Shown here piece by piece: positions 1 through 64,000 of a stretch of DNA of 64,000 nucleotides. The position numbers and the translations under genes were made by a program. The stretch is from Peteryoungia rhizophila. Lineage in GTDB: Bacteria; Pseudomonadota; Alphaproteobacteria; Rhizobiales; Rhizobiaceae. The stretch is from contig NZ_STGT01000004.1 of NCBI RefSeq assembly GCF_004912145.1, positions 186,001 through 250,000 of the forward strand, written 5' to 3'. Each line of letters begins with the position of its first letter. The first letter of the stretch is position 1. The notes under the pieces are model-generated. The model worked only from the letters and a program-made list of their open reading frames with translations. It searched no databases and was not told the DNA's origin.

Positions 1-190
1 GCATTGTGTGCGCAGTGGCGATATCTGCGTTCGAGAGGTCAAGCGGCTTACCAAACTTGACACCGCGCCGTTTGGCGGCTCCCATACCGGCCTTCGTCCG
101 CTCGCGGATTGTCTCGCGCTCGAACTCGGCCAGAGCCGCGAAGGATATGCAGATAAGACCGCCCGCCTGAGCTGGTTGTGTTGATTTGCT
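1..190 (-). pseudogene. Serine recombinase (resolvase/invertase) remnant
   Basis: Reading the minus strand gives the typical end of the catalytic domain of Tn3-type resolvases and DNA invertases: EQINTTSSGG, then, after a one-base frame change near position 157, an FAALAEFERETIRERTKAG segment and a KRRGVKFGKP linker that would lead into the C-terminal helix-turn-helix beyond the left edge. The family makes site-specific cuts through a serine at its N-terminus, which is absent here. The frame break and the abrupt junction with a chemotaxis gene tail near position 190 mark a truncated, non-functional copy. The part left of position 1 was not visible. Confidence 0.75.
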
Positions 191-325
191 CGTTCACAGA
201 ATGCGGCCATGGTGGAAGAAATGAGCGCTGCCGGCGCGGCTTTGGCCAGCGAAAGTGCAACCCTTCAGGGCTTGCTTTATGGCGCCTGTCTGACCTCACT
301 GCCGATGGCAATATTGTGCCAGTAA
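191..325 (+). pseudogene. Methyl-accepting chemotaxis protein, 3' remnant
   Basis: A plus-strand frame reads QNAAMVEEMSAAGAALASE followed by SATLQGL, which matches the end of the signalling domain of rhizobial methyl-accepting chemotaxis proteins (NAAMVEE tail). The frame then runs 15 codons into unrelated sequence and stops at 323-325. No upstream receptor, ligand or signalling domain exists in the window because the recombinase remnant starts immediately before it. It is best read as the stump of a receptor gene cut by insertion or deletion. Positions 326-445 hold nothing recognised. Confidence 0.6.
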
Positions 326-445
326 GAAAGATGGCGTGAGTTGACCGGCCACCCGATATCTTCAAGCGGGCCGGACTGCACAGCCGTCTGCGGCGCGTTT
401 GACGAAATGGTGGCCTCGAACCTAGGCCCACAATTGCAAATGGAG

Positions 446-1624
446 TCAAACTTCTGCTCGGGCGATCCCTCGGGCCATCGCAGCGATCAGGTCAGTTCTG
501 GTGACGATACCGATGAGCTTGCCATATTCCAGAATGGGTACGGCATCCACATCTGTATCGCCCATCAACGGCAACAATGCTCCCAGCGGCGTGGTCGCAA
601 TAGCGCGGGGGACCGTGACACTCATGATGTCGATTGCGAGGACTGGTTTATCCCTTTCGGGATCGATCAGCCTGCGCAGAGCGGGGATGAGACCTCGATC
701 GAGACGAAGTGCGTCTTCTCTTGCGCGGCTGATGAGATGCATCTGGAAGATAATGCCGAGAAACCGCTGCTTCTCATCAACGACGGGTAGCGATGTGAAA
801 CGATGACGCCGGAAGAGATCCGCGACCGTGCCCAAATCTGTGTTTGCCTTCACAGTGATCAGGTTCGAGGACATGATGGCGCCCGCAGTTGGAGTGCCGG
901 GCCGGTGAGCTGCTGCCTGGAGCTCTGCGGCACCGATCAGGCGCGCCAAATCTTCAACACCGAGATTGAATGACTGTCGATAGCGCTGAAGGATATCGCT
1001 CAGCTCAACCTCGGTAAGCCCCAGCCGTTCGACGGCGATCCTGTCGGCAGTGCCATGCCTGTTCGGCTGGTCGAATTGACGAAATGGATAGCGACGCCCT
1101 GTCAGACTGGAATAGGCCATCGCAATCAGGACAAGGCTCGCCGTGCCCGTCGCAATTGGCGCAAGCGCAAACCAGAAACCGAGACGCTCCACGGCCTCTG
1201 GGCTCATTGCAGCCGTCATGGCGACAGCCCCTGCCGGCGGATGCACAGCTCGCAGCATGAATGTCACGGCAATCGCCAGAGCGACGGCAACGGCGATCCG
1301 CAACGTCGGTTCGTGAATGAACAGCGAGATTGCCACGCCAACGAGAGCAGCGGCCGTATTGCCGATGACTGCAGACCATGGCTGAGCAAGCGGACTGTTG
1401 GGAACCGCGAACAGGAGAACGGCACTCGCGCCCAGCGGTGCGACGAGGTAGAGGCCGCTTTCAAGATCAATGCCCGGAGACAGCAAGAAATAGCCGGTCA
1501 GCCAAAGCCCGATGAAAGCTCCAAGGCCTGCGCGCATGGCTTCCATTGGAGCCGTGCCAGTGACTGCTGGTCCGAGAGAACGTAAGAACTGCAATTGACT
1601 GATCCCGATCGATTGAAAGCGCAA
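446..1624 (-). CDS. HPP family membrane protein with C-terminal CBS pair
   Basis: The 392-residue product has an N-terminal HPP domain (about residues 25-175) with several hydrophobic segments and the diagnostic HPPAGA motif, followed by a linker and two CBS domains (about residues 245-385; TVADLFRRHRFTSLPVVDE and the DAVPILE...GIVTRTDLI segment). HPP proteins sit in the inner membrane, and some have been linked to nitrite transport. CBS pairs usually bind adenine nucleotides and gate transport, so a nucleotide-regulated channel or transporter is inferred. The start is a TTG giving MRFQSIG; an internal ATG (MEAMRAG) about 26 codons on is possible. It stands alone, with no operon partner. Confidence 0.85.
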   Translation of the reverse strand: MRFQSIGISQLQFLRSLGPAVTGTAPMEAMRAGLGAFIGLWLTGYFLLSPGIDLESGLYLVAPLGASAVLLFAVPNSPLAQPWSAVIGNTAAALVGVAISLFIHEPTLRIAVAVALAIAVTFMLRAVHPPAGAVAMTAAMSPEAVERLGFWFALAPIATGTASLVLIAMAYSSLTGRRYPFRQFDQPNRHGTADRIAVERLGLTEVELSDILQRYRQSFNLGVEDLARLIGAAELQAAAHRPGTPTAGAIMSSNLITVKANTDLGTVADLFRRHRFTSLPVVDEKQRFLGIIFQMHLISRAREDALRLDRGLIPALRRLIDPERDKPVLAIDIMSVTVPRAIATTPLGALLPLMGDTDVDAVPILEYGKLIGIVTRTDLIAAMARGIARAEV

Positions 1625-1740
1625 ACTTTCAGCAAATGATCAAAATTTCAACATGTAACTGGGGACATTGAGGGCAGAGGTCGGGGTCGACGGCAATGGA
1701 AGCGTTTGCCGAGGACACAGAGGACCTGTGATCGAGACCC

Positions 1741-1887
1741 ATGGCCTATAACCCGCCCGTCGCGGTCTACGATGCCTGCGTGCCCTATCCCTTCCACCTG
1801 TCCAACGTCATTTCCAGTGCATCTTCGACGGTCTCGTCGAGGCTTTCCTGGACCAATGATATACAGGATGAGTGGATGCGCCCGTGA
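1741..1887 (+). pseudogene. PIN-domain (VapC-like) gene fragment, frameshifted
   Basis: From ATG 1741 the frame reads MAYNPPVAVYDACVPYPFHL, the start of PIN-domain proteins of the VYDACVLYPFHLRN type, including the first catalytic aspartate. A compensating pair of frame changes follows: FQCIFDGLVEA is in the +1 frame and WTNDIQDEWMR is back in the original frame before a TGA at 1885-1887. Together these match about 45 residues of a protein normally near 180 residues. PIN domains are metal-dependent RNases, often toxins. The remaining catalytic acidic residues are missing, so this is a dead stump. Confidence 0.6.
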
Positions 1888-1963
1888 GTTACGCTTGCGA
1901 TAGGTTGTAGACGCTTGCGGCAAGCTCTTGCGAGCGATCGCAATGCAGGGCCTACTGTGTTTT

Positions 1964-3598
1964 ATGCGATCAACAATTCGCGGCACAGGCCGTAGGACGT
2001 TCAGAATCTTGTCGCTTGTAGCCTTAGCTTTTGCCCTAGGCTTTGCAGGATACCTCTTTTTGGCGGCTGCGCCGGAGGGCAGGTCTCTCGCTGCGCCGCG
2101 GACGGGGACCGCAGCAAAGCTTGCCGCGAAGGGGGCGGCAGTCTTTGCTGGCGGGGGGTTCGGCGGCATTTCTCAAACGTCGCTAGAAACCAACGCCGTG
2201 CCGTTCAAGCTCATCGCGGCAGCGCTGATGATGGACGAACAGGCGCGCGATCCCACGGCGTCAACTGATCTTGCAACGCTGAGGCGGGTGATGCGGCGCT
2301 TCGGCTTCCTATATCCGGAGATCGTCGATGGCGCCCCCCCTGGAATGCGCCTGCCGCTCGCGGAGAAGCCGCTGGGCATGACCCACGGATTCATCGCGCC
2401 AGTCGGCGGAGCGAGGGTCGAGGTGGCCAATCTGGGCTGTGCGGCGTGCCATGCCGGGGTTGCCTATTCGGCGGACGGGGCCCCGCAGCCAGGCCGCGCT
2501 GTGCTTGGGATGCCCAACACGTCGCTGGATCTCGAAAGCTACACCCAATCGATCTTCACCGCGCTGCGCCGCCATGCAAGCGACCCCGCCTTATTGGCAA
2601 TGGCCGACACGCTGTTTCCGCAAATGAGCTGGCAGGAGCGCGCCTCGCTCCGCTGGATCGTTCTGCCGCTTGCGCGCGGCCGTCTGGCGACACTGGCAGA
2701 CGCAGCGCGCGCGCTTGCGTTCCCAAACGGTCTGCCGGGGGCGACCAATGGCGTCGCCGCGCTCAAGTTCCAGATGGGAACGCCGCTTCTGGGGGACGGG
2801 GCGGGAGATCGTGGGTTCGTCTCGATACCAGACCTCGGCTTGCGCCATCATCGCAGCCGCCTGCTCGTCGATGGGGCCTATGCCACCCCGTCGGGAAAGG
2901 CCGATCCGCACGAACTCGCCGTGATCACCAGTTTCTTCACCGTGCCGAGCATGGGGGTGACGCCAGAAATGGCCCGGCGGCATATTCCCGAGGCCGAGGC
3001 AATCTTCGCCTGGCTCACTGACTATCGCCCGCAAGCCTATCCCGGTTCGATCGACCGGGCGGCGGCTGAACAAGGAGCGGCGCTCTATGCCCGGGGCTGC
3101 GCATCGTGCCACGGCAGTTTCGATTGGAACGCGGGCGTGCCTCGGCTCGCCAGCTATCCCGACTGGATCGGCGACGTGGGGACCGATCCGCTGCGCGCGC
3201 AGGCTGTCGACTCCGGACTTGCCGAGGCGATCCGCAAATCTGCCTACGGCACGGCAATATCGCTGACGAACGGGCAAGGCTACGCGGCCCCACCACTTGC
3301 CGGGGTTTGGGCCTCGGCGCCCTATCTCCACAACGGCTCGGTCCCAAGCCTCGCCGCGCTGCTCGAACCGCGTCTGCGCCCGGCGCGGTTCATGGTCGGC
3401 GGGCATGCGCTCGATTGGCAAAGCATGGGCCTGCGGCTGACCCCGGAGGGCCGCTATCCACCGGACTATACGCCTTTCTCGGAACCACAATGGATCGATA
3501 CCACAGAGCCCGGGCTGGGCAATGGCGGTCATGTCTATGGCAGTGAGCTCACTCAGGAGGAGCGGCAGGCGCTGATCGCGTTCCTCAAACTGCTTTAG
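1964..3598 (+). CDS. Di-haem c-type cytochrome, RoxA/peroxidase-like
   Basis: The protein is about 544 residues from ATG 1964, which places a single membrane anchor or signal segment (ILSLVALAFALGFAGYLFL) right at the N-terminus; TTG 1928 and ATG 1943 are alternative starts. Two haem-attachment motifs are visible, CAACH near residue 160 and CASCH near residue 380, and the C-terminal half carries APYLHNGSVPSLAALL, a signature of the di-haem cytochromes related to cytochrome c peroxidase and RoxA oxygenases. It should be periplasmic and act as an electron carrier, peroxidase or oxygenase; substrate unknown. Its stop codon overlaps that of the convergent nitroreductase gene by 3 bp, so the two transcripts are antisense at their ends. 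Confidence 0.8.
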   Translation: MRSTIRGTGRRTFRILSLVALAFALGFAGYLFLAAAPEGRSLAAPRTGTAAKLAAKGAAVFAGGGFGGISQTSLETNAVPFKLIAAALMMDEQARDPTASTDLATLRRVMRRFGFLYPEIVDGAPPGMRLPLAEKPLGMTHGFIAPVGGARVEVANLGCAACHAGVAYSADGAPQPGRAVLGMPNTSLDLESYTQSIFTALRRHASDPALLAMADTLFPQMSWQERASLRWIVLPLARGRLATLADAARALAFPNGLPGATNGVAALKFQMGTPLLGDGAGDRGFVSIPDLGLRHHRSRLLVDGAYATPSGKADPHELAVITSFFTVPSMGVTPEMARRHIPEAEAIFAWLTDYRPQAYPGSIDRAAAEQGAALYARGCASCHGSFDWNAGVPRLASYPDWIGDVGTDPLRAQAVDSGLAEAIRKSAYGTAISLTNGQGYAAPPLAGVWASAPYLHNGSVPSLAALLEPRLRPARFMVGGHALDWQSMGLRLTPEGRYPPDYTPFSEPQWIDTTEPGLGNGGHVYGSELTQEERQALIAFLKLL

Positions 3599-4572
3599 TC
3601 TAGCAACACTTCGGCAAGCGGCAGGCGGGCGCGGGGGAAGGGACGACCGTCGCGTCTGCCGATCCGCAAAGCGGTTACCAGCCGGCGGTCGACGCCAATC
3701 CCGTGGGCGGCGCAGATGGCTGCAGCCGCCGCCGGGTCATCGGCGAGGGCGGCCAGGACATTGCCCCCCAAGCCGGTTGCATCGACCTCCAGCCACAGCC
3801 GGTGAAAGGCGCGTCCGCTGTCGAACGGGTTCTCGTCCGCAGCGCGGTGAAACAGCACGACGGCGGCCGCGTTGCCAAAGCCCTTGGCCTCGGCCAGCAA
3901 GGCAGGCGCGACGCCAAGCGCTGCGAGTGGGCGAAACAGCGGCCCCAGCACCGCACCCGCGCCCAAAGCCTCGATCGCCGAAAGCTGCATCGCCGCCGCA
4001 TTCAGCCCGTCGCGCGCCCAATCAGGATGACGCGGGCTCAGACGCATCCAGTGCCGCAACTCGGCACGGAAGCCGTCGCCGAGGATGATCGCATAGCTCG
4101 CGCGGTCATATAGCGCGGCAGCGGCGGCGATGGCCACGGGATCGCAAACGACCACCCGGTCTTCGCCAAGAAGCGCTTGTGCCGCGGCAAGGTCCTGCGG
4201 CGATGGCGGGAGGAAGGGCCCGCGCCACGATGCCCGTGCCTTCAGCACCGCCAGCAGCGGATCGGGCTCGGCGCTCGGCACGAAGGTCAGCCGCGCCACC
4301 GGCCTCAAGCCACCCGCCGCCTCACCGTCGAGCCGCTCGACCCGCGTTGCAAGCCCTGCGGCCGAGGCAGCGATCGCCGCACCCTCTGCTGCCGCACCAA
4401 GGCTGATCGCGGCATCATTGCCTCGGGGATCACCGACTGTCAGGCGCCGTGCTGTGTCTTCCAGCAAAATCAGCGCTTCGCCATCGATCCGCCAGCGCGC
4501 GGGCTGGACGTTATGGACGCTTGGCGCAGCCATTGCCGCAGCGACCAGGGAGCGGAGTCCATCGGCGTTCAT
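3595..4572 (-). CDS. Acg-like nitroreductase-fold protein, last gene of operon
   Basis: The 325-residue product begins MNADGLRSLVAAAMAAPSVH and continues NVQPARW, matching the N-terminal APS-HNTQPW motif of Acg-like members of the FMN-dependent nitroreductase family; it also has VGDPRGNDAAISLGAA and a late DATGLGG segment. ATG 4570-4572 is chosen because it overlaps the upstream stop by 4 bp (ATGA); the open frame extends further but only as a shadow. Acg proteins bind FMN but several lack ordinary nitroreductase activity and have been suggested to sequester flavin. Next to an E1-like enzyme, a redox or dehydrogenation step on a small molecule or peptide is plausible, but that is inference. 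Confidence 0.75.
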   Translation of the reverse strand: MNADGLRSLVAAAMAAPSVHNVQPARWRIDGEALILLEDTARRLTVGDPRGNDAAISLGAAAEGAAIAASAAGLATRVERLDGEAAGGLRPVARLTFVPSAEPDPLLAVLKARASWRGPFLPPSPQDLAAAQALLGEDRVVVCDPVAIAAAAALYDRASYAIILGDGFRAELRHWMRLSPRHPDWARDGLNAAAMQLSAIEALGAGAVLGPLFRPLAALGVAPALLAEAKGFGNAAAVVLFHRAADENPFDSGRAFHRLWLEVDATGLGGNVLAALADDPAAAAAICAAHGIGVDRRLVTALRIGRRDGRPFPRARLPLAEVLLD

Positions 4573-5660
4573 GCGATATCCTTGCGGAACAGGTGCAGCT
4601 TGTGGAGCCATCGGCCGTTCATCTTTTCGACTTGCCTGCGGCTCGCCGGGTTTTCGTCGGCGATCCAGGTCCCGCCGATCGTCTCGTAACCTGCAGCGCG
4701 CACCCGTCCGAGGGTCTCGGCCAGCATCGCGCTCATGATCCCCTGACCGTGTGCCGCTCGGGCGACCGAATAGAAGATGATAACTGCGCGCTTGCGGTTC
4801 ATCCGGTATCGCAGGAAGTGCCACGGCGTCGTCAGTCCGACCCGTGAACGGGTCGCCTTGAGGAAGCCGTTCAGGTCCGGGATGGCGATGATCACCCCCA
4901 CCGGCACCCCATCCCGCTTCAGCACCGAGGACAGGCGTGGATCGAGGATCGTGCTGAGCTCTCCCGCCTGGAACTGGAATTCCTCCGGTGTCAGGGGCAC
5001 GAACATGGGATTGTGATGGAAGCCGTCGTTGAGCAGCAGTCGTGCTTCCTCCATACGTTCGAGGAAGGTCCCCTTGCGGATCGGGGCAAAGGTATAGCGC
5101 GCGCGATCGAGTGCTGCAGGCGGGGGGTTAGGGCGAGCAAGGTCGATCTCGAAGGTGGTCATGGGGAAGAAGGCGGAAAAGCCGTTCGCCTCGAGCAGTC
5201 CTGGCAGCCAAGGCGGGCCGACGATCATATCGGTATAGGCGGTCTCCTCGAACCCCCCGGTCATCACCCCGCATTGCTGCATGGCTGTCAGGTTGAAGTT
5301 GCCAACCAGCTCTGTCATCCCCTGGTCGCGTGCGAAGCCTTCGGCGGCATCCAGCAGCATCCGGGCTGCTTGCGGGTCATCGGCACAGTCGAAGAAGCCG
5401 AATTGTGCTCGGCTCCCGCCCCAGCGCTCGTTCGACTGGCGGTGCAGGTGGGCGATGATCCGTCCCACCGGCATTCCGGCGCGGTGCACCGTCCAGAAGC
5501 GGAAGGGACTACCTGCCTGCCATAACGGGTTCTTCGCCGGGTCTAGCATCCGCATCAAGTCCCCCCGCATCGGCGAGACATAGCCGATTTGTGGCGGATA
5601 GGCGTTGAACGGGGCGTCGAAGAAGGCTTCGCGGTCGCCTTCGCGCAAGGTGAGGTTCAT
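4569..5660 (-). CDS. GNAT-family acyltransferase-like protein
   Basis: This 363-residue protein has a C-terminal GNAT core: HGQGIMSAMLAETL corresponds to the acetyl-CoA pyrophosphate-binding loop and WIADENPASRR followed by MNGRW to the last strand and helix. The N-terminal half (about residues 20-180; FNAYPPQIGYVSPMRGD, GNFNLTAMQQCGVM) resembles the long, probably duplicated GNAT proteins of unknown function. It overlaps both neighbours by 4 bp, so it is translationally coupled within the five-gene operon. A role as acyl or aminoacyl transferase acting with the E1-like enzyme is inferred from context; the substrate cannot be named. Confidence 0.65.
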   Translation of the reverse strand: MNLTLREGDREAFFDAPFNAYPPQIGYVSPMRGDLMRMLDPAKNPLWQAGSPFRFWTVHRAGMPVGRIIAHLHRQSNERWGGSRAQFGFFDCADDPQAARMLLDAAEGFARDQGMTELVGNFNLTAMQQCGVMTGGFEETAYTDMIVGPPWLPGLLEANGFSAFFPMTTFEIDLARPNPPPAALDRARYTFAPIRKGTFLERMEEARLLLNDGFHHNPMFVPLTPEEFQFQAGELSTILDPRLSSVLKRDGVPVGVIIAIPDLNGFLKATRSRVGLTTPWHFLRYRMNRKRAVIIFYSVARAAHGQGIMSAMLAETLGRVRAAGYETIGGTWIADENPASRRQVEKMNGRWLHKLHLFRKDIA

Positions 5661-6796
5661 GGGATACGCTCCAGCAGCCGAGCAACGATGGTAAGTTCCC
5701 GCGTCAGCCGCGCTTCGTCCAGCGCGCCGCCCGAGATCGCGAGAAACCGTAGCGAAGGCGCCGGAGAAAGGCGAAGCAGATGGCTGGCACCATAGCGGGC
5801 CAGCAGTTCGCGCGCGGCGCCGGTCAGGGTCTCGTTCGCCGGATCGCGCGTCGCGGTCACCACGGGCCGAGCAGCGAGCGCGATCACAAGGTCTTCGGGC
5901 AGATCGGAGAGTGCCTCTGCGGTCACCATCACAGCATTGGCAAGCAAAGGGTGCGCCGCTAGTATTGCGGCTTCATCGGGCGCAGCGCGGGCGATGGGGC
6001 CGAGGAGCCCCTCGCCGCGTGAAGGGGTGTCGGCGAAACGTTCAGCCAGCAATACCAGCGCCGCTGCGGCACTCGCCGTCGCAGCAAGCGCGGAAGCGAG
6101 CGGGGCGGAGCCGCCCGTAAGATCCACGGCCAGCGCGACCAATGCGCCCGCTCCGGCCAGCATCAGCACATCGGTAAGCAGTCTGAGCGGGCGGCTAGCC
6201 ACACCGGCAAGGAGAGAGCAGGCGAGCACAAAGACGAGCGCCGCGAAGGGACCTCCCCGGAACGGCAGATCGGGGAAGGCCCAAGCAAAATCAGTCGCGA
6301 GTAATGGCAGAGCCAGCGCGAAGGCGAGCGCAAGCATATCCACCGCGTGCCGCTCTGCCAGCGATACCGAACCACGCTGCGCCCACAGGTGCAGGAGCGT
6401 CGCCACGACAACCGTTGCCTGAAACAGCGCGAGCGCGATCAGAGCGGGGCCGGCCCAGACCAACTGGAAGATGATCGCCAGCAGCGAGAATGCACCTGCC
6501 CCCGTGAGCGCAACCAACTTAACGATGCGAGGCGCATGTCGGCGGACCATTTCCTCGGCAAGGCGCAAGGTAACAAGCGGCAGCCACGCCGCCACCACCA
6601 TGGTCGCCGCAACCACAACCGCTGAAGGCTGCGCCAGCCCAATGAGTCGCAGAGCGAGCAGGAGCGCGATCATGGTCAGCAGGCGCGCAAGATGTCCTGC
6701 CACCCCGCCCCCGCGCGCGGCCGCTGCCACCCCGACGCGCGCCACCAGCGCGGCGACTAGTCCAATGGCCGTCAACAGGGCGCCCATCGCCGTCAT
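5657..6796 (-). CDS. Polytopic membrane protein of E1/nitroreductase operon
   Basis: The 379-residue product is very rich in Ala, Leu and Val, with roughly seven or eight hydrophobic segments between residues 5 and 245 and a soluble C-terminal domain of about 120 residues (from FADTPSRGEG onward). I do not recognise the family. The conserved-looking PFRGGPFAALVFVLAC stretch lies between two membrane segments. It overlaps the flanking genes by 4 bp on each side, so it is made in step with the ThiF-like and GNAT-like proteins. It may anchor the enzymes to the membrane or export their product; this is inference from position only. Confidence 0.6.
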   Translation of the reverse strand: MTAMGALLTAIGLVAALVARVGVAAAARGGGVAGHLARLLTMIALLLALRLIGLAQPSAVVVAATMVVAAWLPLVTLRLAEEMVRRHAPRIVKLVALTGAGAFSLLAIIFQLVWAGPALIALALFQATVVVATLLHLWAQRGSVSLAERHAVDMLALAFALALPLLATDFAWAFPDLPFRGGPFAALVFVLACSLLAGVASRPLRLLTDVLMLAGAGALVALAVDLTGGSAPLASALAATASAAAALVLLAERFADTPSRGEGLLGPIARAAPDEAAILAAHPLLANAVMVTAEALSDLPEDLVIALAARPVVTATRDPANETLTGAARELLARYGASHLLRLSPAPSLRFLAISGGALDEARLTRELTIVARLLERIP

Positions 6797-7677
6797 GCCA
6801 GGAGCTTTGCCATGAAACGCCTGACCAACATCCGCTTTGCAAAGGCAAGCGGCGGCGGCAGCGGCCGCTCAACCCGCGGGGCATGGGGGTTGAAGAAATA
6901 GCCCCGGCAATCAGTACCGCCGGGCCTCCCGAGGATCTGCCGGATTGCCTCTTCCGCCATCAGAGTGCCGGCCATCGTTACCATGGTCGCAAAGCTGAAG
7001 CGCGAACGTTTGCCAGCCGCGACCTGGCCCGCGACCTCGAGATCGACATATTTGTGGCTTGAAGAATGCACCAGCACATACTCGATCTCCTTCATCAGAC
7101 ATTCCACACCCATGTCGCGGGTAATTGCCTGCCACGGCACGCCGACGGTTGGATAGCCAAGCCGCTCTTCCAGCCGTGGATCTTGCGGGCGCACTACCGT
7201 GACCGAGGGCAGAGGCGATGCATAGGCATCGATCAACGTGCGTCCGTGCGCGCGGCACTGCCGGTAGAATTCCGCGCCCGCCGCAGCATCATCGGTGCCA
7301 TTGATCGCAACATCAGCGCGGGGGAGTATATCCGGCAGCCGATCGGCCCATTCACGCCCCAGCACTTCGATCTGCAGCTCGGGATTGATCTCGCGCGCCA
7401 GCTTTGCCGCCGCCTCAGCCTTCAGCACGCCAATGGTGTCGGCGCGGGCAAAAAGCTGGCGGTTCAGGTTCGACACCTCGAAGACGTCGAGATCAGCGAT
7501 AACAAAGCGCCCGATGCCCGCGCGCACCAGCGCCATGAAGGCTGCGCCCCCCATTCCGCCAACGCCGGGGATGAAGACGCAGGCTTCGCGCAGGCGCAGC
7601 TGCTCGGCCTCGTTCACGAAACCGCGGTTGCGGGTGGTCATCTCGGCATAGGTGAAGGCGGTCAAGACATCGGTCAT
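6793..7677 (-). CDS. E1-like (ThiF/MoeB) adenylyltransferase
   Basis: The 294-residue protein has the Rossmann nucleotide loop GVGGMGG (about residues 38-44), the DLDVFEVSNLNRQ motif that carries the ATP-contacting Asp, Arg and Gln, a KAEAAAK lysine, and NGTDDA, the equivalent of the DxTDN metal/ATP motif. These define the ThiF/MoeB/E1 superfamily, which adenylates a C-terminal carboxylate. The paired zinc cysteines (CxxC) usual in MoeB and ThiF are absent; candidate thiol-accepting cysteines are in VECLMKE and TDCRGYF. Flanking genes overlap by 4 bp. No ubiquitin-like partner is encoded nearby, so the target could be a small peptide or an amino acid. Confidence 0.85.
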   Translation of the reverse strand: MTDVLTAFTYAEMTTRNRGFVNEAEQLRLREACVFIPGVGGMGGAAFMALVRAGIGRFVIADLDVFEVSNLNRQLFARADTIGVLKAEAAAKLAREINPELQIEVLGREWADRLPDILPRADVAINGTDDAAAGAEFYRQCRAHGRTLIDAYASPLPSVTVVRPQDPRLEERLGYPTVGVPWQAITRDMGVECLMKEIEYVLVHSSSHKYVDLEVAGQVAAGKRSRFSFATMVTMAGTLMAEEAIRQILGRPGGTDCRGYFFNPHAPRVERPLPPPLAFAKRMLVRRFMAKLLA

Positions 7678-8627
7678 TTAAGGGGCCTGAGGCGGTTATA
7701 GGGACGGGTCGGGTCGAGCCACTGGATCATTGGGACCAGCACCGCGCCAGCCAGCACCATTGCCGCCTGCACGGCCAATTGCGGCAAGGCGCTTCGTGGC
7801 ACGCTGCGGGCCAGGAAGCGCTGACCTGCGGCAAGATCGATCTTGCCGATCTGCAGCACATCATCGCCGCGTCCATAGTCGAGCTCTTGCTCGCAGAAGT
7901 CGTTGTATTCCTTGCGCCGGTGCTTGGCAGCCACTGCAAAGGTCTTTTTCAGGTTGTCCGATCCACCGGTATACGCATCCATGATCACCTGCCGGTCGGC
8001 ATCATAGCCTGCGTCCGCGCCCACCCCGAAAGCCTGGCGGTGGCGGTGTATTATCTGATGGGCGAGATGACGATGGTAGAAGGATTGCGGTGTGGCGTCC
8101 TGCGCCGGGAAAACCTCGCTGAAGGTTTCCGCCACCATGCCGACCACCGCCGGCACCTGCGTGACACTGCTGACCCACAGCGGGCGCAAGCCCTGCCGCA
8201 GAAACAGTGCAAAGCATGTGAGACCGTAGAGAACCCACGAAAGTCCGCTGCTGCGCTCTTCGGGGTCGACCATGACCAGCCCGAGATGCAGCACAGTCTC
8301 GCGTGCGCCGCCGCGGATCACGTCGAGCTGCGGCATGGCGTTGAAGGCGATGGGCCGATCATCGGCAATGCGCGTGATGAGAGTCACGACGCTGCGATCC
8401 CAGGCCACCCCATCCTCAGCGAACAGCCCGTAATCAGGGACTTGCCCGGCCAGACAGGCGCGTGCCACCGTTTCGCAGTCCTGCTTGAGCTTGTCGAGCT
8501 CAGCGGGGGGTAGACCAGTACCGGGCCGCTCGCTGATCCACACATTGTACTCGCGCGATGGCTGAAACGAGAGCGACAGAGTTTCACCGGCAAGCGCACC
8601 AAAAAGCCGCAGCAAAATCCCCTCCAC
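7674..8627 (-). CDS. Operon leader, GNAT-like protein of unknown function
   Basis: The first gene of the operon encodes 317 residues from a GTG start. The middle (about residues 115-180: LGLVMVDPEERSSGLSW, then YGLTCFALFLRQGLRPLW) has the look of a degenerate acetyl-CoA-binding loop and helix of a GNAT fold. The C-terminus has one hydrophobic segment (AVQAAMVLAGAVLVPMIQWL), suggesting membrane association. I cannot assign it to a named family. Its stop overlaps the start of the E1-like gene by 4 bp. The 100 bp upstream should hold the operon promoter, but no clear boxes were seen. Proximity to a second GNAT-type protein suggests two acyl-transfer steps. Confidence 0.55.
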   Translation of the reverse strand: MEGILLRLFGALAGETLSLSFQPSREYNVWISERPGTGLPPAELDKLKQDCETVARACLAGQVPDYGLFAEDGVAWDRSVVTLITRIADDRPIAFNAMPQLDVIRGGARETVLHLGLVMVDPEERSSGLSWVLYGLTCFALFLRQGLRPLWVSSVTQVPAVVGMVAETFSEVFPAQDATPQSFYHRHLAHQIIHRHRQAFGVGADAGYDADRQVIMDAYTGGSDNLKKTFAVAAKHRRKEYNDFCEQELDYGRGDDVLQIGKIDLAAGQRFLARSVPRSALPQLAVQAAMVLAGAVLVPMIQWLDPTRPYNRLRPLK

Positions 8628-8730
8628 TCGGGTCGAGCCGACCCAATCTCACCTACGCTATCAGGACTACCGGCCTTTCCTTAACCAGACCTTGATGACC
8701 GTCGATTTCAGGTTCCTGCAGAAGAGCTTG

Positions 8731-8856
8731 TGAATAGCTCCTAGATCTGAGCCAGGAGGCCTACATGAGCAAAGGCAATTGCTTACAAGAACTCAAGCGC
8801 GACGCGGTGCGCCAGATCACCGAGCGGGGCTACCCGGCAGCGGAGGTTCCGCCGTG
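8731..8856 (+). mobile_element. IS3-family left-end remnant with orfA start
   Basis: ATG 8764 opens a 30-codon frame with LKRDAVRQITERGYPAAEV, the conserved start of IS3-family OrfA (transposase helix-turn-helix subunit), preceded by an AGGAGG ribosome site. Thirty bases upstream, TGAATAGCTCC at 8731 resembles the TGAACTG-type terminal repeat of IS3 elements. The reading stops at TGA 8854-8856 and neither the rest of orfA nor orfB is present, so only the left tip survives. It separates the E1 operon from the next gene block. Confidence 0.6.
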
Positions 8857-8999
8857 ACAAAAGTCATAGCTCCGCCGATCATGTATGACGGATTTCTCTT
8901 GGGAGTTTGGGGGCAGGTCAGAGACAGCCTCTCGCAATCGGTACTCTTTGCTGCAACGCTGCTGCCGATGTCTGAAACACGCAAGGACGGTTTGTTATC

Positions 9000-9518
9000 T
9001 TGAAAACCCTTCAGCCTCTCATCCTGACGGCACGCATGTCCGACCGCGACCTCAAGCCATTTGATCGTCTTCGTCAGGAGCACTTTCCGCCGGACCGAAA
9101 TTTCCTGGCGGCTCACCTGACGATGTTTCACCGTCTGCCAGGCGAGTACAGGGAAAAAGTTGTCGAGCATCTGATCGAAGTTGCGACAGGGTACGCGCCA
9201 ATCACAGCTGACGTCAGTGGCCTTCGTCATCTCGGTGCGGGTGTCGCATTCACAATTGCCAGCCCTGACCTTCAGGACATTCACGCCGGGCTCAGGCGAG
9301 CCTTCATGCCATGGCTCGGCGGCCAAGACATGCAGAAGTGGCAGCCCCATATTACTGTCCAGAACAAAGTCTCAAAATTGGCGGCGGCTACCTTGCACGC
9401 TGAACTTATGGAGGGATTCCGACCGCATACGATCGAGATTATCGGCCTCGATCTGTGGCGGTATCTGGGTGGTCCATGGCAGCACGAAAGCTTCGCCATG
9501 TTTGGTCAAGCTCGCTGA
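9000..9518 (+). CDS. 2'-5' RNA ligase / 2H phosphoesterase superfamily protein
   Basis: The 172-residue product has the two histidine motifs of the 2H superfamily, HLTMF (near residue 39) and HITVQNK (near residue 119), in a protein of typical length. Members cleave or form 2',5'-phosphodiester bonds, or hydrolyse cyclic phosphates, in the cytoplasm. The TTG start at 9000 has an AAGGA site about ten bases upstream; ATG 9036 is an alternative that would still keep both motifs. It stands alone after the IS3 remnant and is followed by a strong hairpin. The physiological RNA or nucleotide substrate is unknown. Confidence 0.8.
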   Translation: MKTLQPLILTARMSDRDLKPFDRLRQEHFPPDRNFLAAHLTMFHRLPGEYREKVVEHLIEVATGYAPITADVSGLRHLGAGVAFTIASPDLQDIHAGLRRAFMPWLGGQDMQKWQPHITVQNKVSKLAAATLHAELMEGFRPHTIEIIGLDLWRYLGGPWQHESFAMFGQAR

Positions 9519-9540
9519 TAGAGATCGCCATAGCACGGTC

Positions 9541-9561
9541 CGGAACTGTTTGGCAGTTCCG
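9541..9561 (+). terminator. Hairpin after the 2H phosphoesterase gene
   Basis: CGGAACTG, five bases TTTGG, then CAGTTCCG form a perfect 8-bp stem 23 bases after the stop codon. There is no long T run, so termination may be weak or the hairpin may protect the mRNA end. Confidence 0.45.
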
Positions 9562-9750
9562 CGTTCAAACGAGTATTGATGGGCTTGGACGTAGGCGTCT
9601 GCGCTCCCAACCGAAAATGAAAAAGCCTGCCGCAGGAGGAGGTGCATCGCCTCGATGAATATGAAGATAGCCAAATCAGCGCACAGAATGCAGGCACTGC
9701 TGCCATGCGGGATTTGCCCGTCAAACTTGGCGACCGCTCAGATATCGAAA

Positions 9751-9771
9751 CGCCCGCATCATCAGCGGGCG
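9751..9771 (-). terminator. Rho-independent terminator of the DUF1127 gene
   Basis: CGCCCGC-ATCATCA-GCGGGCG is a perfect 7-bp GC stem with a 7-base loop. Read on the minus strand it is followed by TTT and lies 35 bases after the DUF1127 stop, as expected for its terminator. Confidence 0.6.
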
Positions 9772-9805
9772 TCGTATCATGCGAAATGGGCTCGACGGTA
9801 GCTGT

Positions 9806-9952
9806 CTAGCGAGCGACCGACTGGCGAGCTAAGCTGTGGATATCGGCACGGTTGATGCCGAGGTCCTGCAGTTCGCGCGAGGACATGCGGGCAAGTTCTG
9901 TGACGGTCTGACGGTACCGGCGCCAGTTGTTGAAAGAGCGTGCTACGTTCAT
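9806..9952 (-). CDS. DUF1127 small protein
   Basis: The 48-residue protein MNVARSFNNWRRYRQTVTEL continues with ARMSSRELQDLGINRADI, the standard DUF1127 (YjiS-like) pattern of a short Arg-rich helix followed by the LxDLGI-R-DI segment. ATG 9950-9952 follows a good GGGGA ribosome site; a longer upstream frame is open but out of character. DUF1127 proteins are abundant in Rhizobiales; some bind RNA and affect small-RNA turnover, nutrient metabolism or phosphate and carbon uptake. It is monocistronic, with its own terminator at 9751-9771. Confidence 0.85.
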   Translation of the reverse strand: MNVARSFNNWRRYRQTVTELARMSSRELQDLGINRADIHSLARQSVAR

Positions 9953-10107
9953 GATGATCCCCTTTCGTGAGGTCCCTGTGACGCCAGCAACCTGCTTTGG
10001 TTCCAACGTCGTTTCGATGACTGGAATATAAGCTCTTCGCCGCCGCGCGATAAGACATAACGCTTCAGGTCGGCCATGCGTTAAACGCATGGATCAGGAC
10101 CAAATGG

Positions 10108-11115
10108 TCAGGCCCGGAACCGATCAAAGGCGGTCAGGCGTTTGACCGGTGGATCAGCGTCAAAATAGCGGTAGATTTCGGTGCGAAGATAATGGAGTTC
10201 GTCGTCGAGTGCCTCTTCCCCGACTTCGATCCACCATGATTTGGGGCGACCGTCGCTGCCATCCGACCAGCGATAGCCGCGTGCCTTTAGATGGTCCTTC
10301 ATGTCGAAGGGGCTGTTTTCGGCGAAAATCCGCACCCGCGACTTTTGGCTGGCCTGGTAGAGTTCGGCAAAGGCAGTGGACGCCGTCCCTTCAACTTTAC
10401 GATCAAGGACCTCCAGAAGGGCAAAGCAGTCATCGACCGCGCGATGACCCTCATGAAAATACCCCGCCTGGCCGATCAAATAACCAAGCTTGGTGCCTTC
10501 ATATTCCCGTGCCGACCAGTCGATTTCTGAATTCGAACATGCCCAAGCCCTGCCGTCGAACAAAGGCGAAAACGCTTCGCAAAAAGGCCGGTCGAAGCTT
10601 GCATTGTGGGCAATCACCAGATCGGCGGGCTCGATCAACGCCTGCAATGCTGGCAGGTCGATCGACTGTCCGGCCACCATCTCATTGGTGATCCCGGTTA
10701 GCTTGGTGATCTCAGGAGGAATGGGAACGCTCGGCTGCCGAAGCCCACTATAGATGCCGGTGACATCCCCGACCCAGCCGTTACTGTCGAAGGTGAAGGC
10801 GATCACCCCGAGTTCGATGATCTCGTCCGTGCGGGCGTTGAGGCCGGTCGTCTCGGTATCGAGGATGATACCCCTGAGCGGGTATTCAGGCCGGATAACG
10901 GTCGCGATCGCACGTGGCTCGAGTTTCTTCAGAATGCGGTAGCGGCCTGTCTGCGCCAACTGCCGGACCATCTCGTCCTCGCTGATGGTGACAAATTGCT
11001 GTTCAAGAGCGGCAGGTTTTGCGCGGTCACGGGAGATTGGACGGGTTCCACCGGCCCCTTCAGAAAACATGTCGAACTGCTCTGCCATTCGGTTGCTGGT
11101 ATCTCCGCTATTCAT
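10108..11115 (-). CDS. DEDDh 3'-5' exonuclease (DnaQ/PolC epsilon-like)
   Basis: The 335-residue protein carries the DEDDh exonuclease motifs in order: LDTETTGL (Exo I, near residue 86), VIAHNASFD (Exo II, near residue 168) and GHRAVDDC (Exo III, near residue 224), so the Asp-Glu-Asp-His-Asp catalytic set is complete. The family removes 3' nucleotides from single-stranded DNA or RNA. An N-terminal arm of about 80 residues precedes the domain, and about 100 residues follow it (SRVRIFAENSPFDMKDHLKARGYRW), a tail seen in the 3'-5' exonuclease family of Rhizobiales and sphingomonads. It is separate from any polymerase gene, so repair or nucleic-acid scavenging is more likely than replication proofreading. 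Confidence 0.85.
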   Translation of the reverse strand: MNSGDTSNRMAEQFDMFSEGAGGTRPISRDRAKPAALEQQFVTISEDEMVRQLAQTGRYRILKKLEPRAIATVIRPEYPLRGIILDTETTGLNARTDEIIELGVIAFTFDSNGWVGDVTGIYSGLRQPSVPIPPEITKLTGITNEMVAGQSIDLPALQALIEPADLVIAHNASFDRPFCEAFSPLFDGRAWACSNSEIDWSAREYEGTKLGYLIGQAGYFHEGHRAVDDCFALLEVLDRKVEGTASTAFAELYQASQKSRVRIFAENSPFDMKDHLKARGYRWSDGSDGRPKSWWIEVGEEALDDELHYLRTEIYRYFDADPPVKRLTAFDRFRA

Positions 11116-11487
11116 GACAATCTCAAATCACGTCATTCCGTGCAAAACAAGCCTGCCCCCTTGCTGCGCAAACCGAACACTGACTTGGGGCCTCCGGTCG
11201 CCTCTTCGCGACTGTGAGCCATAATGGTCTACCAGGACGCGCGAGCGTTCAGAACAGGAAAGGGCACATCAGCTGAAGCCGAAAACGCCAAAGCCGTTCA
11301 CCTCCCGCAATACCGGTTAAAAAGGGTTGCCGCAGGAGGGTCAACAAACAGCGGGCGGCGCCGGAAACCGGGATCGGTAGCCCCCGGCGCGCGGGTCCGC
11401 TTAAACGGATCTCTGCCACATCAATATTCGCAGATACTCTATGTTGCCTTGAAGAGACCCGAACTCACGACACCCAAATGCGGACTG
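11116..11487. other. Gene-free stretch
   Basis: This 370-base interval lies between the exonuclease start and the broken vapC gene. It should contain the exonuclease promoter. Short frames are present on both strands, but none shows a recognised motif, ribosome site or codon pattern. A GC-rich patch around 11350-11400 holds no clear inverted repeat. Confidence 0.4.
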
Positions 11488-11861
11488 TTATGTGGACCAA
11501 GGACCGATCACTTTCAGCGCGGCAGCCTCGAAAGGGCTTGTATCGCGAGTTGCGATCGCCAGGCCGTTTGGTGCGGCCGTAGCTGCAATGTAGCTGTCGA
11601 CCGTGCCAATCGCTCTGACAGCTGCTCGAATGCGTGCCACCAATTCGGAATAGATCTGAGACGTAGCCAGATCGAAGGAAAGGAAACGCTCGGAAAAGTG
11701 GGGCAGCGCTTCCTCAAGGCGGTCGCGCAGGATGGCTTGTTGGTTCCCTGGAGGCATAGCAGCGATCCGACGCGAAGTTCAGCAGGTGTCCTGTTGCGAC
11801 TTTCCTGCAGGGCTTCGACGTCGCTGTCCGAGATCTCGACACCACCGGCCTTCTTGATCAA
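11488..11861 (-). pseudogene. VapC-type PIN-domain toxin remnant
   Basis: The C-terminal half reads as a VapC ribonuclease: AILRDRLEEALPHF, FLSFDLATSQIYSELVAR, VDSYIAATAAPNGLAIATRD and a terminal IGPW, including the conserved acidic residues of the second half of the PIN fold. The piece that should precede it, RTPAELRVGSLL, lies in another frame, so a single-base frame change near 11750 separates them. The N-terminal DTNV motif is missing and an unrelated start (MIKKAGGVEI) is attached. No VapB antitoxin gene is adjacent. It is a decayed toxin gene. Confidence 0.65.
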
Positions 11862-12049
11862 TCGCCTAGGCCCCTGAAGACAGAGGTAGCGTAAGATTGA
11901 ATCATGGAACTATCTCGATCCTGCACTTCCAAATTCAGGAGTCGGCATACGGGCGTTAATGTCCTGGTGCTCCTGTGCAGTCTCAGATTGAGCCTTCGTT
12001 TCCGGAGCTTCGCCGCAAACGATCGCCCCCGACGTGGACCCTGTGCCGT

Positions 12050-12307
12050 CTATAGCGCCAGCCCAAGATCATCCTTGCGGACATCGATGAGGTCGGCGAG
12101 GCGTTCCAGAAGGCCAAGGACAAGCAGCAGATCGTCAAGTGTCCCAATGGCGACGCCGGGATCGCCCCGTTTGAGGCGCGCAATGGAGCTCGGCGACGTT
12201 CCGGCACGCATGGCGAGATCGGCGATGGTGATGCGCCGCCGCAACCTGGCGTTTCGGACATTTTGTCCGAGCCTTTCAAAGGCTGGCTTCACCTTGGAAG
12301 ATCCCAA
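12050..12307 (-). CDS. XRE-family HTH regulator, orphan antitoxin-like
   Basis: The 85-residue protein has a helix-turn-helix at residues 13-65 (ARLRRRITIADLAMRAG followed by TSPSSIARLKRGDPGVAIGT and a LDDLLLVLGLLE helix), as in HipB and similar antitoxins. ATG 12305-12307 starts MGSSKVKPAF. The end, DDLGLAL, is followed at once by TAG; the next codons in frame read GPRRGRSFAAKLRK, resembling the usual basic tail of these antitoxins, so the stop could be premature. No HipA or other toxin follows. It may be a stranded antitoxin still able to bind DNA. Confidence 0.65.
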   Translation of the reverse strand: MGSSKVKPAFERLGQNVRNARLRRRITIADLAMRAGTSPSSIARLKRGDPGVAIGTLDDLLLVLGLLERLADLIDVRKDDLGLAL

Positions 12308-12468
12308 TACAATCTTCCCTATCTGAAATAATCCGGCCTACTTTTTATCATATATGACTGACTGTGCCCGCCATGAAGAACTCGGCCCTCTGCACAGCCT
12401 GATCACACGATCCGTGTTGCCGATTTGTCCCGGGGGTATTTCAAAGCGTAGCACTCGCGAAATGAAGC

Positions 12469-12621
12469 ATTGGATGGCTGGTGTCACTGCTGCAGGACGC
12501 ATCAGACGTGAAAGGCGGCATCTATGCGGTGTGGCCGGCCAGTCGATACCTTCTACCGGGCGTTAGACATATCATCGAAGTGCTCATCGCGGAGGGAAAG
12601 ACAGGCAGCCTTGGCAATTGA
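12469..12621 (+). pseudogene. LysR-type regulator, C-terminal remnant
   Basis: A plus-strand frame outside any longer gene reads GWLVSLLQDA, GGIYAVWPASRYLLPGVRHI and IEVLIAEGKTG before TGA 12619-12621. This is the typical end of LysR-family effector domains (IYAVYPSSRHLSPRVRAFIDFL). No HTH or upstream part remains: the frame is closed by a TGA shortly before position 12469. It lies just upstream of the ABC importer operon and may be a regulator cut off when that block inserted. Confidence 0.6.
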
Positions 12622-12850
12622 GGCAGGCAGATGGGAAAGGCCGGTCATGGCTGATACCACAGTAAGACACCCAGCCCATGCACCCCGTGCCATCCACGTC
12701 TACCCCACCCATTGTCCTCCGTCAGCAATTCTGCCGGCATTCCAAAGCCAGAAATTCTCATCCTGCAGGGGAGATTTTCCAAGGCTGATGGCGTCATCTC
12801 TACGTCATCTATCTATGGCACGGGACCATTATGGTTTGGAGAACAGAACT

Positions 12851-13945
12851 TTGCCCCGACTGAACCTCAGAGCCGTTTCCAAACGCTTCCACGACTTCCA
12901 GGCACTCGACACAGTCTCGCTGGACATCCCCGACGGCGCATTTCTCGCTCTACTCGGGCCATCCGGTTGCGGAAAGACGACGCTCCTGCGGCTGATCGCA
13001 GGGCTTGAAGTTCCGGATCAGGGCGAGATCTGCTTGGATGAACAGGTGGTCGCTGGCAAAATGGCCTTCGTGCCACCAGAAAAGCGCCGGGTCGGCATGG
13101 TGTTCCAGTCCTATGCGCTGTGGCCGACCATGAGCGTGCGCGGCAATATCGAGTTCGGCCTGAAGATCTCGAGGCTTACCGCGAAGGAGCGCGCGGCGCG
13201 GATCGACGAAGTCCTCGAGGTCGTCGGCCTGCGCGGCCTCGGCGACAGGCGTCCGCACGAGCTTTCCGGCGGGCAACGACAGAGGGTGGCGCTCGCCCGG
13301 TCGCTCGCCACACGGCCGAAGCTCATCCTGCTCGACGAGCCGCTCGCCAATCTGGACGCCCATCTGCGCGAGGCCATGCTTGCAGAATTCCGCCGCATCC
13401 ACAGCCTGACCGGCGCGACCTTCGTCTTTGTCACCCACGATCAGGACGAGGCCATGGCGGTCGCAACACATGTCGCCGTGATGGACAGGGGCCGGCTGCA
13501 GCAGGTCGGCACGCCGGAGGCGCTCTATCGCCAGCCGGCCTCGCCCTTTGTCGCCCGGTTCATCGGGCGGGGGAGGACATTGCCAGTCCGTGTGTTGAAA
13601 TCTGAAAGCGGCCGGACCCGGGTCATGCTCGGCCAGCAGCTTCTCGATATGCCGGGCCACGCCGAAGTCGGCCATGGCTGGCTTTGCTTCCATGCCTCAG
13701 ATCTGCAGCGTGTGGCCGAGGGCGGGGAGCTGAAGACCGAGCTCGTCGGGCAAGTGTTTCAGAATGGCGCCTTTCTCAGCCATTGCATACCGACGGAGAT
13801 CGACGGCGATGTCGTCAGCCTACCGCTCGCCGAGCGACTTTTACCCGGCACGCCGATTGAGCTTGTCTTGCGGAGCGGCTGGGTGATCGGAGACGGGCAC
13901 TCGTCCGCCGACGCCCAGGTGACCCGCCGGGCCCAGACGGCCTGA
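12851..13945 (+). CDS. Fbp-type ABC importer ATPase
   Basis: The protein has Walker A GPSGCGKTT, Q-loop VFQSYALWP, signature LSGGQRQRVALARSLA, Walker B LILLDEPLANLD and switch FVTHDQDEA, then about 120 residues of TOBE-like regulatory domain, the layout of FbpC/PotA-type ATPases (about 365 residues). The TTG start at 12851 (MPRLNLRAVSKRF) has a GGAG site ten bases upstream and fits the family length; ATG 12815 and a far-upstream frame are less likely. It energises uptake through the binding protein and double permease encoded next, in the order ATPase, binding protein, permease. The ligand is uncertain; ferric iron is the family default. Confidence 0.85.
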   Translation: MPRLNLRAVSKRFHDFQALDTVSLDIPDGAFLALLGPSGCGKTTLLRLIAGLEVPDQGEICLDEQVVAGKMAFVPPEKRRVGMVFQSYALWPTMSVRGNIEFGLKISRLTAKERAARIDEVLEVVGLRGLGDRRPHELSGGQRQRVALARSLATRPKLILLDEPLANLDAHLREAMLAEFRRIHSLTGATFVFVTHDQDEAMAVATHVAVMDRGRLQQVGTPEALYRQPASPFVARFIGRGRTLPVRVLKSESGRTRVMLGQQLLDMPGHAEVGHGWLCFHASDLQRVAEGGELKTELVGQVFQNGAFLSHCIPTEIDGDVVSLPLAERLLPGTPIELVLRSGWVIGDGHSSADAQVTRRAQTA

Positions 13946-14162
13946 GCCCATCCAAGCCACCTTGCCACGCGCCTTTCCACATGTGGCTGCAGCGGCACGG
14001 CGGATGTGGCGTTGCGCTGTCACGGGAAGATCATCGAACCGTTATGCTGCCGTCATCTGCCTGCGCTAGGCGAAACTCCTCGCCCGTCGGCTTGCGCGGG
14101 TGTTCCCCCATCGTCCGGGTCGGGCCGCCTTCGCTCAGCCCTGCCCTTTCAACGAGGTTCCC

Positions 14163-15140
14163 ATGTTCATCCGTACACTCCTCGCCACCACCATCCTTGC
14201 CGGTTTCGCCTTCACCGCCCAAGCCGAGGACACGATCACCGTCTATACCTCGCAGCCGCAGGATCAGATGACCCAGGTGATCGAGGCCTTCAACGCCGAC
14301 CATCCGGAGATCAAGGTCGAGCTGTTCCGCTCCGGCACGACCGAAGTCATGGCAAAGCTTCAGGCGGAATATACTGCCGGCAACAGCCCGGCCGACGTGA
14401 TCCTAATCGCCGACACAGTCGCGATGACCCAGCTGAAGAACGACGACCGCCTGCTCGCCTTTACCGAGGCCCCGGTCGAAGGCATTGATGCGGCATTCAT
14501 CGACGCCGACAAGACCTTCTTCGGCACCAAGGTCATCACCACCGGCATCGTCTACAACACCGACCTCGTGAAGACCGTGCCGACCAGCTGGAACGACCTG
14601 CTTTCAACCGACGCGGCGAAAAGCCTGATCATGCCAAGCCCGCTCTATTCTGGCGCCGCCGTCATCCATGTCGGCACGATGATCCAGCAGCCCGATTTTG
14701 GCTGGGCCTATTACGAAAAGCTGGCCGAAGCCGGTGCGGTCGCCGGCCAGGGCAATGGCACGGTCATCGAGGCCGTCGCGCGTGGTGAGAAGGCCTATGG
14801 CATCATCATCGAATACATGGCGCTCAACGCCAAGAAGAAGGGCGCGCCCGTCGACTTCGTGTTTCCGAAAGAAGGCGTAAGCTCGATTACCCAGCCGGTC
14901 GCGGTGCTCAAGGGCTCGGATTCCGTCGAGGCTGCCAAAACCTTCGTTGCCTGGCAGCTCTCCAAGGCGTCCCAGGAACAGGCAACCGCGCAGGGCTATT
15001 TCCCGATCCTGCCCGGCGTCACCCAACCGGAAGGCTATCCGGCGCTGACCACGCTGAAGATCCTGCCCGCCGACAGTGACGCGATGCTGAAGGCCGATAC
15101 GGAGAACAAGGAGACGTTCGCCGAACTGTTCGGCGGCTGA
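14163..15140 (+). CDS. Periplasmic binding protein of Fbp-type importer
   Basis: The 325-residue product starts with a signal peptide (MFIRTLLATTILAGFAFTA, cleavage after AQA) and continues DTITVYTSQPQDQMTQVIEAF, the start of the FbpA/AfuA group of class II (ferric iron-type) solute-binding proteins. SPLYSGAAVIHVGTM and YGIIIEYMALN are further family landmarks. ATG 14163 is chosen because the signal peptide begins there; the open frame extends 21 codons upstream without a ribosome site. The tyrosines that hold ferric iron in FbpA could not be assigned with certainty, so 2-aminoethylphosphonate, thiamine or sugar-phosphate ligands of the same superfamily remain possible. Confidence 0.8.
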   Translation: MFIRTLLATTILAGFAFTAQAEDTITVYTSQPQDQMTQVIEAFNADHPEIKVELFRSGTTEVMAKLQAEYTAGNSPADVILIADTVAMTQLKNDDRLLAFTEAPVEGIDAAFIDADKTFFGTKVITTGIVYNTDLVKTVPTSWNDLLSTDAAKSLIMPSPLYSGAAVIHVGTMIQQPDFGWAYYEKLAEAGAVAGQGNGTVIEAVARGEKAYGIIIEYMALNAKKKGAPVDFVFPKEGVSSITQPVAVLKGSDSVEAAKTFVAWQLSKASQEQATAQGYFPILPGVTQPEGYPALTTLKILPADSDAMLKADTENKETFAELFGG

Positions 15141-15147
15141 TTTCATC

Positions 15148-16833
15148 ATGCGCCCGCCGCGTGCTTCGGGAGCCGAGCATCTGCTCGTCTCCCTTCTCAT
15201 TCTCTATGTCGCAGTCACCACGCTCTGGCCGCTTGCCCGGCTGTTTACAAGCGCCTTCCAGCCCGGTGAAGACGGTGCACCACTCGGGTTGATGCTATCC
15301 ACGCTTTCCAGCCGTTCAACGCTTCGGGCGCTCTCCGGCACGCTGCAGACCGCGCTGCTCTCAGTGGTCATCTCGACGCTTCTCGGCGTGGCACTCGCCT
15401 TCGCCGTCAGCCTGCTCAAGCTGAAGACCCGAGCGGCGCTGACCTTCCTGATCCTGCTGCCACTGATCGTGCCGTCGCAGACCATGGCGCTTGCCTGGAT
15501 CGAGTTTTTCGGCGCGCAGTCACCGATCCTCAAACCACTCGGGTTGGCACCGGCGCCGGGTTCGACCAATCCACTCTATTCGATCGGTGGGATCGCGCTT
15601 GTCATGGGCATCGAGCACATGCCGCTGGTCTTCATCTCCGTGCGTGCCGCTTTGCGGGCGCTGCCCGCCGATCTCGTAGAGGCCGCCCGTATCCTTGGCA
15701 TTTCGCCGGGGCGGATCGGTCGCGGCATCGTGCTGCCGATCGTGATGCCTTCGGTGCTGGCAAGCAGCCTGATCGCCTTTACAGCGGCAATCGGCAATTT
15801 CGGCGTACCAGCCCTGCTTGGCATTCCGGGTCGCATTTCGGTCCTGACGACGCTTATCTATCAGCGGCTCAACGGCTTCGGTCCGGCCGCCGCCGGCCAG
15901 GTTGCCACGCTGGCTCTTTTGTTGGCGCTGATGGCGGCGATCGCCATCCTCGCACGCAATCTGGTGACGACCCGTGTTGCCGTGCCCCTTCCGGCGGGGG
16001 CACCCTTCGTGCCGGGCAAGCACGCACCCTTTACAGAGATCCTGCTCTGGCTCGTCGTTCTCATCCTGACCCTGGTGCCGCTCGCCGCACTCACCATGAC
16101 CGCACTCCTGCCCGCCATCGGGGTCACCTTCGGACCCGATACGATGAGCCTCGACCAGTTCCGCGCCGTGCTCAACAACCAAACCATACGGCGGGCCTTC
16201 GCCAATTCGCTGCTACTCTCGAGCGTCACCGCGGGGATCTGCGTGCTGGTGGCGGTCCCGCTCGCCTTTTTGTCCGTGCGTAGACGAAATCCGGTGCTGC
16301 GACTGCTCGACATCGTCATCGAGGCGCCTTGGGTCGTTCCCGGCACGGTCATGGCGCTCGGTATGATCCTTGCCTTCCTGAAGCCCCTGCCGTTCCTCGG
16401 GGTATCAATCTACGGCACCATGGCGATCCTCGTCATCGCCTATCTCGCGCGGTTCCTGCCCCTGGTGCTGCGCCCCGTGGCCGCCGCGGCGCAATCGGCC
16501 GACCCCTCGCTGGACGAGGCAGCGCGCGTTGCCGGCGCCGGGCTCATCCGCCGCATACTGTCGATATTCCTGCCCGGTATGCTGCCGGCCGGGGCAGCCG
16601 GGGCGATCCTCGTGGTGATGACAGCGCTCAACGAACTCACGCTGTCGGCACTTCTCTGGGCGTCCGGCAACGAGACGATCGGCGTCATGATCTTTGCCCT
16701 GCAATACGAGGGCAACTCAACCGCCGCCGCCGCGGTGGCCGTGCTGTCCACACTCCTGGTCCTGATCCTCGCAGCCATCGCCACCGTGGCCGCAAGGAGG
16801 CTGCCCAAGGACATGCTGCCCTGGATTGACTGA
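15148..16833 (+). CDS. Double-domain permease of Fbp-type importer
   Basis: This 561-residue protein is two fused binding-protein-dependent permease domains of about six membrane segments each. Both EAA loops that dock the ATPase are visible: VEAARILGISPGRIGRGIVLP near residue 175 and DEAARVAGAGLIRRILSIFLP near residue 455. Fused FbpB-type permeases need only a homodimer of the ATPase. The start is 7 bases after the binding-protein stop, so the three genes form one operon. The plus-strand sequence after the stop (16834-16906) shows no obvious terminator. Confidence 0.85.
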   Translation: MRPPRASGAEHLLVSLLILYVAVTTLWPLARLFTSAFQPGEDGAPLGLMLSTLSSRSTLRALSGTLQTALLSVVISTLLGVALAFAVSLLKLKTRAALTFLILLPLIVPSQTMALAWIEFFGAQSPILKPLGLAPAPGSTNPLYSIGGIALVMGIEHMPLVFISVRAALRALPADLVEAARILGISPGRIGRGIVLPIVMPSVLASSLIAFTAAIGNFGVPALLGIPGRISVLTTLIYQRLNGFGPAAAGQVATLALLLALMAAIAILARNLVTTRVAVPLPAGAPFVPGKHAPFTEILLWLVVLILTLVPLAALTMTALLPAIGVTFGPDTMSLDQFRAVLNNQTIRRAFANSLLLSSVTAGICVLVAVPLAFLSVRRRNPVLRLLDIVIEAPWVVPGTVMALGMILAFLKPLPFLGVSIYGTMAILVIAYLARFLPLVLRPVAAAAQSADPSLDEAARVAGAGLIRRILSIFLPGMLPAGAAGAILVVMTALNELTLSALLWASGNETIGVMIFALQYEGNSTAAAAVAVLSTLLVLILAAIATVAARRLPKDMLPWID

Positions 16834-16906
16834 TTGCCCCATACACAGAGCGCGTAATCGGTCGGACCTGCCCTCGCGCTCAGGCAATCTCCCCTTCGTC
16901 AAGACA

Positions 16907-17059
16907 TCATTCGTTCAGACGATCAGCCAAACGCGTCATGGGATCCATCCGTTTATGAAGAATCGCCACGATGAGGGCGGGCGCTTCTTCTTGAGGCAGA
17001 CAGAAGACGTAGTGATGTTGGCATCGCGCCATCCGTAACGCTGAAGAGCGCGCTATCAT
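16907..17059 (-). pseudogene. ParE/RelE-family toxin, C-terminal remnant
   Basis: The minus strand encodes 50 residues including RCQHHYVFCLPQEEAPALIV and AILHKRMDPMTRLADRL, the C-terminal half of ParE-type toxins, which normally run to about 95-100 residues. The family poisons DNA gyrase or cleaves mRNA on the ribosome. The N-terminal helices are missing, and the sequence above 17060 does not continue the fold in any frame. No ParD antitoxin gene is adjacent. It sits in the gap between the ABC operon and the diguanylate cyclase. Confidence 0.6.
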
Positions 17060-17180
17060 ATACCACTTCGCCCTCCAGACGGCGACTTTGGCACGTTAAC
17101 GTTTTTTTACGGCTGTTGTTTAGCCCAACACTAACCCTTCACTGGCAATGATGGGCAGTTCTAAAGGCAGGAGACATCAC

Positions 17181-18956
17181 ATGGCGATCAGCAGCTGGTC
17201 ATTTCAGAACGTCCGAAACAAGATGACGATTCGCCTGCAGGTGGCTCTTGTAACGGCCGTGACATGTATTGCAGCAGTCGGTATCGCGGCGGTTGGCGCG
17301 GCCATGGTTGCAAAAAGCGGGGCGCAAGCCAATGCAAACCAGCAGCTGCAGACACTTGCACGCAACATGGCGGATCGGCTCGACCAGCACATGTTCGAGC
17401 GCTATCGCGAAATCCAGAACATTGCCAGTCTTGGTCCGCTTCAGGCGGTCTGGAGCAAGGATGCGGCTGCGACCCGCGGCATTCTCGAGCAGCTCCAGAT
17501 GAGCCTACCTGAATATGCGTGGCTCGGCTTTGCTACACCAGATGGCATCGTTCACGCGGCCACCAAAGGCATGTTGGAAGAAGTGTCGGTTGCACAGCGT
17601 CCGTGGTTCGTGGATGGGCTGAAGCAGCCGACGGTTAAAGATGTTCACGATGCTAAGCTGCTCGACAAACTGCTCCGCACATCGCCCGATGAAGCCCCGT
17701 TCCGTTTTGTCGATGTCGCCATGCCGGTCTTCGACAGCAACCAGGAGCTTGCCGGCGTCCTCGGCGCCCACATGAGCTGGACCTGGGCTGACGATGTACG
17801 ACAGACCGTGTTGACCAGCCAGAATGAAGAAAGTGCCGCAGACCTTTGGATCGCGGCCAAGGACGGCAGCCTGTTGATCGGACCTGCAGATCGCAAAGTC
17901 GATCCTTCGCTCCTGGCTCAGGCTGCCAAATCCAATGATGTCCTGTTCATGGACACATCGGGAGCCGCACCCATGCTGGCTGCCGCCGTTGCGACACGGG
18001 GGCAGGGAGATTATCCAGGGCTTGGATGGAACGTCATTGCCCGCATGCCCGTCTCGGTTATCTATGCGCCCGCAAACCAACTCGTGCTGCAGATATTGCT
18101 GCTCGGCGGAGTGGTCGCCGCTGTTGCCTCCGCTGTTGCATGGACCCTGGCCGGTTCGGTGACCAATCCCTTGAGGGCGCTCGCCGACAGCCTGGATCTG
18201 GTTGGGCGGCAGACCGATGTTACGAGTGTGGAGCGCCAGCACGGCTCGCTGGATATCCTCAAACTGTCGGCAGCGGTTCGTTCGCTGTTGCGGCGGGTAG
18301 GAACCGCGGAAAGCGTTCAAATGACCAATGCCGCAACCATCGACACGCTTCAGCGCGAGGTCGCGGACCAGAAGAAGGAAGTCGAACAGAAGATAATGCG
18401 CTACGGCGCCGACCTCCATGCCCTACAATTGCTCGCCGACACGGATGGTTTAACAGGACTGTTGAACCGCCGGGCTTTTCTCCCCTTCGCTGAGGACGCC
18501 TGGAGCTACTATAATCGCTACGATCGACCGTTCAGTATCTTGATGTTCGATATCGACCACTTCAAGCGCATCAACGATACGTATGGCCATGCCGCCGGCG
18601 ACGACGTCATCCGCAAAATGGGGGAGATTATCAGCGCGGGCATCCGCACGACCGACAAGGTCGCCCGGTTTGGTGGTGAAGAGTTTGTCGTGCTGCTTCG
18701 AGAAACCGATGAAACCTCTGCTTCGATGATGGCCAATCGACTACGAGAGCAGATCGCTCGCACAGTGGTGATTGTCGCAGAGCACCGGATCAGCTTCACA
18801 ACCAGCGTCGGCTGCGCTTTGGGATCGTCCGCTGCGCGAGACCTGGAAGATGTCATCCACCTCGCTGATACCGCGCTCTACGCGGCTAAGTCAGGCGGAA
18901 GAAACCGAGTTGTCATGGACGGCGTGCCGACCGAAGGGCGCAGAGCGGCGGCATGA
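17181..18956 (+). CDS. dCache-GGDEF diguanylate cyclase
   Basis: The protein (about 591 residues) has a membrane segment at residues 18-40, a periplasmic dCache sensor (about 45-300; GIVHAATKGMLEEVSVAQRP then WFVDGLKQP), a second membrane segment (VLQILLLGGVVAAVASAVAWTL), a HAMP-like linker with coiled coil, and a C-terminal GGDEF domain with an intact GGEEF active site. RTTD lies exactly five residues before GGEEF, the inhibitory I-site, so the enzyme should make cyclic-di-GMP from GTP and be product-inhibited. ATG 17181 follows a CAGGAGA site. Its sensor resembles that of the output-less protein at 35591-36697. Confidence 0.9.
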   Translation: MAISSWSFQNVRNKMTIRLQVALVTAVTCIAAVGIAAVGAAMVAKSGAQANANQQLQTLARNMADRLDQHMFERYREIQNIASLGPLQAVWSKDAAATRGILEQLQMSLPEYAWLGFATPDGIVHAATKGMLEEVSVAQRPWFVDGLKQPTVKDVHDAKLLDKLLRTSPDEAPFRFVDVAMPVFDSNQELAGVLGAHMSWTWADDVRQTVLTSQNEESAADLWIAAKDGSLLIGPADRKVDPSLLAQAAKSNDVLFMDTSGAAPMLAAAVATRGQGDYPGLGWNVIARMPVSVIYAPANQLVLQILLLGGVVAAVASAVAWTLAGSVTNPLRALADSLDLVGRQTDVTSVERQHGSLDILKLSAAVRSLLRRVGTAESVQMTNAATIDTLQREVADQKKEVEQKIMRYGADLHALQLLADTDGLTGLLNRRAFLPFAEDAWSYYNRYDRPFSILMFDIDHFKRINDTYGHAAGDDVIRKMGEIISAGIRTTDKVARFGGEEFVVLLRETDETSASMMANRLREQIARTVVIVAEHRISFTTSVGCALGSSAARDLEDVIHLADTALYAAKSGGRNRVVMDGVPTEGRRAAA

Positions 18957-19216
18957 TTCACTGTGTCACTCGATAGGCGGATTGTGTGAAACATGGCATC
19001 GCACAATCCATGATGGTATCGGGCCGGATGAAAGATGCGCCCCTTCCTCGACACAGGTTCCTCTTGGTAACTACACGGAGCGGGCTCCTCTAAAGACGTC
19101 ACCGTTTTTTTGTAAACCAGAAGGCGTTCATCTTGACGGAGGGCGACGACGGCGTGCCGGTGGCCGAGACGCAATGCATCGACGACAACCCGGAAGGCGG
19201 GTGCATTTTGGTGGCG

Positions 19217-19355
19217 GCTCATCGGACACCTTTTCCATCCAGGTGACCGCGCTGCCGTCAAGGGACTCGGCCACCGCGAAATGGGTCATCGCTTCGGTGC
19301 GCGAGGCGCCGTGCCAGTGCCGTACCGTCACTTCCGGGCCAATGAAATGATCGAA
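19217..19355 (-). pseudogene. Cupin-domain protein fragment
   Basis: Reading the minus strand gives [20 protein letters not shown] then [10 protein letters not shown] and TWMEKVSDE, the second half of small cupin proteins with the HWHGA-TTAMTH metal-binding pattern that often accompany carboxymuconolactone decarboxylase and SDR genes. The frame then runs into unrelated codons ([10 protein letters not shown]). No N-terminal half is present, so it is a remnant. The rest of 18957-19216 holds nothing recognised. Confidence 0.6.
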
Positions 19356-19380
19356 CCGCTTAAGAATTGGCCAAAGTCAT

Positions 19381-19559
19381 TCACCAAACCTGAGTTTATT
19401 CACCTCATCGCGATCCCATTTCTCCACCAGCGGCAATTCGCCATTAGCGGCATTGCGCGTCCCAACAGGTGGGAAAGAATAGCCTATGCGCCGCAATGCC
19501 GATTCTGCTTGTTTGGCGTTTGGCATCAGGAGGCCATTGATCCAGGATTCGGCGAGGCG
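19381..19559 (-). pseudogene. Unrecognised in-frame fragment after importer ATPase
   Basis: Immediately after the TAG of the sugar-importer ATPase, the same minus-strand frame stays open for 59 codons (RLAESWINGLLMPNAKQAES, ALRRIGYSF, WDRDEVNKLRFGE) to TGA 19381-19383. There is no start or ribosome site of its own. Composition is protein-like but I do not recognise the family. It may be the end of a gene whose front was lost when the cupin fragment and inositol block were joined. Confidence 0.3.
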
Positions 19560-20360
19560 CTACACCGTGCCGCCAAGCGATCCCTCCAGCGTCGCAAGCT
19601 CCTGCCCGCCTGCCATAAGATCCTGGAGCTGTTCTGCGGTGATATGGCCGCGCAAGGCCGTACCAAGTGTCTGGCCGCGATTGAGCACGGTGAAGCGATC
19701 ACCCACAGCCATGGCATGGCGCACATTGTGGGTGATGAACACGATCGCGATGCCCTGCTTGCGCACCTTGTCGATCGTTGCCAGTACGTTGGCGGTCTGG
19801 CGCACGCCGAGTGCCGAGGTCGGTTCGTCGAGGATCAGCACCTTCGCCCCGAAATGCACGGCGCGGGCAATGGCCACCGTCTGGCGCTCGCCACCCGACA
19901 GCGTGCCCACCGCCTGGTCGGGGCCGCGCAGGCTGATGCCCATTGCGCCCATTTCCTGCATGGTAATGCGGTTGGCATATTCATGGTCGAACAGTTTCAG
20001 CGGTCCGAACTTCCGGATCGGCTCGTTGCCCATGAAGAAGTTGCGGCTGACTGACATCAAAGGGATCATCGCCAGATCCTGGTAGACCGTGGCGATACCG
20101 GCCTCGATCGCATCGCGCGGATCGTCGAACTGCATCGGCTTGCCTTCGAACAGGATTTCACCGCTCGTCGGTTTGTGCACGCCCGACATGGTCTTGATGA
20201 AGGTCGACTTGCCGGCGCCGTTATCGCCGAGAAGGCAGTGGCATTCGCCAGGAAAAATGTCGACCGAGACGCCGGCCAGCGCAATCACCGCGCCGAAATG
20301 CTTCTCGATATCGCGCATTTGGATGAGCGGTGTGCGGGTCATGGTGGGGCTAGGGCTCAT
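19560..20360 (-). CDS. iatA: Inositol/sugar ABC importer ATPase, single domain
   Basis: The 266-residue ATPase has Walker A GDNGAGKST, Q-loop VYQDLAMIP, signature LSGGERQTVAIARA, Walker B LILDEPTSALG and switch FITHN. Like FrcA of rhizobia it has a single nucleotide-binding domain, half the length of RbsA-type ATPases. ATG 20358-20360 (MSPSPTMTRTPLIQMRDI) starts one base after the permease stop, so the open frame upstream of it is a shadow. Last gene of the binding protein-permease-ATPase set. The inositol assignment rests on its place in the iol locus rather than on ligand residues. Confidence 0.8.
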   Translation of the reverse strand: MSPSPTMTRTPLIQMRDIEKHFGAVIALAGVSVDIFPGECHCLLGDNGAGKSTFIKTMSGVHKPTSGEILFEGKPMQFDDPRDAIEAGIATVYQDLAMIPLMSVSRNFFMGNEPIRKFGPLKLFDHEYANRITMQEMGAMGISLRGPDQAVGTLSGGERQTVAIARAVHFGAKVLILDEPTSALGVRQTANVLATIDKVRKQGIAIVFITHNVRHAMAVGDRFTVLNRGQTLGTALRGHITAEQLQDLMAGGQELATLEGSLGGTV

Positions 20361-20361
20361 C

Positions 20362-21474
20362 TCAGCGCTCCCCTGTAATAATGCGGCGGATATAGGTGTT
20401 GAGAATGACGGCAAACAGCAAGATGACGCCGAGGAACACCCGAAACAGGCTGCTTTCGACCCCTGCAAAGAACAGCCCCTGCTGGACGACGCCGAAGATC
20501 AGCGCGCCGAGGGCCGCCCCGATGACCGAGCCGTAACCGCCCGTCAGCAGCGCACCGCCGATAACGACGGCGATGATGGCCTCAAATTCCTTGAGCAGGC
20601 CACGATCGGCCCCGGCGGAGCCGAACTCGAAAACCTGGCAGGCGGCAAAGACCGTAGCACAGAAGGCCGTGAACATGAACATCAGGATCTTCACCCGGTT
20701 GACCGGTACACCGACATAACGTGCGGCCTGGGCGTCACCACCGGCGGCGAAGATCCAGTTGCCGAAGCGGGTGCGGGTTAGGACGAAGTGACCGACGGCG
20801 ACGAGGGCCAGTGCCCAGACGATCAGCATCGGCAGGCCGTCGACAACAGGCTGGCCCTTGAGGTTGCCGCGCTCGAAGACGGTCAGCATACCAATCTCGC
20901 CGAGCCAGGTGAAAAGCGGCTGGCCGATCTTGCCGCCGAAGGCAGGGGCGAGCCAGTCGCCCTCGGCCGCCTCGCGAATGCCACCGATAATGGTCTTGCG
21001 CTCGAGTGTCTGGGGCAGGAAGATGGTGAAACCGCGCAGGATGAAGAGGGTGGCAAGCGTCACGATGAAGCTCGGCAGGCCGGTGCGCACGACGATGTAG
21101 CCGTTGAGCGCACCCAGCGCCACGCAGATGACGAACGTCAGCAGGATGGCGAACCAGACCGGCCAGCCGAGCGTGACGCTAAAAATGGCGATCAGCATGC
21201 CGGCAAAACCAATCATCGAGCCGACGGAGAGATCGAATTCGCCGGCGATCATTAGCAGGCAGGCGCCGACGGCGATGATCATGAACTGTGCCGAGACGAT
21301 GGACCAGTTCAGAACGCCTTGGGCATTGAACATGCCGCTGTCATGGGCAAACAGGGCGAAGAAGGCAAACACCGCCACTGTCCCGACCATACTTCCCAGT
21401 TCTGGTCGGATCAGGCTGCGCCTGAAGGCCGACATCGTTTTGACGCGCTCGTCGGTGTGCGCATTGTTACTCAT
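20362..21474 (-). CDS. iatP: Inositol/sugar ABC importer permease
   Basis: The 370-residue protein is a ribose/fructose-type (RbsC/FrcC) permease with about nine to ten membrane segments; AGEFDLSVGSMIGFAGML and FEFGSAGADRGLLKEFEAIIA (before VVIGGALLTGGYGS) are family landmarks. It transports across the inner membrane with the ATPase that follows by one base. A strong hairpin lies in the gap separating it from the upstream binding-protein gene, which probably lowers permease and ATPase expression relative to the binding protein. Substrate is inferred as myo-inositol from the adjacent catabolic genes. Confidence 0.8.
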   Translation of the reverse strand: MSNNAHTDERVKTMSAFRRSLIRPELGSMVGTVAVFAFFALFAHDSGMFNAQGVLNWSIVSAQFMIIAVGACLLMIAGEFDLSVGSMIGFAGMLIAIFSVTLGWPVWFAILLTFVICVALGALNGYIVVRTGLPSFIVTLATLFILRGFTIFLPQTLERKTIIGGIREAAEGDWLAPAFGGKIGQPLFTWLGEIGMLTVFERGNLKGQPVVDGLPMLIVWALALVAVGHFVLTRTRFGNWIFAAGGDAQAARYVGVPVNRVKILMFMFTAFCATVFAACQVFEFGSAGADRGLLKEFEAIIAVVIGGALLTGGYGSVIGAALGALIFGVVQQGLFFAGVESSLFRVFLGVILLFAVILNTYIRRIITGER

Positions 21475-21536
21475 GAGCCAGTCCCATCATGTGCTGATGC
21501 AGGCAGGCCTCCGCGTGGAGCATGCTGCATGATAGA

Positions 21537-21561
21537 GCGGCGAAGGCCATGCCTTCGCCGC
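21537..21561 (-). promoter_or_regulatory. Intercistronic hairpin between binding protein and permease genes
   Basis: GCGGCGAAGGC-CAT-GCCTTCGCCGC is a perfect 11-bp stem with a three-base loop, 13 bases after the binding-protein stop on the minus strand. It is not followed by a T run. Such structures after binding-protein genes commonly stabilise the upstream message and cause partial termination, giving more binding protein than permease. Confidence 0.7.
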
Positions 21562-21573
21562 CTTGACGTTTGA

Positions 21574-22524
21574 TCAGCGGTATTCGCCCGCAAACTCTTC
21601 GACCTTGGACAGGGCTTCCTTGGTGACGAAGCCCGGGCCAGAGTTGATGTTGTTGCCCGGCAGCACGCCGTAGCGATCATAGTTTGTCAGGATCACAACT
21701 GGCAGATAGGCCTGCAGGAAGGGCTGCTGGTCGATGCCCCACTTTATGGTGCCGTCCTTGATGGCCTTGACGATTTCGGTGCCCAGATCGAAGGTGCCGA
21801 AATAGAGCGAGCCGGCCGTACCCATTTCCTGCAGCGCCTGGATGGTCGGGTCTGCCGAAGTCGGCCCCAGGGTCAGAACGGCCTGGGTATCAGGATTTGC
21901 CGTCAGGTAGGCTTTCACGCGGTTCTTGATTTCGGCCGGGTCCTGGCCGGCATCGATCATGCTGTCGCCCAACTCAATGCCGAGACCATCGGCAAAACCG
22001 CGGCAGCGATCGGCCACGACCGTGTTCGAGATGACATGGTTGACGCAGACGAAAGACTTGATCCCGTCGCCCTTGGCGCGCATGCCGGCAGCCAGGCCGG
22101 CATCATATTCCGGCTGGCCGACGAACATCAGCGCGCCCACTTCCCGGGTCTGCTCCGGCGTGCCGGAATTCATGATGATGACGTCGATGCCCTGGTCGAC
22201 AGCGGCCCGGATCGGGCCCGAGAGAACGTCGAAATCGGCGAGCGTGGTGATGATGCCGTCGGGATTAGATGCAGCTGCCTGCTCGATGATGCGGGCCATG
22301 TCGGCCAAGTCTCCGGTCGGCGGATTGCGATACTCTACAGTCACGCCCATCTGCTTGCCGGCTAGCGCGATGCCGTTCTTGATGGTGTTCCACCAGCTGT
22401 CGCTATCGGGCGCATGGCTGACGAGGATGTAGCGTTCGCCCTCCGCGGAAGCGGCTCCTGCGATCACGAAGGGTGCCGCAACCAGGGTGACGGCCAGTGC
22501 GAATGTTTTTGCCAGTTTAGTCAT
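21574..22524 (-). CDS. ibpA: Inositol/sugar ABC importer periplasmic binding protein
   Basis: The 316-residue protein starts with a signal peptide (MTKLAKTFALAVTLVAAPFV, cleavage near ASA) and is a class I sugar-binding protein of the RbsB type: SHAPDSDSWWNTIKNGIALA, ADMARIIEQAAASNPDGII, VDQGIDVIIMNSG and YFGTFDLG. A GGAGG site precedes ATG 22522-22524. It leads the importer operon and is transcribed away from the LacI regulator across a shared 168-bp region containing the palindromic operator. Myo-inositol is the likely ligand by context; fructose or ribose cannot be excluded from sequence. Confidence 0.8.
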   Translation of the reverse strand: MTKLAKTFALAVTLVAAPFVIAGAASAEGERYILVSHAPDSDSWWNTIKNGIALAGKQMGVTVEYRNPPTGDLADMARIIEQAAASNPDGIITTLADFDVLSGPIRAAVDQGIDVIIMNSGTPEQTREVGALMFVGQPEYDAGLAAGMRAKGDGIKSFVCVNHVISNTVVADRCRGFADGLGIELGDSMIDAGQDPAEIKNRVKAYLTANPDTQAVLTLGPTSADPTIQALQEMGTAGSLYFGTFDLGTEIVKAIKDGTIKWGIDQQPFLQAYLPVVILTNYDRYGVLPGNNINSGPGFVTKEALSKVEEFAGEYR

Positions 22525-22603
22525 TGTTTCCTCCCAGAGAATGACGGATGCAGCGCGAGGGCGTTGCCGCGCCTGACGATCAGACTACACCAAAGCGGGC
22601 CTT

Positions 22604-22619
22604 TTGCAACCGGTTGCAA
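22604..22619. promoter_or_regulatory. LacI-type operator, copy 1
   Basis: TTGCAACCGGTTGCAA is a perfect 16-bp palindrome with the central CG expected of LacI-family operators. It lies between the divergent binding-protein and regulator genes, so it can control both. An identical copy occurs at 26983-26998. Confidence 0.8.
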
Positions 22620-22692
22620 CATTAGCCTTGTCAATACATGCTGCGCCTCGAGTGTTCCTGCGCTAGAAAGACAGTTCTGAGAGGATTAAATT

Positions 22693-23691
22693 ATGCCGCC
22701 GACACTGAAGGATGTTGCAGAAAAAGCCGGCGTGTCGCGTTCCGCCGTGTCGCGTACCTTCACGGAAGGCGCCTCGGTTTCGCCCAGGACCCGCAAGAAA
22801 GTGGAGAAGGCGGCGGCCGAGCTCGGTTACAGCCCCAACGCGCTCGCCTCGAGCCTCACCACCGGTCGGACCAAGCTGATTGGACTGGTGTCGAACAACT
22901 TCCACAATCCCATTTTTCTCGAAGTGTTCGACCTTTTCACCCTCGGCCTACAAGAACGCGGCCTCCGGCCCCTGCTTGTCAATCTCTCGCAAGAGATCGA
23001 TCCGGCCAGTTCGGTCCGCATGCTGCGGCAATATTCCGTCGATGGAGTGCTGGTTGCCTCATCGACGCTGCCCCCGGGCTTTTCACTCGCCTTCCGCGAT
23101 GCCGGCATGCCGGTGGTGCACAGTTTCGGCCGGCATTCCTCCTCGACACAGGTGCATGTGGTCGGGATCGATAATGTGGAAGCGGGGCGCATGGCGGCCC
23201 GGGAATTGCTAGCGCGCGGCTATCGCCGCATTGGCTTTCTCGGCGGACCGGAGGCGGCCACCTCGACGCAGGACCGATTAAAGGGCTTCAGCGAGGAATT
23301 GGCAAGCCACGCGCTGGTGAACCTTAAGACATCGTTTGCCGATGCCTACAGTTTCGAGGCAGGACGCCGCGAGATGCAGCGCCTACTGCAGTCCAAGCCT
23401 GCCGAAGCCTATTTCTGCGGTGACGACGTGTTGTCGATCGGAGCCCTCAGCGCAGTTCGCGAATCCGGGCTGAGGGTGCCGGAGGATCTCGGGATCATGG
23501 GGCTCAACGACATGGAGATCGCCGGCTGGGCGAATATCAACCTGACGACCATCCGTCAGCCGGTGCGCCAGATCATCGGCTCGTCAATTGAACTGATTGT
23601 CGCAATGCTGGACGAGCCCGAACGCTATCCAGAGGCCAGGCTGTTTCCCTGCACCTTCGTCGAACGAGGTACGCTCAGGCCACGCGCATAG
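22693..23691 (+). CDS. LacI-family regulator of the inositol locus
   Basis: The 332-residue protein begins with a LacI helix-turn-helix (TLKDVAEKAGVSRSAVSRTF, residues 4-23) and hinge, followed by a periplasmic-binding-protein-like effector domain (LIGLVSNNFHNPIFLEVF; GFLGGPEAATSTQDRLKGF). GAGAGGA precedes ATG 22693. It is divergent from the importer genes and most likely binds the two identical TTGCAACCGGTTGCAA sites, repressing import and catabolism until an inositol-derived inducer appears. Rhizobial inositol loci are also known with RpiR-type IolR proteins; here the only regulator in the locus is LacI-type. Confidence 0.85.
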   Translation: MPPTLKDVAEKAGVSRSAVSRTFTEGASVSPRTRKKVEKAAAELGYSPNALASSLTTGRTKLIGLVSNNFHNPIFLEVFDLFTLGLQERGLRPLLVNLSQEIDPASSVRMLRQYSVDGVLVASSTLPPGFSLAFRDAGMPVVHSFGRHSSSTQVHVVGIDNVEAGRMAARELLARGYRRIGFLGGPEAATSTQDRLKGFSEELASHALVNLKTSFADAYSFEAGRREMQRLLQSKPAEAYFCGDDVLSIGALSAVRESGLRVPEDLGIMGLNDMEIAGWANINLTTIRQPVRQIIGSSIELIVAMLDEPERYPEARLFPCTFVERGTLRPRA

Positions 23692-23730
23692 CGACTGCTA
23701 CGAACCGCATGATCACCCTGCGAGAACTGA

Positions 23731-23760
23731 CCGGCCGGGCAGCGATAGCGGCCCGGCCGG
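23731..23760. terminator. Bidirectional terminator-like hairpin
   Basis: CCGGCCGGGC-AGCGATAGCG-GCCCGGCCGG is a perfect 10-bp GC stem with a 10-base loop, centred between the convergent regulator gene (ends 23691) and the dehydrogenase gene (ends 23767). Position suits termination from both sides, although T runs are lacking. Confidence 0.6.
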
Positions 23761-23766
23761 ATCGAA

Positions 23767-24924
23767 TCAGCGGAACATTGGCGGGCGCGCATCCATCCAT
23801 GCACCCATCTGCTTGCCGCTTTCGGCAACCGCAAAGACCGCGGCCATTGAGCGCAATCCGTCCTCGGCGCGCGGATAGAGATTTGCGGCCGGATCCATCG
23901 CCCGCCCGTCTTTGCCGGCGCGGATCGCCTCGGCGAGGTCGGAATATATGTTGGCGAAGGCAAGCGGCATGCCTTCGGCATGACCGACTGTCACGCGGCT
24001 GCTGCGATCGGCTTCGGGCGACAGATTGCCTTCGCCGCGCTCGATAACCTGCAGGCGCTGGCCGAGTGGCATCCAGTAGAGCTGGTTCGGTTGCTCTTGC
24101 GCCCAGCGCAGCCCTCCCTTTTCACCAAAGACCTGCAGCGTCAGCCCATGCTGGCGGCCAATCGCAATGGACGAGGTCCAGAGCCGCCCAACCGTGCCGC
24201 CGCTCATGCGGAAATTGACCATGGCATCGTCTTCCAGAACACGGCTCTCGATACAGGATACCGTGTCGGCCGACAGTCTCTCGACCTCCTGCCCGGCGAC
24301 GAAGCTTGCCAAGTGCATGGCATGAATGCCGCAATCGGCAAATTGTGCCGATACGCCTGCCTGTGACGGATCATACCGCCAGCGCACCCGGGGGTTTTCA
24401 GCATCGGCAGCATCGGCATGATGACCATGGGCGAATTCGGCCTTGACGAGGCGGATGCGTCCGAGATCGCCGCGGGCCACCATGGCACGCATGTGGCGGA
24501 CCAGCGAATAACCGGTATAGCCGTAATTAACCGCGCAGATCCGTCCGCTCGCCCGGGCGAGCTTCACGATCTCCTCGCCTTCCTCGACGGTCATGGTCAT
24601 GGGCTTTTCGCACAGCACATGAAAACCATGCTCCAGAAAGGCCTTGGTGATCTCAAAATGCGTGGCGTTCGGCGTGGCGACGGTGACGAGATCAACTCGA
24701 TCGGCGCGATCCTTCTCGCCGGCCAGCATTTCCTTCCAGTCACCATAAGCTCGCTCCGGTGCAATGCCGAGGCTTTCGGCAAAAGCGCGCCCCTCGTCAG
24801 CGCGGTGGTCCAGCGCGCCGGCAACAAAGTCGAATTGCCCGTCCAGTCCCGCGCCCAGTCGATGCGCCGGTCCGATCTGGCTGCCCTTGCCGCCGCCGAT
24901 CATTCCCCAATTCAGTTTCGCCAT
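23767..24924 (-). CDS. Gfo/Idh/MocA-family oxidoreductase
   Basis: The 385-residue protein has the N-terminal NAD(P)-binding loop GMIGGGKGSQIGPAH (the rhizobial GGGKGS variant), VTVATPNATHFEIT, and the family's catalytic CEKPMT lysine motif near residue 107, plus DCGIHAMHLA with the catalytic histidine. It should oxidise or reduce an inositol isomer or related sugar using NAD(P). It is the last gene of a three-gene minus-strand set with iolE and a second paralogue, starting 11 bases after the iolE stop. The two dehydrogenases probably handle different stereoisomers, for example scyllo- versus myo-inositol; which does which is not decidable here. Confidence 0.8.
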   Translation of the reverse strand: MAKLNWGMIGGGKGSQIGPAHRLGAGLDGQFDFVAGALDHRADEGRAFAESLGIAPERAYGDWKEMLAGEKDRADRVDLVTVATPNATHFEITKAFLEHGFHVLCEKPMTMTVEEGEEIVKLARASGRICAVNYGYTGYSLVRHMRAMVARGDLGRIRLVKAEFAHGHHADAADAENPRVRWRYDPSQAGVSAQFADCGIHAMHLASFVAGQEVERLSADTVSCIESRVLEDDAMVNFRMSGGTVGRLWTSSIAIGRQHGLTLQVFGEKGGLRWAQEQPNQLYWMPLGQRLQVIERGEGNLSPEADRSSRVTVGHAEGMPLAFANIYSDLAEAIRAGKDGRAMDPAANLYPRAEDGLRSMAAVFAVAESGKQMGAWMDARPPMFR

Positions 24925-24935
24925 TATGCCCGTTC

Positions 24936-25829
24936 CTAGTTGAAGCCGATCGATTCAAGATATTCACGATTGAGTCGGGCGTCATCGACGGGGCGCACAT
25001 CGAGCGTCGGATCGCAATCCTGCTCGACAGTGCACCAGCCGTTGAAGCCGGCATCGAGCAGTACCTGGCGCACGGCCGGAAAATCGACGTCGCCCTGCCC
25101 GAGGTTGCAGAAGATGCCCTGGCCGCAGGCCTCGTAGAAGCCGGTGCGATTTTCGATAGCGCGAGCCTTCACCTGCGGATCAATATCTTTGAAATGCATA
25201 TAGGAAATCCGGTCGATATGCCGTTTCATAAAGGCCACGGGATCAAAGCCCGCATAGGAATGATGGCCGGTATCGAAGCAGATCTTCAGCACGCTTTCGT
25301 CGACCTCGTCGAGAAGCCGTTCCAGTTCGGGTTCGAAATCAATGAAGCCTGCCGCATGCGCATGGATACCCACGGTGAGGCCGTATTCCTCGGCCCCGAT
25401 GCGTGCCGATGTGGCGATGCGATCGCGAAAGGAAGCCCATTCGGCTGCATCCATCTGCTCGGCCTCGCGGGCACGGCCGGCGGTGGGCGCCCGGCGCGGG
25501 CTGATGCTGTCGATCAGCACCAGATGCCGTGCGCCGTGGGCGACAAGCGCCTTGCAGGTGCGGTGCGTGGCATTGAGGACATCGTCCCACGCCTCCGGAT
25601 CATGATAGGCGCGGAACACCACGCCGCCGATCAGCTGCAGATCGAGTTCCGTCAGCGCAGGCCCGAGGATGGCCGGATCTTCCGGCATGAAGCCGACCGG
25701 GCCGAGTTCGATGCCCTTGTAGCCTGCGGCCGCGCAGTCGGCGAGCACGGATTGCCAGGTCGGGTTGCGAGGATCGGAGGCGAATTCCACACCCCAGGAG
25801 CAGGGCGCGTTGCCGATACGAATGGACAT
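24936..25829 (-). CDS. iolE: Myo-inosose-2 dehydratase
   Basis: The product starts MSIRIGNAPCSWGVEFASDP, the hallmark of IolE, and is a xylose-isomerase-like TIM barrel of the usual length of about 300 residues; CFDTGHHSYAGFDPVAFM and MHFKDIDPQVKARA carry likely metal ligands. It dehydrates 2-keto-myo-inositol to the trihydroxycyclohexanedione used by IolD. ATG 25827-25829 gives the standard N-terminus; a TTG at 25854-25856 that overlaps the upstream stop would add nine residues and couple translation. It sits between two dehydrogenase genes in one operon. Confidence 0.9.
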   Translation of the reverse strand: MSIRIGNAPCSWGVEFASDPRNPTWQSVLADCAAAGYKGIELGPVGFMPEDPAILGPALTELDLQLIGGVVFRAYHDPEAWDDVLNATHRTCKALVAHGARHLVLIDSISPRRAPTAGRAREAEQMDAAEWASFRDRIATSARIGAEEYGLTVGIHAHAAGFIDFEPELERLLDEVDESVLKICFDTGHHSYAGFDPVAFMKRHIDRISYMHFKDIDPQVKARAIENRTGFYEACGQGIFCNLGQGDVDFPAVRQVLLDAGFNGWCTVEQDCDPTLDVRPVDDARLNREYLESIGFN

Positions 25830-25852
25830 ATCCGGTGAGACCTTTCTTTGAA

Positions 25853-26956
25853 TCAAGCCTTGCCGACTGCCTGCCAGCGTTTCGCGTCCGAGGAGGCCCA
25901 GGCCGCCTCGACTACCTCCAGCACGGCAAGGCCGTCGCGGAAGCTCGGCCAGATGGACTGGCCGGTGTCGATGGCCTGCAGGAAATCACGGGCCTCGATG
26001 ATGATCTGGTCCTGGTAGCCGGTGCCATGGCCGGGGCCGAGACAGAAGGATTTGTAGTCGGGATGGGCGGGGCCGGTCAGGATTTTGACATAGCCGCGCG
26101 TCGCTTCCGGCCCGTCGGCCCGGTAGAGCCAGAGCGCGTTTTGATCTTCCTGGTCGAAGCGGATCGCACCCTTCGTGCCGGTGATTTCATAGGCATAGCC
26201 CATCTTGCGACCGGTCGCGATGCGGCTGAAATGCAATTGCCCCATGGCGCCATTGTCGAAACGGCACATCATCTGGGCCTGGTCATCGTTGCTCACGGTG
26301 CCACCCGGACGCGTGCCATGTACGGTCTCGATCTCGGCAACCACGCTCGTGATCGGACCAACCAAGGCGAGTGCCGCGTTGATCATGTGCGGCGCGAGAT
26401 CACCCATTGTGCCATTGGCACGGCCGGTCGTGCGCCAGGTCGCGGGGGCCTGCGGGTCGGCGTAGAAATCTTCCGTATGCTCGCCCCGGAACCAGGTGAT
26501 AGTGCCGATTTCACCAGCGGCGATCATCTGCCTTGCAAACTGACTGGCGGGGGTCCGAATGTAATTATAGCCGACCATGTTGACGGCGCCTGAACTTGCC
26601 GCGGCCGCGACCATGGATCTCGCATCGGCAAGGTTTGCGCCCATCGGTTTTTCGCAGAAAACGGGCTTGCAGCGCGTAAAGGCTGCCTCGGCGATCTCGC
26701 GATGGTGCGACTGGGGGGTGGCAATGACGATGGCCTCGACCTTCGGATCGCTCACGAGTTCGCGCCAGTCAGCTGTGGCGCGGGCAAAGCCGAAGGCCTG
26801 GCGATAGCTCTCCGCCGAAACGGGCGTGCTGGCGCAAATCATCTCCAATCGCGGTCGTAGGCGCGTGTCAAACACCGCTCCGACAGCGGCCATGGCGACC
26901 GAGTGCGCCTTGCCCATATAGCCGCCACCGACGATGCCGATCCCAATCTCTGTCAT
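25853..26956 (-). CDS. iolG: Inositol 2-dehydrogenase-like (Gfo/Idh/MocA)
   Basis: The 367-residue protein has GIGIVGGGYMGKAHSVAM at the N-terminus (NAD loop), IVIATPQSHHREIA, the FCEKPMG lysine motif near residue 99 and DLAPHMINAAL with the catalytic histidine. As first gene of the operon with iolE, it is the better candidate for inositol 2-dehydrogenase, which makes the IolE substrate. It starts 26 bases from operator copy 2 and diverges from iolD, so both catabolic operons can be switched by one site. The iolG name rests on context, since a second family member lies downstream. Confidence 0.75.
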   Translation of the reverse strand: MTEIGIGIVGGGYMGKAHSVAMAAVGAVFDTRLRPRLEMICASTPVSAESYRQAFGFARATADWRELVSDPKVEAIVIATPQSHHREIAEAAFTRCKPVFCEKPMGANLADARSMVAAAASSGAVNMVGYNYIRTPASQFARQMIAAGEIGTITWFRGEHTEDFYADPQAPATWRTTGRANGTMGDLAPHMINAALALVGPITSVVAEIETVHGTRPGGTVSNDDQAQMMCRFDNGAMGQLHFSRIATGRKMGYAYEITGTKGAIRFDQEDQNALWLYRADGPEATRGYVKILTGPAHPDYKSFCLGPGHGTGYQDQIIIEARDFLQAIDTGQSIWPSFRDGLAVLEVVEAAWASSDAKRWQAVGKA

Positions 26957-26981
26957 TTTGCGCCGCCTCGTTTAAAATCTG

Positions 26982-26999
26982 TTTGCAACCGGTTGCAAA
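26982..26999. promoter_or_regulatory. LacI-type operator, copy 2
   Basis: TTTGCAACCGGTTGCAAA is a perfect 18-bp palindrome whose 16-bp core is identical to the site at 22604-22619. It lies between the divergent iolG and iolD genes, so binding of the LacI-type regulator would repress both catabolic operons together. Confidence 0.8.
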
Positions 27000-27083
27000 T
27001 TTTGTATCGTCAGATCAGGTTTTGCACAAGATGGTTTTGTGCGGAGCCTGAAAATTATGCGTCATGCAAGGAACAGGCTCGCC

Positions 27084-28949
27084 ATGACTGAAGGTACGAT
27101 CAGGCTCACCACGGCTCAGGCGATCATCCGCTACCTGGCGGCACAGTTCATCGAGATCGACGGACAGGAGCGTCACCTGTGCGGCGGCGGCTTCGGCATT
27201 TTCGGGCATGGTAATGTGACCTGCCTCGGCGAGGCGCTCTATCCGCTTCAGGCCGAACTGCCGCTTTATCGCGGCCAGAACGAGCAGAGCATGGGCTTTG
27301 CCGCCGCCGCCTATGCCAAGCAATGGCTGCGGCAGCGCTTCATGTTCTGTACGGCGAGCGCCGGACCGGGCACCGCCAACCTGCTGACCAGCGCAGCACT
27401 CGCGCATGCCAATCGCTTGCCGGTGCTGCTTCTGTGCGGTGATACCTTCCTCACCCGCCTGCCCGACCCAGTGCTGCAGCAGATGGAGCACTACGGCGAT
27501 CCGAGCCTCGGTCTCAACGATGCGTTCAAATCCGTCAGCCGCTATTGGGACCGCATCACCCATCCGGCGCAGGTGTTGCAGAGCCTGCCGGCTGCGATTG
27601 CCACGCTGATCGATCCGGCCGATTGCGGGCCGGCCTTTCTCGGCCTGCCGCAGGATGTCCAGGGCTGGGTCTATGACTATCCGGAGGCCTTTTTCGAAAA
27701 GCGCATCAACCGGATCCGCCGGCAGATGCCGGATGCGGAAGAACTGTCCGAAGCCGCCCGGCTGCTGCGGTCAGCGCAACGGCCCGTCATCATCGCGGGC
27801 GGCGGGGTGCAATATTCGCGAGCGGTCGCCGAGTTGACGCGCTTTGCCGAAGCACACGCCATTCCCGTGATCGAAACCATTGCCGGGCGGGCCAATCTGC
27901 TGTCGACGCATCCGCTCAATATCGGCCCGGTCGGCGTAACCGGATCGACCAGCGCCAACCAGGTGGCGGAAGCAGCCGATGTGATCTTGTCCGTAGGCTG
28001 CCGGCTGCAGGATTTCACCACGGGCTCTTGGACAGCCTTTTCCAAGACGGCCCGGCTGATCTCAATGAATGTTGCCCGGCATGATGCCGGCAAGCATCGT
28101 GCCCTGCCGGTCGTGGGAGATGCGAAGCTGGGGCTTGAGGCACTTTCCTCGACGCTGGACGGATATAGATCCCCAGACGGATGGACCGCTGCAGCCAAGG
28201 AGGCCCGGGGGCGATGGGACGTTTACGTCGCGGGCAATGTGGCCGCCGGCAACCGGCCCAATTCTTATGCTCAGGCGATCGGCGTAGTAAATGCGCTTTG
28301 CGATCCGCGTGACCGCATCGTCGCTGCGGCCGGCGGCTTGCCGGCGGAGGTGACCGCGAATTGGCGCACGCTCGAGATCGGAACTGTCGATGTCGAATTC
28401 GGTTTCAGCTGCATGGGCTACGAGATCGCGGGCGGCTGGGGTGCACGCATCGCCCAGTGCGAGCGCGAGCCGGACAACGACACGATCGTCTTCACCGGAG
28501 ACGGCTCCTATCTACTGATGAACTCCGACATCTATTCCTCGGTGCTCACGGGCAAGAAGCTGATCATCCTGGTGCTGGACAATGGCGGCTTTGCCGTCAT
28601 CAACAAATTGCAAAACAATACGGGCCAGCCGAGCTTCAATAACCTGTTCATCGACTGCCCAACGGTTGCCGAGCCCTTTCGGGTGGATTTCGAGGCTCAT
28701 GCACGGGCCATGGGTGCGATTGCCGAAACGGTTGCCAATCCGGCAGAACTTGCCGAGGCCTTCAAGCGCGCCAAGGCGGCCGAGCGTACCAGCGTAATCT
28801 GCATGACGGTCGACGCCTATGAGGGCTGGACGACCGAGGGCCATACCTGGTGGGAAGTCGGCACGCCGGCGGTCTCGCGGGACCCGCGGGTGGCGCTGGC
28901 CCACGAGGACTGGGAATCCTCCCGCCACAAGCAGCGGCAGGGCATCTGA
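27084..28949 (+). CDS. iolD: 3D-(3,5/4)-trihydroxycyclohexane-1,2-dione hydrolase
   Basis: This ThDP-dependent enzyme of about 621 residues has the acetolactate-synthase fold: RGQNEQSMGFAAAAYAK with the catalytic glutamate, SAGPGTANLLTSAALAHANR, and the C-terminal ThDP/Mg motif GDGSYLLMNSDIYSSV. GHTWWEVG near the end is typical of IolD. It hydrolyses the cyclic dione ring to 5-deoxy-glucuronate. ATG 27084 (MTEGTIRLTTAQAI) follows CAAGGAAC; the open frame 15 codons upstream is not needed. It heads the plus-strand operon iolD-iolC-iolB-aldolase. Confidence 0.93.
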   Translation: MTEGTIRLTTAQAIIRYLAAQFIEIDGQERHLCGGGFGIFGHGNVTCLGEALYPLQAELPLYRGQNEQSMGFAAAAYAKQWLRQRFMFCTASAGPGTANLLTSAALAHANRLPVLLLCGDTFLTRLPDPVLQQMEHYGDPSLGLNDAFKSVSRYWDRITHPAQVLQSLPAAIATLIDPADCGPAFLGLPQDVQGWVYDYPEAFFEKRINRIRRQMPDAEELSEAARLLRSAQRPVIIAGGGVQYSRAVAELTRFAEAHAIPVIETIAGRANLLSTHPLNIGPVGVTGSTSANQVAEAADVILSVGCRLQDFTTGSWTAFSKTARLISMNVARHDAGKHRALPVVGDAKLGLEALSSTLDGYRSPDGWTAAAKEARGRWDVYVAGNVAAGNRPNSYAQAIGVVNALCDPRDRIVAAAGGLPAEVTANWRTLEIGTVDVEFGFSCMGYEIAGGWGARIAQCEREPDNDTIVFTGDGSYLLMNSDIYSSVLTGKKLIILVLDNGGFAVINKLQNNTGQPSFNNLFIDCPTVAEPFRVDFEAHARAMGAIAETVANPAELAEAFKRAKAAERTSVICMTVDAYEGWTTEGHTWWEVGTPAVSRDPRVALAHEDWESSRHKQRQGI

Positions 28950-28950
28950 C

Positions 28951-29919
28951 ATGAACCTTTCCGGCAACCGATTCCTGGTCATCGGCCGGGCCGGCATGGA
29001 CCTCTATGCCGATCCGCCCAATACGCGCAGCGAGGATGCAACGCAATTTTCGGCGAGCCTTGGCGGTTCTTCAGCCAACATCGCCGTGGCGCTTGCCCGG
29101 CATGGCGGTTCCTGCAGCCTTGTCACCTGCGTTTCCGACGATGCAGTGGGGCGCTTCTGCCTGAACCAGCTCGACCATTACGGCATCGATCGCCGCCATG
29201 TGCGGGCCGTTGGCGGCGAGGCACGCAATTCACTGGCGGTGGTGGAAACGCGGATAGAGGATCACCAATCGGTCATCTACCGCAACGGCGCTGCCGACTT
29301 CGAGATGTCGGAGGCGGATGTCCTGGGCATTGACTATGCCGCTTATTCCGCACTGATCACCACCGGCACGGTGCTCGCCGCCGAACCGTCCCGCGGCGCG
29401 GCCTTCCGCAGCTTCGAAATGGCGCGCGCTGCCGGCCTGCCGCTGATCTTCGATGTCGACTACCGTCCCTACAGTTGGCCATCGCCTGAGGTCGCCGCGC
29501 AGACCTATTCGCGCGCCGCTGCACAATGCGACGTGATCGTCGGCAATGACGTCGAATTCGGCTTTATGGCCGGCGACTATTCAAAGGGTCTCGACAAAGC
29601 CCGCAGCCTTGTGCGCAACGGTGCAGGCATTGTGATATACAAGATGGGCGAAGGCGGAGCGATTACCATCACGCCAAGGGAAGAGATCCGCAGTGGCGTT
29701 TTCCCTGTCAGGGCCATCAAGCCGACAGGAGCCGGAGACAGCTTTCTGGGCGGCCTCGTTGCCGCACTTGCCGCGGGCTTCAGCTTACGCGATGCCGTGC
29801 TCCGAGGCTCGGCCTGTGCCGCCATCGTGGTCAGCCGCGTCGGCTGCGCCCCTGCCATGCCCACCACCGCCGAGCTTGAACAGTTCCTCGCCACCCATCC
29901 AAGCCCGAACGAGGCCTGA
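28951..29919 (+). CDS. iolC: 5-dehydro-2-deoxygluconokinase
   Basis: The 322-residue PfkB-family kinase begins MNLSGNRFLVIGRAGMDLYA with the IolC-specific DPPNTRS segment, has the sugar-binding LGGSSANIAVALARHGG, and ends with the anion-hole and catalytic motif KPTGAGDSFLGGL. It phosphorylates 5-dehydro-2-deoxy-D-gluconate at O6. ATG 28951 lies one base after the iolD stop, so the frame upstream of it is shadow. Some rhizobial IolC proteins are fused to a C-terminal DUF2090 aldolase domain; this one is not, and the aldolase is encoded separately. Confidence 0.93.
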   Translation: MNLSGNRFLVIGRAGMDLYADPPNTRSEDATQFSASLGGSSANIAVALARHGGSCSLVTCVSDDAVGRFCLNQLDHYGIDRRHVRAVGGEARNSLAVVETRIEDHQSVIYRNGAADFEMSEADVLGIDYAAYSALITTGTVLAAEPSRGAAFRSFEMARAAGLPLIFDVDYRPYSWPSPEVAAQTYSRAAAQCDVIVGNDVEFGFMAGDYSKGLDKARSLVRNGAGIVIYKMGEGGAITITPREEIRSGVFPVRAIKPTGAGDSFLGGLVAALAAGFSLRDAVLRGSACAAIVVSRVGCAPAMPTTAELEQFLATHPSPNEA

Positions 29920-29931
29920 AAGGACGCGCGC

Positions 29932-30774
29932 ATGCACATCGCCCCCTTCGACAACCAGAACATGCCGATCGTCGATATCGACGATCCGACCGTTCCGCTC
30001 AACTATTTCAACATCGTCAAGATGAAGAAGGGCGAGAGCTTCCATTACCAAGTACCGGGCTTCGAAACGGGCATCGTTCCGGCAACGGGGTCAGTCGACA
30101 TTTCGGTCGAAGGGGTATCGTTCGCCGCGATCGGCAAGCGCGGCGTCGACGTATGGGACGGCGAGCCGGAAGGAGTCTACATCCCCTCGGGGGCCAGCGT
30201 GACGATCACCTGTGTCTCCGACACGACCGAAACCTTCATTGCCGGCGCACGCTATGACAAAGTCCTCGATCCGTTCGAGGTACGCGCCGCCGATATCGAC
30301 ATGGTGCAGTATGGGTCTGACGACACCAAGACCCATCGCAAAATCAAGCATATACTGGGCACGAAATACAATGGCCGCGTGGGACGCCTGCTGGTCAGTG
30401 AGCTATTCACGGTCGGTCAGGGCGGCTGGTCTGGCTTTCCGAGCCACAAACATGACACGGATCGTCTCCCGCTGGAGACCCGCCACGACGAGACCTACAA
30501 TTTCCGCTTCCGTCCGGATTATGGCTCGGGCCTGCAGATGTTGCAGCGCGAGGATGGAAAGCCCGGCGATGCCTATCACATCGTCAACGGGTCCACGATC
30601 TGCCTTGACCATGGCTACCATCCTTGCTGCGTGCTGCCGGGCTACGAGATGTATTATTTCACCATCCTCGCCGGTCTCAGCCAGCGCAGTCTGGTGCAGT
30701 ATTTCCAGCCGAGCCATGCGGCCCAGCTGGAAACCATTCCCGGCATCAAAGACATGATCGCAAAGTTCAAATGA
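29932..30774 (+). CDS. iolB: 5-deoxy-glucuronate isomerase
   Basis: The 280-residue bicupin protein has the IolB landmarks QGGWSGFPSHKHD with metal-binding histidines, RHDETYNFRF, and GYHPCCVLPGYEMYY. It isomerises 5-deoxy-glucuronate to 5-dehydro-2-deoxygluconate, the IolC substrate. It starts 12 bases after iolC behind a GAAAGGA site, and its stop overlaps the aldolase start (ATGA), indicating coupled translation. Confidence 0.93.
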   Translation: MHIAPFDNQNMPIVDIDDPTVPLNYFNIVKMKKGESFHYQVPGFETGIVPATGSVDISVEGVSFAAIGKRGVDVWDGEPEGVYIPSGASVTITCVSDTTETFIAGARYDKVLDPFEVRAADIDMVQYGSDDTKTHRKIKHILGTKYNGRVGRLLVSELFTVGQGGWSGFPSHKHDTDRLPLETRHDETYNFRFRPDYGSGLQMLQREDGKPGDAYHIVNGSTICLDHGYHPCCVLPGYEMYYFTILAGLSQRSLVQYFQPSHAAQLETIPGIKDMIAKFK

Positions 30775-31610
30775 GCCTCGTGACTCTGGCCGACGTCCTA
30801 CAGCCCGCCCTCAGACAGGGATATGCCGTGGCCGGCCTGGTGACACTCGGCTGGGAAGACATGTGCGCCTTCGTGGCGGCAGCCGAAGCCGAGCAGTGCC
30901 CAGTGATACTGCAGGCCGGGCCCGGCTGCCGCGCCCATACGCCGCTGCCCGTTCTTGGCGCGATGTTCCGGCATCTGGCAGAATCGGCCGGAGTACCGGT
31001 GGTCGCCCATCTCGATCACGGGTACTCGCTTGCAGAATGCCGGCAGGCTGTAGATTGCGGCTTCACCTCGTTGATGTTCGATGGATCGCGCATGCCGCTC
31101 AACCAGAACATCGACGAGACCGCCGCGATTGCCGAACTAGCTCATGCGGCGGGATTGTCCTGCGAAGGCGAGATCGGATTTGTTGGCTATGCTGGCGGTG
31201 AGGGATCGGCGGGCACCGACCCGCAGGAGGCGTCGCGCTTTGCCTCCGAGACCGGTGTCGATGCCATGGCGATATCGGTTGGCAATGTGCACCTCCAGCA
31301 AACAAGGATGAGCGGTGGTCTCGACGTGACACGCATCCGCGCCATCGAGGCGGTGACACAGGTGCCGTTGGTCATCCACGGCGGATCAGGCGTACCGATT
31401 GACCAGCGCATCGACCTGTCTCGCCATTCCAACATCTGCAAGTTCAACATCGGAACCGAGTTGAGGATGGTCTTTGGGAAAGCGCTACGTGAGGCCGTCA
31501 ATCGTGACGCGGACCGCTTCGATCGTATCGCGATCCTGCGGGAGACCCACGGGCCGCTGGTTGAAGCCACCCGCAGCATCCTGCGCGCATTCAAAGCGAG
31601 GCGCTCTTGA
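30771..31610 (+). CDS. Class II aldolase, IolJ-type role in inositol breakdown
   Basis: The 279-residue protein is a fructose-bisphosphate aldolase class II (KbaY/FbaA-like) with zinc-ligand motif VAHLDHGYSLAECRQAV, GEIGFVGYAGGEGSAGTDP, VIHGGSGVP and the phosphate-site CKFNIGTEL. In an inositol operon it would cleave 6-phospho-5-dehydro-2-deoxygluconate to dihydroxyacetone phosphate and malonate semialdehyde. The start ATG 30771 overlaps the iolB stop. No iolA (malonate-semialdehyde dehydrogenase) follows, so the last step must be encoded elsewhere. Confidence 0.8.
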   Translation: MSLVTLADVLQPALRQGYAVAGLVTLGWEDMCAFVAAAEAEQCPVILQAGPGCRAHTPLPVLGAMFRHLAESAGVPVVAHLDHGYSLAECRQAVDCGFTSLMFDGSRMPLNQNIDETAAIAELAHAAGLSCEGEIGFVGYAGGEGSAGTDPQEASRFASETGVDAMAISVGNVHLQQTRMSGGLDVTRIRAIEAVTQVPLVIHGGSGVPIDQRIDLSRHSNICKFNIGTELRMVFGKALREAVNRDADRFDRIAILRETHGPLVEATRSILRAFKARRS

Positions 31611-32423
31611 AGGGCATTGGTGCATCGATTGAACCGCCCCAGATTTGGCGAAGATTTCAATTCTTAAGACGTAGGATCTCCAACAATCAAGACGACGAGC
31701 GAATTCCCCCGTGAGGTCTGCTCTGCTCCCCGAAAACTGGAGGGAAAGTGGGTCAAAAGTCACCCCGGGCGACGAGCCGGCAAGCCTCAAGGCCATGGTG
31801 ACGTCGCCAATTTTATGGCCTTGATGGATGTGATCGACGTGCTGCAGCACCAGTTTGTCGCCGCAGCCCAGAACGATCTCATGGCGCGCATTGCGTCCGG
31901 TGAGCTCGCCATCGAGCAGAAACGCAAAAAGCTCCTCGTGGCTTATGCGAAGAGCTTTTGGGTGAGTATCCCGAGAGGGAAAATTTGCAAGTTTTGCTAG
32001 TTGCGGGGGCATGATTGCACCGAGACCTGAATAAAGCTCGCTTCGAGAGCGTCCCAAAACAGTCGTTTTGGGAGCCGCGCAGAATTATGGAACCAGGGAA
32101 CAGTGCCGATGCCGTGGAATCCGTTGATGTTGGTGAGCCGAAGGCAGATGACAACTTGTGTATCGATTGCACCGAAGAAGGAATGGGCATCGTTTTGATC
32201 CAAGGCGAGGCAGAACTCTGCATTCTATCCGCCGATGCCCTCAACCGCAGCCCGATGACTGTACCCACCGCACGGGGAGCCCGCATGGCAGGCGGCACAC
32301 CATCAACGCTAGGATTAACAGATCGTCAACCATGGATATTAGGAGTTAGATTTCGGCCTGAACCTCTCCGCCCCTGCTGCTAGTTAACCCATTGGGGGAC
32401 CATAATACGAGCGAGGGTTGAGT
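31611..32423. other. Intergenic stretch with possible gene fragment
   Basis: This 800-base gap follows the inositol operon. A plus-strand frame from about 31690 to TAG 31998-32000 (EGKWVKSHPGRRAGKP, MALMDVIDVLQHQFVAAAQN, DLMARIASGELAIEQK) has codon use like a real gene, but the family is not recognised and there is no convincing start; it may be a fragment of a plasmid or transposon protein. A 9-bp hairpin lies at 32052-32073. The last 80 bases lead into the glucan synthase operon and must hold its promoter, although no sigma-70 boxes are clear. Confidence 0.35.
32052..32073. repeat. Inverted repeat / hairpin
   Basis: TCCCAAAAC-AGTC-GTTTTGGGA is a perfect 9-bp stem with a 4-base loop. It lies between the unrecognised frame and the bgsB-like gene and could be a terminator or the footprint of a mobile element. 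Confidence 0.5.
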
Positions 32424-33617
32424 ATGAGGTCGGTCAAGATTGTTGCAGGGTTGGTCATCTTGTTCCTTGCACTGTTTGTCATCGTGAGAGAGCAGACCGC
32501 CGGTGTCAGCGCTGACGCATTCATCAACGCGCGACTTACGACCACGCGGGCACCGATCTCGGGGACGTTCGATGCGATATCGCGACCGCTCGGCGCAAGG
32601 GTCAATGTGGGCGATAGTCTGGGAACGATCGCCGATCCACTCGTCGACAATGTGAGGCTCTCCGACCTCCAGCAACAGCGGATGGCAACCAAGGCCGAGC
32701 TGGATCGGCTGACGAAGACCGCAGAGGGTCTGGCCGTATCGATCGAGGAACTCGGCAGCCGTGCGCAAAGCTATCGGCGTGAGCGTATCCAGCAGTTGCA
32801 GGCGCAGATCGACGGGGCGGAAGCCTCTGCAAACGCAGCGGAGGCCAGACTGCGATATGCGCGCCTCAGCCTCGAACGGTCCGATCGTCTGAGCGACCAG
32901 GGTGTTCGAACCGGCGAGGCGCTTGAACAATCACGCTCGCTCGCGGAAGTCGCCGAACTGGATCTGGTGAGTGCGCAGGAGACGGTCCGCGTCGCGCGGA
33001 TCAATCTGGCGGCTGCCGAACGCGGCATTTTTCTCGGTGACGGTTACAATGATGCGCCTTATTCCGAACAGCGCGTGTCCGAACTGGAGGTGGCCAGGGA
33101 TCAGCTGCAAGCCAGTGCGGCAGCTCAGGCAACTGTCCTGGAGGCCCTGGATTTGCGGATCCGGGCCGAGCAGGTGCGCGTCAACCGGCTGAACTCCGCT
33201 TCTCTTCAAGCCAATGTCTCCGGCCTGATCTGGGACTATCTCGCCATTTCCGGCGAGACGGTACAACGCGGGCAGGATCTCCTCAGCCTTGTCGATTGCC
33301 AGTCGACCATCGTCACTTTATCCGTCACCGAGCGTGTCTACAATCAGATCACGCTGGGCAGCACGGCTCAATTCAGGATGAACGGCAGCGACCGGCTTCT
33401 GCCGGGCCTCGTCACCCGCGTTGCGGGTTCCGGTGCATCGACCGTCTATGAGAACCTCGCAATCGCCCCGAGCGAGCGCCATCTGGAACGCTTCGACGTC
33501 ACCCTTGATGTCCCCGCACTCCGTCAGGAACCAGAGCTGCGCTGCCTGATCGGACGCACCGGCAGGGTCTTCTTCGAGGAGAGGCCGCTCGACTGGCTGC
33601 GGCGGATGTGGACCTGA
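32424..33617 (+). CDS. bgsB: HlyD-family adaptor of beta-glucan synthase (BgsB-like)
   Basis: The protein of about 397 residues has one N-terminal membrane segment (IVAGLVILFLALFVIV), a split barrel/lipoyl region (TRAPISGTFDAISRPLGARV), a long coiled coil (about residues 85-160 and 180-260, rich in Glu, Arg, Ala and Leu), and a C-terminal beta-barrel, the plan of membrane-fusion proteins. It overlaps the glycosyltransferase gene by 10 bp. In S. meliloti the bgsBA pair, with just such an adaptor, makes a mixed-linkage beta-glucan; the adaptor probably guides the polymer through the periplasm. ATG 32424 is preferred over TTG 32418 because of GAGG seven bases upstream. Confidence 0.75.
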   Translation: MRSVKIVAGLVILFLALFVIVREQTAGVSADAFINARLTTTRAPISGTFDAISRPLGARVNVGDSLGTIADPLVDNVRLSDLQQQRMATKAELDRLTKTAEGLAVSIEELGSRAQSYRRERIQQLQAQIDGAEASANAAEARLRYARLSLERSDRLSDQGVRTGEALEQSRSLAEVAELDLVSAQETVRVARINLAAAERGIFLGDGYNDAPYSEQRVSELEVARDQLQASAAAQATVLEALDLRIRAEQVRVNRLNSASLQANVSGLIWDYLAISGETVQRGQDLLSLVDCQSTIVTLSVTERVYNQITLGSTAQFRMNGSDRLLPGLVTRVAGSGASTVYENLAIAPSERHLERFDVTLDVPALRQEPELRCLIGRTGRVFFEERPLDWLRRMWT

Positions 33618-35590
33618 AGATGGGTGGCCTCCTATACGGTGGCGAGCTTTGGTCTGCGGCCATGTTATGCATGGTTGTCTTCGGCCTGGCTTTGGTCAGT
33701 TCGGCCCTCCTGGATCGCACAAGCACCTGGCACAGGAGCATGCTGTTTCTCGTGAGCGGAGCCCTGACCCTGCGCTATCTGTTCTGGCGGTCGACCGAGA
33801 CTTTGGCACCGGCGGCCTGGTCTTGGGAATGTCTTTTCAGCTGGGCATTCTTTGGCCTGGAAGCGGCAGCCGGTCTTTCGTCTTTAAGCGCCTTCCTCAT
33901 CTTGAGCCGGACCCGCTCCCGCAGTCTCGAGGTCGATCATAACCGCGACTGGTGGGGAGAGGCCCCACCCAAGGTGGCGGTTCTGATCGCAACCTACAAT
34001 GAAGACCGCACCGTTCTCGAACGGACCATCATCGGCGCCAAATCGAGCAGCCACCCCCATTGCGACGTCATTGTGCTCGACGACGGGAGGAGGCCGTGGC
34101 TGGAGCAGTTCTGCTTGCTGCAAAACGTCAGATACGTGCAGCGACCAGACAACAAGGGCTCAAAAGCCGGCAACATCAACCACGCTCTTTCACTACTTGC
34201 GACCGAGGGGGATCATCCCGACTTCGTTGCGGTCCTAGATGCTGATTTCGTTCCGCATACGAACTTCGTCCCACGGGCGCTTGCCCTGTTCCACCACCCG
34301 GACATCGGGCTGGTTCAGACACCCCAGCACTTTTTCAATCCCGATCCGATCCAGCACAATCTCGGCCTCAGCCGCTCCTATCCCGACGAACAACGGTTCT
34401 TCTTCGACCATCTCCAGCCCAGCCGCGATGCCTGGGGCATCGCCTTTTGCTGCGGCACGTCTTCCGTCGTCCGGTGGCAGGCGCTGCAGAAGGTGGGCGG
34501 CTTTCCGACGGAGAGCGTCACCGAAGACTTCATGCTGACGCTTGTCCTGCAGGAGGCCGGCTACAGAACCGTCTATCTGAACGAAGCCTTGACCGAAGGC
34601 CTCGCCCCGGAAGGACTGAAGGAATATGTGACACAGCGCGCCCGCTGGTGCCTCGGCCTCATGCAGATTGCCCGTAGCCGCCTTGGCCCCTTGGGACAAA
34701 ACGGTCTGCGACTGCGCGATCGATGGAGCGTGGCCGATTCCGTGATCTTCTGGCTCAGCACGTTTTCGTTTCGTCTGGCAGCAGTCACATTTCCCCTGCT
34801 CTACTGGTTCTTCAACATCACCGTCGTCGACGCGAACGTTCCTGACATCATCGCCTATTTCACGCCCTACTACATCTGGGTGCTATTCTCGCTCAACTTC
34901 GTCTCTGGTGGCCTTATCGTCCCCGTCGTCAATGACGTCAGTCAGTTGCTGGGCGCGATCCCGATCACGAGGGCAGCGATTGTCGGGCTGGTCAAGCCGA
35001 AGGGCCATCCATTCAGCGTCACGGCAAAGGGCGGGGATCGAACCAAGGTCGTGATCCAGTGGCGCTTGATGATGCCCTTTCTCGCCTTGTTCGCGGCAAC
35101 GGTCCTTGGACTCGTTATCGGGATTTTCAGCGATCGCTTCGCCTTCAGCGACGCAGGTGAAGGCAAGGCCGTGATACTTTTCTGGACCATCTACAATCTG
35201 TTCATCCTGATGGTCACACTGGCCGTTTGTGTCGAACTTCCGCGTGTCGAACAGCATCTGGCGGACAATCCGGAGCGCTGCATCATCCTGTACGAAGGAC
35301 GCCTCAAGCGCGTATGGTTGACCGACCTGACCCAGGGCACGGCTCGCATTCGGGGCCTGGCGCTGAAACCCGGCGCGCCGCTCGAGATCAAGTTTCGAGA
35401 CCTCGGAGACATGCCCGCGCACGTACTCGAAGCCCGGGGCGACGGATCCTTGCTTTCCCTCGAACTTTCCGATGTGCAGTATGAACTGCTGCTGAAGCGG
35501 CTCTATGTCGAAGGTGTCGTCCCCAGCATCACCTCTACCAAGCTGAGCGCAATCGTCAGTGCCGTCTTCAAGCGCGCCAGTCGCCTATGA
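33608..35590 (+). CDS. bgsA: Family 2 glycosyltransferase, mixed-linkage beta-glucan synthase-like (BgsA)
   Basis: This 660-residue inner-membrane synthase has two N-terminal membrane segments, a cytosolic GT-2 domain with the processive D,D,D,QxxRW set (VLDDGRR, VLDADF, TEDF, QRARW), about five further membrane segments, and a C-terminal cytosolic tail of about 100 residues. It is related to cellulose and curdlan synthases. The tail lacks a clear PilZ signature (RxxxR plus D/NxSxxG), as in S. meliloti BgsA, whose tail nevertheless responds to cyclic-di-GMP. UDP-glucose is the expected donor. Curdlan synthase (CrdS) is the main alternative, but the HlyD partner favours BgsA. Its stop abuts the convergent sensor stop with no gap. 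Confidence 0.75.
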   Translation: MDLKMGGLLYGGELWSAAMLCMVVFGLALVSSALLDRTSTWHRSMLFLVSGALTLRYLFWRSTETLAPAAWSWECLFSWAFFGLEAAAGLSSLSAFLILSRTRSRSLEVDHNRDWWGEAPPKVAVLIATYNEDRTVLERTIIGAKSSSHPHCDVIVLDDGRRPWLEQFCLLQNVRYVQRPDNKGSKAGNINHALSLLATEGDHPDFVAVLDADFVPHTNFVPRALALFHHPDIGLVQTPQHFFNPDPIQHNLGLSRSYPDEQRFFFDHLQPSRDAWGIAFCCGTSSVVRWQALQKVGGFPTESVTEDFMLTLVLQEAGYRTVYLNEALTEGLAPEGLKEYVTQRARWCLGLMQIARSRLGPLGQNGLRLRDRWSVADSVIFWLSTFSFRLAAVTFPLLYWFFNITVVDANVPDIIAYFTPYYIWVLFSLNFVSGGLIVPVVNDVSQLLGAIPITRAAIVGLVKPKGHPFSVTAKGGDRTKVVIQWRLMMPFLALFAATVLGLVIGIFSDRFAFSDAGEGKAVILFWTIYNLFILMVTLAVCVELPRVEQHLADNPERCIILYEGRLKRVWLTDLTQGTARIRGLALKPGAPLEIKFRDLGDMPAHVLEARGDGSLLSLELSDVQYELLLKRLYVEGVVPSITSTKLSAIVSAVFKRASRL

Positions 35591-36697
35591 TCAAGGATCT
35601 CGATCATGCCTGTGGCTATCCGCCTGCAATCTCGCCAATGCTGCACTGAGCATGCTCATTTCACGGGTACGCTTGCTTTCCATCGGATAGGTATCTTTGC
35701 CGTCGGCAATCTCGATTGCGTTGGCGGCCAGGCGTGAGAATGGCCTGACAAAGGCAACGACGTAAAAGGCTGTGAGCAGCAGCAAGATGGTCGCCATGCC
35801 CAAGAGCCGGACAATGAGATAATCCGACATCTGCCGGGCCGGCACGGTCGCCTCACGACCGTCAATACGCGCGACGATGTTCCATCCGAATTTCGGCAGA
35901 TCGTTATAGGAGAGCTCCGGGACCGTCAGCGTGAAATACCACTCTCCGTCCGGCCAGCGCTCGAGACTGGTCCCGAGTACACCGGCACGCGCGCGCTGCA
36001 GACTGCCCAATCCGGAAAGATCAGGAAGATCTGAAACCGACGAGGCAGAGGTTTCGCCATTGGCACCGACAAGGACTATGTCCACGTTCAAGGCTTGTGA
36101 AAGCTCGTCGATCAGCCGCTTCATCCAGGAGACGTCGAGGTGCAAACCGAGCACGCCGCGAACGGCACCGGTCTGATCGACAAACGGAACGGCGAAGTCG
36201 ATGAAGCGAATGGGTTCATCCTGGCGACGCAACAGCGATGCGAGGAGCACGGCCTCGTGCACGTCACCTGCGTATTCGCCCTTCAATCCCTGGCGGAACC
36301 ACGGTCTCTCCCCGACATCCTGCCCAACGAGGAGCCCATTTGAGGCTGCAATCACTGTTCCATCGGGCTCGGCCAGTCCCGCCCAGGATACGACGCTGCC
36401 ATCGCCAGCGATCGCATTCAGCCGGTCTTGGAGAACCGGAACTGAGAGCCGGGCAGCTTGGTCACTAACAGCGCTGAGCGCATTCCATTCCCGATAGAGT
36501 GCCTGCGCAATCGCGGTCTGTATCCCGCGGGTGCGTGTTTCCAGCGCCTTTTGAAGGCTGGCTTCTTCAAAGGATCTGGCACGCTCACTGATGAGGACAT
36601 AGGCAATGCCGAGACCGACCACCGCGCTGATCAGGACGAACGCAACGGTGATCGTCGCCAGACTGGGTAGGCGCTTATGCGTGTGGTTCTCGCTCAT
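35591..36697 (-). CDS. dCache-HAMP membrane sensor without output domain
   Basis: The protein of about 368 residues (ATG 36695-36697 behind AGGAGA) has a membrane segment (ATITVAFVLISAVVGLGIAYVL), a periplasmic dCache domain (DGTVIAASNGLLVGQDVGER, then PWFRQGLKGEYAGDVHEA), a second membrane segment (IVRLLGMATILLLLTAFYVV) and a short HAMP-like helix pair, then stops. It has no GGDEF, kinase or methyl-accepting domain. Its sensor shares the RPWF..GLK, DVH-A-LL and RF-D-A-P arrangement with the diguanylate cyclase at 17181-18956. It lies tail to tail with bgsA, so it may tune polymer synthesis by partnering another cyclic-di-GMP protein; this is inference. Confidence 0.75.
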   Translation of the reverse strand: MSENHTHKRLPSLATITVAFVLISAVVGLGIAYVLISERARSFEEASLQKALETRTRGIQTAIAQALYREWNALSAVSDQAARLSVPVLQDRLNAIAGDGSVVSWAGLAEPDGTVIAASNGLLVGQDVGERPWFRQGLKGEYAGDVHEAVLLASLLRRQDEPIRFIDFAVPFVDQTGAVRGVLGLHLDVSWMKRLIDELSQALNVDIVLVGANGETSASSVSDLPDLSGLGSLQRARAGVLGTSLERWPDGEWYFTLTVPELSYNDLPKFGWNIVARIDGREATVPARQMSDYLIVRLLGMATILLLLTAFYVVAFVRPFSRLAANAIEIADGKDTYPMESKRTREMSMLSAALARLQADSHRHDRDP

Positions 36698-36948
36698 GGT
36701 CAGTTCTCCTATGCCATGCATGTGCATACAGAGACCTAGCGTGCTCTTCGACTGTGGGTTTTTCCCCGCAAGATCATCTGCTTGCCGTCACCGAGCGGCC
36801 AACGCGGCAAGCGAGGGTTACGCACCCGCTTCACGAATTGCGATACCCTGTTACCGTCGTCTGGTGGCTCGCGAAACGCGTTTATAGGCCTCGAAAGACC
36901 TGGTCTCATCTTTGTCGCCGAAGAGTTCCAAGGCAACGCCTTGCTTAG

Positions 36949-37998
36949 TCACCGACGGTTGCGCTGACCTAATGCGGCGATTTGCTCACTCCGTCCGCCA
37001 TCGAAAACCTCTTGCATCCATTGCGGATAGATCAAAGCGAGTTTGCTCACCGCGTCCAGTCGGTCAAGATCAGACCGCTCCAGCTCAATCTTCGTCGCGC
37101 CGAGATTTTCTTGCATTTGCTCAACCCGCTTCGCGCCAATAAGTACGGTTGAAACGGTCTTGCGGTGGAGCAACCAAGCCAACGCAATTTGGGCCAGGGA
37201 TGCGCCATAGGCATCCGCGATGCTGCGCAGTTCGTCGATCAGGTCGTAGGTACGGTCGATATCAAGCGGCGGGAAGGGCACTGTGGTTCGTCGACCCTGC
37301 TGATCGCCCTCGGAGTTCCGATCGAACTTGCCACTCAGCATGCCCCCTGCCAATGGGCTCCAACAGACGAGCCCCAATCCGACGGCTGAAACGAGGGGAG
37401 CAATTTCATGCTCGATTTCTCTCCCAGCAAGAGAATAGTAGGCCTGCACGCTTGAAAGTGGAGTGAGCCCAAGGCGCTCGGTCACTCCCATGGCCTGTGC
37501 GATCTGCCACGCAGCCCAATTCGAAACGCCAATATAGCGCACGGCGCCCTGGCGGACGAGATAGTCGAGTGCGCTCAAGCTTTGTTCCATTGGGGTCAGT
37601 GGATCAAAGCCATGGAGCTGGTACAGGTCGACATAATCGAGCTTCATGCGCTTGAGACTGGCGTGAAGGCTATCCAAAATATGCGCTCGTGAGGATCCGC
37701 GGTCATTTTGCCCGCCACTCGCTTGTCCAAATGTCTTGGTCGAAACCAAGACGTCGTGCCTTCGTACTCCCAGGTTCCGAAGGGCTGCGCCGGTGATTTC
37801 TTCAGACTGGCCACTTGAGTATATGTCCGCTGTGTCGAGCAGGTTCACTCCGGCATCCAACCCGCACCGAATAATCTGCTCGGCGCCAGTCTGATGCACC
37901 CCGCCAATCGCACCCCATTGGCTGTTCCCGAATGTCATCGTGCCGAGGCTCAACTCAGACACAAGCAAGCCCGTACGTCCCAACATATTGTAGCGCAT
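36949..37998 (-). CDS. Aldo/keto reductase
   Basis: The 349-residue protein starts MRYNMLGRTGLLVSELSLGT and has the aldo/keto reductase landmarks: DTADIYSSGQSEE with the catalytic Asp and Tyr, STKTF (Lys), YQLHGFD (His), VRYIGVSNW, and a C-terminal NADPH-binding VLIGAKRVEQMQENL. It resembles YajO/IolS/MocA-type AKRs of about 340 residues, which reduce aldehydes and ketones with NADPH. ATG 37996-37998 is used; the frame is open further upstream without support. It is divergent from an AraC-family gene 191 bp away, which probably regulates it. Confidence 0.88.
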   Translation of the reverse strand: MRYNMLGRTGLLVSELSLGTMTFGNSQWGAIGGVHQTGAEQIIRCGLDAGVNLLDTADIYSSGQSEEITGAALRNLGVRRHDVLVSTKTFGQASGGQNDRGSSRAHILDSLHASLKRMKLDYVDLYQLHGFDPLTPMEQSLSALDYLVRQGAVRYIGVSNWAAWQIAQAMGVTERLGLTPLSSVQAYYSLAGREIEHEIAPLVSAVGLGLVCWSPLAGGMLSGKFDRNSEGDQQGRRTTVPFPPLDIDRTYDLIDELRSIADAYGASLAQIALAWLLHRKTVSTVLIGAKRVEQMQENLGATKIELERSDLDRLDAVSKLALIYPQWMQEVFDGGRSEQIAALGQRNRR

Positions 37999-38189
37999 CT
38001 GATCTCTCTTTCGGGGCAGCAGCAGTTTGCGTGCCATTGAAGAAACTATCTGACTAGGACGAGGGAGCAGTAGCACGTTTCACTCGCATGATTGCACAAT
38101 CCTCTCCCATCAATGAGTTTCTGATTGTCCTACGTGAGCGGGTGGCCTAGCCAAGGATCCTCTAACCGAAAGAGCCCGGTACAACAGAC

Positions 38190-39107
38190 ATGGAACCATT
38201 TAAGACGACGATCGAGCATTTGCAGCAGTCTCTGGTAGACGATTTCAAGCGCTGGGCACCAAACGAGGGCGCGACCGTCTCGCAGGTTCCCGGGCTTAGT
38301 TTCCACCGTCATCTGTCACCGACAGCCCCTCATGTCGGAATAATGGAAGCTAGTCTGTCGCTGGTCATCACAGGCAGAAAGCGTGTTGTCCTTGGCAACA
38401 ACACCTATGACTATGGCAGCACGCACTTCCTCATCACGTCAATCGACCTTCCAGTGACAGCCTGGGTCACGCATGCTAGTCCGATTGAGCCTTATCTTGG
38501 AACCTTGCTCCGGATAGATCTCAGCGTTGTTCGCACCTTAACCTCGGAGATCAAGTCCAAGAAGCTTGGTGAGGCGACGCCTCTCGGCATAGCTAGCGCA
38601 ACTGTGACCCCTGATATACTCGAAGCATTGTTCCGTCTGTGCCGGTTGACAGAGCGGCCGAACGAAATTGAGCTCTTTGCTGAGCCCATAAAACGAGAGA
38701 TCATCTATCGTTTGATCACTAGCTCCGTCGGTTCACGTCTTGTTGCCCTGGCGTCGAAGGACGGAGCCTCCAGCGGGGTTGTCCGGGTGCTGAACTGGCT
38801 CAGGCAAAACTTTCGTGAGCGCCGATCAACAGATGATCTGGCCGACATTGCTCGCATGGGCGTGTCGACCTTTCATCGGCACTTCAAAGCCATAACCGAC
38901 ATGAGCCCCGTTCAGTATCGCAAGCATTTGCAACTTAACGAAGCGCGCCGCCTCATGATTGTAACCGGCCTTGACGCGGCATCTGCAGCGTATGATGTCG
39001 GGTACGAAAGTCCTGCTCAATTCAGTCGCGAGTACCGTCGCGAATTCGGCCAGCCTCCTATCTCCAGCGTTGTCAGCCTCAGACGGTCGGTCCAGTCTGG
39101 AGATTGA
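38190..39107 (+). CDS. AraC-family transcriptional regulator
   Basis: The 305-residue protein has an N-terminal AraC-type arm (about residues 20-180; FHRHLSPTAPHVGIMEASLS, YLGTLLRIDLSVV) and a C-terminal double helix-turn-helix (STDDLADIARMGVSTFHRHF, KHLQLNEARRLM, AAYDVGYESPAQFSREYRREFG). This architecture matches the AraC_N regulators commonly found divergent from aldo/keto reductase or SDR genes, which they activate. Inducer unknown. Confidence 0.88.
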   Translation: MEPFKTTIEHLQQSLVDDFKRWAPNEGATVSQVPGLSFHRHLSPTAPHVGIMEASLSLVITGRKRVVLGNNTYDYGSTHFLITSIDLPVTAWVTHASPIEPYLGTLLRIDLSVVRTLTSEIKSKKLGEATPLGIASATVTPDILEALFRLCRLTERPNEIELFAEPIKREIIYRLITSSVGSRLVALASKDGASSGVVRVLNWLRQNFRERRSTDDLADIARMGVSTFHRHFKAITDMSPVQYRKHLQLNEARRLMIVTGLDAASAAYDVGYESPAQFSREYRREFGQPPISSVVSLRRSVQSGD

Positions 39108-39235
39108 CCCATTTCTTGTTTAAAGACTGTACTTAGCGGGGCGTCGGGAGCTGTAGCGAGCTAAGGCAGCTGCCGCCTCAAAGCGTTTCCCTCGGCCCGA
39201 AAATGGGTATCTGACAATTTATTTAAACACATCAC

Positions 39236-40126
39236 TCAGCGGGAAATACGAAGGTGCTCCACCAGAGCCCTGAGCTTCGGCGCCATGTTGCGTCGGCTAG
39301 GGTAATACAGATAGAACCCAGGGAAATGCGGGCAGAAATCTTCTAGAACCGGCACGAGTTCACCGCGGATGATCGCCGGTCGGAAGCTGTCCTCCATGCC
39401 AAAACTGATGCCAGCACCAGCGACCGCGAGCTTGATCATCAGCGCCATGTCGGTCGTCGTAAACGTATCGGCCACCGCTACCGAAAACTCCCGCCCGTTT
39501 TTCGAGAATTCCCAGCGATAGGGCGCGACATTTGCCGAGAGACGCCAGCCGATACAACGACGGTTCGCAAGTTCAGTTGGGTGTTGCGGCATTCCATGAC
39601 GCTCAAGATATGCGGGCGAAGCGACAGCCAGTTGGCGCTGCTCACCTGAGACCGGCACTGCGATCATATCTTGGGCGATCACCTCCCCCAGCCTCACACC
39701 GGCATCATACCCCTGCGCAACGATGTCGAACTCGTCATCCGTGACGGTGATGTGCAATTTCACATCCGGGTTCTGATCCAGGAAGGTAGCGAGGCGCGGG
39801 CCGGAAAGAAAACTTTCGGCGATCGATGACACGGCAAGATTAAGCCGTCCACGCGGGGTTGCACTAAGATTTGCCGCACTGTCCAGCGCGCCCTGCACCT
39901 CAAGCAATGCCGGCGCGGCCTCGGCATACAGTCTCTCGCCCGCTTCTGTCAGCGCGACGCTACGGGTTGTGCGATTAACAAGCGCAATACCGAGTGTCTC
40001 TTACAGATTACGGATCGTCTGGCTGACGGCTGAACGCGCCACGCCCATGCGATCTGCAGCGGCGCGAAAACTGCGCTCTTCTGCGACAAAGACAAAGACG
40101 GCAAGGGCGTTCAAGTCCGGCGGCAT
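39236..40126 (-). pseudogene. LysR-family regulator interrupted by one nonsense codon
   Basis: From ATG 40124-40126 the minus strand encodes MPPDLNALAVFVFVAEERSF and the standard LysR HTH, then a TAA at 40001-40003 (codon 42) where the family has Glu, within QTIRNL-stop-ETLGIALVNRTTR; the frame then continues without fault for 255 codons through a complete effector domain (YDAGVRLGEVIAQDMIAVPV; WEFSKNGREFSV). A single base change explains the lesion, so it is either a very recent pseudogene or a sequencing error. It is divergent from the decayed SDR gene, its probable target. Confidence 0.8.
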
Positions 40127-40229
40127 TGGTTAGTTTTTCTTCCCTCTGAGTTAAACAGAAAGCGCCTTATCGCAACAATGTCCCAAGTCTATTCTTATTT
40201 TCAACATTTAACAGCAAGTGAGAAAATTC

Positions 40230-40867
40230 ATGGACAAGGTTGTTCTCATCACTGGGGCATCGAGTGGTATCGGCGTCGGGATTGCGCGCGAACTTGCCAA
40301 GGCAGGTGCAACCGTCGTGCTTGGTGCCCGGCGCACCGACCACCTTGAGAACGTCGCCAAAGAAATTCGGTGGGCCGGTGGCAAGGTCAAGACCTGCAAG
40401 GTCGATGTGACCAATCGTGCGGAAGTCGCAGCTTTCGCAGAAGGAGCGGGAGGGGAATACGGTCGCATCGATGTCCTGGTCAACAACGCCGGCGTCATGC
40501 CTCTGTGCTGCAGGAGATGAACGCACGCGGTTTCGGACATATCATCAACATTGCTTCTATTGGCGCGCTGTCAGTATCGCCGACCGCAGCCGTTTATTGA
40601 GCGACGAAATTCGCTGTTCGGGCAATTTCAGATGGGCTTCGCCAGGAAAACGACAAGCTGCGCGTCACCTGTATACATCCCGGGGTTGTAGCAAGTGAGC
40701 CTGCGAACAGCATAACCGATCCGGTGGCGGCTGAAGCGATGAAGTCCTATCGCGCCATTGCGCTCACCCCCGATGCCATCGGCCGCGCCGTACGCTTTGC
40801 AATCGAACAGCCCGAAGATGTCGACGTGAACGAAATGGTAGTCCGGCCGACCCGAACCACATTTTGA
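40230..40867 (+). pseudogene. Short-chain dehydrogenase/reductase, decayed
   Basis: ATG 40230 opens a classical SDR: VLITGASSGIGVGIARELAK (NAD(P) loop), DVTNRAEVAAF and VLVNNAGVMPL. After that about 30 residues and the frame are lost (near 40500), and the sequence resumes in another frame as GFGHIINIASIGALSVSPTAAVY, meets a TGA at the residue after the catalytic Tyr (VY-stop-ATKFAV, where Cys or Ser is usual), and continues VTCIHPGVVASEP to TGA 40865-40867. One deletion or frameshift plus one nonsense change make it non-functional. Its likely LysR regulator next door is also broken. Confidence 0.85.
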
Positions 40868-40913
40868 TCAACGGCAGTATGCACGGCTAAATTGACCAAG
40901 TGGAGGCTGCGTC

Positions 40914-41276
40914 ATGAGGAGTTTTCTCCCGATTATCATCATCATACTCATTGCCAGTGCTGCAGCTTCGGGCGCACTGGCCCAGAACACAAAAGCAGAG
41001 AAAAACATGTCAGCCCAATCGACCAGCAGCCCCCAGGAACAGAACCACTCTTATGTCGGGATGTGGGTCACGGACGATGGTCATATCCACCATGAACTCC
41101 TATCAAATGGCCGGTACGACGAAGCCCGCGGCAGTCGTCGTAGTGCTTATCAAGGACGTTATGCCGTCACCGGTAATCACATCGATTACTGGGACGATAC
41201 CGGCTTCACCGCCGATGGGGTTTTCGTCGACGAGAACACACTTCATCACGCCGGAATGATTTTGCGACGCCAGTGA
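40914..41276 (+). CDS. Atu4866-family secreted protein
   Basis: The 120-residue product has a signal peptide (IIIILIASAAASGALAQ) followed by the Atu4866 domain: YVGMWVTDDGHIHHELLSNG, RYDEARGSR, YQGRYAVTGNHIDYWDDTGF and LHHAGMILRR, nearly the entire domain. The function of this family is unknown; its genes often neighbour SDR, aldo/keto reductase and carboxymuconolactone decarboxylase genes under LysR control. A GGAGG site precedes ATG 40914. Confidence 0.85.
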   Translation: MRSFLPIIIIILIASAAASGALAQNTKAEKNMSAQSTSSPQEQNHSYVGMWVTDDGHIHHELLSNGRYDEARGSRRSAYQGRYAVTGNHIDYWDDTGFTADGVFVDENTLHHAGMILRRQ

Positions 41277-41384
41277 CGTCCAGGGTCCGCGAGGAGAGCC
41301 TCTTCTGCTCTGTTCTCACAATGCCCGCCTTAAAGGACACTCAAGTCTGCAACCCAAATCAATAAAACTTATAGGAGAACTGAA

Positions 41385-41888
41385 ATGTCTGCTGTGATCC
41401 GTTTTTCCCTTGCAGCATTTGGAACCGTGGCGGTCCTTGCTGTGGCGCATCCAGCCCTTGCCGACTCTATCGAGGAACGTCGCGCCAAAGGGGCGGCCGT
41501 CGTCAGCAAGCTCAACAATGGCGTACCGCAAAACAACCTGGAAAACATGCGGAGAGAGTTTCCATTTCTAGCGGAGGCGACCGAGGCCTATGCGCTCGGT
41601 GATGTTTGGTCGAGACCGGGTCTTGATGACCGTACGAGACAGCTCGCAGCAGTTGCTACGTTCGCCGCCATGGGCATGACTGACCTGATGACAGTTCACG
41701 CTCGTTACGCCTTGAACATCGGCGTGACTGAGGATGAGTTAAAGGAAATTGTCTATATGATAACTGTGCCCGCCGGCTTTCCGCGAGCGATTGTCGCGTC
41801 GCAGGCATTATCAAAGCTTTTTGCCGAACGAGCGCAGGCTACCTGTGGTGTTGCAATCTGCGAGAGTGGAGTAGCGCGTACACCGTAA
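41385..41888 (+). CDS. Carboxymuconolactone decarboxylase-like, exported
   Basis: The 167-residue protein has a signal peptide ending near HPALA, then a CMD/AhpD-type helical domain (DVWSRPGLDDRTRQLAAVAT, HARYALNIGVTEDELKEIVY). The CxxC pair of AhpD peroxidases is absent; Cys residues occur only at the C-terminus (ATCGVAICES), so peroxidase chemistry is unlikely. Export to the periplasm is unusual for the superfamily but common in this gene neighbourhood. AGGAGA precedes ATG 41385. It probably belonged to the same functional unit as the decayed SDR. Confidence 0.8.
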   Translation: MSAVIRFSLAAFGTVAVLAVAHPALADSIEERRAKGAAVVSKLNNGVPQNNLENMRREFPFLAEATEAYALGDVWSRPGLDDRTRQLAAVATFAAMGMTDLMTVHARYALNIGVTEDELKEIVYMITVPAGFPRAIVASQALSKLFAERAQATCGVAICESGVARTP

Positions 41889-42293
41889 CTCCCGATGCCG
41901 CAACCCACTGAAGAACTTGGGCTAAACGTTGCTGTCTGGAGAGATTTGATCCTCAGCGACAGGCTCCACAAGCGGATTTGAAGGGCCACGTCGCGGTCAT
42001 CTCAAGCGAGAAAAGTCGGCGCCTGAATTCGATTCTGACTGAGGTTCGTTTTTGTGATTAGAGCTGGCGAAGAGGCCTAACAGAATGTCGAGGCAGATCG
42101 GAAGCCGTCGAACGCCTCTGAGAGAAGCCTTCCAGATTGCTGCCTGGCTTGCCTATGACTGACGCTCCGCATACCGATCACCGCGGAAGGACGAACTCGA
42201 ACCCGGCTGTATGCCTTCGCAGTGGCTCCTTCGAAATGCCACTTTAGGTCGGCAACAATTGCCGAGAGCATTCATTTCAGGAGGAACCCATTG
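41889..42293. other. Gene-free stretch
   Basis: About 400 bases between the carboxymuconolactone decarboxylase-like gene and the hydrolase gene. Short frames exist on both strands, but none has a motif, a ribosome site and plausible codon use together. Only the AGGAGG site at 42279-42284 of the following gene is recognisable. Confidence 0.4.
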
Positions 42294-43229
42294 GTGACTG
42301 CAACGATCGCGGCAATAACACCCTTTGGCAACTCAACACGTGTGTACGACCTTGAAGCGCCGGGTCCCGATGGCCCGCTACGCGGAACGATGGTGCATCC
42401 AACGAATGATGCGCCGACCGTGCTGATGATACCTGGCTCCGGTCCGACGGATCGGGACGGCAACAATCCGCAAGGGGTGCGCGCGGCACCGTACAGATTG
42501 CTGGCCGAAGGCCTATCTGGGCACGGAATTGGCAGTGTCCGTATCGATAAGCGGGGTATGTTCGGCAGCCAGGCTGCAGTTGACGATCCAAACGGAGTAA
42601 CAATCGACGATTATGTTCGAGACACAAGTGCCTGGATCGAAATAATCCGTGCTCGAACTGGCGCTGAGCGCGTCTGGCTGCTTGGGCATAGCGAGGGCGG
42701 CCTGGTGGCATTGGCAGCCGCTGCGGAACTGGAGAATGTCTCCGGCTTGATCCTTGTTGCCACGCCAGGCAGACCTCTCGGAGACATCCTCAAGGAACAG
42801 CTGCGCGCCAATCAAGGCACCGCGCCACTTATAGATGCGGCTGATTATGTGATTGCTGAGTTATCGGGAGGGCGGCGCGTGGATGAGGCGAAGATTCCGC
42901 CAGAACTTGCTCCACTTTTCAGTGCCAAAGTGCAAGGATTTCTGATCAGCGCATTCTCGCTAGACCCTGCGGACTTGGCGCGCAAGATCGACAAGCCAAT
43001 CCTTATCGTCCAGGGTCAGCGTGACATTCAGGTACCGGTTGCGGATGCCGAGCGACTGAAGGATGCCGCGCCAAGTTCCACATTGGTCACGCTTGCGGAT
43101 ACCAATCATGTCCTGAAGCGGGTTAGCTCTGTTGATCGAGACGCCAATATCGCGACCTATCTTGATGCGAGTTTGCAGTTGGTGCCGGAAGTGGTGGAGA
43201 CCATAAGTACCTTCGTCAAATCCCGTTGA
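42294..43229 (+). CDS. Alpha/beta hydrolase
   Basis: The protein of about 311 residues has an oxyanion-hole loop PGSGPTDRDGNNPQG, the nucleophile elbow GHSEGG (Ser near residue 138), a late acidic residue in IVQGQRDIQVPV and a terminal histidine in ADTNHVLKR, completing the catalytic triad. It resembles YcjY/EstA-like hydrolases acting on esters. GTG 42294 (or TTG 42291) is chosen because an AGGAGG site ends ten bases upstream; the longer frame to 42222 lacks support. Isolated gene; substrate unknown. Confidence 0.82.
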   Translation: MTATIAAITPFGNSTRVYDLEAPGPDGPLRGTMVHPTNDAPTVLMIPGSGPTDRDGNNPQGVRAAPYRLLAEGLSGHGIGSVRIDKRGMFGSQAAVDDPNGVTIDDYVRDTSAWIEIIRARTGAERVWLLGHSEGGLVALAAAAELENVSGLILVATPGRPLGDILKEQLRANQGTAPLIDAADYVIAELSGGRRVDEAKIPPELAPLFSAKVQGFLISAFSLDPADLARKIDKPILIVQGQRDIQVPVADAERLKDAAPSSTLVTLADTNHVLKRVSSVDRDANIATYLDASLQLVPEVVETISTFVKSR

Positions 43230-43495
43230 GAGTGAAGCCGTAGATCCTTGGCGACCGGACGGTTGCCGAACACGGGCACTATGCCTCCAATACTAGTCGC
43301 CGGCTCTTCCCTCCAGGTGGCACGCACCGCCACCAAGCAATCTGCGCTGCTCTCCCATATGTTGCTGGGGCAATTGTCGCGTCGGACGTTGTATTCATCC
43401 ACCGTCAATCCACGAAAACACGCGAGGTGGCCCAAGTTTGGCCCGACCCTGGTGGCAGGACATGCAACTGACAAACAGTACTATCTGGAACGATT

Positions 43496-44503
43496 ATGGC
43501 GAACTGCAAAACCGACTTCGAGTGCAACTCTGTGAAGATTGACCACCGTCGCGTGCCAGTCCCAAGCTCAATTAGTGCGGAGGCACGGCAACGGCTTCAC
43601 AACGCCGTTCGAGACGACGGGATACCGATTAACGCGTTGTACCCCATGCCTCCGGCAGAGGATCATGGAGCATGGCGTAAGCTCAAGGCAGCCGTGGATG
43701 CGAACTACGCGGGCGCAGTTTTACGACAAGACTTTGCAGAAGATGTCGAAATCACCACGAAGTCCATCGGCTCTGCTATCGCGTATTTAGCCATCCCGCT
43801 CCAACTTGAGCGAGCGGATTGCGTCTACATCGATTTGCATGGTGGAGCGCTCGTCTTTGGAAGCGGTGACGCATGCCGAGAGGGGGCACGCATAGCTGCG
43901 CTGCGACATGGGATCCAGTGTTACGGTGTTGACTATAGAATGCCTCCTGACTTCCCTTATCCGGCCGCTCTTGATGACTGCATGTGCGTATACAAACATG
44001 CAGTGGACACGTTCGGCGCCGACCGCGTTGTCATCGGTGGACGATCTGCGGGTGGCAATCTGGCGCTTGCGACGGTGCTGCACGCACAGGATGAAGGGCT
44101 GGATTTACCCGGTGCGGTTGTGTTGCTTTCCCCTGAAATCGACCTGACGCAGTCAGGCGACAGCTTTCAGACCAACAGGACGTTGGACGTCAATCTTCCA
44201 AGCTCGTTGATGCAGGCAAATCTGCTCTATGCCAACGGGGCCGATCTGAGCCATCCCTATATCTCTCCCCTATTCGGACAGTTCAATAAGGACTTCCCGC
44301 CGACAATCATTCAGAGCGGCACACGCGACTTATTGTTGTCGAACGCAGTGCGGCTACACCGGGCGCTGCGCCAGGCAGGTGCAACGGCAGAACTGCATGT
44401 CTTCGAGGCCATGCCGCATGGCGGCTTTGGCGCTGCGCCAGAAGACGAAGAGGTTGCTCAAGAGATGATGCGGTTTGTCCGCGAATGTCTGTCATCATGC
44501 TGA
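43496..44503 (+). CDS. Alpha/beta hydrolase of the hormone-sensitive lipase family
   Basis: The 335-residue protein carries the HSL/family IV esterase motifs: HGGALVFGSGD (oxyanion hole), YRMPPDFPYPAALDD, the nucleophile GRSAGGN (near residue 185), the acid in GTRDLLLSN and the histidine in MPHGGFG. It should hydrolyse short-chain esters in the cytoplasm. It lies 266 bp after the previous hydrolase, so it is probably separately transcribed. That gap holds no recognisable gene. Confidence 0.85.
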   Translation: MANCKTDFECNSVKIDHRRVPVPSSISAEARQRLHNAVRDDGIPINALYPMPPAEDHGAWRKLKAAVDANYAGAVLRQDFAEDVEITTKSIGSAIAYLAIPLQLERADCVYIDLHGGALVFGSGDACREGARIAALRHGIQCYGVDYRMPPDFPYPAALDDCMCVYKHAVDTFGADRVVIGGRSAGGNLALATVLHAQDEGLDLPGAVVLLSPEIDLTQSGDSFQTNRTLDVNLPSSLMQANLLYANGADLSHPYISPLFGQFNKDFPPTIIQSGTRDLLLSNAVRLHRALRQAGATAELHVFEAMPHGGFGAAPEDEEVAQEMMRFVRECLSSC

Positions 44504-44664
44504 GCCAGAGGCTGGCACCGATTCAACTAAGTGGTCTTCATTCCTTAGACCCCACTTATCCGGCCAACCTGCGGGCGCTCGACGGACTTTAGAGAACAGC
44601 CCCAAAACTATGGGTCGGAGCTCGTCTCCTGGGGGCAGCACTAAGGAAGTTTACGGAGGATTTC

Positions 44665-45339
44665 ATGAGAGTACTCCTCGTTGAAGACGAAGTTCGACTT
44701 GCTGACACTTTATCCTTCGTCTTGCGCAAGGAGCGCTTTATCGTTGATCAGGTGAGCGGCGTGGCCGAAGCACGGGAAGCGGCAGCAATGGCTGTGTTTG
44801 ATCTCGTTCTCCTCGACAGGACGTTACCGGACGGAGAAGGTCTGGCCCTCGTGCCTGTTCTGCGCTCACGCAATCCCGGAATTCATATCATCGTCCTCAG
44901 CGCCCGGGGTGCCGTCGAAGACCGTGTGGCGGGCCTTGATGAGGGCGCCGACGACTATCTTGTAAAGCCCTTCTCAATCGATGAAATGCTTGCACGCATA
45001 AGGGCCATTCGCCGCCGCCCAGCTGAGTTACAAGGCGAGGAGATCAGGGCTGGATCAGTTGTTTTCGACTTGTCCAATGAGGAGGTCAAAGTGAACGGCG
45101 CACGCATCGATCTTCCGCGACGCGAACTGCGGGTGCTGGCAACTCTTATGAAGCGCCGCGGCCGGACGGTCCTGCGTGAGTCTCTGGAACAGGCTGTCTT
45201 TGCCTTTGATGACGAAATTCAGTCGAACACTTTGGACTCGCACATATCGCGGCTGCGTCGACGACTGCGAGGTTCGGACGCAGGTATTGAAATCCACGCG
45301 ATCAGAGGGGTCGGATATCTGCTCCGTGAAACAGCGTGA
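44665..45339 (+). CDS. OmpR-family response regulator
   Basis: The 224-residue protein has a receiver domain (LLVEDEVRLADTL, phospho-acceptor Asp in LVLLDRTLPDG near residue 51, Lys in YLVKPFS) and a winged-helix output domain (LPRRELRVLATLMKRRG, SNTLDSHISRLRRRL, IRGVGYLLRE). A strong CGGAGGA site precedes ATG 44665. Its stop overlaps the kinase start (GTGA), so the pair is co-translated. Targets are not evident; the flanking protease and beta-lactamase are on the other strand. Confidence 0.9.
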   Translation: MRVLLVEDEVRLADTLSFVLRKERFIVDQVSGVAEAREAAAMAVFDLVLLDRTLPDGEGLALVPVLRSRNPGIHIIVLSARGAVEDRVAGLDEGADDYLVKPFSIDEMLARIRAIRRRPAELQGEEIRAGSVVFDLSNEEVKVNGARIDLPRRELRVLATLMKRRGRTVLRESLEQAVFAFDDEIQSNTLDSHISRLRRRLRGSDAGIEIHAIRGVGYLLRETA

Positions 45340-46652
45340 AGAAGCCGAGGTCACTCAAGCGAGCGCTGATTGTCTACCCACTGGTGTTTCACTTTGCGAC
45401 CCTGATTGTCGCCTTTGCAGTTCTAGTCTCCGTAGCTCTCCGGATCGACAGCGGCGGCCCGTATACCGATGAGCAGATCACCTCGGTGATCGCCCGCGCC
45501 ATAGAGCGAGACAAGACCGGCCGGCTCGTTGTGATGATGACACCCGAACTCGAGCAGATGCGCACTGAAACGCCTACTCTTTGGTTCGTGGCTGAGGACA
45601 GCCAAGGCCAAAGCGTGTCGCTTGGAGAGATCCCACCTTTCTATCAGTCATTTGTCGGTCGCTTGAGTGATCTCTCTTATGCTCATATGCGTGACCGTAC
45701 ACCTCCATACGAACTGGCGGCTGTGGTTCGCAGGGAACAGACCGATATCGGAGAGCTTACAATCCTCGGACATGGCGCACTTTCAGAACTCAGCTTTATC
45801 GTATTGATGGCTACCAACACCATCGCAATTCCCATTTTCCTGATGTTGGTACTTACATCGCTGATTGTAACGCCTTGGATAGTGAAGCGTTCACTGAGCG
45901 GCGTGTTTAGAGTAGCGCGCGAGGCTGAAGGGATTGACATCGACAGTCGGGGTCGGCGACTCAACATTCAGAATGTGCCACGCGAAATCCTGCCCTTGAT
46001 CAGCGCCGTAAACCAAGCGCTCGCTAGGCTTGATGATGGGTATGAGCGCCAACGGCGCTTCATCGCTTCAGCGTCGCATGAATTGCGGACACCTATTGCC
46101 ATACTGCAAAGCAAGATCGAAAGCTCGAATCATCAGCAAGTTCAGGAACTCGGCCAAGATATATACCGGCTGGCAACCCTGACCGAGCAGCTCCTCGACC
46201 TTGAGCGGCTCCAAAGCGACACGCACTTCAAAAAGCTCGACCTTTCATCGCTTGTCAGAAATGTGGTCGGCGAACTTGCTCCGCTTGTGATCTCTAAAGG
46301 CGGAACAATCAAGGTTCAGGTAGAGCGGAGTGGAGGATGTTACGGTGATCGAGGAGCGCTTGAGCGCGTGATCATGAACTTGGTCCAGAACGCCATCGAT
46401 CATGGAGGTCGATCCGTTACTGTCAGGGTCGACGGATCTAACGTCGAGGTGGAAGATGATGGGCCAGGGATCCCCTCTGACGAGCGGGAGAGTGTATTTG
46501 AGCCATTTCATCGATTGCGTCCTCGACAGACGGGTAGCGGTCTCGGCCTGAACCTCGTGAAAGAGATAGTCTCTCGACACAGGGGCCGGGTACAAGTCAG
46601 CGAGGGCTCGAGAGGGGGAGCTCTGATCCGCGTTCAATTACCGGGAGTGTGA
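45336..46652 (+). CDS. Sensor histidine kinase
   Basis: The 438-residue kinase has two membrane segments (residues about 9-29 and 155-180) enclosing a periplasmic sensor of about 120 residues of unknown ligand, a HAMP-like linker, the H-box SASHELRTPIAIL with the phosphorylated His, the N-box NLVQNAIDHGG, and G-boxes VEDDGPGIP and GSGLGLNLV. It begins with a GTG that overlaps the regulator stop. The cytosolic part is complete, so phosphotransfer to the partner regulator is expected. The sensing domain matched nothing I know. Confidence 0.9.
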   Translation: MKKPRSLKRALIVYPLVFHFATLIVAFAVLVSVALRIDSGGPYTDEQITSVIARAIERDKTGRLVVMMTPELEQMRTETPTLWFVAEDSQGQSVSLGEIPPFYQSFVGRLSDLSYAHMRDRTPPYELAAVVRREQTDIGELTILGHGALSELSFIVLMATNTIAIPIFLMLVLTSLIVTPWIVKRSLSGVFRVAREAEGIDIDSRGRRLNIQNVPREILPLISAVNQALARLDDGYERQRRFIASASHELRTPIAILQSKIESSNHQQVQELGQDIYRLATLTEQLLDLERLQSDTHFKKLDLSSLVRNVVGELAPLVISKGGTIKVQVERSGGCYGDRGALERVIMNLVQNAIDHGGRSVTVRVDGSNVEVEDDGPGIPSDERESVFEPFHRLRPRQTGSGLGLNLVKEIVSRHRGRVQVSEGSRGGALIRVQLPGV

Positions 46653-46727
46653 AGGCGACCGAAGAGCCATTTGGCAGATCTGCGAAGCTGCGCGGGTAAC
46701 GCATAACGTCACTGTAAGCCTTCGGAA

Positions 46728-47408
46728 CTAGCCAGAGAGCGCCGAGCCGACACTGTGGAGGCCGTTGTAGATGGCATGAAGAACCACGCACGGCCAAACT
46801 GAACCTGACATTCGGAATATGATGCCGCACATTAAGCCCATGAAAATCGCGATGGGCAGTATGACTCCTACACCGTGGGCGATGCCAAATATCACCGAGC
46901 TCAGGCCGACGCCTGCCCACGCGCCATAACGGTTGAGAGCATTCGCGATGACACCTCGAAACAGGAGCTCCTCACCCAAAGGGGTCAGTATGGCGCCGCC
47001 GACAAACGAGAGCACGAAGGGTATGGCACCGCCCCGTGCTGCGGCATGGAGTATTGCCTGAGGATCGTTGCCGTTGCCTCCGGACAACTCACCGAGGCTA
47101 TCGAGAATGATCAGACTGATCACGTAGCCAAAAACTGCCAAAGTCGCAGCGATCGCAAACCAGTGCAGGTTGCTCGATTTAATGCCATATGTCGACAATG
47201 CACGGCGACGCATCAAATATGCGACTACAAACCCGCCGAGGCCTGCCACCCCTCCGCCATATGAACCGATGACGCCTTGCCATACAGGCTCGCCGGACGC
47301 CAGACCGCCAACTGCAAGCGCCACCAGAACGAGAATAAACTGAAAGGATGTAATCCCGACACCCAGTTCTGCCCAAGTCGGCCGGGTCAGTGAATTCCAT
47401 TCATGCAT
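46728..47408 (-). CDS. CPBP-family intramembrane metalloprotease
   Basis: The product (about 226 residues from ATG 47406-47408, MHEWNSLTRPTWAE) has around seven membrane segments and the CPBP/Rce1 motifs EELLFRGVIANAL, FGIAHGVGV and HAIYNGL, which hold the catalytic glutamates and metal-binding histidines. CPBP proteins are CAAX-protease homologues; bacterial members include bacteriocin self-immunity proteins and processing proteases. It converges on the histidine kinase with a 75-bp gap. The frame is open further upstream, but the motif-bearing part and natural N-terminus start here. Confidence 0.82.
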   Translation of the reverse strand: MHEWNSLTRPTWAELGVGITSFQFILVLVALAVGGLASGEPVWQGVIGSYGGGVAGLGGFVVAYLMRRRALSTYGIKSSNLHWFAIAATLAVFGYVISLIILDSLGELSGGNGNDPQAILHAAARGGAIPFVLSFVGGAILTPLGEELLFRGVIANALNRYGAWAGVGLSSVIFGIAHGVGVILPIAIFMGLMCGIIFRMSGSVWPCVVLHAIYNGLHSVGSALSG

Positions 47409-47613
47409 TGCATGTCCTATCGAAAAGGGTCGCGCGCTGGCGCATCTCATTTTGGGGTAAAGGATTAGCGCCGCCAATGTGTGGGCGCCCGGCAAGCCCC
47501 ACGTCCGAACGAGCGCCGGCGCGGCCGTCAGCTCGACGATTTAAGGTCAACGTGAAAACGGGATCACCAGGCGACTTCACGCAACAAAGTCCGCCGGTGA
47601 TCCCATCTCAGTG

Positions 47614-47847
47614 CTAGTAGCGAGGACCGCATTCACGACGGCTTGGATCACGCCGGCAGCGCTGATCCCGGGCTCGGTCGCTGATAATCTGGGCGTTGAG
47701 AGCCGTTTCGCTAGCCAGATTGGCTCTATACGCGTTTTCCATTGATCCGCTGTCGGAGACACATCCTGCCGTCGACAACCCCATAAGGGTTACCATGAGG
47801 ACGCTCTTAATTGCGTGAGTGCTTCGTAGGAGTGGTTGAAAGAACAT
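47614..47847 (-). CDS. Small putative lipoprotein
   Basis: The 77-residue frame begins MFFQPLLRSTHAIKSVLMVT and contains a hydrophobic stretch ending LMGLSTAGC, a plausible lipobox with Cys near residue 29, followed by a short hydrophilic tail rich in Arg and Asn (YRANLASETALNAQ, CRRDPSRRECGPRY). I do not recognise the family. It is isolated between the CPBP protease and the beta-lactamase genes. It could also start at one of the internal methionines just before the hydrophobic core. Confidence 0.45.
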   Translation of the reverse strand: MFFQPLLRSTHAIKSVLMVTLMGLSTAGCVSDSGSMENAYRANLASETALNAQIISDRARDQRCRRDPSRRECGPRY

Positions 47848-48088
47848 TTCTATACCTCAGTTGTTCGACGTCTCGAACTCTTGGATTGCGAGGTCTGACG
47901 TCGAAGCTGACGATACGGCCGAAGATTGCAGCAACATGGAGCAGTTGCGAAGTCGGCAAAATGCGTTTCGATACAACGGAAATTCACCAAGATCAGGAGC
48001 GATGCATACTCGAAATGATTGTTCGGGTGGCCTAGCCGAACTCGGGCGGAGGCCGGATCCCTTAGCTGCCAGCCTCCAAACCTCGTCG

Positions 48089-49231
48089 TTAGTCTGCTGC
48101 AATTGCTTCGAAAAGTGCCATGGTGGCTTTCACTCGAGCTTCGTTTGGGTAGTTCTTGTTGGCGAGTACAACGACACCCATGTTCTCGCTCGGCACCACC
48201 GCGACATACCCCCCGAATCCATTCGTAGATCCAGTTTTGCTGAGGATTACATCCTGCTCGGTAACCGACGCGGCGATCAGTTCCTCGGTAGGCTGAGGGT
48301 TCAGTATAAAGTCGGAACTGTTTCCCAGAAGCATCCTCTGCGGATCAACGGGCCACGAATATCTTTCCCAAATCATCGCTTGCTCGAAGTACGCAGTTCG
48401 ATATGCGGGTTGCTGAGTACGGGCGACGGCATTTCTGAGATCGTCCGCGATGATCCCGACACCCAGTTCTGTGTCGAGCACCTTCAGCATGTCTCGGGCG
48501 CTGGACTTCACCCCGTACGCTTCCGCATCAAGCAAGCCTGGATTGACCCTGATGGCGGCGTTCGTTTTGCGATCGTAGCCGAAAGCGTATTGCGACATCT
48601 TGGTTCTTGGCACATCGATCCAGGTGTTGGTCAGGCCGAGTGCCGGGAAGAGAAGGTCTTGAACCGCCCTCTTGTAGCCCCCCTCGAACGCTTGACCGGT
48701 AATATACCCCAGAAGACCAATACTGATGTTTGAGTAGCTGCGTGCCTCAGGCTGTAACGGGCGCCAGATCTCAAGCCAGTCGACAAGCTCGTCTTCACTC
48801 GAGACGCTATCTGGGATTTGCAGAGGCATGCCACCGGTACGATGGGTTGCCAGATCCATAAGCGTCAAGTCGCCGGCAATTGAGCAAGGCTCCGCGCAAA
48901 GGTGTTGCGCCACTGTATCGTCTAGACTGAGGTTACCACGTTCTTCAGCGAGCGCAGCCAAGGTGACGTTGAAGATCTTGCTGATTGAACCAAGCTCGAA
49001 CAGCGTGTCCGGTGTGACTTTGACACCGTCGATCTGGGAGGCGAGCCCAAAAGTGTAAAAACTGTGCTCGCCATTGCGGGTCACACCCACCACAAGTCCA
49101 GGGATGGCATATTCTTTGATGATCGGGCCAAACGCGGTCTCAGCTATCTTGCTGATATCGTCAGCAAGAGCGTTGGTTGCCTGAGAGCAGAAAGCAAAGG
49201 CAAATGAAACCAGGCACGAAGCTCGTCTCAT
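48089..49231 (-). CDS. Class C (AmpC-type) serine beta-lactamase
   Basis: The 380-residue protein has a signal peptide (CLVSFAFAFCSQATNALA) and the three active-site elements of class C enzymes: SISK (nucleophile Ser and Lys, near residue 87), YSN (near residue 175) and KTGSTNGFGGY (near residue 340), in the right order and spacing. It should hydrolyse cephalosporins and penicillins in the periplasm. ATG 49229-49231 follows AAGGA. No ampR regulator is adjacent, so expression is probably not inducible in the classical manner. A DD-peptidase or esterase of the same fold is possible, but the full motif set and length favour a beta-lactamase. Confidence 0.85.
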   Translation of the reverse strand: MRRASCLVSFAFAFCSQATNALADDISKIAETAFGPIIKEYAIPGLVVGVTRNGEHSFYTFGLASQIDGVKVTPDTLFELGSISKIFNVTLAALAEERGNLSLDDTVAQHLCAEPCSIAGDLTLMDLATHRTGGMPLQIPDSVSSEDELVDWLEIWRPLQPEARSYSNISIGLLGYITGQAFEGGYKRAVQDLLFPALGLTNTWIDVPRTKMSQYAFGYDRKTNAAIRVNPGLLDAEAYGVKSSARDMLKVLDTELGVGIIADDLRNAVARTQQPAYRTAYFEQAMIWERYSWPVDPQRMLLGNSSDFILNPQPTEELIAASVTEQDVILSKTGSTNGFGGYVAVVPSENMGVVVLANKNYPNEARVKATMALFEAIAAD

Positions 49232-49471
49232 GAAACAGTCCTTATAGGTGTGAGGCACTAGATTTCGGTAACGAATTTGTATCCGCAGCGCTCTAGGCGC
49301 TAAACGCTGCGGATTTAAGTTTCGGATCGGAGAACAGCCGTTCGCAGCTGGATTTTCTTGGGCTTGTGCCCTCATGCAAAACGGCAACTATGTCCCTTGC
49401 GTTCGGCCCCTGAATTGGTCCGTCAAGGTGCAGAACGACAGGACATCAGGGAGTGACACCTTCATGCACGT

Positions 49472-51598
49472 TCACCAAAGGCCAGTCCAATGCGCAGCAA
49501 AGGACCACCTGTCGGCATATTCATCGATGATCTTCTGATTTGGCGTGCCATCACCGTGGCCCGCGTTTCGTTCCACCCTGAGCAGCTGTGGTCGCGGTCC
49601 GACTTGTGCAGCTTGAAGCGTCGCCACGTATTTCAATGAATGCGCGGGAACCACTCGGTCGTCGGTGTCTGCAGTCGTGACGAGTATGGCCGGATAATCC
49701 TCTCCGGTCTTGATGTTGTGAAGCGGAGAGTAAGACCGGAGGTAGTTGAAGCTGTCCTCCGCCGACGGGCTCCCGAATTCAGAGATCCACAGGTTGCCTG
49801 CAGTGAAGCGATCGAAGCGCAACATATCCATAACGCCGACGCCAGGAAGCGCGACGTCGAACAAGTCGGGACGCTGATTAACGACTGCACCGACAAGCAT
49901 ACCACCGTGCGACTCGCCGTGAATGGCAAGCCCACCCTCACTGCTGATGCCCTCATGCTTCAAGAATTCTGCAGCAGCTATGAAATCATCGAAAACAGTC
50001 TTCTTCGCCTGACCTTTGCCAGCTTCGTGCCAGGCCTTTCCGTATTCACCCCCACCGCGAATGTTGGCCACGGCATAGACGCCGCCTTCTTGAACCCAAG
50101 CGACCGCTTGTGGCGAGTAAGCCGGCAGCAGCGGAATGCCAAAGCCTCCATAAGCGGTCAGCATCGTTGGCGCGGCAGCTTTAGCTGCGGCGCGTCGAAT
50201 GATGGAGATCGGAATGAGAGTTCCATCCCTGGCACTGAAGAAGCTCTGCTCTACTTCGATGTCACCCGGCGAACTGTCGGCACCAATCAAACCATCCGGC
50301 CCGGCCCACAAGGTGGCTTCGTTGGCGTTGACATCATAGCGGTAAACGGTCTTGGGAGTGGCATAATTGGTAAACGTAAAGAACGCTTCGTTGTCACCCG
50401 GACGGCCGCTGAACGTTCCCGCGCTGCCGGCTTCTGGCAAGTTTACAGCGCCGGCCGCCTTTCCATCCAGCTCATAACGCTCGACTTCAATTCTTGCGTC
50501 GACCATGTACGACAATAGAAGTTTGTCGCCGACCAGAGAGGCGAGGCGCAAATATGCGCCAGGCTTCTCCTCAATGAGGTCGGTGAAGACCAAGTCCTGC
50601 GCGGCAAGATCTCCGGTGACGATCTTTCCTTGTTCGGCTCCATCAGCCGTCAGAACATAAAGTTTCGTACCGACATTGCCAACTAACGTGGACAAATGGT
50701 CGAAGCGCTCGATCACGGGCCGCACCTGCCACTCAGAAGCAGACAGGTCTACCACGGAGAGTGCGCTTCCTCCCATGAGTGCGGTTGAATAGATGACCAA
50801 AAATCGTCCATCCGCAGTGATATCGACAGTATGTAGAAGCGGATGCTCGGCCGCAGGAGAATGGATGAGGCGATCTTCGGACTGCTCTGTGCCAAGCCTA
50901 TGGAAGTAGACGGCATGGTTGACAACTTGCGCGTCAGATCGACCACTGTCGTCTGGCTCCGGGCTGCGTGCGTAAAAAAAGCCGGAACCATCCGCCATCC
51001 AGGCAATCATGGTAAAACGGGCCCAGGCAATCTCATCAGCGAGTACCGCGCCGCTTTGGACATCAAGAACACGAATGGGACGCCAATCCGAACCATTCTC
51101 CTGGATTGCATAGGCCACAAGCTTTCCGTCTTCGGAGGGAGCCCAGACGGCCAGTGCTTTTGTACCATCTTCGGACCACTGGTTGGGATCCAGGATCGTT
51201 CGTTCAGCACCGTTCTCTCCGTCTCGAACGACCAGGACAGGTTGCATGTCGAGCCCCGTGTTCCGGGTGAAGAAATAGTCCCCTCCTCGCTTGAGCGGAC
51301 TCGTCAACTGCTCATGATTAAACAACGCCGTCAGACGATCGCGGAATGCGTCCCGACCAGGGAGGCTTGCCGTGTAACGGCTTGTTACGGTGTTCTGTGC
51401 GTCAACCCACTGGGCGACCGCTCGATCCTCTTTGAGATCATTTTCCAACCAACGATAGGGGTCAGCAATGGCAGTACCGAAGTGCTCCTCGGTGAGATCA
51501 ACCTTTTTGGTTTCCGGATAGGTCATCGGCGTCTCCTCATTCGAACGTACATGCTCCGCCCCGAGCAGGAGACAAACAATCGCCGCGGCTAAGCACAT
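49472..51598 (-). CDS. Prolyl oligopeptidase family serine peptidase (S9)
   Basis: The protein of about 708 residues (ATG 51596-51598) has a hydrophobic signal-like start (MCLAAAIVCLLLGAEHV), an N-terminal segment YPETKKVDLTEEHFGTAIAD then PYRWLEN typical of prolyl oligopeptidases, a beta-propeller, and a C-terminal hydrolase with GESHGG (Ser), TADTDDRVVP (Asp) and NAGHGDG (His). The family cuts short peptides after proline. SHGG replaces the commoner SNGG around the nucleophile. The frame remains open another 100 codons upstream with no recognised content, so the true start is uncertain. Periplasmic location is inferred from the signal-like start. Confidence 0.85.
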   Translation of the reverse strand: MCLAAAIVCLLLGAEHVRSNEETPMTYPETKKVDLTEEHFGTAIADPYRWLENDLKEDRAVAQWVDAQNTVTSRYTASLPGRDAFRDRLTALFNHEQLTSPLKRGGDYFFTRNTGLDMQPVLVVRDGENGAERTILDPNQWSEDGTKALAVWAPSEDGKLVAYAIQENGSDWRPIRVLDVQSGAVLADEIAWARFTMIAWMADGSGFFYARSPEPDDSGRSDAQVVNHAVYFHRLGTEQSEDRLIHSPAAEHPLLHTVDITADGRFLVIYSTALMGGSALSVVDLSASEWQVRPVIERFDHLSTLVGNVGTKLYVLTADGAEQGKIVTGDLAAQDLVFTDLIEEKPGAYLRLASLVGDKLLLSYMVDARIEVERYELDGKAAGAVNLPEAGSAGTFSGRPGDNEAFFTFTNYATPKTVYRYDVNANEATLWAGPDGLIGADSSPGDIEVEQSFFSARDGTLIPISIIRRAAAKAAAPTMLTAYGGFGIPLLPAYSPQAVAWVQEGGVYAVANIRGGGEYGKAWHEAGKGQAKKTVFDDFIAAAEFLKHEGISSEGGLAIHGESHGGMLVGAVVNQRPDLFDVALPGVGVMDMLRFDRFTAGNLWISEFGSPSAEDSFNYLRSYSPLHNIKTGEDYPAILVTTADTDDRVVPAHSLKYVATLQAAQVGPRPQLLRVERNAGHGDGTPNQKIIDEYADRWSFAAHWTGLW

Positions 51599-52689
51599 TC
51601 CCGCACAACGCCAGTCAGGTCGTTCATGAGAGGCACTTGGATTCCTAGCCGGAATGAATTCCACGGACGCAGCTCGCTTAGAGCTTTTCTGCGTTAACCT
51701 GAAAGCAAAGGCTCGCGCCGTTGCCGACGCATTGTAATATGCCATTCGATATTCTGCCGATGCGCCCACGGGCCAAAACCGAGCCACAGAGTTCATGGTG
51801 ACTTTCTTCTCCAAGCATATGCAACCGCTGCCAATGTCCCGCATGGTCAACTGAGGCGCTGACGCATTTTTTCGAGCAGTCGTACGTGAGCGTGAGACAC
51901 TCACACGATGCTTGCCTCAGATGCAGTTGGAAGCGACTAGAGCCGATTGTTCATGCGTTGCAGACTAGGGCCCAAGATTGCGCGAACATGGAGTTTTTGA
52001 ACATGGCTCTGGTTTCGATGCAATCAGTCGGGTACGCGCGTTCGGGAACGGACGCGAAGCTGCGACCCTCGACAACTTAAGCTGCGCTCTGCAAAAGGAA
52101 AATCAACGACACTCCAGTGCCTCACCAAATCGCACGACCCCGCTGTTCACTCCTCGCGGCCGCCTCCACGCCCCCCCAAAAAATGAAGGCATCATCGTAT
52201 CCCGATGCCCAGCATCCGGCAGTCATTGCCGAATGCTGCGTAAGACCAGACCATGGGCCGAAGGCCGATGCTCATTGGGCGATCATGTTGCCCAACGTCT
52301 TTCATGAAGCGCTAATGGCGAAGCTGGTCCTTCCTGAGGGCAACTGGTGGAATCTTGTGCAGACACTGGGGTCGCGAGGGTTCCAGCGATGACGATCGCA
52401 AGCATCGCAAATCTGTTTTCATAGAGGTGTCCTTTCATGCCTCGGTTGACGGGAAGAAGTTACGTCGAGGCATTGATGGGAACTAGGCCGCCATTCCTGC
52501 GGGCGTTGGTTAGCATTCCTTGACAATATGAGCAGAATGAATTGGGCGAGAGGAAATTTCCGTTTATGCTTCAGGATATCTGTCGGCTCTGGCTTGCACA
52601 CGTCGAACGCGGCCTGTTTCAGCTGCACATATCTCCAGCAACACTAGCCACGTTGGGCAGAAAGTCGATAGAGCCAAGATAACAGCGGT
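51599..52689. other. Long gene-poor stretch with one secreted-protein remnant
   Basis: About 1.1 kb with no convincing intact gene. On the minus strand at 52283-52422 an AAAGGA site precedes ATGAAAACAG; with one base added the frame becomes a clear signal peptide (RFAMLAIVIAGTLATPVSAQ) and some 20 further codons before TGA 52283-52285, so it appears to be a frameshifted remnant of an exported protein. Elsewhere, open frames upstream of the peptidase gene and on the plus strand (51886-52392) show no motifs. Confidence 0.4.
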
Positions 52690-53301
52690 CTAGATTGCTT
52701 GAAGGCCTGCCACAAGGGCGTCCAACTGCCTTTGGATCTGTATCCGTGTAATGCGCCGTCTTGTAACGATCATGCCCCAATACAGAGATGCGGGTATCAT
52801 ATCCATTGCGAGGTCTCGGTCGATCCCGACCGGCAACTCGCCGCGGCCAATCGCCCGCTCAATCAAACTTGCTCCGCCGCGCCGACGCGATACGGATAAA
52901 TCCTTCAAAACTGGACCGAGCTCAGAGCCACGTGACGCTTCAGCATAAAGATCAGGTAGTATCTTACGCACGAGGCGATGACGAAGCGCGCGCCTTAGCA
53001 TCAGGAGGTAAGCTTCCAGGTCATTCCTCAGTGTGCCTTTGTCGGCGACATCCGTTAGGACCATGCCAAACTTTTGAACCGCGTCGGCGGCGAGAGCCAG
53101 CTTGGAAGGCCAGCGGCGATATATGGCCGCTTTGCCCGCTCCCGCACGTGCGGCTACCCGCTCCAAGCTTAACGCGGCATAGCCGTGAACGGCCCACTCC
53201 TCCAGAAATGCGCGCAGGAGAGAATCCGTTACTTCGTCACGCATCACGGCCGCTCCGCTCGGACGCCGCTTACTTTTTTCGTCGAGACGCTTGCGTTCCA
53301 T
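52690..53301 (-). CDS. TetR-family repressor
   Basis: The 203-residue protein has an N-terminal TetR helix-turn-helix (residues about 20-65: YAALSLERVAARAGAGKAAI then YRRWPSKLAL) and an all-helical C-terminal ligand domain. It is divergent from the SnoaL-like and NAD(P)-binding genes with only 58 bp between starts, and a perfect 16-bp palindrome in that gap is the obvious operator. It probably represses both itself and the two enzymes until an unknown small molecule binds. Confidence 0.87.
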   Translation of the reverse strand: MERKRLDEKSKRRPSGAAVMRDEVTDSLLRAFLEEWAVHGYAALSLERVAARAGAGKAAIYRRWPSKLALAADAVQKFGMVLTDVADKGTLRNDLEAYLLMLRRALRHRLVRKILPDLYAEASRGSELGPVLKDLSVSRRRGGASLIERAIGRGELPVGIDRDLAMDMIPASLYWGMIVTRRRITRIQIQRQLDALVAGLQAI

Positions 53302-53329
53302 TCATTTTACCCCATACTGGACGAAACGG

Positions 53330-53345
53330 TATCGTTCCAACGATA
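53330..53345. promoter_or_regulatory. Probable TetR operator
   Basis: TATCGTT-CC-AACGATA is a perfect inverted repeat in the 58-bp gap between the divergent TetR and SnoaL-like genes, ending 14 bases before the latter's ATG. Size and place fit a TetR-family operator. Confidence 0.65.
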
Positions 53346-53359
53346 TGGAGTAAATCGAA

Positions 53360-53800
53360 ATGTCCAAATCGATCGATCAGTTTGCCAGCCTATCGACTTT
53401 GTTGCGGCAAGCGCTGGGAGATACATTAGCGTCGGATGCGCAAACTCTTCTGGAGATGTGCGCAGAGGACGTGGTGTTCGAATTCCCATATCACCCACCC
53501 GGTTTCACGGAGCGTCTGGAAGGGCGGGCAGAACTTGAGGCCTATCTTCCGTCAGTGTCGAAGCTCATTTCAATCGAGTCTATGACGCTCAAGCACGCGT
53601 TCATTTCCGTAGGAGGTGACACTGCGGCCATCGAGTTCAGCTGCAAGGGTCATTCGCCGGACACTGGTGCCCGCTACAATCAGGACTATGTGTCAATCAT
53701 CGAGCTTAAAGACGGTCGAATTGGTCGCTATCGTGACTACTGGAACCCGCTTGTTGTTCTCTCTGCAATTGAGAGTGCGCCATCCGCGGACAAAGATTGA
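53360..53800 (+). CDS. SnoaL/NTF2-like protein
   Basis: The 146-residue product is a single NTF2-like (SnoaL-like) cone domain: LLRQALGDTLASDAQTLLEM, EDVVFEFPYHPPGFTERLEG, and a C-terminal YVSIIELKDGRIGRYRDYWN. Such proteins are isomerases, hydratases or ligand-binding partners of oxidoreductases. It is followed after 12 bases by an NmrA-type gene, and both are likely controlled by the divergent TetR. Catalytic residues could not be assigned. Confidence 0.8.
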   Translation: MSKSIDQFASLSTLLRQALGDTLASDAQTLLEMCAEDVVFEFPYHPPGFTERLEGRAELEAYLPSVSKLISIESMTLKHAFISVGGDTAAIEFSCKGHSPDTGARYNQDYVSIIELKDGRIGRYRDYWNPLVVLSAIESAPSADKD

Positions 53801-53812
53801 GAGGAGTCGGCC

Positions 53813-54664
53813 ATGTCAACTCAGATCCTCGTCATCGGCGGCAAGGGAAAAACAGGAAGACTTGTCACTCAAGAGCTTGCAACCAGAGGAGTAAGGGCGA
53901 AAATTACCACTCGGTCACCCTCCAGCCATCACGATGTCGCCTTTGACTGGCAAGACCCTCGTACAGCAGATGCAGCATTCGATGGCGTTGATGCTATCTA
54001 TATCGTTGCACCGACCAACAACAGCGATCATGGGACGCTCGTTCCTCCCATCCTTGATATCGCACGAAAGCGTGGCGTCCGGCGTTTCGTACTGCTAAGC
54101 GCGTCATCCCTTGAAGCGGGCGGACCGATGATGGGACAGATCCACTCCTATTTGCAAGACGAGGCTCCGGAATGGACAGTCTTGCGACCCACTTGGTTCA
54201 TGCAGAACTTCTCAGAACAGCAACATCTCGAGACCATCCGGCACGAGAACGCAATCTATTCCGCTACGGGCAGAGGTCGCGTTGGTTTCATCGACGCGGC
54301 TGATATCGCGAGGGCGGCTGTCAGCGCACTGTTGGCGGAAACGTCGTGGAACCGCGACTTCATTCTGACAGGACCAGAAACCCTCTCTTACGCGGATTTC
54401 GCCGAAAAGATCAGTGACGTGATTGGCCGAACCATCGAACACATCAATCTGACAATAACCGAACTGGCTGAGCGGTACGCAAGGGCTGGATTGGACGAAG
54501 CATATGCCAGTATCCTCGCAAAGATGGACGAGAGAATTAGCGAAGGCAGTGAGGATCGACTGAGCGACGGCGTGTTCGCTCTGACCGGCCGATCTCCCAA
54601 CACTGCAGCTGAATTCGCCCAGGAACATAAAGAGTCATGGGCTAGCCCAGCCCATCACTGGTAA
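53813..54664 (+). CDS. NmrA-like NAD(P)-binding protein
   Basis: The 283-residue protein starts MSTQILVIGGKGKTGRLVTQ, the atypical-SDR (NmrA/HSCARG) Gly-rich loop, followed by DAAFDGVDAIYIVAPTNN, VRRFVLLSASS, WTVLRPTWFMQNF and FILTGPETLSYADFAEKISD. It lacks the classical Tyr-xxx-Lys active site, so it may sense NADP(H) ratio or act as a quinone reductase of the QorB type. An AGAGGAG site precedes ATG 53813. Operon partner of the SnoaL-like gene. Confidence 0.85.
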   Translation: MSTQILVIGGKGKTGRLVTQELATRGVRAKITTRSPSSHHDVAFDWQDPRTADAAFDGVDAIYIVAPTNNSDHGTLVPPILDIARKRGVRRFVLLSASSLEAGGPMMGQIHSYLQDEAPEWTVLRPTWFMQNFSEQQHLETIRHENAIYSATGRGRVGFIDAADIARAAVSALLAETSWNRDFILTGPETLSYADFAEKISDVIGRTIEHINLTITELAERYARAGLDEAYASILAKMDERISEGSEDRLSDGVFALTGRSPNTAAEFAQEHKESWASPAHHW

Positions 54665-54917
54665 CGGCAGTTATTGGTACTTTCCAGTGGCTCTCTCTAA
54701 GAGGTAACAACCGGCTGCCAACTTAGGCAGGCGGATGCCTGTTAAACGAGGACTTCGCTTCTTGAATAGGCTTCGGCATTGAAACGATCCTCGATCTGAT
54801 CTGGCAACGCGAATGCACAGGGCTGCCTTGAAGGGAAAGTCAGGGCACTCCCGGTTTAGGCTTCGGAATTTGGAGAGAGCAGATATTGACGAGCCTACAC
54901 AGGCGGGGCCAGTAGCG

Positions 54918-55496
54918 ATGAATACGAGAACAGAATCCTATGGGAGGCGGGAAATCACACGGACTGACTATGAAATCGCTGTACACGTACTCGGTATCAT
55001 CGATGCACTGGCGGTTTATGATCCGCATGTAGCGGGAACACCGCCTCTGGATATCCATACCGAGGCCAGTGACATCGACATTCTATTCAGCACGCTGGAC
55101 CCTAGTGGCTTCGTCGCCGACGTCTGGCGGCTCTACGCCCATATGAGCGGATTTCGCATTTGGCAATGGACTTCAAAGGACCGCCCCGTAGTCGCTACGT
55201 TCCGTGCATATGGCTGGGATTTCGAACTGTTCGCTAGCTCACTGCCCGTCGCACAACAGTTCGGATGGCGTCATTTCGAGATTGAACGACGGTTGCTTTC
55301 GCTAGGAGGTAGTGGCTTCAAAAGGGCCATCCAAACGCTACGTCAGGATGGTTTGAAGACAGAGCCAGCCTTTTGGGCAGCACTAAAGTTGGAGGGTGAC
55401 GCGTACCTTGGTCTACTTTCCCTGGAGCAAGCAACAGACGATGAGCTTCGCGCCCAGCTTGGCTCTGCCGGCTTCGATCAAACAATTTCTGGATGA
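54918..55496 (+). CDS. DUF4269 nucleotidyltransferase-like protein
   Basis: The 192-residue protein matches DUF4269: an N-terminal helix, GTPPLDIHTEASDIDILFST with the paired Asp of a nucleotidyltransferase fold, WDFELFASSLPVAQQFGWRH, and the C-terminal LRQDGLKTEPAFWAALKLEG motif. Its substrate is unknown. ATG 54918 is chosen as the start of homology; the frame extends to 54813 without a ribosome site. Isolated gene; flanks 54665-54917 and 55497-55630 hold nothing recognised. Confidence 0.75.
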   Translation: MNTRTESYGRREITRTDYEIAVHVLGIIDALAVYDPHVAGTPPLDIHTEASDIDILFSTLDPSGFVADVWRLYAHMSGFRIWQWTSKDRPVVATFRAYGWDFELFASSLPVAQQFGWRHFEIERRLLSLGGSGFKRAIQTLRQDGLKTEPAFWAALKLEGDAYLGLLSLEQATDDELRAQLGSAGFDQTISG

Positions 55497-55630
55497 CATA
55501 GCGGAGATCTCTTCTGCAAATAACTTCGGCTATCGCTTGCGGCGCTGGGCAATGGATGACAGCGACCTTCCTCCAAGGTCGAAACCGCGTCGAATAGGGT
55601 ACCAAAATCTGCTTCTAGCGTCACCGAAAC

Positions 55631-57685
55631 CTAGACATCGATTTGCAGGTCCCCAACTTCTGAAGGTACCGAGCAGCAAATCAGGGCCTCACGCTCCTCT
55701 ACCGGATAGCTTGGCTCGAACAGATAACTCACCTCACCCCTAACGACTTTGGCCCTACACTCGCCGCAGCTGCCAGCGCGACAACTGTAAGATGGCGAAA
55801 GGCCGCTTTGTTCTGCCAGTTCCAGCAGAGTGCCACTTTCCGGCGTCCAAGACGCCTCCTTGGCAGAGAGCGTGAAGACGACCTTTGTGACCTCTCTCGC
55901 GGGAGCCCGACCCGGACGTTTTTCGGTCTCGCTGTTCGCCTTATCGCGCCTCAGTGCCGATGGTCCGAATGCTTCCGCATGGATGCGCTCATCGTTGATC
56001 TGCAACGCACGCAGCCCGGCATGCAAAGACTGCATGAACGCTGGCGGACCACAGAGGTAGAAATCGTAGTCGCCGAACGGCAGATGCGCCTTGAGCAGAT
56101 CGACATCGATGCGTCCTACGGCATCATACTTCCCCCTAACCTGCACATCTGGCGCGCTCAAGACGCGGACTTGCCGAACGCTGCCTTCACCGCGATCAAC
56201 CAAGTCCGCGATCTCGTGGTCGAACGCGCGCTCGGAAGCCGTGCGAGAAGACCGGAAAAGCCATAGCGGTCTGCGGTAGCCAGTGCGGGCACCTACACTC
56301 ACGACATGCTGCATCATTGACAGCATCGGCGTAATACCAATGCCAGCAGACAGCAGGACAGCCGGACGACGGCGCTCCATCGGATCGATGAAAAATCCAC
56401 CTCCAGGCGCCAGTGCCTCAATCTCGTCTCCGGGCTGGAGATTATGCAGCAGCTGCGAGCCCTTGCCATCCCGCTTGACGCTGAGCCGATAGAATTCTTC
56501 AGATGGTGCGCTTGATATCGTGAAGCTGCGCCGGACAAAGCTATCTTGGTCGGCAATCCGGATTGGAAGATGCTGGCCGGCCTTATGCGGGATCAGCACC
56601 TTTCCGTCGGCAGGGCTGAGATGGATCGACTTTATGGTCTCGCTTTCGACAACAACCTTGTCGACGTTCAGGCGTCGCCAAGTTCTGGCTCCGCGTGCAG
56701 CTTCCATGCGCTGTTCCGCTTCCGTCCAGGTTCCTGTGATCAAGCTGTCAGGTGAAAATCCATCTTCTGCAAATGTCCAGCGCAGCGGCAACACATCGCG
56801 CCGCCACACGACCTTCTCCGGAAAGACCCGCCAAATGCGCTCAGCACCTTCAAACCCCGCAATTTCAGGGGAATCCAATATGATCTCGACCTTGCCGCTG
56901 ACCTGCAGCAAGCCGCCCGTCTCGTGATCGATGAATAGTAGTCCAGCGCGTGGGTTGATGACAAAGTTGCCAAGTGTGTTGAAAAACAGGTTGCCGTTGA
57001 AATCCGGCACAGTCAGCGCTCCATCTGCATCAATGTGCACGAAACCGGACCGACCACCACGATGCGATACATCCACCTGGCGTTTCTGTTCGCCCCGGTC
57101 TGCATAGGATGCAACGAAGAACGTGTCCGCGTTTGCGATCAGCCGCCGGGCCTCGTCATTCAGCGCGTCTGAGATGATCGCTTGCGTAGACGTACTCACT
57201 GCCGGATCTCGAACGAACTCGAAGTTACGGCTCTGGACATAGCGCGGACAGTTGCCGAAGCTCTGCGCGACAGTGACCTCGAAGCACCTGTCGCTCTCAC
57301 GCTTTATCGTGCCGTTCAGGCGGTTCCGGCGCCGAGTGATGAGATCGACACCAACCAGAGCGATGGGATCCCCCTGTTCCATGCCACGCTCGGCTGGGTC
57401 ACTCCAATCGCGCGCAGTCTCAATTTCAAGTGTAAGGGCATCGGGAGAACGCAGGAATCCTGGCTGCCCGGCGCGGATGGTTGCCCAAGGCAGACCCTCC
57501 GGATCGACCGCCCCGATCGCGATAAAAGGCAAAAGGGGAAAGAACTCACGATGCTGTTCTAGGAGGAAGGGCCGCAGCACTCTGCGACCGACGACGTCCA
57601 TCTGATCGACAACACCGATGCTCCGCTGCAATTCGAGTTCACCTTCATGCCAAGGCGACGCAACGCGTTCCGCACCTTTTGACAT
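55631..57685 (-). CDS. PNPOx-like / ferredoxin reductase / [2Fe-2S] ferredoxin fusion
   Basis: This protein of about 684 residues is a three-part redox fusion: a pyridoxamine-phosphate-oxidase-like FMN domain (about residues 40-320; FPLLPFIAIGAVDPEGLPWA, FNGNLFFNTLGNF), a ferredoxin-NADP reductase domain (about 335-580; RRSFTISSAPS for FAD, LLSAGIGITPMLSMM for NAD(P), YLCGPPAFM), and a plant-type ferredoxin (about 600-684; CRAGSCGECRAKVV with a later Cys in ALICCSV). Electrons should pass from NAD(P)H through flavin to the iron-sulphur cluster. ATG 57683-57685 follows a strong GGAGGTGA site. It precedes nothing on its strand; the GST gene is 45 bases upstream. Confidence 0.85.
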   Translation of the reverse strand: MSKGAERVASPWHEGELELQRSIGVVDQMDVVGRRVLRPFLLEQHREFFPLLPFIAIGAVDPEGLPWATIRAGQPGFLRSPDALTLEIETARDWSDPAERGMEQGDPIALVGVDLITRRRNRLNGTIKRESDRCFEVTVAQSFGNCPRYVQSRNFEFVRDPAVSTSTQAIISDALNDEARRLIANADTFFVASYADRGEQKRQVDVSHRGGRSGFVHIDADGALTVPDFNGNLFFNTLGNFVINPRAGLLFIDHETGGLLQVSGKVEIILDSPEIAGFEGAERIWRVFPEKVVWRRDVLPLRWTFAEDGFSPDSLITGTWTEAEQRMEAARGARTWRRLNVDKVVVESETIKSIHLSPADGKVLIPHKAGQHLPIRIADQDSFVRRSFTISSAPSEEFYRLSVKRDGKGSQLLHNLQPGDEIEALAPGGGFFIDPMERRRPAVLLSAGIGITPMLSMMQHVVSVGARTGYRRPLWLFRSSRTASERAFDHEIADLVDRGEGSVRQVRVLSAPDVQVRGKYDAVGRIDVDLLKAHLPFGDYDFYLCGPPAFMQSLHAGLRALQINDERIHAEAFGPSALRRDKANSETEKRPGRAPAREVTKVVFTLSAKEASWTPESGTLLELAEQSGLSPSYSCRAGSCGECRAKVVRGEVSYLFEPSYPVEEREALICCSVPSEVGDLQIDV

Positions 57686-57730
57686 TGTCACCTCCATGGG
57701 AATGGCGGTCATACCGCCTTCGCGTCGTTT

Positions 57731-58342
57731 TCAGGCCCTCAAGCCTGCGACAGTCTTGGGAAATTCCACGAAACCGGGAAGCGCCTCAATCCGAGCCAGC
57801 CACTGGCGAACATTCGCGTAGGGCATCAGGTCCACGTTTCCTTCCGGCGCCCCAACGATATAGCTGTAGAGCGCCACGTCAGCGATTGTTGGCTTCTCGC
57901 CAATGATGAAGGAATGCTGCTCAAGCGTCTGTTCGATCAGTTTCAGAATGCGATGTGCCCGCGCAATCACTTCCTCAGCGCGAAAATCGGCGCCGAACAC
58001 GGTGATCAATCTCGCGGCACAGGGCCCGTAAGCAATCTCTCCGGCAGCCACCGAAAGCCATTTCTGGATCCTGGCAACAGTTCCCAGATCGTCCGGCAAC
58101 CAATCTTTGCGGCCGAGTTTCATCGCGAGATAGACGAGGATTGCGTTGGAATCATTCACCACAAACCCGCCGTCATCGAGCACGGGTACCTGACCGAACG
58201 GGTTCAGCTTCAGGTATTCCGGGGTGCGGTGCTCACCGTTAGCAAGATCCACCTCGATGAGCTCAGCCTTCTGACCAAGCAGTGAGAGGAAGAGGACAGC
58301 TCGATGGGCGTGGCCCGAAAGCGGCAGGTAGTAAAGCTTCAT
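57731..58342 (-). CDS. Glutathione S-transferase
   Basis: The 203-residue protein has the thioredoxin-like N-terminal domain ([40 protein letters not shown], where VP is the conserved cis-proline and DSN replaces ESxAI) and an all-helical C-terminal domain ([20 protein letters not shown]). It conjugates or isomerises electrophiles with glutathione. CAGGAG precedes ATG 58340-58342. It is 45 bases upstream of the redox fusion gene, probably in one operon, and divergent from a LysR gene that likely controls both. Confidence 0.87.
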
Positions 58343-58457
58343 CTCAGAACTCCTGGTTTCAACATTTGGCTAAAGCTGAACACCACCCTATTGGCTCCCA
58401 CAAAATTGCAGTAGACAAGGTTTGCGATAGTCAACCTCTCACTTTCCGGAAGGCAGC

Positions 58458-59351
58458 ATGGATCGTATCGACGCAATGCGTGTCTTTATCAAAGTCGTCG
58501 AGACAGGCAGTCTGTCGGCTGCGGCCAGAGCTCTTCACTCGCCGTTGCCAACCGTCAGCCGCAAGATTTCCGATCTCGAGAAGCTGCTGGGAGCGGCACT
58601 GATGATGAGAACGAACCGTAACGTTGCTCTAACGGATGCGGGGCGGCACTACTTCAGCGCGGCTCGGGATATTCTGGAGCGTGTCGAAGAGGCTGAGCGA
58701 CAGGCTTCAGGGGAATATCTCACCCCTAAAGGCGATCTGAACGTAACCGCTCCGATCGTCTTTGGCAGATTGCACGTGCTCCCCGTGATTATCGATTTTC
58801 TGAAGGCCTTTCCCGAGATCAATCTGAGGCTGGGCCTTAACGATCGGAACAACAACTTGGCGGAGGACAATATCGACGCCGCTTTACGTATTGGCGAGCT
58901 TGCGGATTCAAGCTTGATGGCGCTCCGTCTCGGACTGGTGAGAAACACCGTCTACGCCAGCCCAGAGTATTTGAACAAACATCCCGCGCCCATCCGGCCA
59001 GGTGACCTTAATGCCCATCAATGTATCGCTTTTGAAGGCGTGCAATCATCGAATGCGTGGATGTTTCGGGATGGGAAGAAGACCCTTACGATAGCAATCA
59101 ACCCACGCTTAAAGTTGAACACCGCTGAAGCCGCGGTTGACGCAGCGGTTTCTGGCCTGGGGCTAACACGGGTTATGTCCTATCAAGCCAGGAGCATGGT
59201 TGAGCAAGGACTTCTAGAGCCTGTCTTGGAACAGTTTGAACTGCCGGCGTCACCTGTGCAGTTGCTGTACCTGCCAAACGCCATTCTGCCACTCAAGCTC
59301 CGAGCCTTCTTAGATTTCGCCGCGCCCAGGCTGCGCGCAGCGCTTAGATGA
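58458..59351 (+). CDS. LysR-family transcriptional regulator
   Basis: The 297-residue protein starts MDRIDAMRVFIKVVETGSLS with the LysR helix-turn-helix (AAARALHSPLPTVSRKISDL), then an effector-binding domain (LNVTAPIVFGRLHVLPVIID, DAALRIGELADSSLMALRL). It is intact and divergent from the GST gene across 115 bp, the standard arrangement for a LysR activator and its target. Confidence 0.9.
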   Translation: MDRIDAMRVFIKVVETGSLSAAARALHSPLPTVSRKISDLEKLLGAALMMRTNRNVALTDAGRHYFSAARDILERVEEAERQASGEYLTPKGDLNVTAPIVFGRLHVLPVIIDFLKAFPEINLRLGLNDRNNNLAEDNIDAALRIGELADSSLMALRLGLVRNTVYASPEYLNKHPAPIRPGDLNAHQCIAFEGVQSSNAWMFRDGKKTLTIAINPRLKLNTAEAAVDAAVSGLGLTRVMSYQARSMVEQGLLEPVLEQFELPASPVQLLYLPNAILPLKLRAFLDFAAPRLRAALR

Positions 59352-59368
59352 CGCCGGCGCCTTCATGT

Positions 59369-59998
59369 CTACGAGGACTTCACCGCCCCATGCCGCATGC
59401 CATCAAGGAGCAGCATGACCATGCGTTCAATATGCGCGGCGCCATCCTCTCCTGATGCCACGGCGAGGTTTCCAATGCCGCGCAGCAGATCGTAGGGCGA
59501 GACGTCAGAACGAACTTCACCCGCATGGGCTGCGGCATCCAGCAACATGGATAGTGCTGGCTCAAACCGACTGCGGAAATAGTCCGGCAAGGTGGCAAAA
59601 GCCGCATCGCCGGAATGGAGTGCGGCTGCCAATCCCTGCTTGGTGGCCAGGAAACGCGTATAGAGCATCAGCCAAGCCGCCATTGCGTCAGCTGGCGAAC
59701 GCTCGGAGGCAAGTGTTGCCGCTGCATCGGCACACGCATCGACTTCGCGGCGAAAGACCGCGGCGACAAGATCTGCTCGGGTTGGGAAACGGCGATACAG
59801 TGTACCAAGTCCAACACTCGCTTGCGCCGCGATCTCCCGGATCGGAGCATCTACTCCCGAACGGGCGAAGACGATCTTGGCCGCTTCCAGAACTGCTTCC
59901 TCGTTTTTGCGGGCGTCTGCGCGCATTCGTGGTACGGAGGTTGCATTTTTACCCCTTACAACAGAGCCAGGATCGATAACTTCGTCAGATTGAGGCAC
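59369..59998 (-). CDS. TetR-family repressor
   Basis: The 209-residue protein has a TetR helix-turn-helix (AAKIVFARSGVDAPIREIAA, QASVGLGTLYRRFPTRADLV) and a TetR C-terminal domain of about 110 residues. The first homologous methionine is MRADARKNEEAVL at 59924-59926; a GTG at 59996-59998 gives a 24-residue extension. It is divergent from a hydrolase-SDR pair, and two near-identical palindromes in the gap are probable operators. Confidence 0.87.
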   Translation of the reverse strand: MPQSDEVIDPGSVVRGKNATSVPRMRADARKNEEAVLEAAKIVFARSGVDAPIREIAAQASVGLGTLYRRFPTRADLVAAVFRREVDACADAAATLASERSPADAMAAWLMLYTRFLATKQGLAAALHSGDAAFATLPDYFRSRFEPALSMLLDAAAHAGEVRSDVSPYDLLRGIGNLAVASGEDGAAHIERMVMLLLDGMRHGAVKSS

Positions 59999-60022
59999 GG
60001 CCAGTCACACCCACTTGATATC

Positions 60023-60037
60023 CGGATCATTGTTCCG
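60023..60037. promoter_or_regulatory. Probable TetR operator, imperfect half of a pair
   Basis: CGGATCATTGTTCCG is an inverted repeat with one mismatch; it differs by one base from the perfect copy at 60050-60064. Centres are 27 bases apart, about two and a half helical turns. It lies between the divergent TetR and hydrolase genes. Confidence 0.65.
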
Positions 60038-60049
60038 TATAGACTTAAT

Positions 60050-60064
60050 CGGATCATTGATCCG
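60050..60064. promoter_or_regulatory. Probable TetR operator, perfect palindrome
   Basis: CGGATCA-T-TGATCCG is a perfect 15-bp palindrome 25 bases before the hydrolase ATG, followed by a T run. The location would block transcription of the hydrolase-SDR pair when bound. Confidence 0.7.
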
Positions 60065-60089
60065 TTTTTTTTGAGAGGTTCTACGTACC

Positions 60090-61025
60090 ATGTCTAGCCC
60101 CCTCCATGAAGTCACCAGAGATTACAGCATATCCCCCGTTATCTCGATCGCACCAATTAATCTGCCATCGCCCACCCGGGGTATCGATCTCCATATTCGA
60201 GTTTCTGCACCCGCTACCGGCGATAGACTACCCATCATCCTTTTCTCCCACGGCAACGGCCAGTCGCTTCATGCTTATGGTCCCCTCGTTGAATACTGGG
60301 CGGCCCATGGATTTGTCGTGATCCAGCCGACCCATCTGGATTCGCGTGTGCTCGCCCTTTCCCCGGACGATCCGCGCCGTCCAGATTTCTGGCGCTGTCG
60401 CGAGCAAGACCTCGCGACCATTTTAGACGGACTTGACCATATCGAGGGCAAAGCGCCAATCATTCGTGGCCGGCTGGATCGCTCGCGTATCGCAGTCGCC
60501 GGACATTCATGGGGCGCACAGTCAGCCAGTACCTTTCTCGGTGCGCGCCATCCTGACCCTATCGACGGCTCGGTGATCAATCGCAAAGATGACCGAGTGA
60601 AGGCAGGTGTCTTGCTGGCCGTGCCGGGCAGCGGCCGAGACCTGACCGAGCACGCAGCCCGCACATATCCGTTCCTGTATCCTGACTATTCAACCATGAC
60701 CGCCCCTGCCCTTGTCGTCGCGGGCGATCATGACCAAGGCGGACTGACCGTGCGCGGTCCAGACTGGTGGCGTGACGCTTATGATCTCAGCCCCTCGCCG
60801 AAGGCGCTCTTCACGGCATTCGGCGGCGAGCATGCGCTTGGCGGCATACCGGGATACGAGGCGCGGGAGACGACGGACGAGCGCCCGCGGCGTGTCGCTG
60901 CCATCCAGCACCTTTCAACCGCCTTCCTGCGGAGTGGGCTCTATCCCGGAAATCCAGCATTCGCCGAAGCGATCGCCAAGCTGGCGGCGGAAACGACACC
61001 GGAAGGAAGGCTCGAAACGAAGTAG
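60090..61025 (+). CDS. Alpha/beta hydrolase (PAF-acetylhydrolase/chlorophyllase-like)
   Basis: The 311-residue protein has the oxyanion segment LPIILFSHGNGQSLHAYGPL, the nucleophile elbow GHSWGAQS (Ser near residue 138), an acid in VVAGDHDQGG and a likely histidine in GGEHALGG. No signal peptide is evident. The family cleaves esters and dienelactone-type bonds; substrate unknown. It starts 25 bases after the second palindromic operator and is followed after 81 bp by an SDR gene. Confidence 0.83.
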   Translation: MSSPLHEVTRDYSISPVISIAPINLPSPTRGIDLHIRVSAPATGDRLPIILFSHGNGQSLHAYGPLVEYWAAHGFVVIQPTHLDSRVLALSPDDPRRPDFWRCREQDLATILDGLDHIEGKAPIIRGRLDRSRIAVAGHSWGAQSASTFLGARHPDPIDGSVINRKDDRVKAGVLLAVPGSGRDLTEHAARTYPFLYPDYSTMTAPALVVAGDHDQGGLTVRGPDWWRDAYDLSPSPKALFTAFGGEHALGGIPGYEARETTDERPRRVAAIQHLSTAFLRSGLYPGNPAFAEAIAKLAAETTPEGRLETK

Positions 61026-61106
61026 GCCGACCGATGCACTGCTCTCGCCCCCCCGGCGCCAGCCAACAGCGCCGCATCATATCGGCACCACCAACAGGAG
61101 TTTCTC

Positions 61107-61862
61107 ATGAATACGATTCTCATTACCGGCAGTTCGTCCGGCTTCGGGTTAGAGACAGCCCGCTATTTTCTCGATCGCAACTGGACTGTCATCGCCACGA
61201 TGCGCACACCACGTGCGGACCTGCTACCGAAATCCGAACGGCTTCATATCATCGCCCTCGACGTGACTGACGCTCATAGCATAGCCAGCGCCGTCCAAGA
61301 CGCGGGACCGATCGATGCTTTGGTCAACAATGCGGGCGCCGGCCTCATGGGCGCCCTCGAAGGCGTGTCGGCTGACGATACGCGCCAGATATTCGAGCTC
61401 AGTACATTTGGGACCATGGCGATGACACAAGCCGTTTTGCCGGGCTTTCGCAAACAAGGATCGGGCGTGGTCGTCAATATATCATCGGCCGTAACGCTCA
61501 AGCCATTTCCTATGCTGTCCGCCTACACCGCTAGTAAAGCGGCCATTGAAGCATTTAGCGAAAATCTTGCGCTTGAGGTCGAGCCCTTTGGCGTACGGGT
61601 TCGGATTGTCATTCCAGGGCGAGCGCCAGATACCTCTTTCAGTGCGGCCGCGCGTGTGCGCTCGCAAAACGGTATACCCGAGGCTTACGCCGACTGGGCA
61701 AAACAGGTGTTTTCTGGAGCGTCGCAGCAGCTGGCTGAAGTCACCAGCGCAAGCGACGTGGCAGCGGCGGTTTGGCAGGCAGTCACCGATGGGTCTTCAC
61801 CGTTCCGCATACCTGCGGGTGTGGACGCGGTATCGCTATTCGCGAAGGCCGCTTCAGACTGA
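61107..61862 (+). CDS. Short-chain dehydrogenase/reductase
   Basis: The 251-residue classical SDR has ILITGSSSGFGLETARYFLD (NAD(P) loop), ALVNNAGAGLMGALEG, the active-site Ser in VVNISSAVTLKPF and the YTASKAA Tyr-xxx-Lys pair. It is intact, unlike the SDR at 40230-40867. ACAGGAG precedes ATG 61107. It is probably co-transcribed with the preceding hydrolase and controlled by the TetR protein. Region 61863-62140 downstream holds no recognised gene. Confidence 0.88.
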   Translation: MNTILITGSSSGFGLETARYFLDRNWTVIATMRTPRADLLPKSERLHIIALDVTDAHSIASAVQDAGPIDALVNNAGAGLMGALEGVSADDTRQIFELSTFGTMAMTQAVLPGFRKQGSGVVVNISSAVTLKPFPMLSAYTASKAAIEAFSENLALEVEPFGVRVRIVIPGRAPDTSFSAAARVRSQNGIPEAYADWAKQVFSGASQQLAEVTSASDVAAAVWQAVTDGSSPFRIPAGVDAVSLFAKAASD

Positions 61863-62140
61863 GCCTAGATACGTCAGACGAGCCATGCGCCTCTTTTGTT
61901 GGACAGGTCAAATGAACAAGAGCATGGGGGGCAACAAGCAGGCTGACGCGCCAGTCGCGCGCCGACGCCTGGTTTTGCCCTGACCTTGCCCCGATGAACT
62001 AATCCATTTTGAAGTAAACTCTGGCCCGGCATTGCCGCACAAACGACCAACCTTATAGGGCAGGCCCAGTTTGAGATCATTGTAAATAACAAGCTCAGGC
62101 AGCGAGGGCCAAGCTTTCTGAAAGAATTCTTCTGTAAACG

Positions 62141-62398
62141 CTAATTTCCGAGCACCTCTTTAAATAGACTTCTCTGCCACTTGATAGCCAGAAGGCCGCC
62201 AGCCGCGATCGCCGTCAGTGTCCAGTTGCCCGTCGGCAGGAGCGTGTCGATTAAGGCGGTGACGGCGAGCGGAAAGGCAGGCTCCATCAGACCGGAGAGG
62301 ACGGCACAGAAAAATCCAGCCAGAACAGGCCCTTTCAAGGACGGGAATAGGCGAAAAACTGTTTTAGCATGCGATGATCCTGTAATTGTCCACGGCAC
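62141..62398 (-). pseudogene. ABC exporter, N-terminal membrane-domain stump
   Basis: The minus-strand frame encodes HAKTVFRLFPSLKGPVLAGF then FCAVLSGLMEPAFPLAVTAL and IDTLLPTGNW, the first two membrane helices of an ABC-exporter (type I) transmembrane domain that normally spans over 550 residues with its ATPase. After about 75 residues the sequence becomes unrelated and stops. It starts within three bases of the end of the siderophore-importer ATPase gene, so an intact exporter once followed that operon, perhaps for siderophore handling; the remainder has been deleted. Confidence 0.65.
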
Positions 62399-62400
62399 CC

Positions 62401-63183
62401 TCAAAGGGCGCTGGCGAGCGGCGAGCGGCCGGGACGTTCCACCACATCCATGGCAAGACCATAGACCCGGGACAAGGCATCCGGTTGCATCAGGTCATAG
62501 GGCGTGCCGTTCAGCACAACCTTTCCGGCTTTGAGCGCAATGATGTGATCGGCGAAGCGAGCGGCGAGATTGACGTCGTGAAGGACGACCACGACCGAAC
62601 GGCCGGCTTCCGACAGACGATGCACGAGGCTCATCACCTCGATCTGGTGGGCGATGTCGAGCGCCGAGATCGGCTCGTCGAGGAGGAGCGCCTTCGCACC
62701 TTGAGCAAGCAGCATGGCGAGCCAGGCGCGCTGACGCTCGCCGCCCGACAGGCTATCGACGAGGCGGCCTTCATAGTCCGACAGACCGCATTCGACGATG
62801 GCGGCTTCGACGGCCTCTCTGTCTGCGGCCGTTGGGCGGCCGAGCGCACCATGCCAGGGATAACGACCGAGCGCCACGAGCTGGCGTACCGTCATGCCCT
62901 CGGCGGCGGGGGTGTATTGCGGCAGGTAGGCGAGTGCGCGGGCGTGGTCGAGCGCGGACCAGGTGTCCTGCGGACGGCCCATGGTGACGATCTCGCCAGA
63001 GGTTCTTCCGATCTGGCGGGCGAGCGCCTTCAGAAGCGTCGATTTGCCAGAGCCGTTATGGCCGATGAGGGCGACGGTGCGGCCTGCGGGAATGTCGAGG
63101 TCCAGGCTTTCGATCACCTGGCGCGACGTTGCGCGGCTGCCGAGTTCGATGGTCAGGTTTCGGATTTCGAACAGGTGCTTCAT
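62401..63183 (-). CDS. Ferrisiderophore ABC importer ATPase (FhuC/FecE-like)
   Basis: The 260-residue ATPase has Walker A GHNGSGKST, Q-loop YLPQYTPAAEG, signature LSGGERQRAWLAML, Walker B LLLDEPISALD and switch VVVLHDV, and the short FhuC/FecE-type C-terminus (YGLAMDVVERPG). ATG 63181-63183 (MKHLFEIRNL) overlaps the permease stop by 4 bp, so the extra upstream codons are shadow. It powers uptake of iron chelates through the FecCD-type permease. Confidence 0.87.
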   Translation of the reverse strand: MKHLFEIRNLTIELGSRATSRQVIESLDLDIPAGRTVALIGHNGSGKSTLLKALARQIGRTSGEIVTMGRPQDTWSALDHARALAYLPQYTPAAEGMTVRQLVALGRYPWHGALGRPTAADREAVEAAIVECGLSDYEGRLVDSLSGGERQRAWLAMLLAQGAKALLLDEPISALDIAHQIEVMSLVHRLSEAGRSVVVVLHDVNLAARFADHIIALKAGKVVLNGTPYDLMQPDALSRVYGLAMDVVERPGRSPLASAL

Positions 63184-64000
63184 CGCGTCCGTCTCGTCAG
63201 ATGCAGCAGGAGCCATGGCGATCCGATCAGGGTAGCGAACAGGCCGAGCGGCAGTTCATAGGGAAAGGCGGCCAGACGCGAACCGGCGTCGGCCAGCATC
63301 ATCAGGAAGGCACCGATGACCATGGATCCAGCAGCAAAGCCGCTTGCCGTCGTCAGGCCGAGCGCGCGGGCGAGATGGGGCGCCATGAGCCCGACGAAAC
63401 TGACGGGGCCGACCAGCACGGTCGCCGTTCCTGTCGCGATGCCGGCGGCGAGGAAAAGGCTCACCCGGGCAAGGCGCGACAGGCCGAGCGCACCGGCGAT
63501 CTCGGCCCCGAGCGGCAGGATGGTCAGCCAGCGCGCAGCGAGCAGACAGAAGTGGAGAAGCAATCCGGCCAAGACCAGCAGCACGAAAGCCTGAGTCATG
63601 CCGACCATAGAGGTCGATCCCGACAGCCAGGTGAGGATGACCCAGGCTCTTGCATCGCCACCGGACATCATGGCGGAGAGCACGGCTGTGGCGAGCGCAC
63701 TGATTGCCAGGCCCGTCAGCAGGATGCGGTCCGTCGGCATCCCGGTTCTGACCGCGACGCGCGCGACGACAGCCAGCACCACGGAGCCGCCAAGGCCTGC
63801 AGCGAGCAGGAGCGTCAAGGCATCCGGCGCCGGCATGAGGTACACCGCGAGGCCGAAGCCGAGCGCCGAACCCGAAGAGACACCCATGACTTCGGGAGAA
63901 GCGAGCGGATTGGAGGTCGTTCTTTGCAGAATGGCACCCGCGCCAGCGAGGAGCGCGCCGGCGGCAATCGCGGCGAGCAATCGTGGCAGGCGCAGGGGCA
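63180..64000 (-). CDS. FecCD/FhuB-type siderophore permease, truncated by window edge
   Basis: At least 273 residues are visible, entering from beyond the right edge. RLPRLLAAIAAGALLAGAGA, QRTTSNPLASPEVMGVSSGS and FVGLMAPHLARALGL are hallmark FecCD permease motifs. The start of the visible part matches the interior of a permease, so the gene continues upstream; the wording of the conserved QR-T-NPLASPE segment resembles the second half of a double-length FhuB, but this cannot be settled from the window. It forms an operon with the following ATPase gene through a 4-bp overlap. Confidence 0.85.
   Translation of the reverse strand, partial: PLRLPRLLAAIAAGALLAGAGAILQRTTSNPLASPEVMGVSSGSALGFGLAVYLMPAPDALTLLLAAGLGGSVVLAVVARVAVRTGMPTDRILLTGLAISALATAVLSAMMSGGDARAWVILTWLSGSTSMVGMTQAFVLLVLAGLLLHFCLLAARWLTILPLGAEIAGALGLSRLARVSLFLAAGIATGTATVLVGPVSFVGLMAPHLARALGLTTASGFAAGSMVIGAFLMMLADAGSRLAAFPYELPLGLFATLIGSPWLLLHLTRRTR

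Follow-up and report, generated by a model that had tools for sequence, protein, structure and literature searches.

A conserved five-gene operon of Peteryoungia rhizophila with a ThiF-like enzyme and a distant ceramide-synthase homologue is a candidate acyl-lipid pathway

Introduction

What does an E1-like adenylating enzyme activate when no ubiquitin-like partner is encoded with it? The question is raised by five overlapping genes in Peteryoungia rhizophila, located in a 64,000-nucleotide stretch of contig NZ_STGT01000004.1 (positions 186,001 to 250,000; hereafter the window). A first-pass annotation made from the sequence had described a GNAT-like protein, a ThiF/E1-like protein, a membrane protein, a second GNAT-type protein and an Acg-like nitroreductase-fold protein, here called GNAT1, ThiF, MEM, GNAT2 and NTR. 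In other bacteria, a ThiF protein, a nitroreductase-fold protein and an acyltransferase encoded together are reported to produce acyl-oxazolones (PMC10404671, PMC12856293). The sets described are OxzAB of Pseudoalteromonas rubra, TyzABC (Rv2336, Rv2338c and Rv2337c) and TrzAS (Rv1356c and Rv1355c). The elucidation of these ThiF and flavin-oxidase pathways is recent, and what they do physiologically is described as a major unresolved question (PMC12856293). We propose, at roughly even odds (about 0.5), that the product of the operon is an acylated lipid of amino-acid type, assembled by N-acylation, carboxylate activation or cyclisation, and desaturation. The five genes, usually accompanied by a sixth that faces them, stay together in distant bacteria and most likely carry out a version, built from different parts, of the recently found chemistry named above, to make an unusual fatty-acylated small molecule at the membrane.

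Gene layout and conservation

The five genes and a convergent cytochrome gene are listed in Table 1. Four-base ATGA overlaps, which the first-pass annotation had pointed out, are present at all four junctions of the operon, and overlaps of the form A/G/T-TGA occurred at 77 of 84 junctions in 21 loci, made up of the locus in the window and 20 out of 23 further five-gene loci (all but L138, L144 and L145). The seven exceptions are in L029, L033, L034 and L135. GNAT1 starts either with the GTG at 8627 or four codons downstream, as annotated in the WL3 plasmid copy. The GC3 of the operon (0.72-0.79) falls among the values of seven other genes in the window (0.59-0.82), so the operon does not look foreign by codon-position GC; the case for transfer rests on the ThiF tree described below.

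Table 1. Genes of the operon and the convergent gene, with positions in the window
Product	Position	Strand	Residues and motifs
GNAT1, 317 aa GNAT-fold protein (by predicted structure), C-terminal hydrophobic stretch (280-298)	7674..8627	-	
ThiF/E1-like adenylating enzyme, 294 aa	6793..7677	-	GxGGMGG, R73, K86, D129 present; zinc CxxC absent
MEM, membrane protein of 379 aa ending in an alpha/beta domain (about 258-379)	5657..6796	-	
GNAT2, 363 aa, by sequence a distant homologue of ceramide-cluster N-acyltransferases (CerS/bCerS)	4569..5660	-	
NTR, 325 aa, nitroreductase-fold, Acg-like	3595..4572	-	
RoxA-like c-type cytochrome, N-terminal hydrophobic stretch	1964..3598	+ (convergent)	two CxxCH sites

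The five homologues were found together, in the same order, in all 16 loci whose ThiF was at least 49% identical, as well as on all five rhizobial plasmids examined, of ten plasmid records with a ThiF match. Homologues scattered singly over other genomes would have refuted the first-pass claim of a five-gene unit; the claim thus held, but it had missed two things. The first was the sixth gene, for a RoxA-like di-heme cytochrome, which was present in 13 of the 16 loci and whose stop codon overlaps that of the NTR gene in the window; in Ensifer and Shinella an acyltransferase/acyl-ACP synthetase takes its place. The second was that GNAT1 and MEM form a module of their own. This conserved pair was present in five genomes from which operon-type ThiF, GNAT2 and NTR are missing, so the latter three behave as an added trio.

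Lipid- or membrane-related neighbours of the operon include an MFS-PlsC-acyl-ACP synthetase fusion, PspA and TetR, and on the plasmids the annotated genes around it have metabolic, transport or lipid functions. The names LplT, CerR-like, PIN-like and DnaQ-like were partly assigned by eye and are presumptive. Apart from the six genes, no shared ORF of at least 90 aa was found at the operon loci, and no ORF was common to the upstream 700 bases outside pairs of relatives. Weak and scattered ORF matches were seen in those 700 bases (E 6e-6 to 1e-3). No prior account of the five-gene set appeared among the matches listed from the open-access PMC literature (titles and abstract openings). The first-pass annotation's statement that no such operon was known therefore holds for the gene set in the literature searched; the kind of pathway, however, is known.

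The ThiF-like protein

The ThiF protein matched Pfam ThiF at 6.2e-34. As had been noted at first pass, it lacks the zinc CxxC pairs; its only cysteines are the four lone residues at 33, 141, 193 and 257, and no cysteine is invariant among 17 sequences (C193 is found in 15). The best NCBIfam family was PRK08223, at 112.8 bits against a cut-off of 266, whereas four oxazolone-type ThiFs scored above that cut-off, PRK08223 and these ThiFs serving as proxies for the oxazolone cyclases TyzB, OxzB and TrzS. A profile of the operon ThiF gave 104-129 bits on 20 loci of the wider ThiF group, which have NTR or acyltransferase genes nearby. On 18 further ThiF-family loci from related genomes it gave 72-88 bits, and these loci were taken as MoeB/ThiF-like on the basis of the low scores rather than a family search. 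When 15 ThiFs were aligned, R73, K86 and D129 were common to the operon, oxazolone-type and MoeB-like proteins, and an N-terminal motif, F-Y...(T/S)RN.G(F/W)...EQ, was shared by the operon and oxazolone-type proteins but absent from the three rows of MoeB-like proteins. The three groups stood apart in a tree with long branches and a warning on one row (L008); the operon and oxazolone-type groups were not joined, and operon ThiFs were spread between orders. By these comparisons, the operon ThiF is nearest in score to the oxazolone-cyclase-type ThiFs, yet appears to lie outside that group. An ordinary MoeB/ThiF identity was rejected on the missing zinc pairs and the separate tree group.

The E1 fold and the adenylation residues would also suit a ubiquitin-like or sulfur-carrier modification with an unlinked carrier, in which ThiF would adenylate a protein C-terminus. 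The overlapping genes leave no gap for a carrier, however, and as the first-pass annotation had observed, no ubiquitin-like partner was seen in or beside the operon (upstream 700 bases; ORFs of at least 90 aa). The protein has neither an invariant cysteine nor zinc pairs, and its partners are acyltransferases and a flavin-type enzyme. We regard such a system as improbable and rejected it on the missing carrier and cysteine. Peptide modification, suggested at first pass, found no backing either, as the same ORF searches (at least 90 aa at the loci; 700 bases upstream) revealed no shared precursor ORF.

Defence had been another suggestion, and could here take the form of an anti-phage system built on an E1-like protein. 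ThiF gave 32 PADLOC matches, and the 25 of them that were listed were all generic E1-E2; these matches, together with the spread of the operon between orders, would fit such a role. The matches were weak, however, and covered the common ThiF core, GNAT1, MEM, GNAT2 and NTR matched nothing, and the plasmid neighbours are of the kinds given above. A defence role is thus very improbable, and we rejected it on the PADLOC result.

GNAT2

GNAT2 carries a Pfam GNAT match (3.6e-8), in line with its first-pass reading as a second GNAT-type protein. Its profile matched in 12 of 114 other alphaproteobacterial genomes (104.5-167.1 bits); four of these matches spanned nearly the whole profile and eight stopped at profile position 252-279 of 364, and hmmsearch on their ORFs gave 124-172 bits. 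An alignment of these proteins with GNAT2 covered the whole length. Four of the 12 were near a serine palmitoyltransferase homologue and eight near a fatty-acid-hydroxylase-like gene, the neighbour families being checked for part of the 12. The genes that cluster with these homologues, for Spt, LptF/LptG and fatty acid hydroxylase, recall the reported setting of CerS/bCerS (Caulobacter CC_1154; PMC11324152, PMC11087976), and LptF2/LptG2 are described together with cerS in Caulobacter (PMC11324152). Identity between GNAT2 and the ceramide-cluster proteins, which stood in for CC_1154 in this comparison, was 21-25%. By sequence, GNAT2 is a distant homologue of bacterial ceramide synthase and of the ceramide-cluster N-acyltransferases.

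These clusters raise the possibility of a sphingolipid-like pathway, with GNAT2 as a genuine ceramide synthase and the remaining genes modifying a ceramide or related amino-lipid. Sphingomonadales, a group known for sphingolipids, account for seven of the 16 host records. To our knowledge, however, a carboxylate-activating ThiF has no place in ceramide synthesis. The genome of the window also yielded no second GNAT2 homologue and only three serine palmitoyltransferase matches, none over the cut-off (best 294 bits against 500), and the same family gave below-cut-off matches in most of 14 control genomes. We therefore consider a true ceramide pathway unlikely.

GNAT1 and MEM

Only its predicted structure identifies GNAT1 as a GNAT; no Pfam or NCBIfam match reached the cut-off. 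The best Foldseek match of its model (pLDDT 78) was NatD at E 7.0e-6, and VIA-align placed it on GCN5 with Z 11.3 and rmsd 3.2 over 160 residues, in a tie with AAC(2'). The model thus points to a GNAT fold, as predicted at first pass. Its profile did not match that of GNAT2. FeeM and AHL synthases, the acyltransferase type expected in an acyl-oxazolone pathway, were absent among the structure matches listed, which excludes nothing. Nine exosortase/NasY-type acyltransferases gave no profile match to GNAT1 (hhalign probability 0.1%). Exosortase acyltransferases are located beside three ThiFs of the oxazolone-type group; a PEP-CTERM/exosortase system was rejected here on the lack of a profile match to GNAT1.

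The MEM model showed nine long helices, and not about eight as first described, followed by a C-terminal alpha/beta domain that agrees with the soluble tail in that description; the sequence contains ten hydrophobic stretches. No family match above cut-off was found in Pfam or NCBIfam, and Foldseek returned nothing at E 0.001. From the order of its elements, we suspect that the modelled C-terminal domain may be GAF-like. MEM showed no detectable match to a membrane protein near the L043 ThiF (hhalign probability 1%); that protein is a histidine kinase only by our own reading.

Seven-helix receptors and rhodopsins could be aligned with the helices of MEM (best Z 15.1, rmsd 3.7, 192 residues), and PspA and TetR genes lie beside the operon in Ensifer and Shinella and beside at least one GNAT1-MEM pair (L139). 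Both observations would fit a membrane stress response in which MEM is a receptor that controls GNAT1 while the other proteins adjust membrane lipids under stress. According to the aligner's own note, however, a best Z near 14 is typical for helical models, and a kinase or other output domain is absent. In addition, inspection of the window by eye revealed no PspA gene, nor was one among the genes found to be shared in L021-L036. A stress-response role is thus doubtful.

NTR and the cytochrome

NTR matched the Acg family at 143.8 bits, under the curated cut-off of 199, and PDB 2ymv (Acg) at 1.5e-13, in agreement with the Acg-like fold proposed at first pass; its Pfam nitroreductase score was under the cut-off. 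In a tree without L023 and L036, 22 operon NTRs formed one clade (100/100) outside 12 FDO-A and 14 FDO-B rows. These two sets are our own and not the published network, the FDO-A proxy being NTRs that adjoin or are fused with oxazolone-type ThiFs. On this tree, NTR appears to be a third clade beside our FDO-A and FDO-B sets.

The cytochrome contains a RoxA-like domain (PF21419, 5.9e-20) and two CxxCH sites, as in the RoxA/RoxB rubber oxygenases and di-heme cytochrome c peroxidases, and can be classed as di-heme. It differs from both in not reaching their cut-offs, with 59.4 bits against 1000 for RoxA and 132.2 against 150 for di-heme peroxidase.

Discussion

The first-pass view of a conserved unit for carboxylate activation, acyl transfer and flavin redox chemistry at the membrane gains support from these comparisons. 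In the acyl-lipid pathway that we propose, GNAT2, given its homology, would attach a fatty acyl group to the amine of an amino-lipid or amino acid at the inner membrane face. ThiF, which has the residues for adenylation, would then use ATP to adenylate the carboxylate of the acylated compound. The adjacent amide could close on the activated carboxylate to give an oxazolone-like ring; alternatively, the activated acyl group might be passed to an acceptor. NTR, from its relationships, may use FMN and O2 to desaturate the alpha-beta bond. The paired GNAT1 and MEM could form a module of their own, a membrane-bound acyltransferase for placing or transferring the product, and the cytochrome might either act in the periplasm on lipid that has been exported or remove peroxide. 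ThiF, GNAT2 and NTR would together correspond to the acyltransferase, cyclase and desaturase of TyzABC, OxzAB and TrzAS, the first step being taken by an enzyme of ceramide-synthase type.

The operon and these three systems have the same three protein kinds together, and the ThiF aspartate (D129 here) is kept, as reported for ThiF/MoeB. They differ in that the operon ThiF and NTR form clades separate from the proxies, which stood in for TyzA, TyzB, OxzB and TrzS in the comparison. They also differ in the acyltransferases, which here are a ceramide-synthase homologue and a GNAT unmatched to the exosortase/NasY type, and in the extra MEM and cytochrome or acyltransferase/acyl-ACP synthetase. The link to Rv1355c drawn at first pass is supported as a distant one: against the Rv1355c-type ThiF-nitroreductase family, NTR scored 56.0 bits and ThiF 39.9, both far under the cut-off of 476, and Rv1355c is now reported as an acyl-oxazolone synthase (PMC12856293). 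The clusters for stieleriacine, kyonggic acid and thalassotalic acid combine the same three activities, as N-acyl amino acid synthase, ThiF and nitroreductase, and in two producers the gene junctions are short or overlapping (PMC12479983). They differ from the operon in the ThiF and NTR clades and the acyltransferases in the same way; the Stieleria clusters have methyltransferase genes, and the excerpted text of that source mentions neither MEM nor a cytochrome (PMC12479983).

In the papers found, CerS-type N-acylation and ThiF/flavin-oxidase chemistry are not linked. We tentatively suggest, with somewhat less confidence than in the pathway as a whole, that a CerS-family N-acyltransferase here feeds a ThiF cyclase and a third flavin-oxidase class, added to an undescribed GNAT1-MEM module, and that the product would be an undescribed class of membrane-active acyl lipid.

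Occurring in soil and water bacteria, with ceramide-synthase-like and membrane components, the operon offers a tractable place to find both what is made and what it does. It brings out GNAT1-MEM as a conserved, undescribed pair, and it suggests that carrier-free ThiF enzymes may serve lipid chemistry more widely.

Gene set and junctions

The operon in the window consists of five genes, encoding GNAT1 (a GNAT fold with a hydrophobic C-terminal stretch), a ThiF/E1-like protein, MEM (nine long helices and a soluble tail), GNAT2 and NTR. Every junction was a four-base ATGA overlap, and 77 of 84 junctions in 21 loci (the window plus 20 of 23 further loci found to have the five genes) had an A/G/T-TGA overlap, with exceptions in L029, L033, L034 and L135. 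A sixth gene has a stop codon that overlaps that of NTR; its product, a RoxA-like cytochrome, carries two CxxCH sites and is hydrophobic over an N-terminal stretch.

Features of the window and of two plasmid loci
Feature	Position	Strand	Length	Remark
Operon	8627 to 3595	minus		five genes
GNAT1		minus	317 aa	first gene
ThiF/E1-like protein		minus	294 aa	second gene
MEM, membrane protein		minus	379 aa	third gene
GNAT2		minus	363 aa	fourth gene
NTR, nitroreductase-fold protein		minus	325 aa	last gene
RoxA-like cytochrome	1964-3598	plus		convergent with NTR
HPP-family membrane protein	446-1624			two CBS domains; beyond cytochrome
Extra segment	8725-12715		about 4.0 kb	absent from Rhizobium sp. WL3 plasmid
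Putative region for sugar ABC transport and myo-inositol catabolism	19560-31610			assigned by eye
Acyl-ACP--phospholipid O-acyltransferase fusion	L142:13220-16618			Ensifer plasmid; facing operon
Acyl-ACP--phospholipid O-acyltransferase fusion	L143:13350-16748			Shinella plasmid; facing operon

The WL3 plasmid is otherwise collinear around the extra segment, with flanks of 92.7 and 96.2% identity. The segment stops 97 bp upstream of GNAT1, and may lie between the operon and its promoter; its ORFs were read by eye as an IS3-like OrfA remnant and as 2H-phosphoesterase-, DnaQ-, PIN- and HTH-like. The HPP-family gene was retained in the WL3 plasmid and had no match among L021-L036, the loci with the most similar ThiF.

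Conservation and spread

Scanned by pattern with the ThiF query, 84,980 species genomes gave at least 36 loci. The five genes stood in the same order in all 16 loci with a ThiF at least 49% identical over the best segment (L021-L036), with NTR broken into two ORFs in L023 and running past the contig end in L036. The hosts of these 16 belong to Sphingomonadales, Rhizobiaceae, Caulobacteraceae, Hyphomonadaceae, Hyphomicrobium and Cupriavidus, besides a Nevskiaceae bacterium and less defined metagenome genomes. The convergent cytochrome gene followed the operon in 13 of the 16; it was on the other side in L034, the contig ended in L036, and no cytochrome gene was found at the L027 locus. When ORFs of at least 90 aa from these loci were compared all against all, the only widely shared clusters among those listed were those of the five operon genes and of the cytochrome, together with ORFs that overlap them, and the few remaining clusters listed each joined two to four loci.

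ThiF matches were also present in ten plasmid records, and the five-gene order was found in all five examined (Rhizobium WL3, two Ensifer, Shinella and Rhizobium 32-5/1), with short ORFs for GNAT2 in L145 and NTR in L144. The window and three Rhizobium copies grouped as one clade of the ThiF tree, nested among Sphingomonadales copies, which points to transfer between orders, and one close copy is plasmid-borne. The five-gene unit is real, conserved and mobile. Single operon genes appeared interrupted or shortened in L023 (NTR), L140 (GNAT1), L144 (NTR) and L145 (GNAT2).

Two modules

The GNAT1 profile matched 3 of 385 genomes of the class and 8 of 398 of the phylum, the window's genome being counted in both, and the combined lists held eight genomes besides the window's own. 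Two of them (G757 and G762) carried all five genes. In five (G291, G349, G518, G599 and G615) MEM directly followed GNAT1, and no other operon gene was found within 14.5-18 kb around the pair; in G713 GNAT1 was interrupted and MEM did not adjoin it. In whole-genome searches of all eight, operon-type ThiF, NTR and GNAT2 turned up in G757 and G762 alone; in the remaining six, ThiF reached no more than 83 bits and NTR no more than 80 bits (no match in two genomes), and GNAT2 had no match. GNAT1 with MEM is therefore a separable module, and ThiF, GNAT2 and NTR travel together as a trio. Gene set, homology, residues and modularity are observed properties of these loci. The two-gene GNAT1-MEM operons that lack the other genes, at L126, L127, L136, L137 and L139, are a conserved pair.

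ThiF and NTR

The operon ThiF retains the nucleotide loop and the invariant R73, K86 and D129; the zinc CxxC pairs are absent and no cysteine is invariant. Its profile scored 104-129 bits on the 20 loci of a wider group (L037-L056) and 72-88 bits on 18 other loci, taken as MoeB/ThiF-like. In the wider group, all four ThiFs tested belonged to NCBIfam PRK08223, NTR was fused to or near ThiF in 12 of 20 loci, and all three upstream proteins tested were exosortase-type acyltransferases, an arrangement that matches the acyl-oxazolone and N-acyl dehydrotyrosine clusters as described in parts of PMC10404671 and PMC12479983. An N-terminal motif was common to operon and L037-L056-type ThiFs in a 15-row alignment, and in the tree these two groups and the MoeB/ThiF-like group stayed separate. 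The family closest to NTR was Acg (143.8 bits, under the cut-off of 199), and NTR formed a third clade next to two flavin-dependent oxidase sets assembled in this analysis, FDO-A and FDO-B.

Six loci, five from Thiobacillus and one from a gammaproteobacterium (L038, L039, L041, L047, L049 and L050), have a PRK08223-type ThiF, tested for L049; no NTR was recognised there, but the neighbours were conserved.

GNAT2 and lipid-related neighbours

An NCBIfam search with GNAT2 gave nothing above cut-off. Its profile matched in 12 of 114 other genomes of the class, four matches being nearly full-length and eight ending at position 252-279 of 364; the whole ORFs scored 124-172 bits and aligned with GNAT2 over the full length at 21-25% identity. 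Within the 11-14 kb examined, a serine palmitoyltransferase homologue was near 4 of the 12 (three tested, two above the curated cut-off and one below) and a fatty-acid-hydroxylase-like gene near eight (family confirmed in the two tested), with a weak hydroxylase match at a ninth locus and neither gene at L115. LptF/LptG was confirmed in all three loci tested. In Caulobacter, the ceramide N-acyltransferase is CC_1154, with LptF2/LptG2 in the same region, according to passages of PMC11324152. The homology and the ceramide-type neighbours together place GNAT2, at a distance, in the ceramide synthase family. In the window's genome no serine palmitoyltransferase reached the cut-off, which makes a long-chain base an improbable GNAT2 acceptor there.

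In the Ensifer and Shinella records (L142 and L143), a transporter-acyltransferase-acyl-ACP synthetase fusion takes the place of the cytochrome (PRK06814, 1716 bits for the Ensifer protein), with YiaA/B, PspA and TetR-type regulator genes beyond it. PspA and TetR genes, their families checked, also flank the two-gene copy in L139, and an alpha/beta hydrolase gene adjoins the operon in L135 and L138. Some of these neighbours (the acyltransferase fusion, PspA and TetR) are consistent with a lipid role of the operon.

By eye, L136 has the same PspA/TetR flanks. An opposite-strand gene upstream of GNAT1 is common to L029 and L135, and is the alpha/beta hydrolase in L135; in L138 the hydrolase gene lies past the cytochrome.

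A proposed pathway

This kind of pathway is already known. In OxzAB, TyzABC and TrzAS, as set out in parts of PMC10404671 and PMC12856293, an N-acyl amino acid formed by an acyltransferase undergoes ATP-dependent cyclisation by a ThiF enzyme and O2-dependent desaturation by an oxidase of the nitroreductase fold. The trio would supply the same three activities, the first by way of a ceramide-synthase-type enzyme, GNAT2. It would perform acyl transfer, ATP-dependent cyclisation and O2-dependent desaturation in the same manner, with its own amine and chain length; for GNAT1-MEM the proposed role is to place or transfer the product. We infer every reaction in this pathway. On the two proxies tested for the oxazolone pathways, the operon ThiF was under the ThiF family cut-off and NTR was outside the FDO-A clade; the operon is therefore best regarded as a variant with a probably similar mode of action to the oxazolone pathways and not as a member of them. 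Among the matches listed from titles and abstract openings in the open PMC literature, no prior description of the gene set was found, and the combination of parts should surprise specialists in either field.
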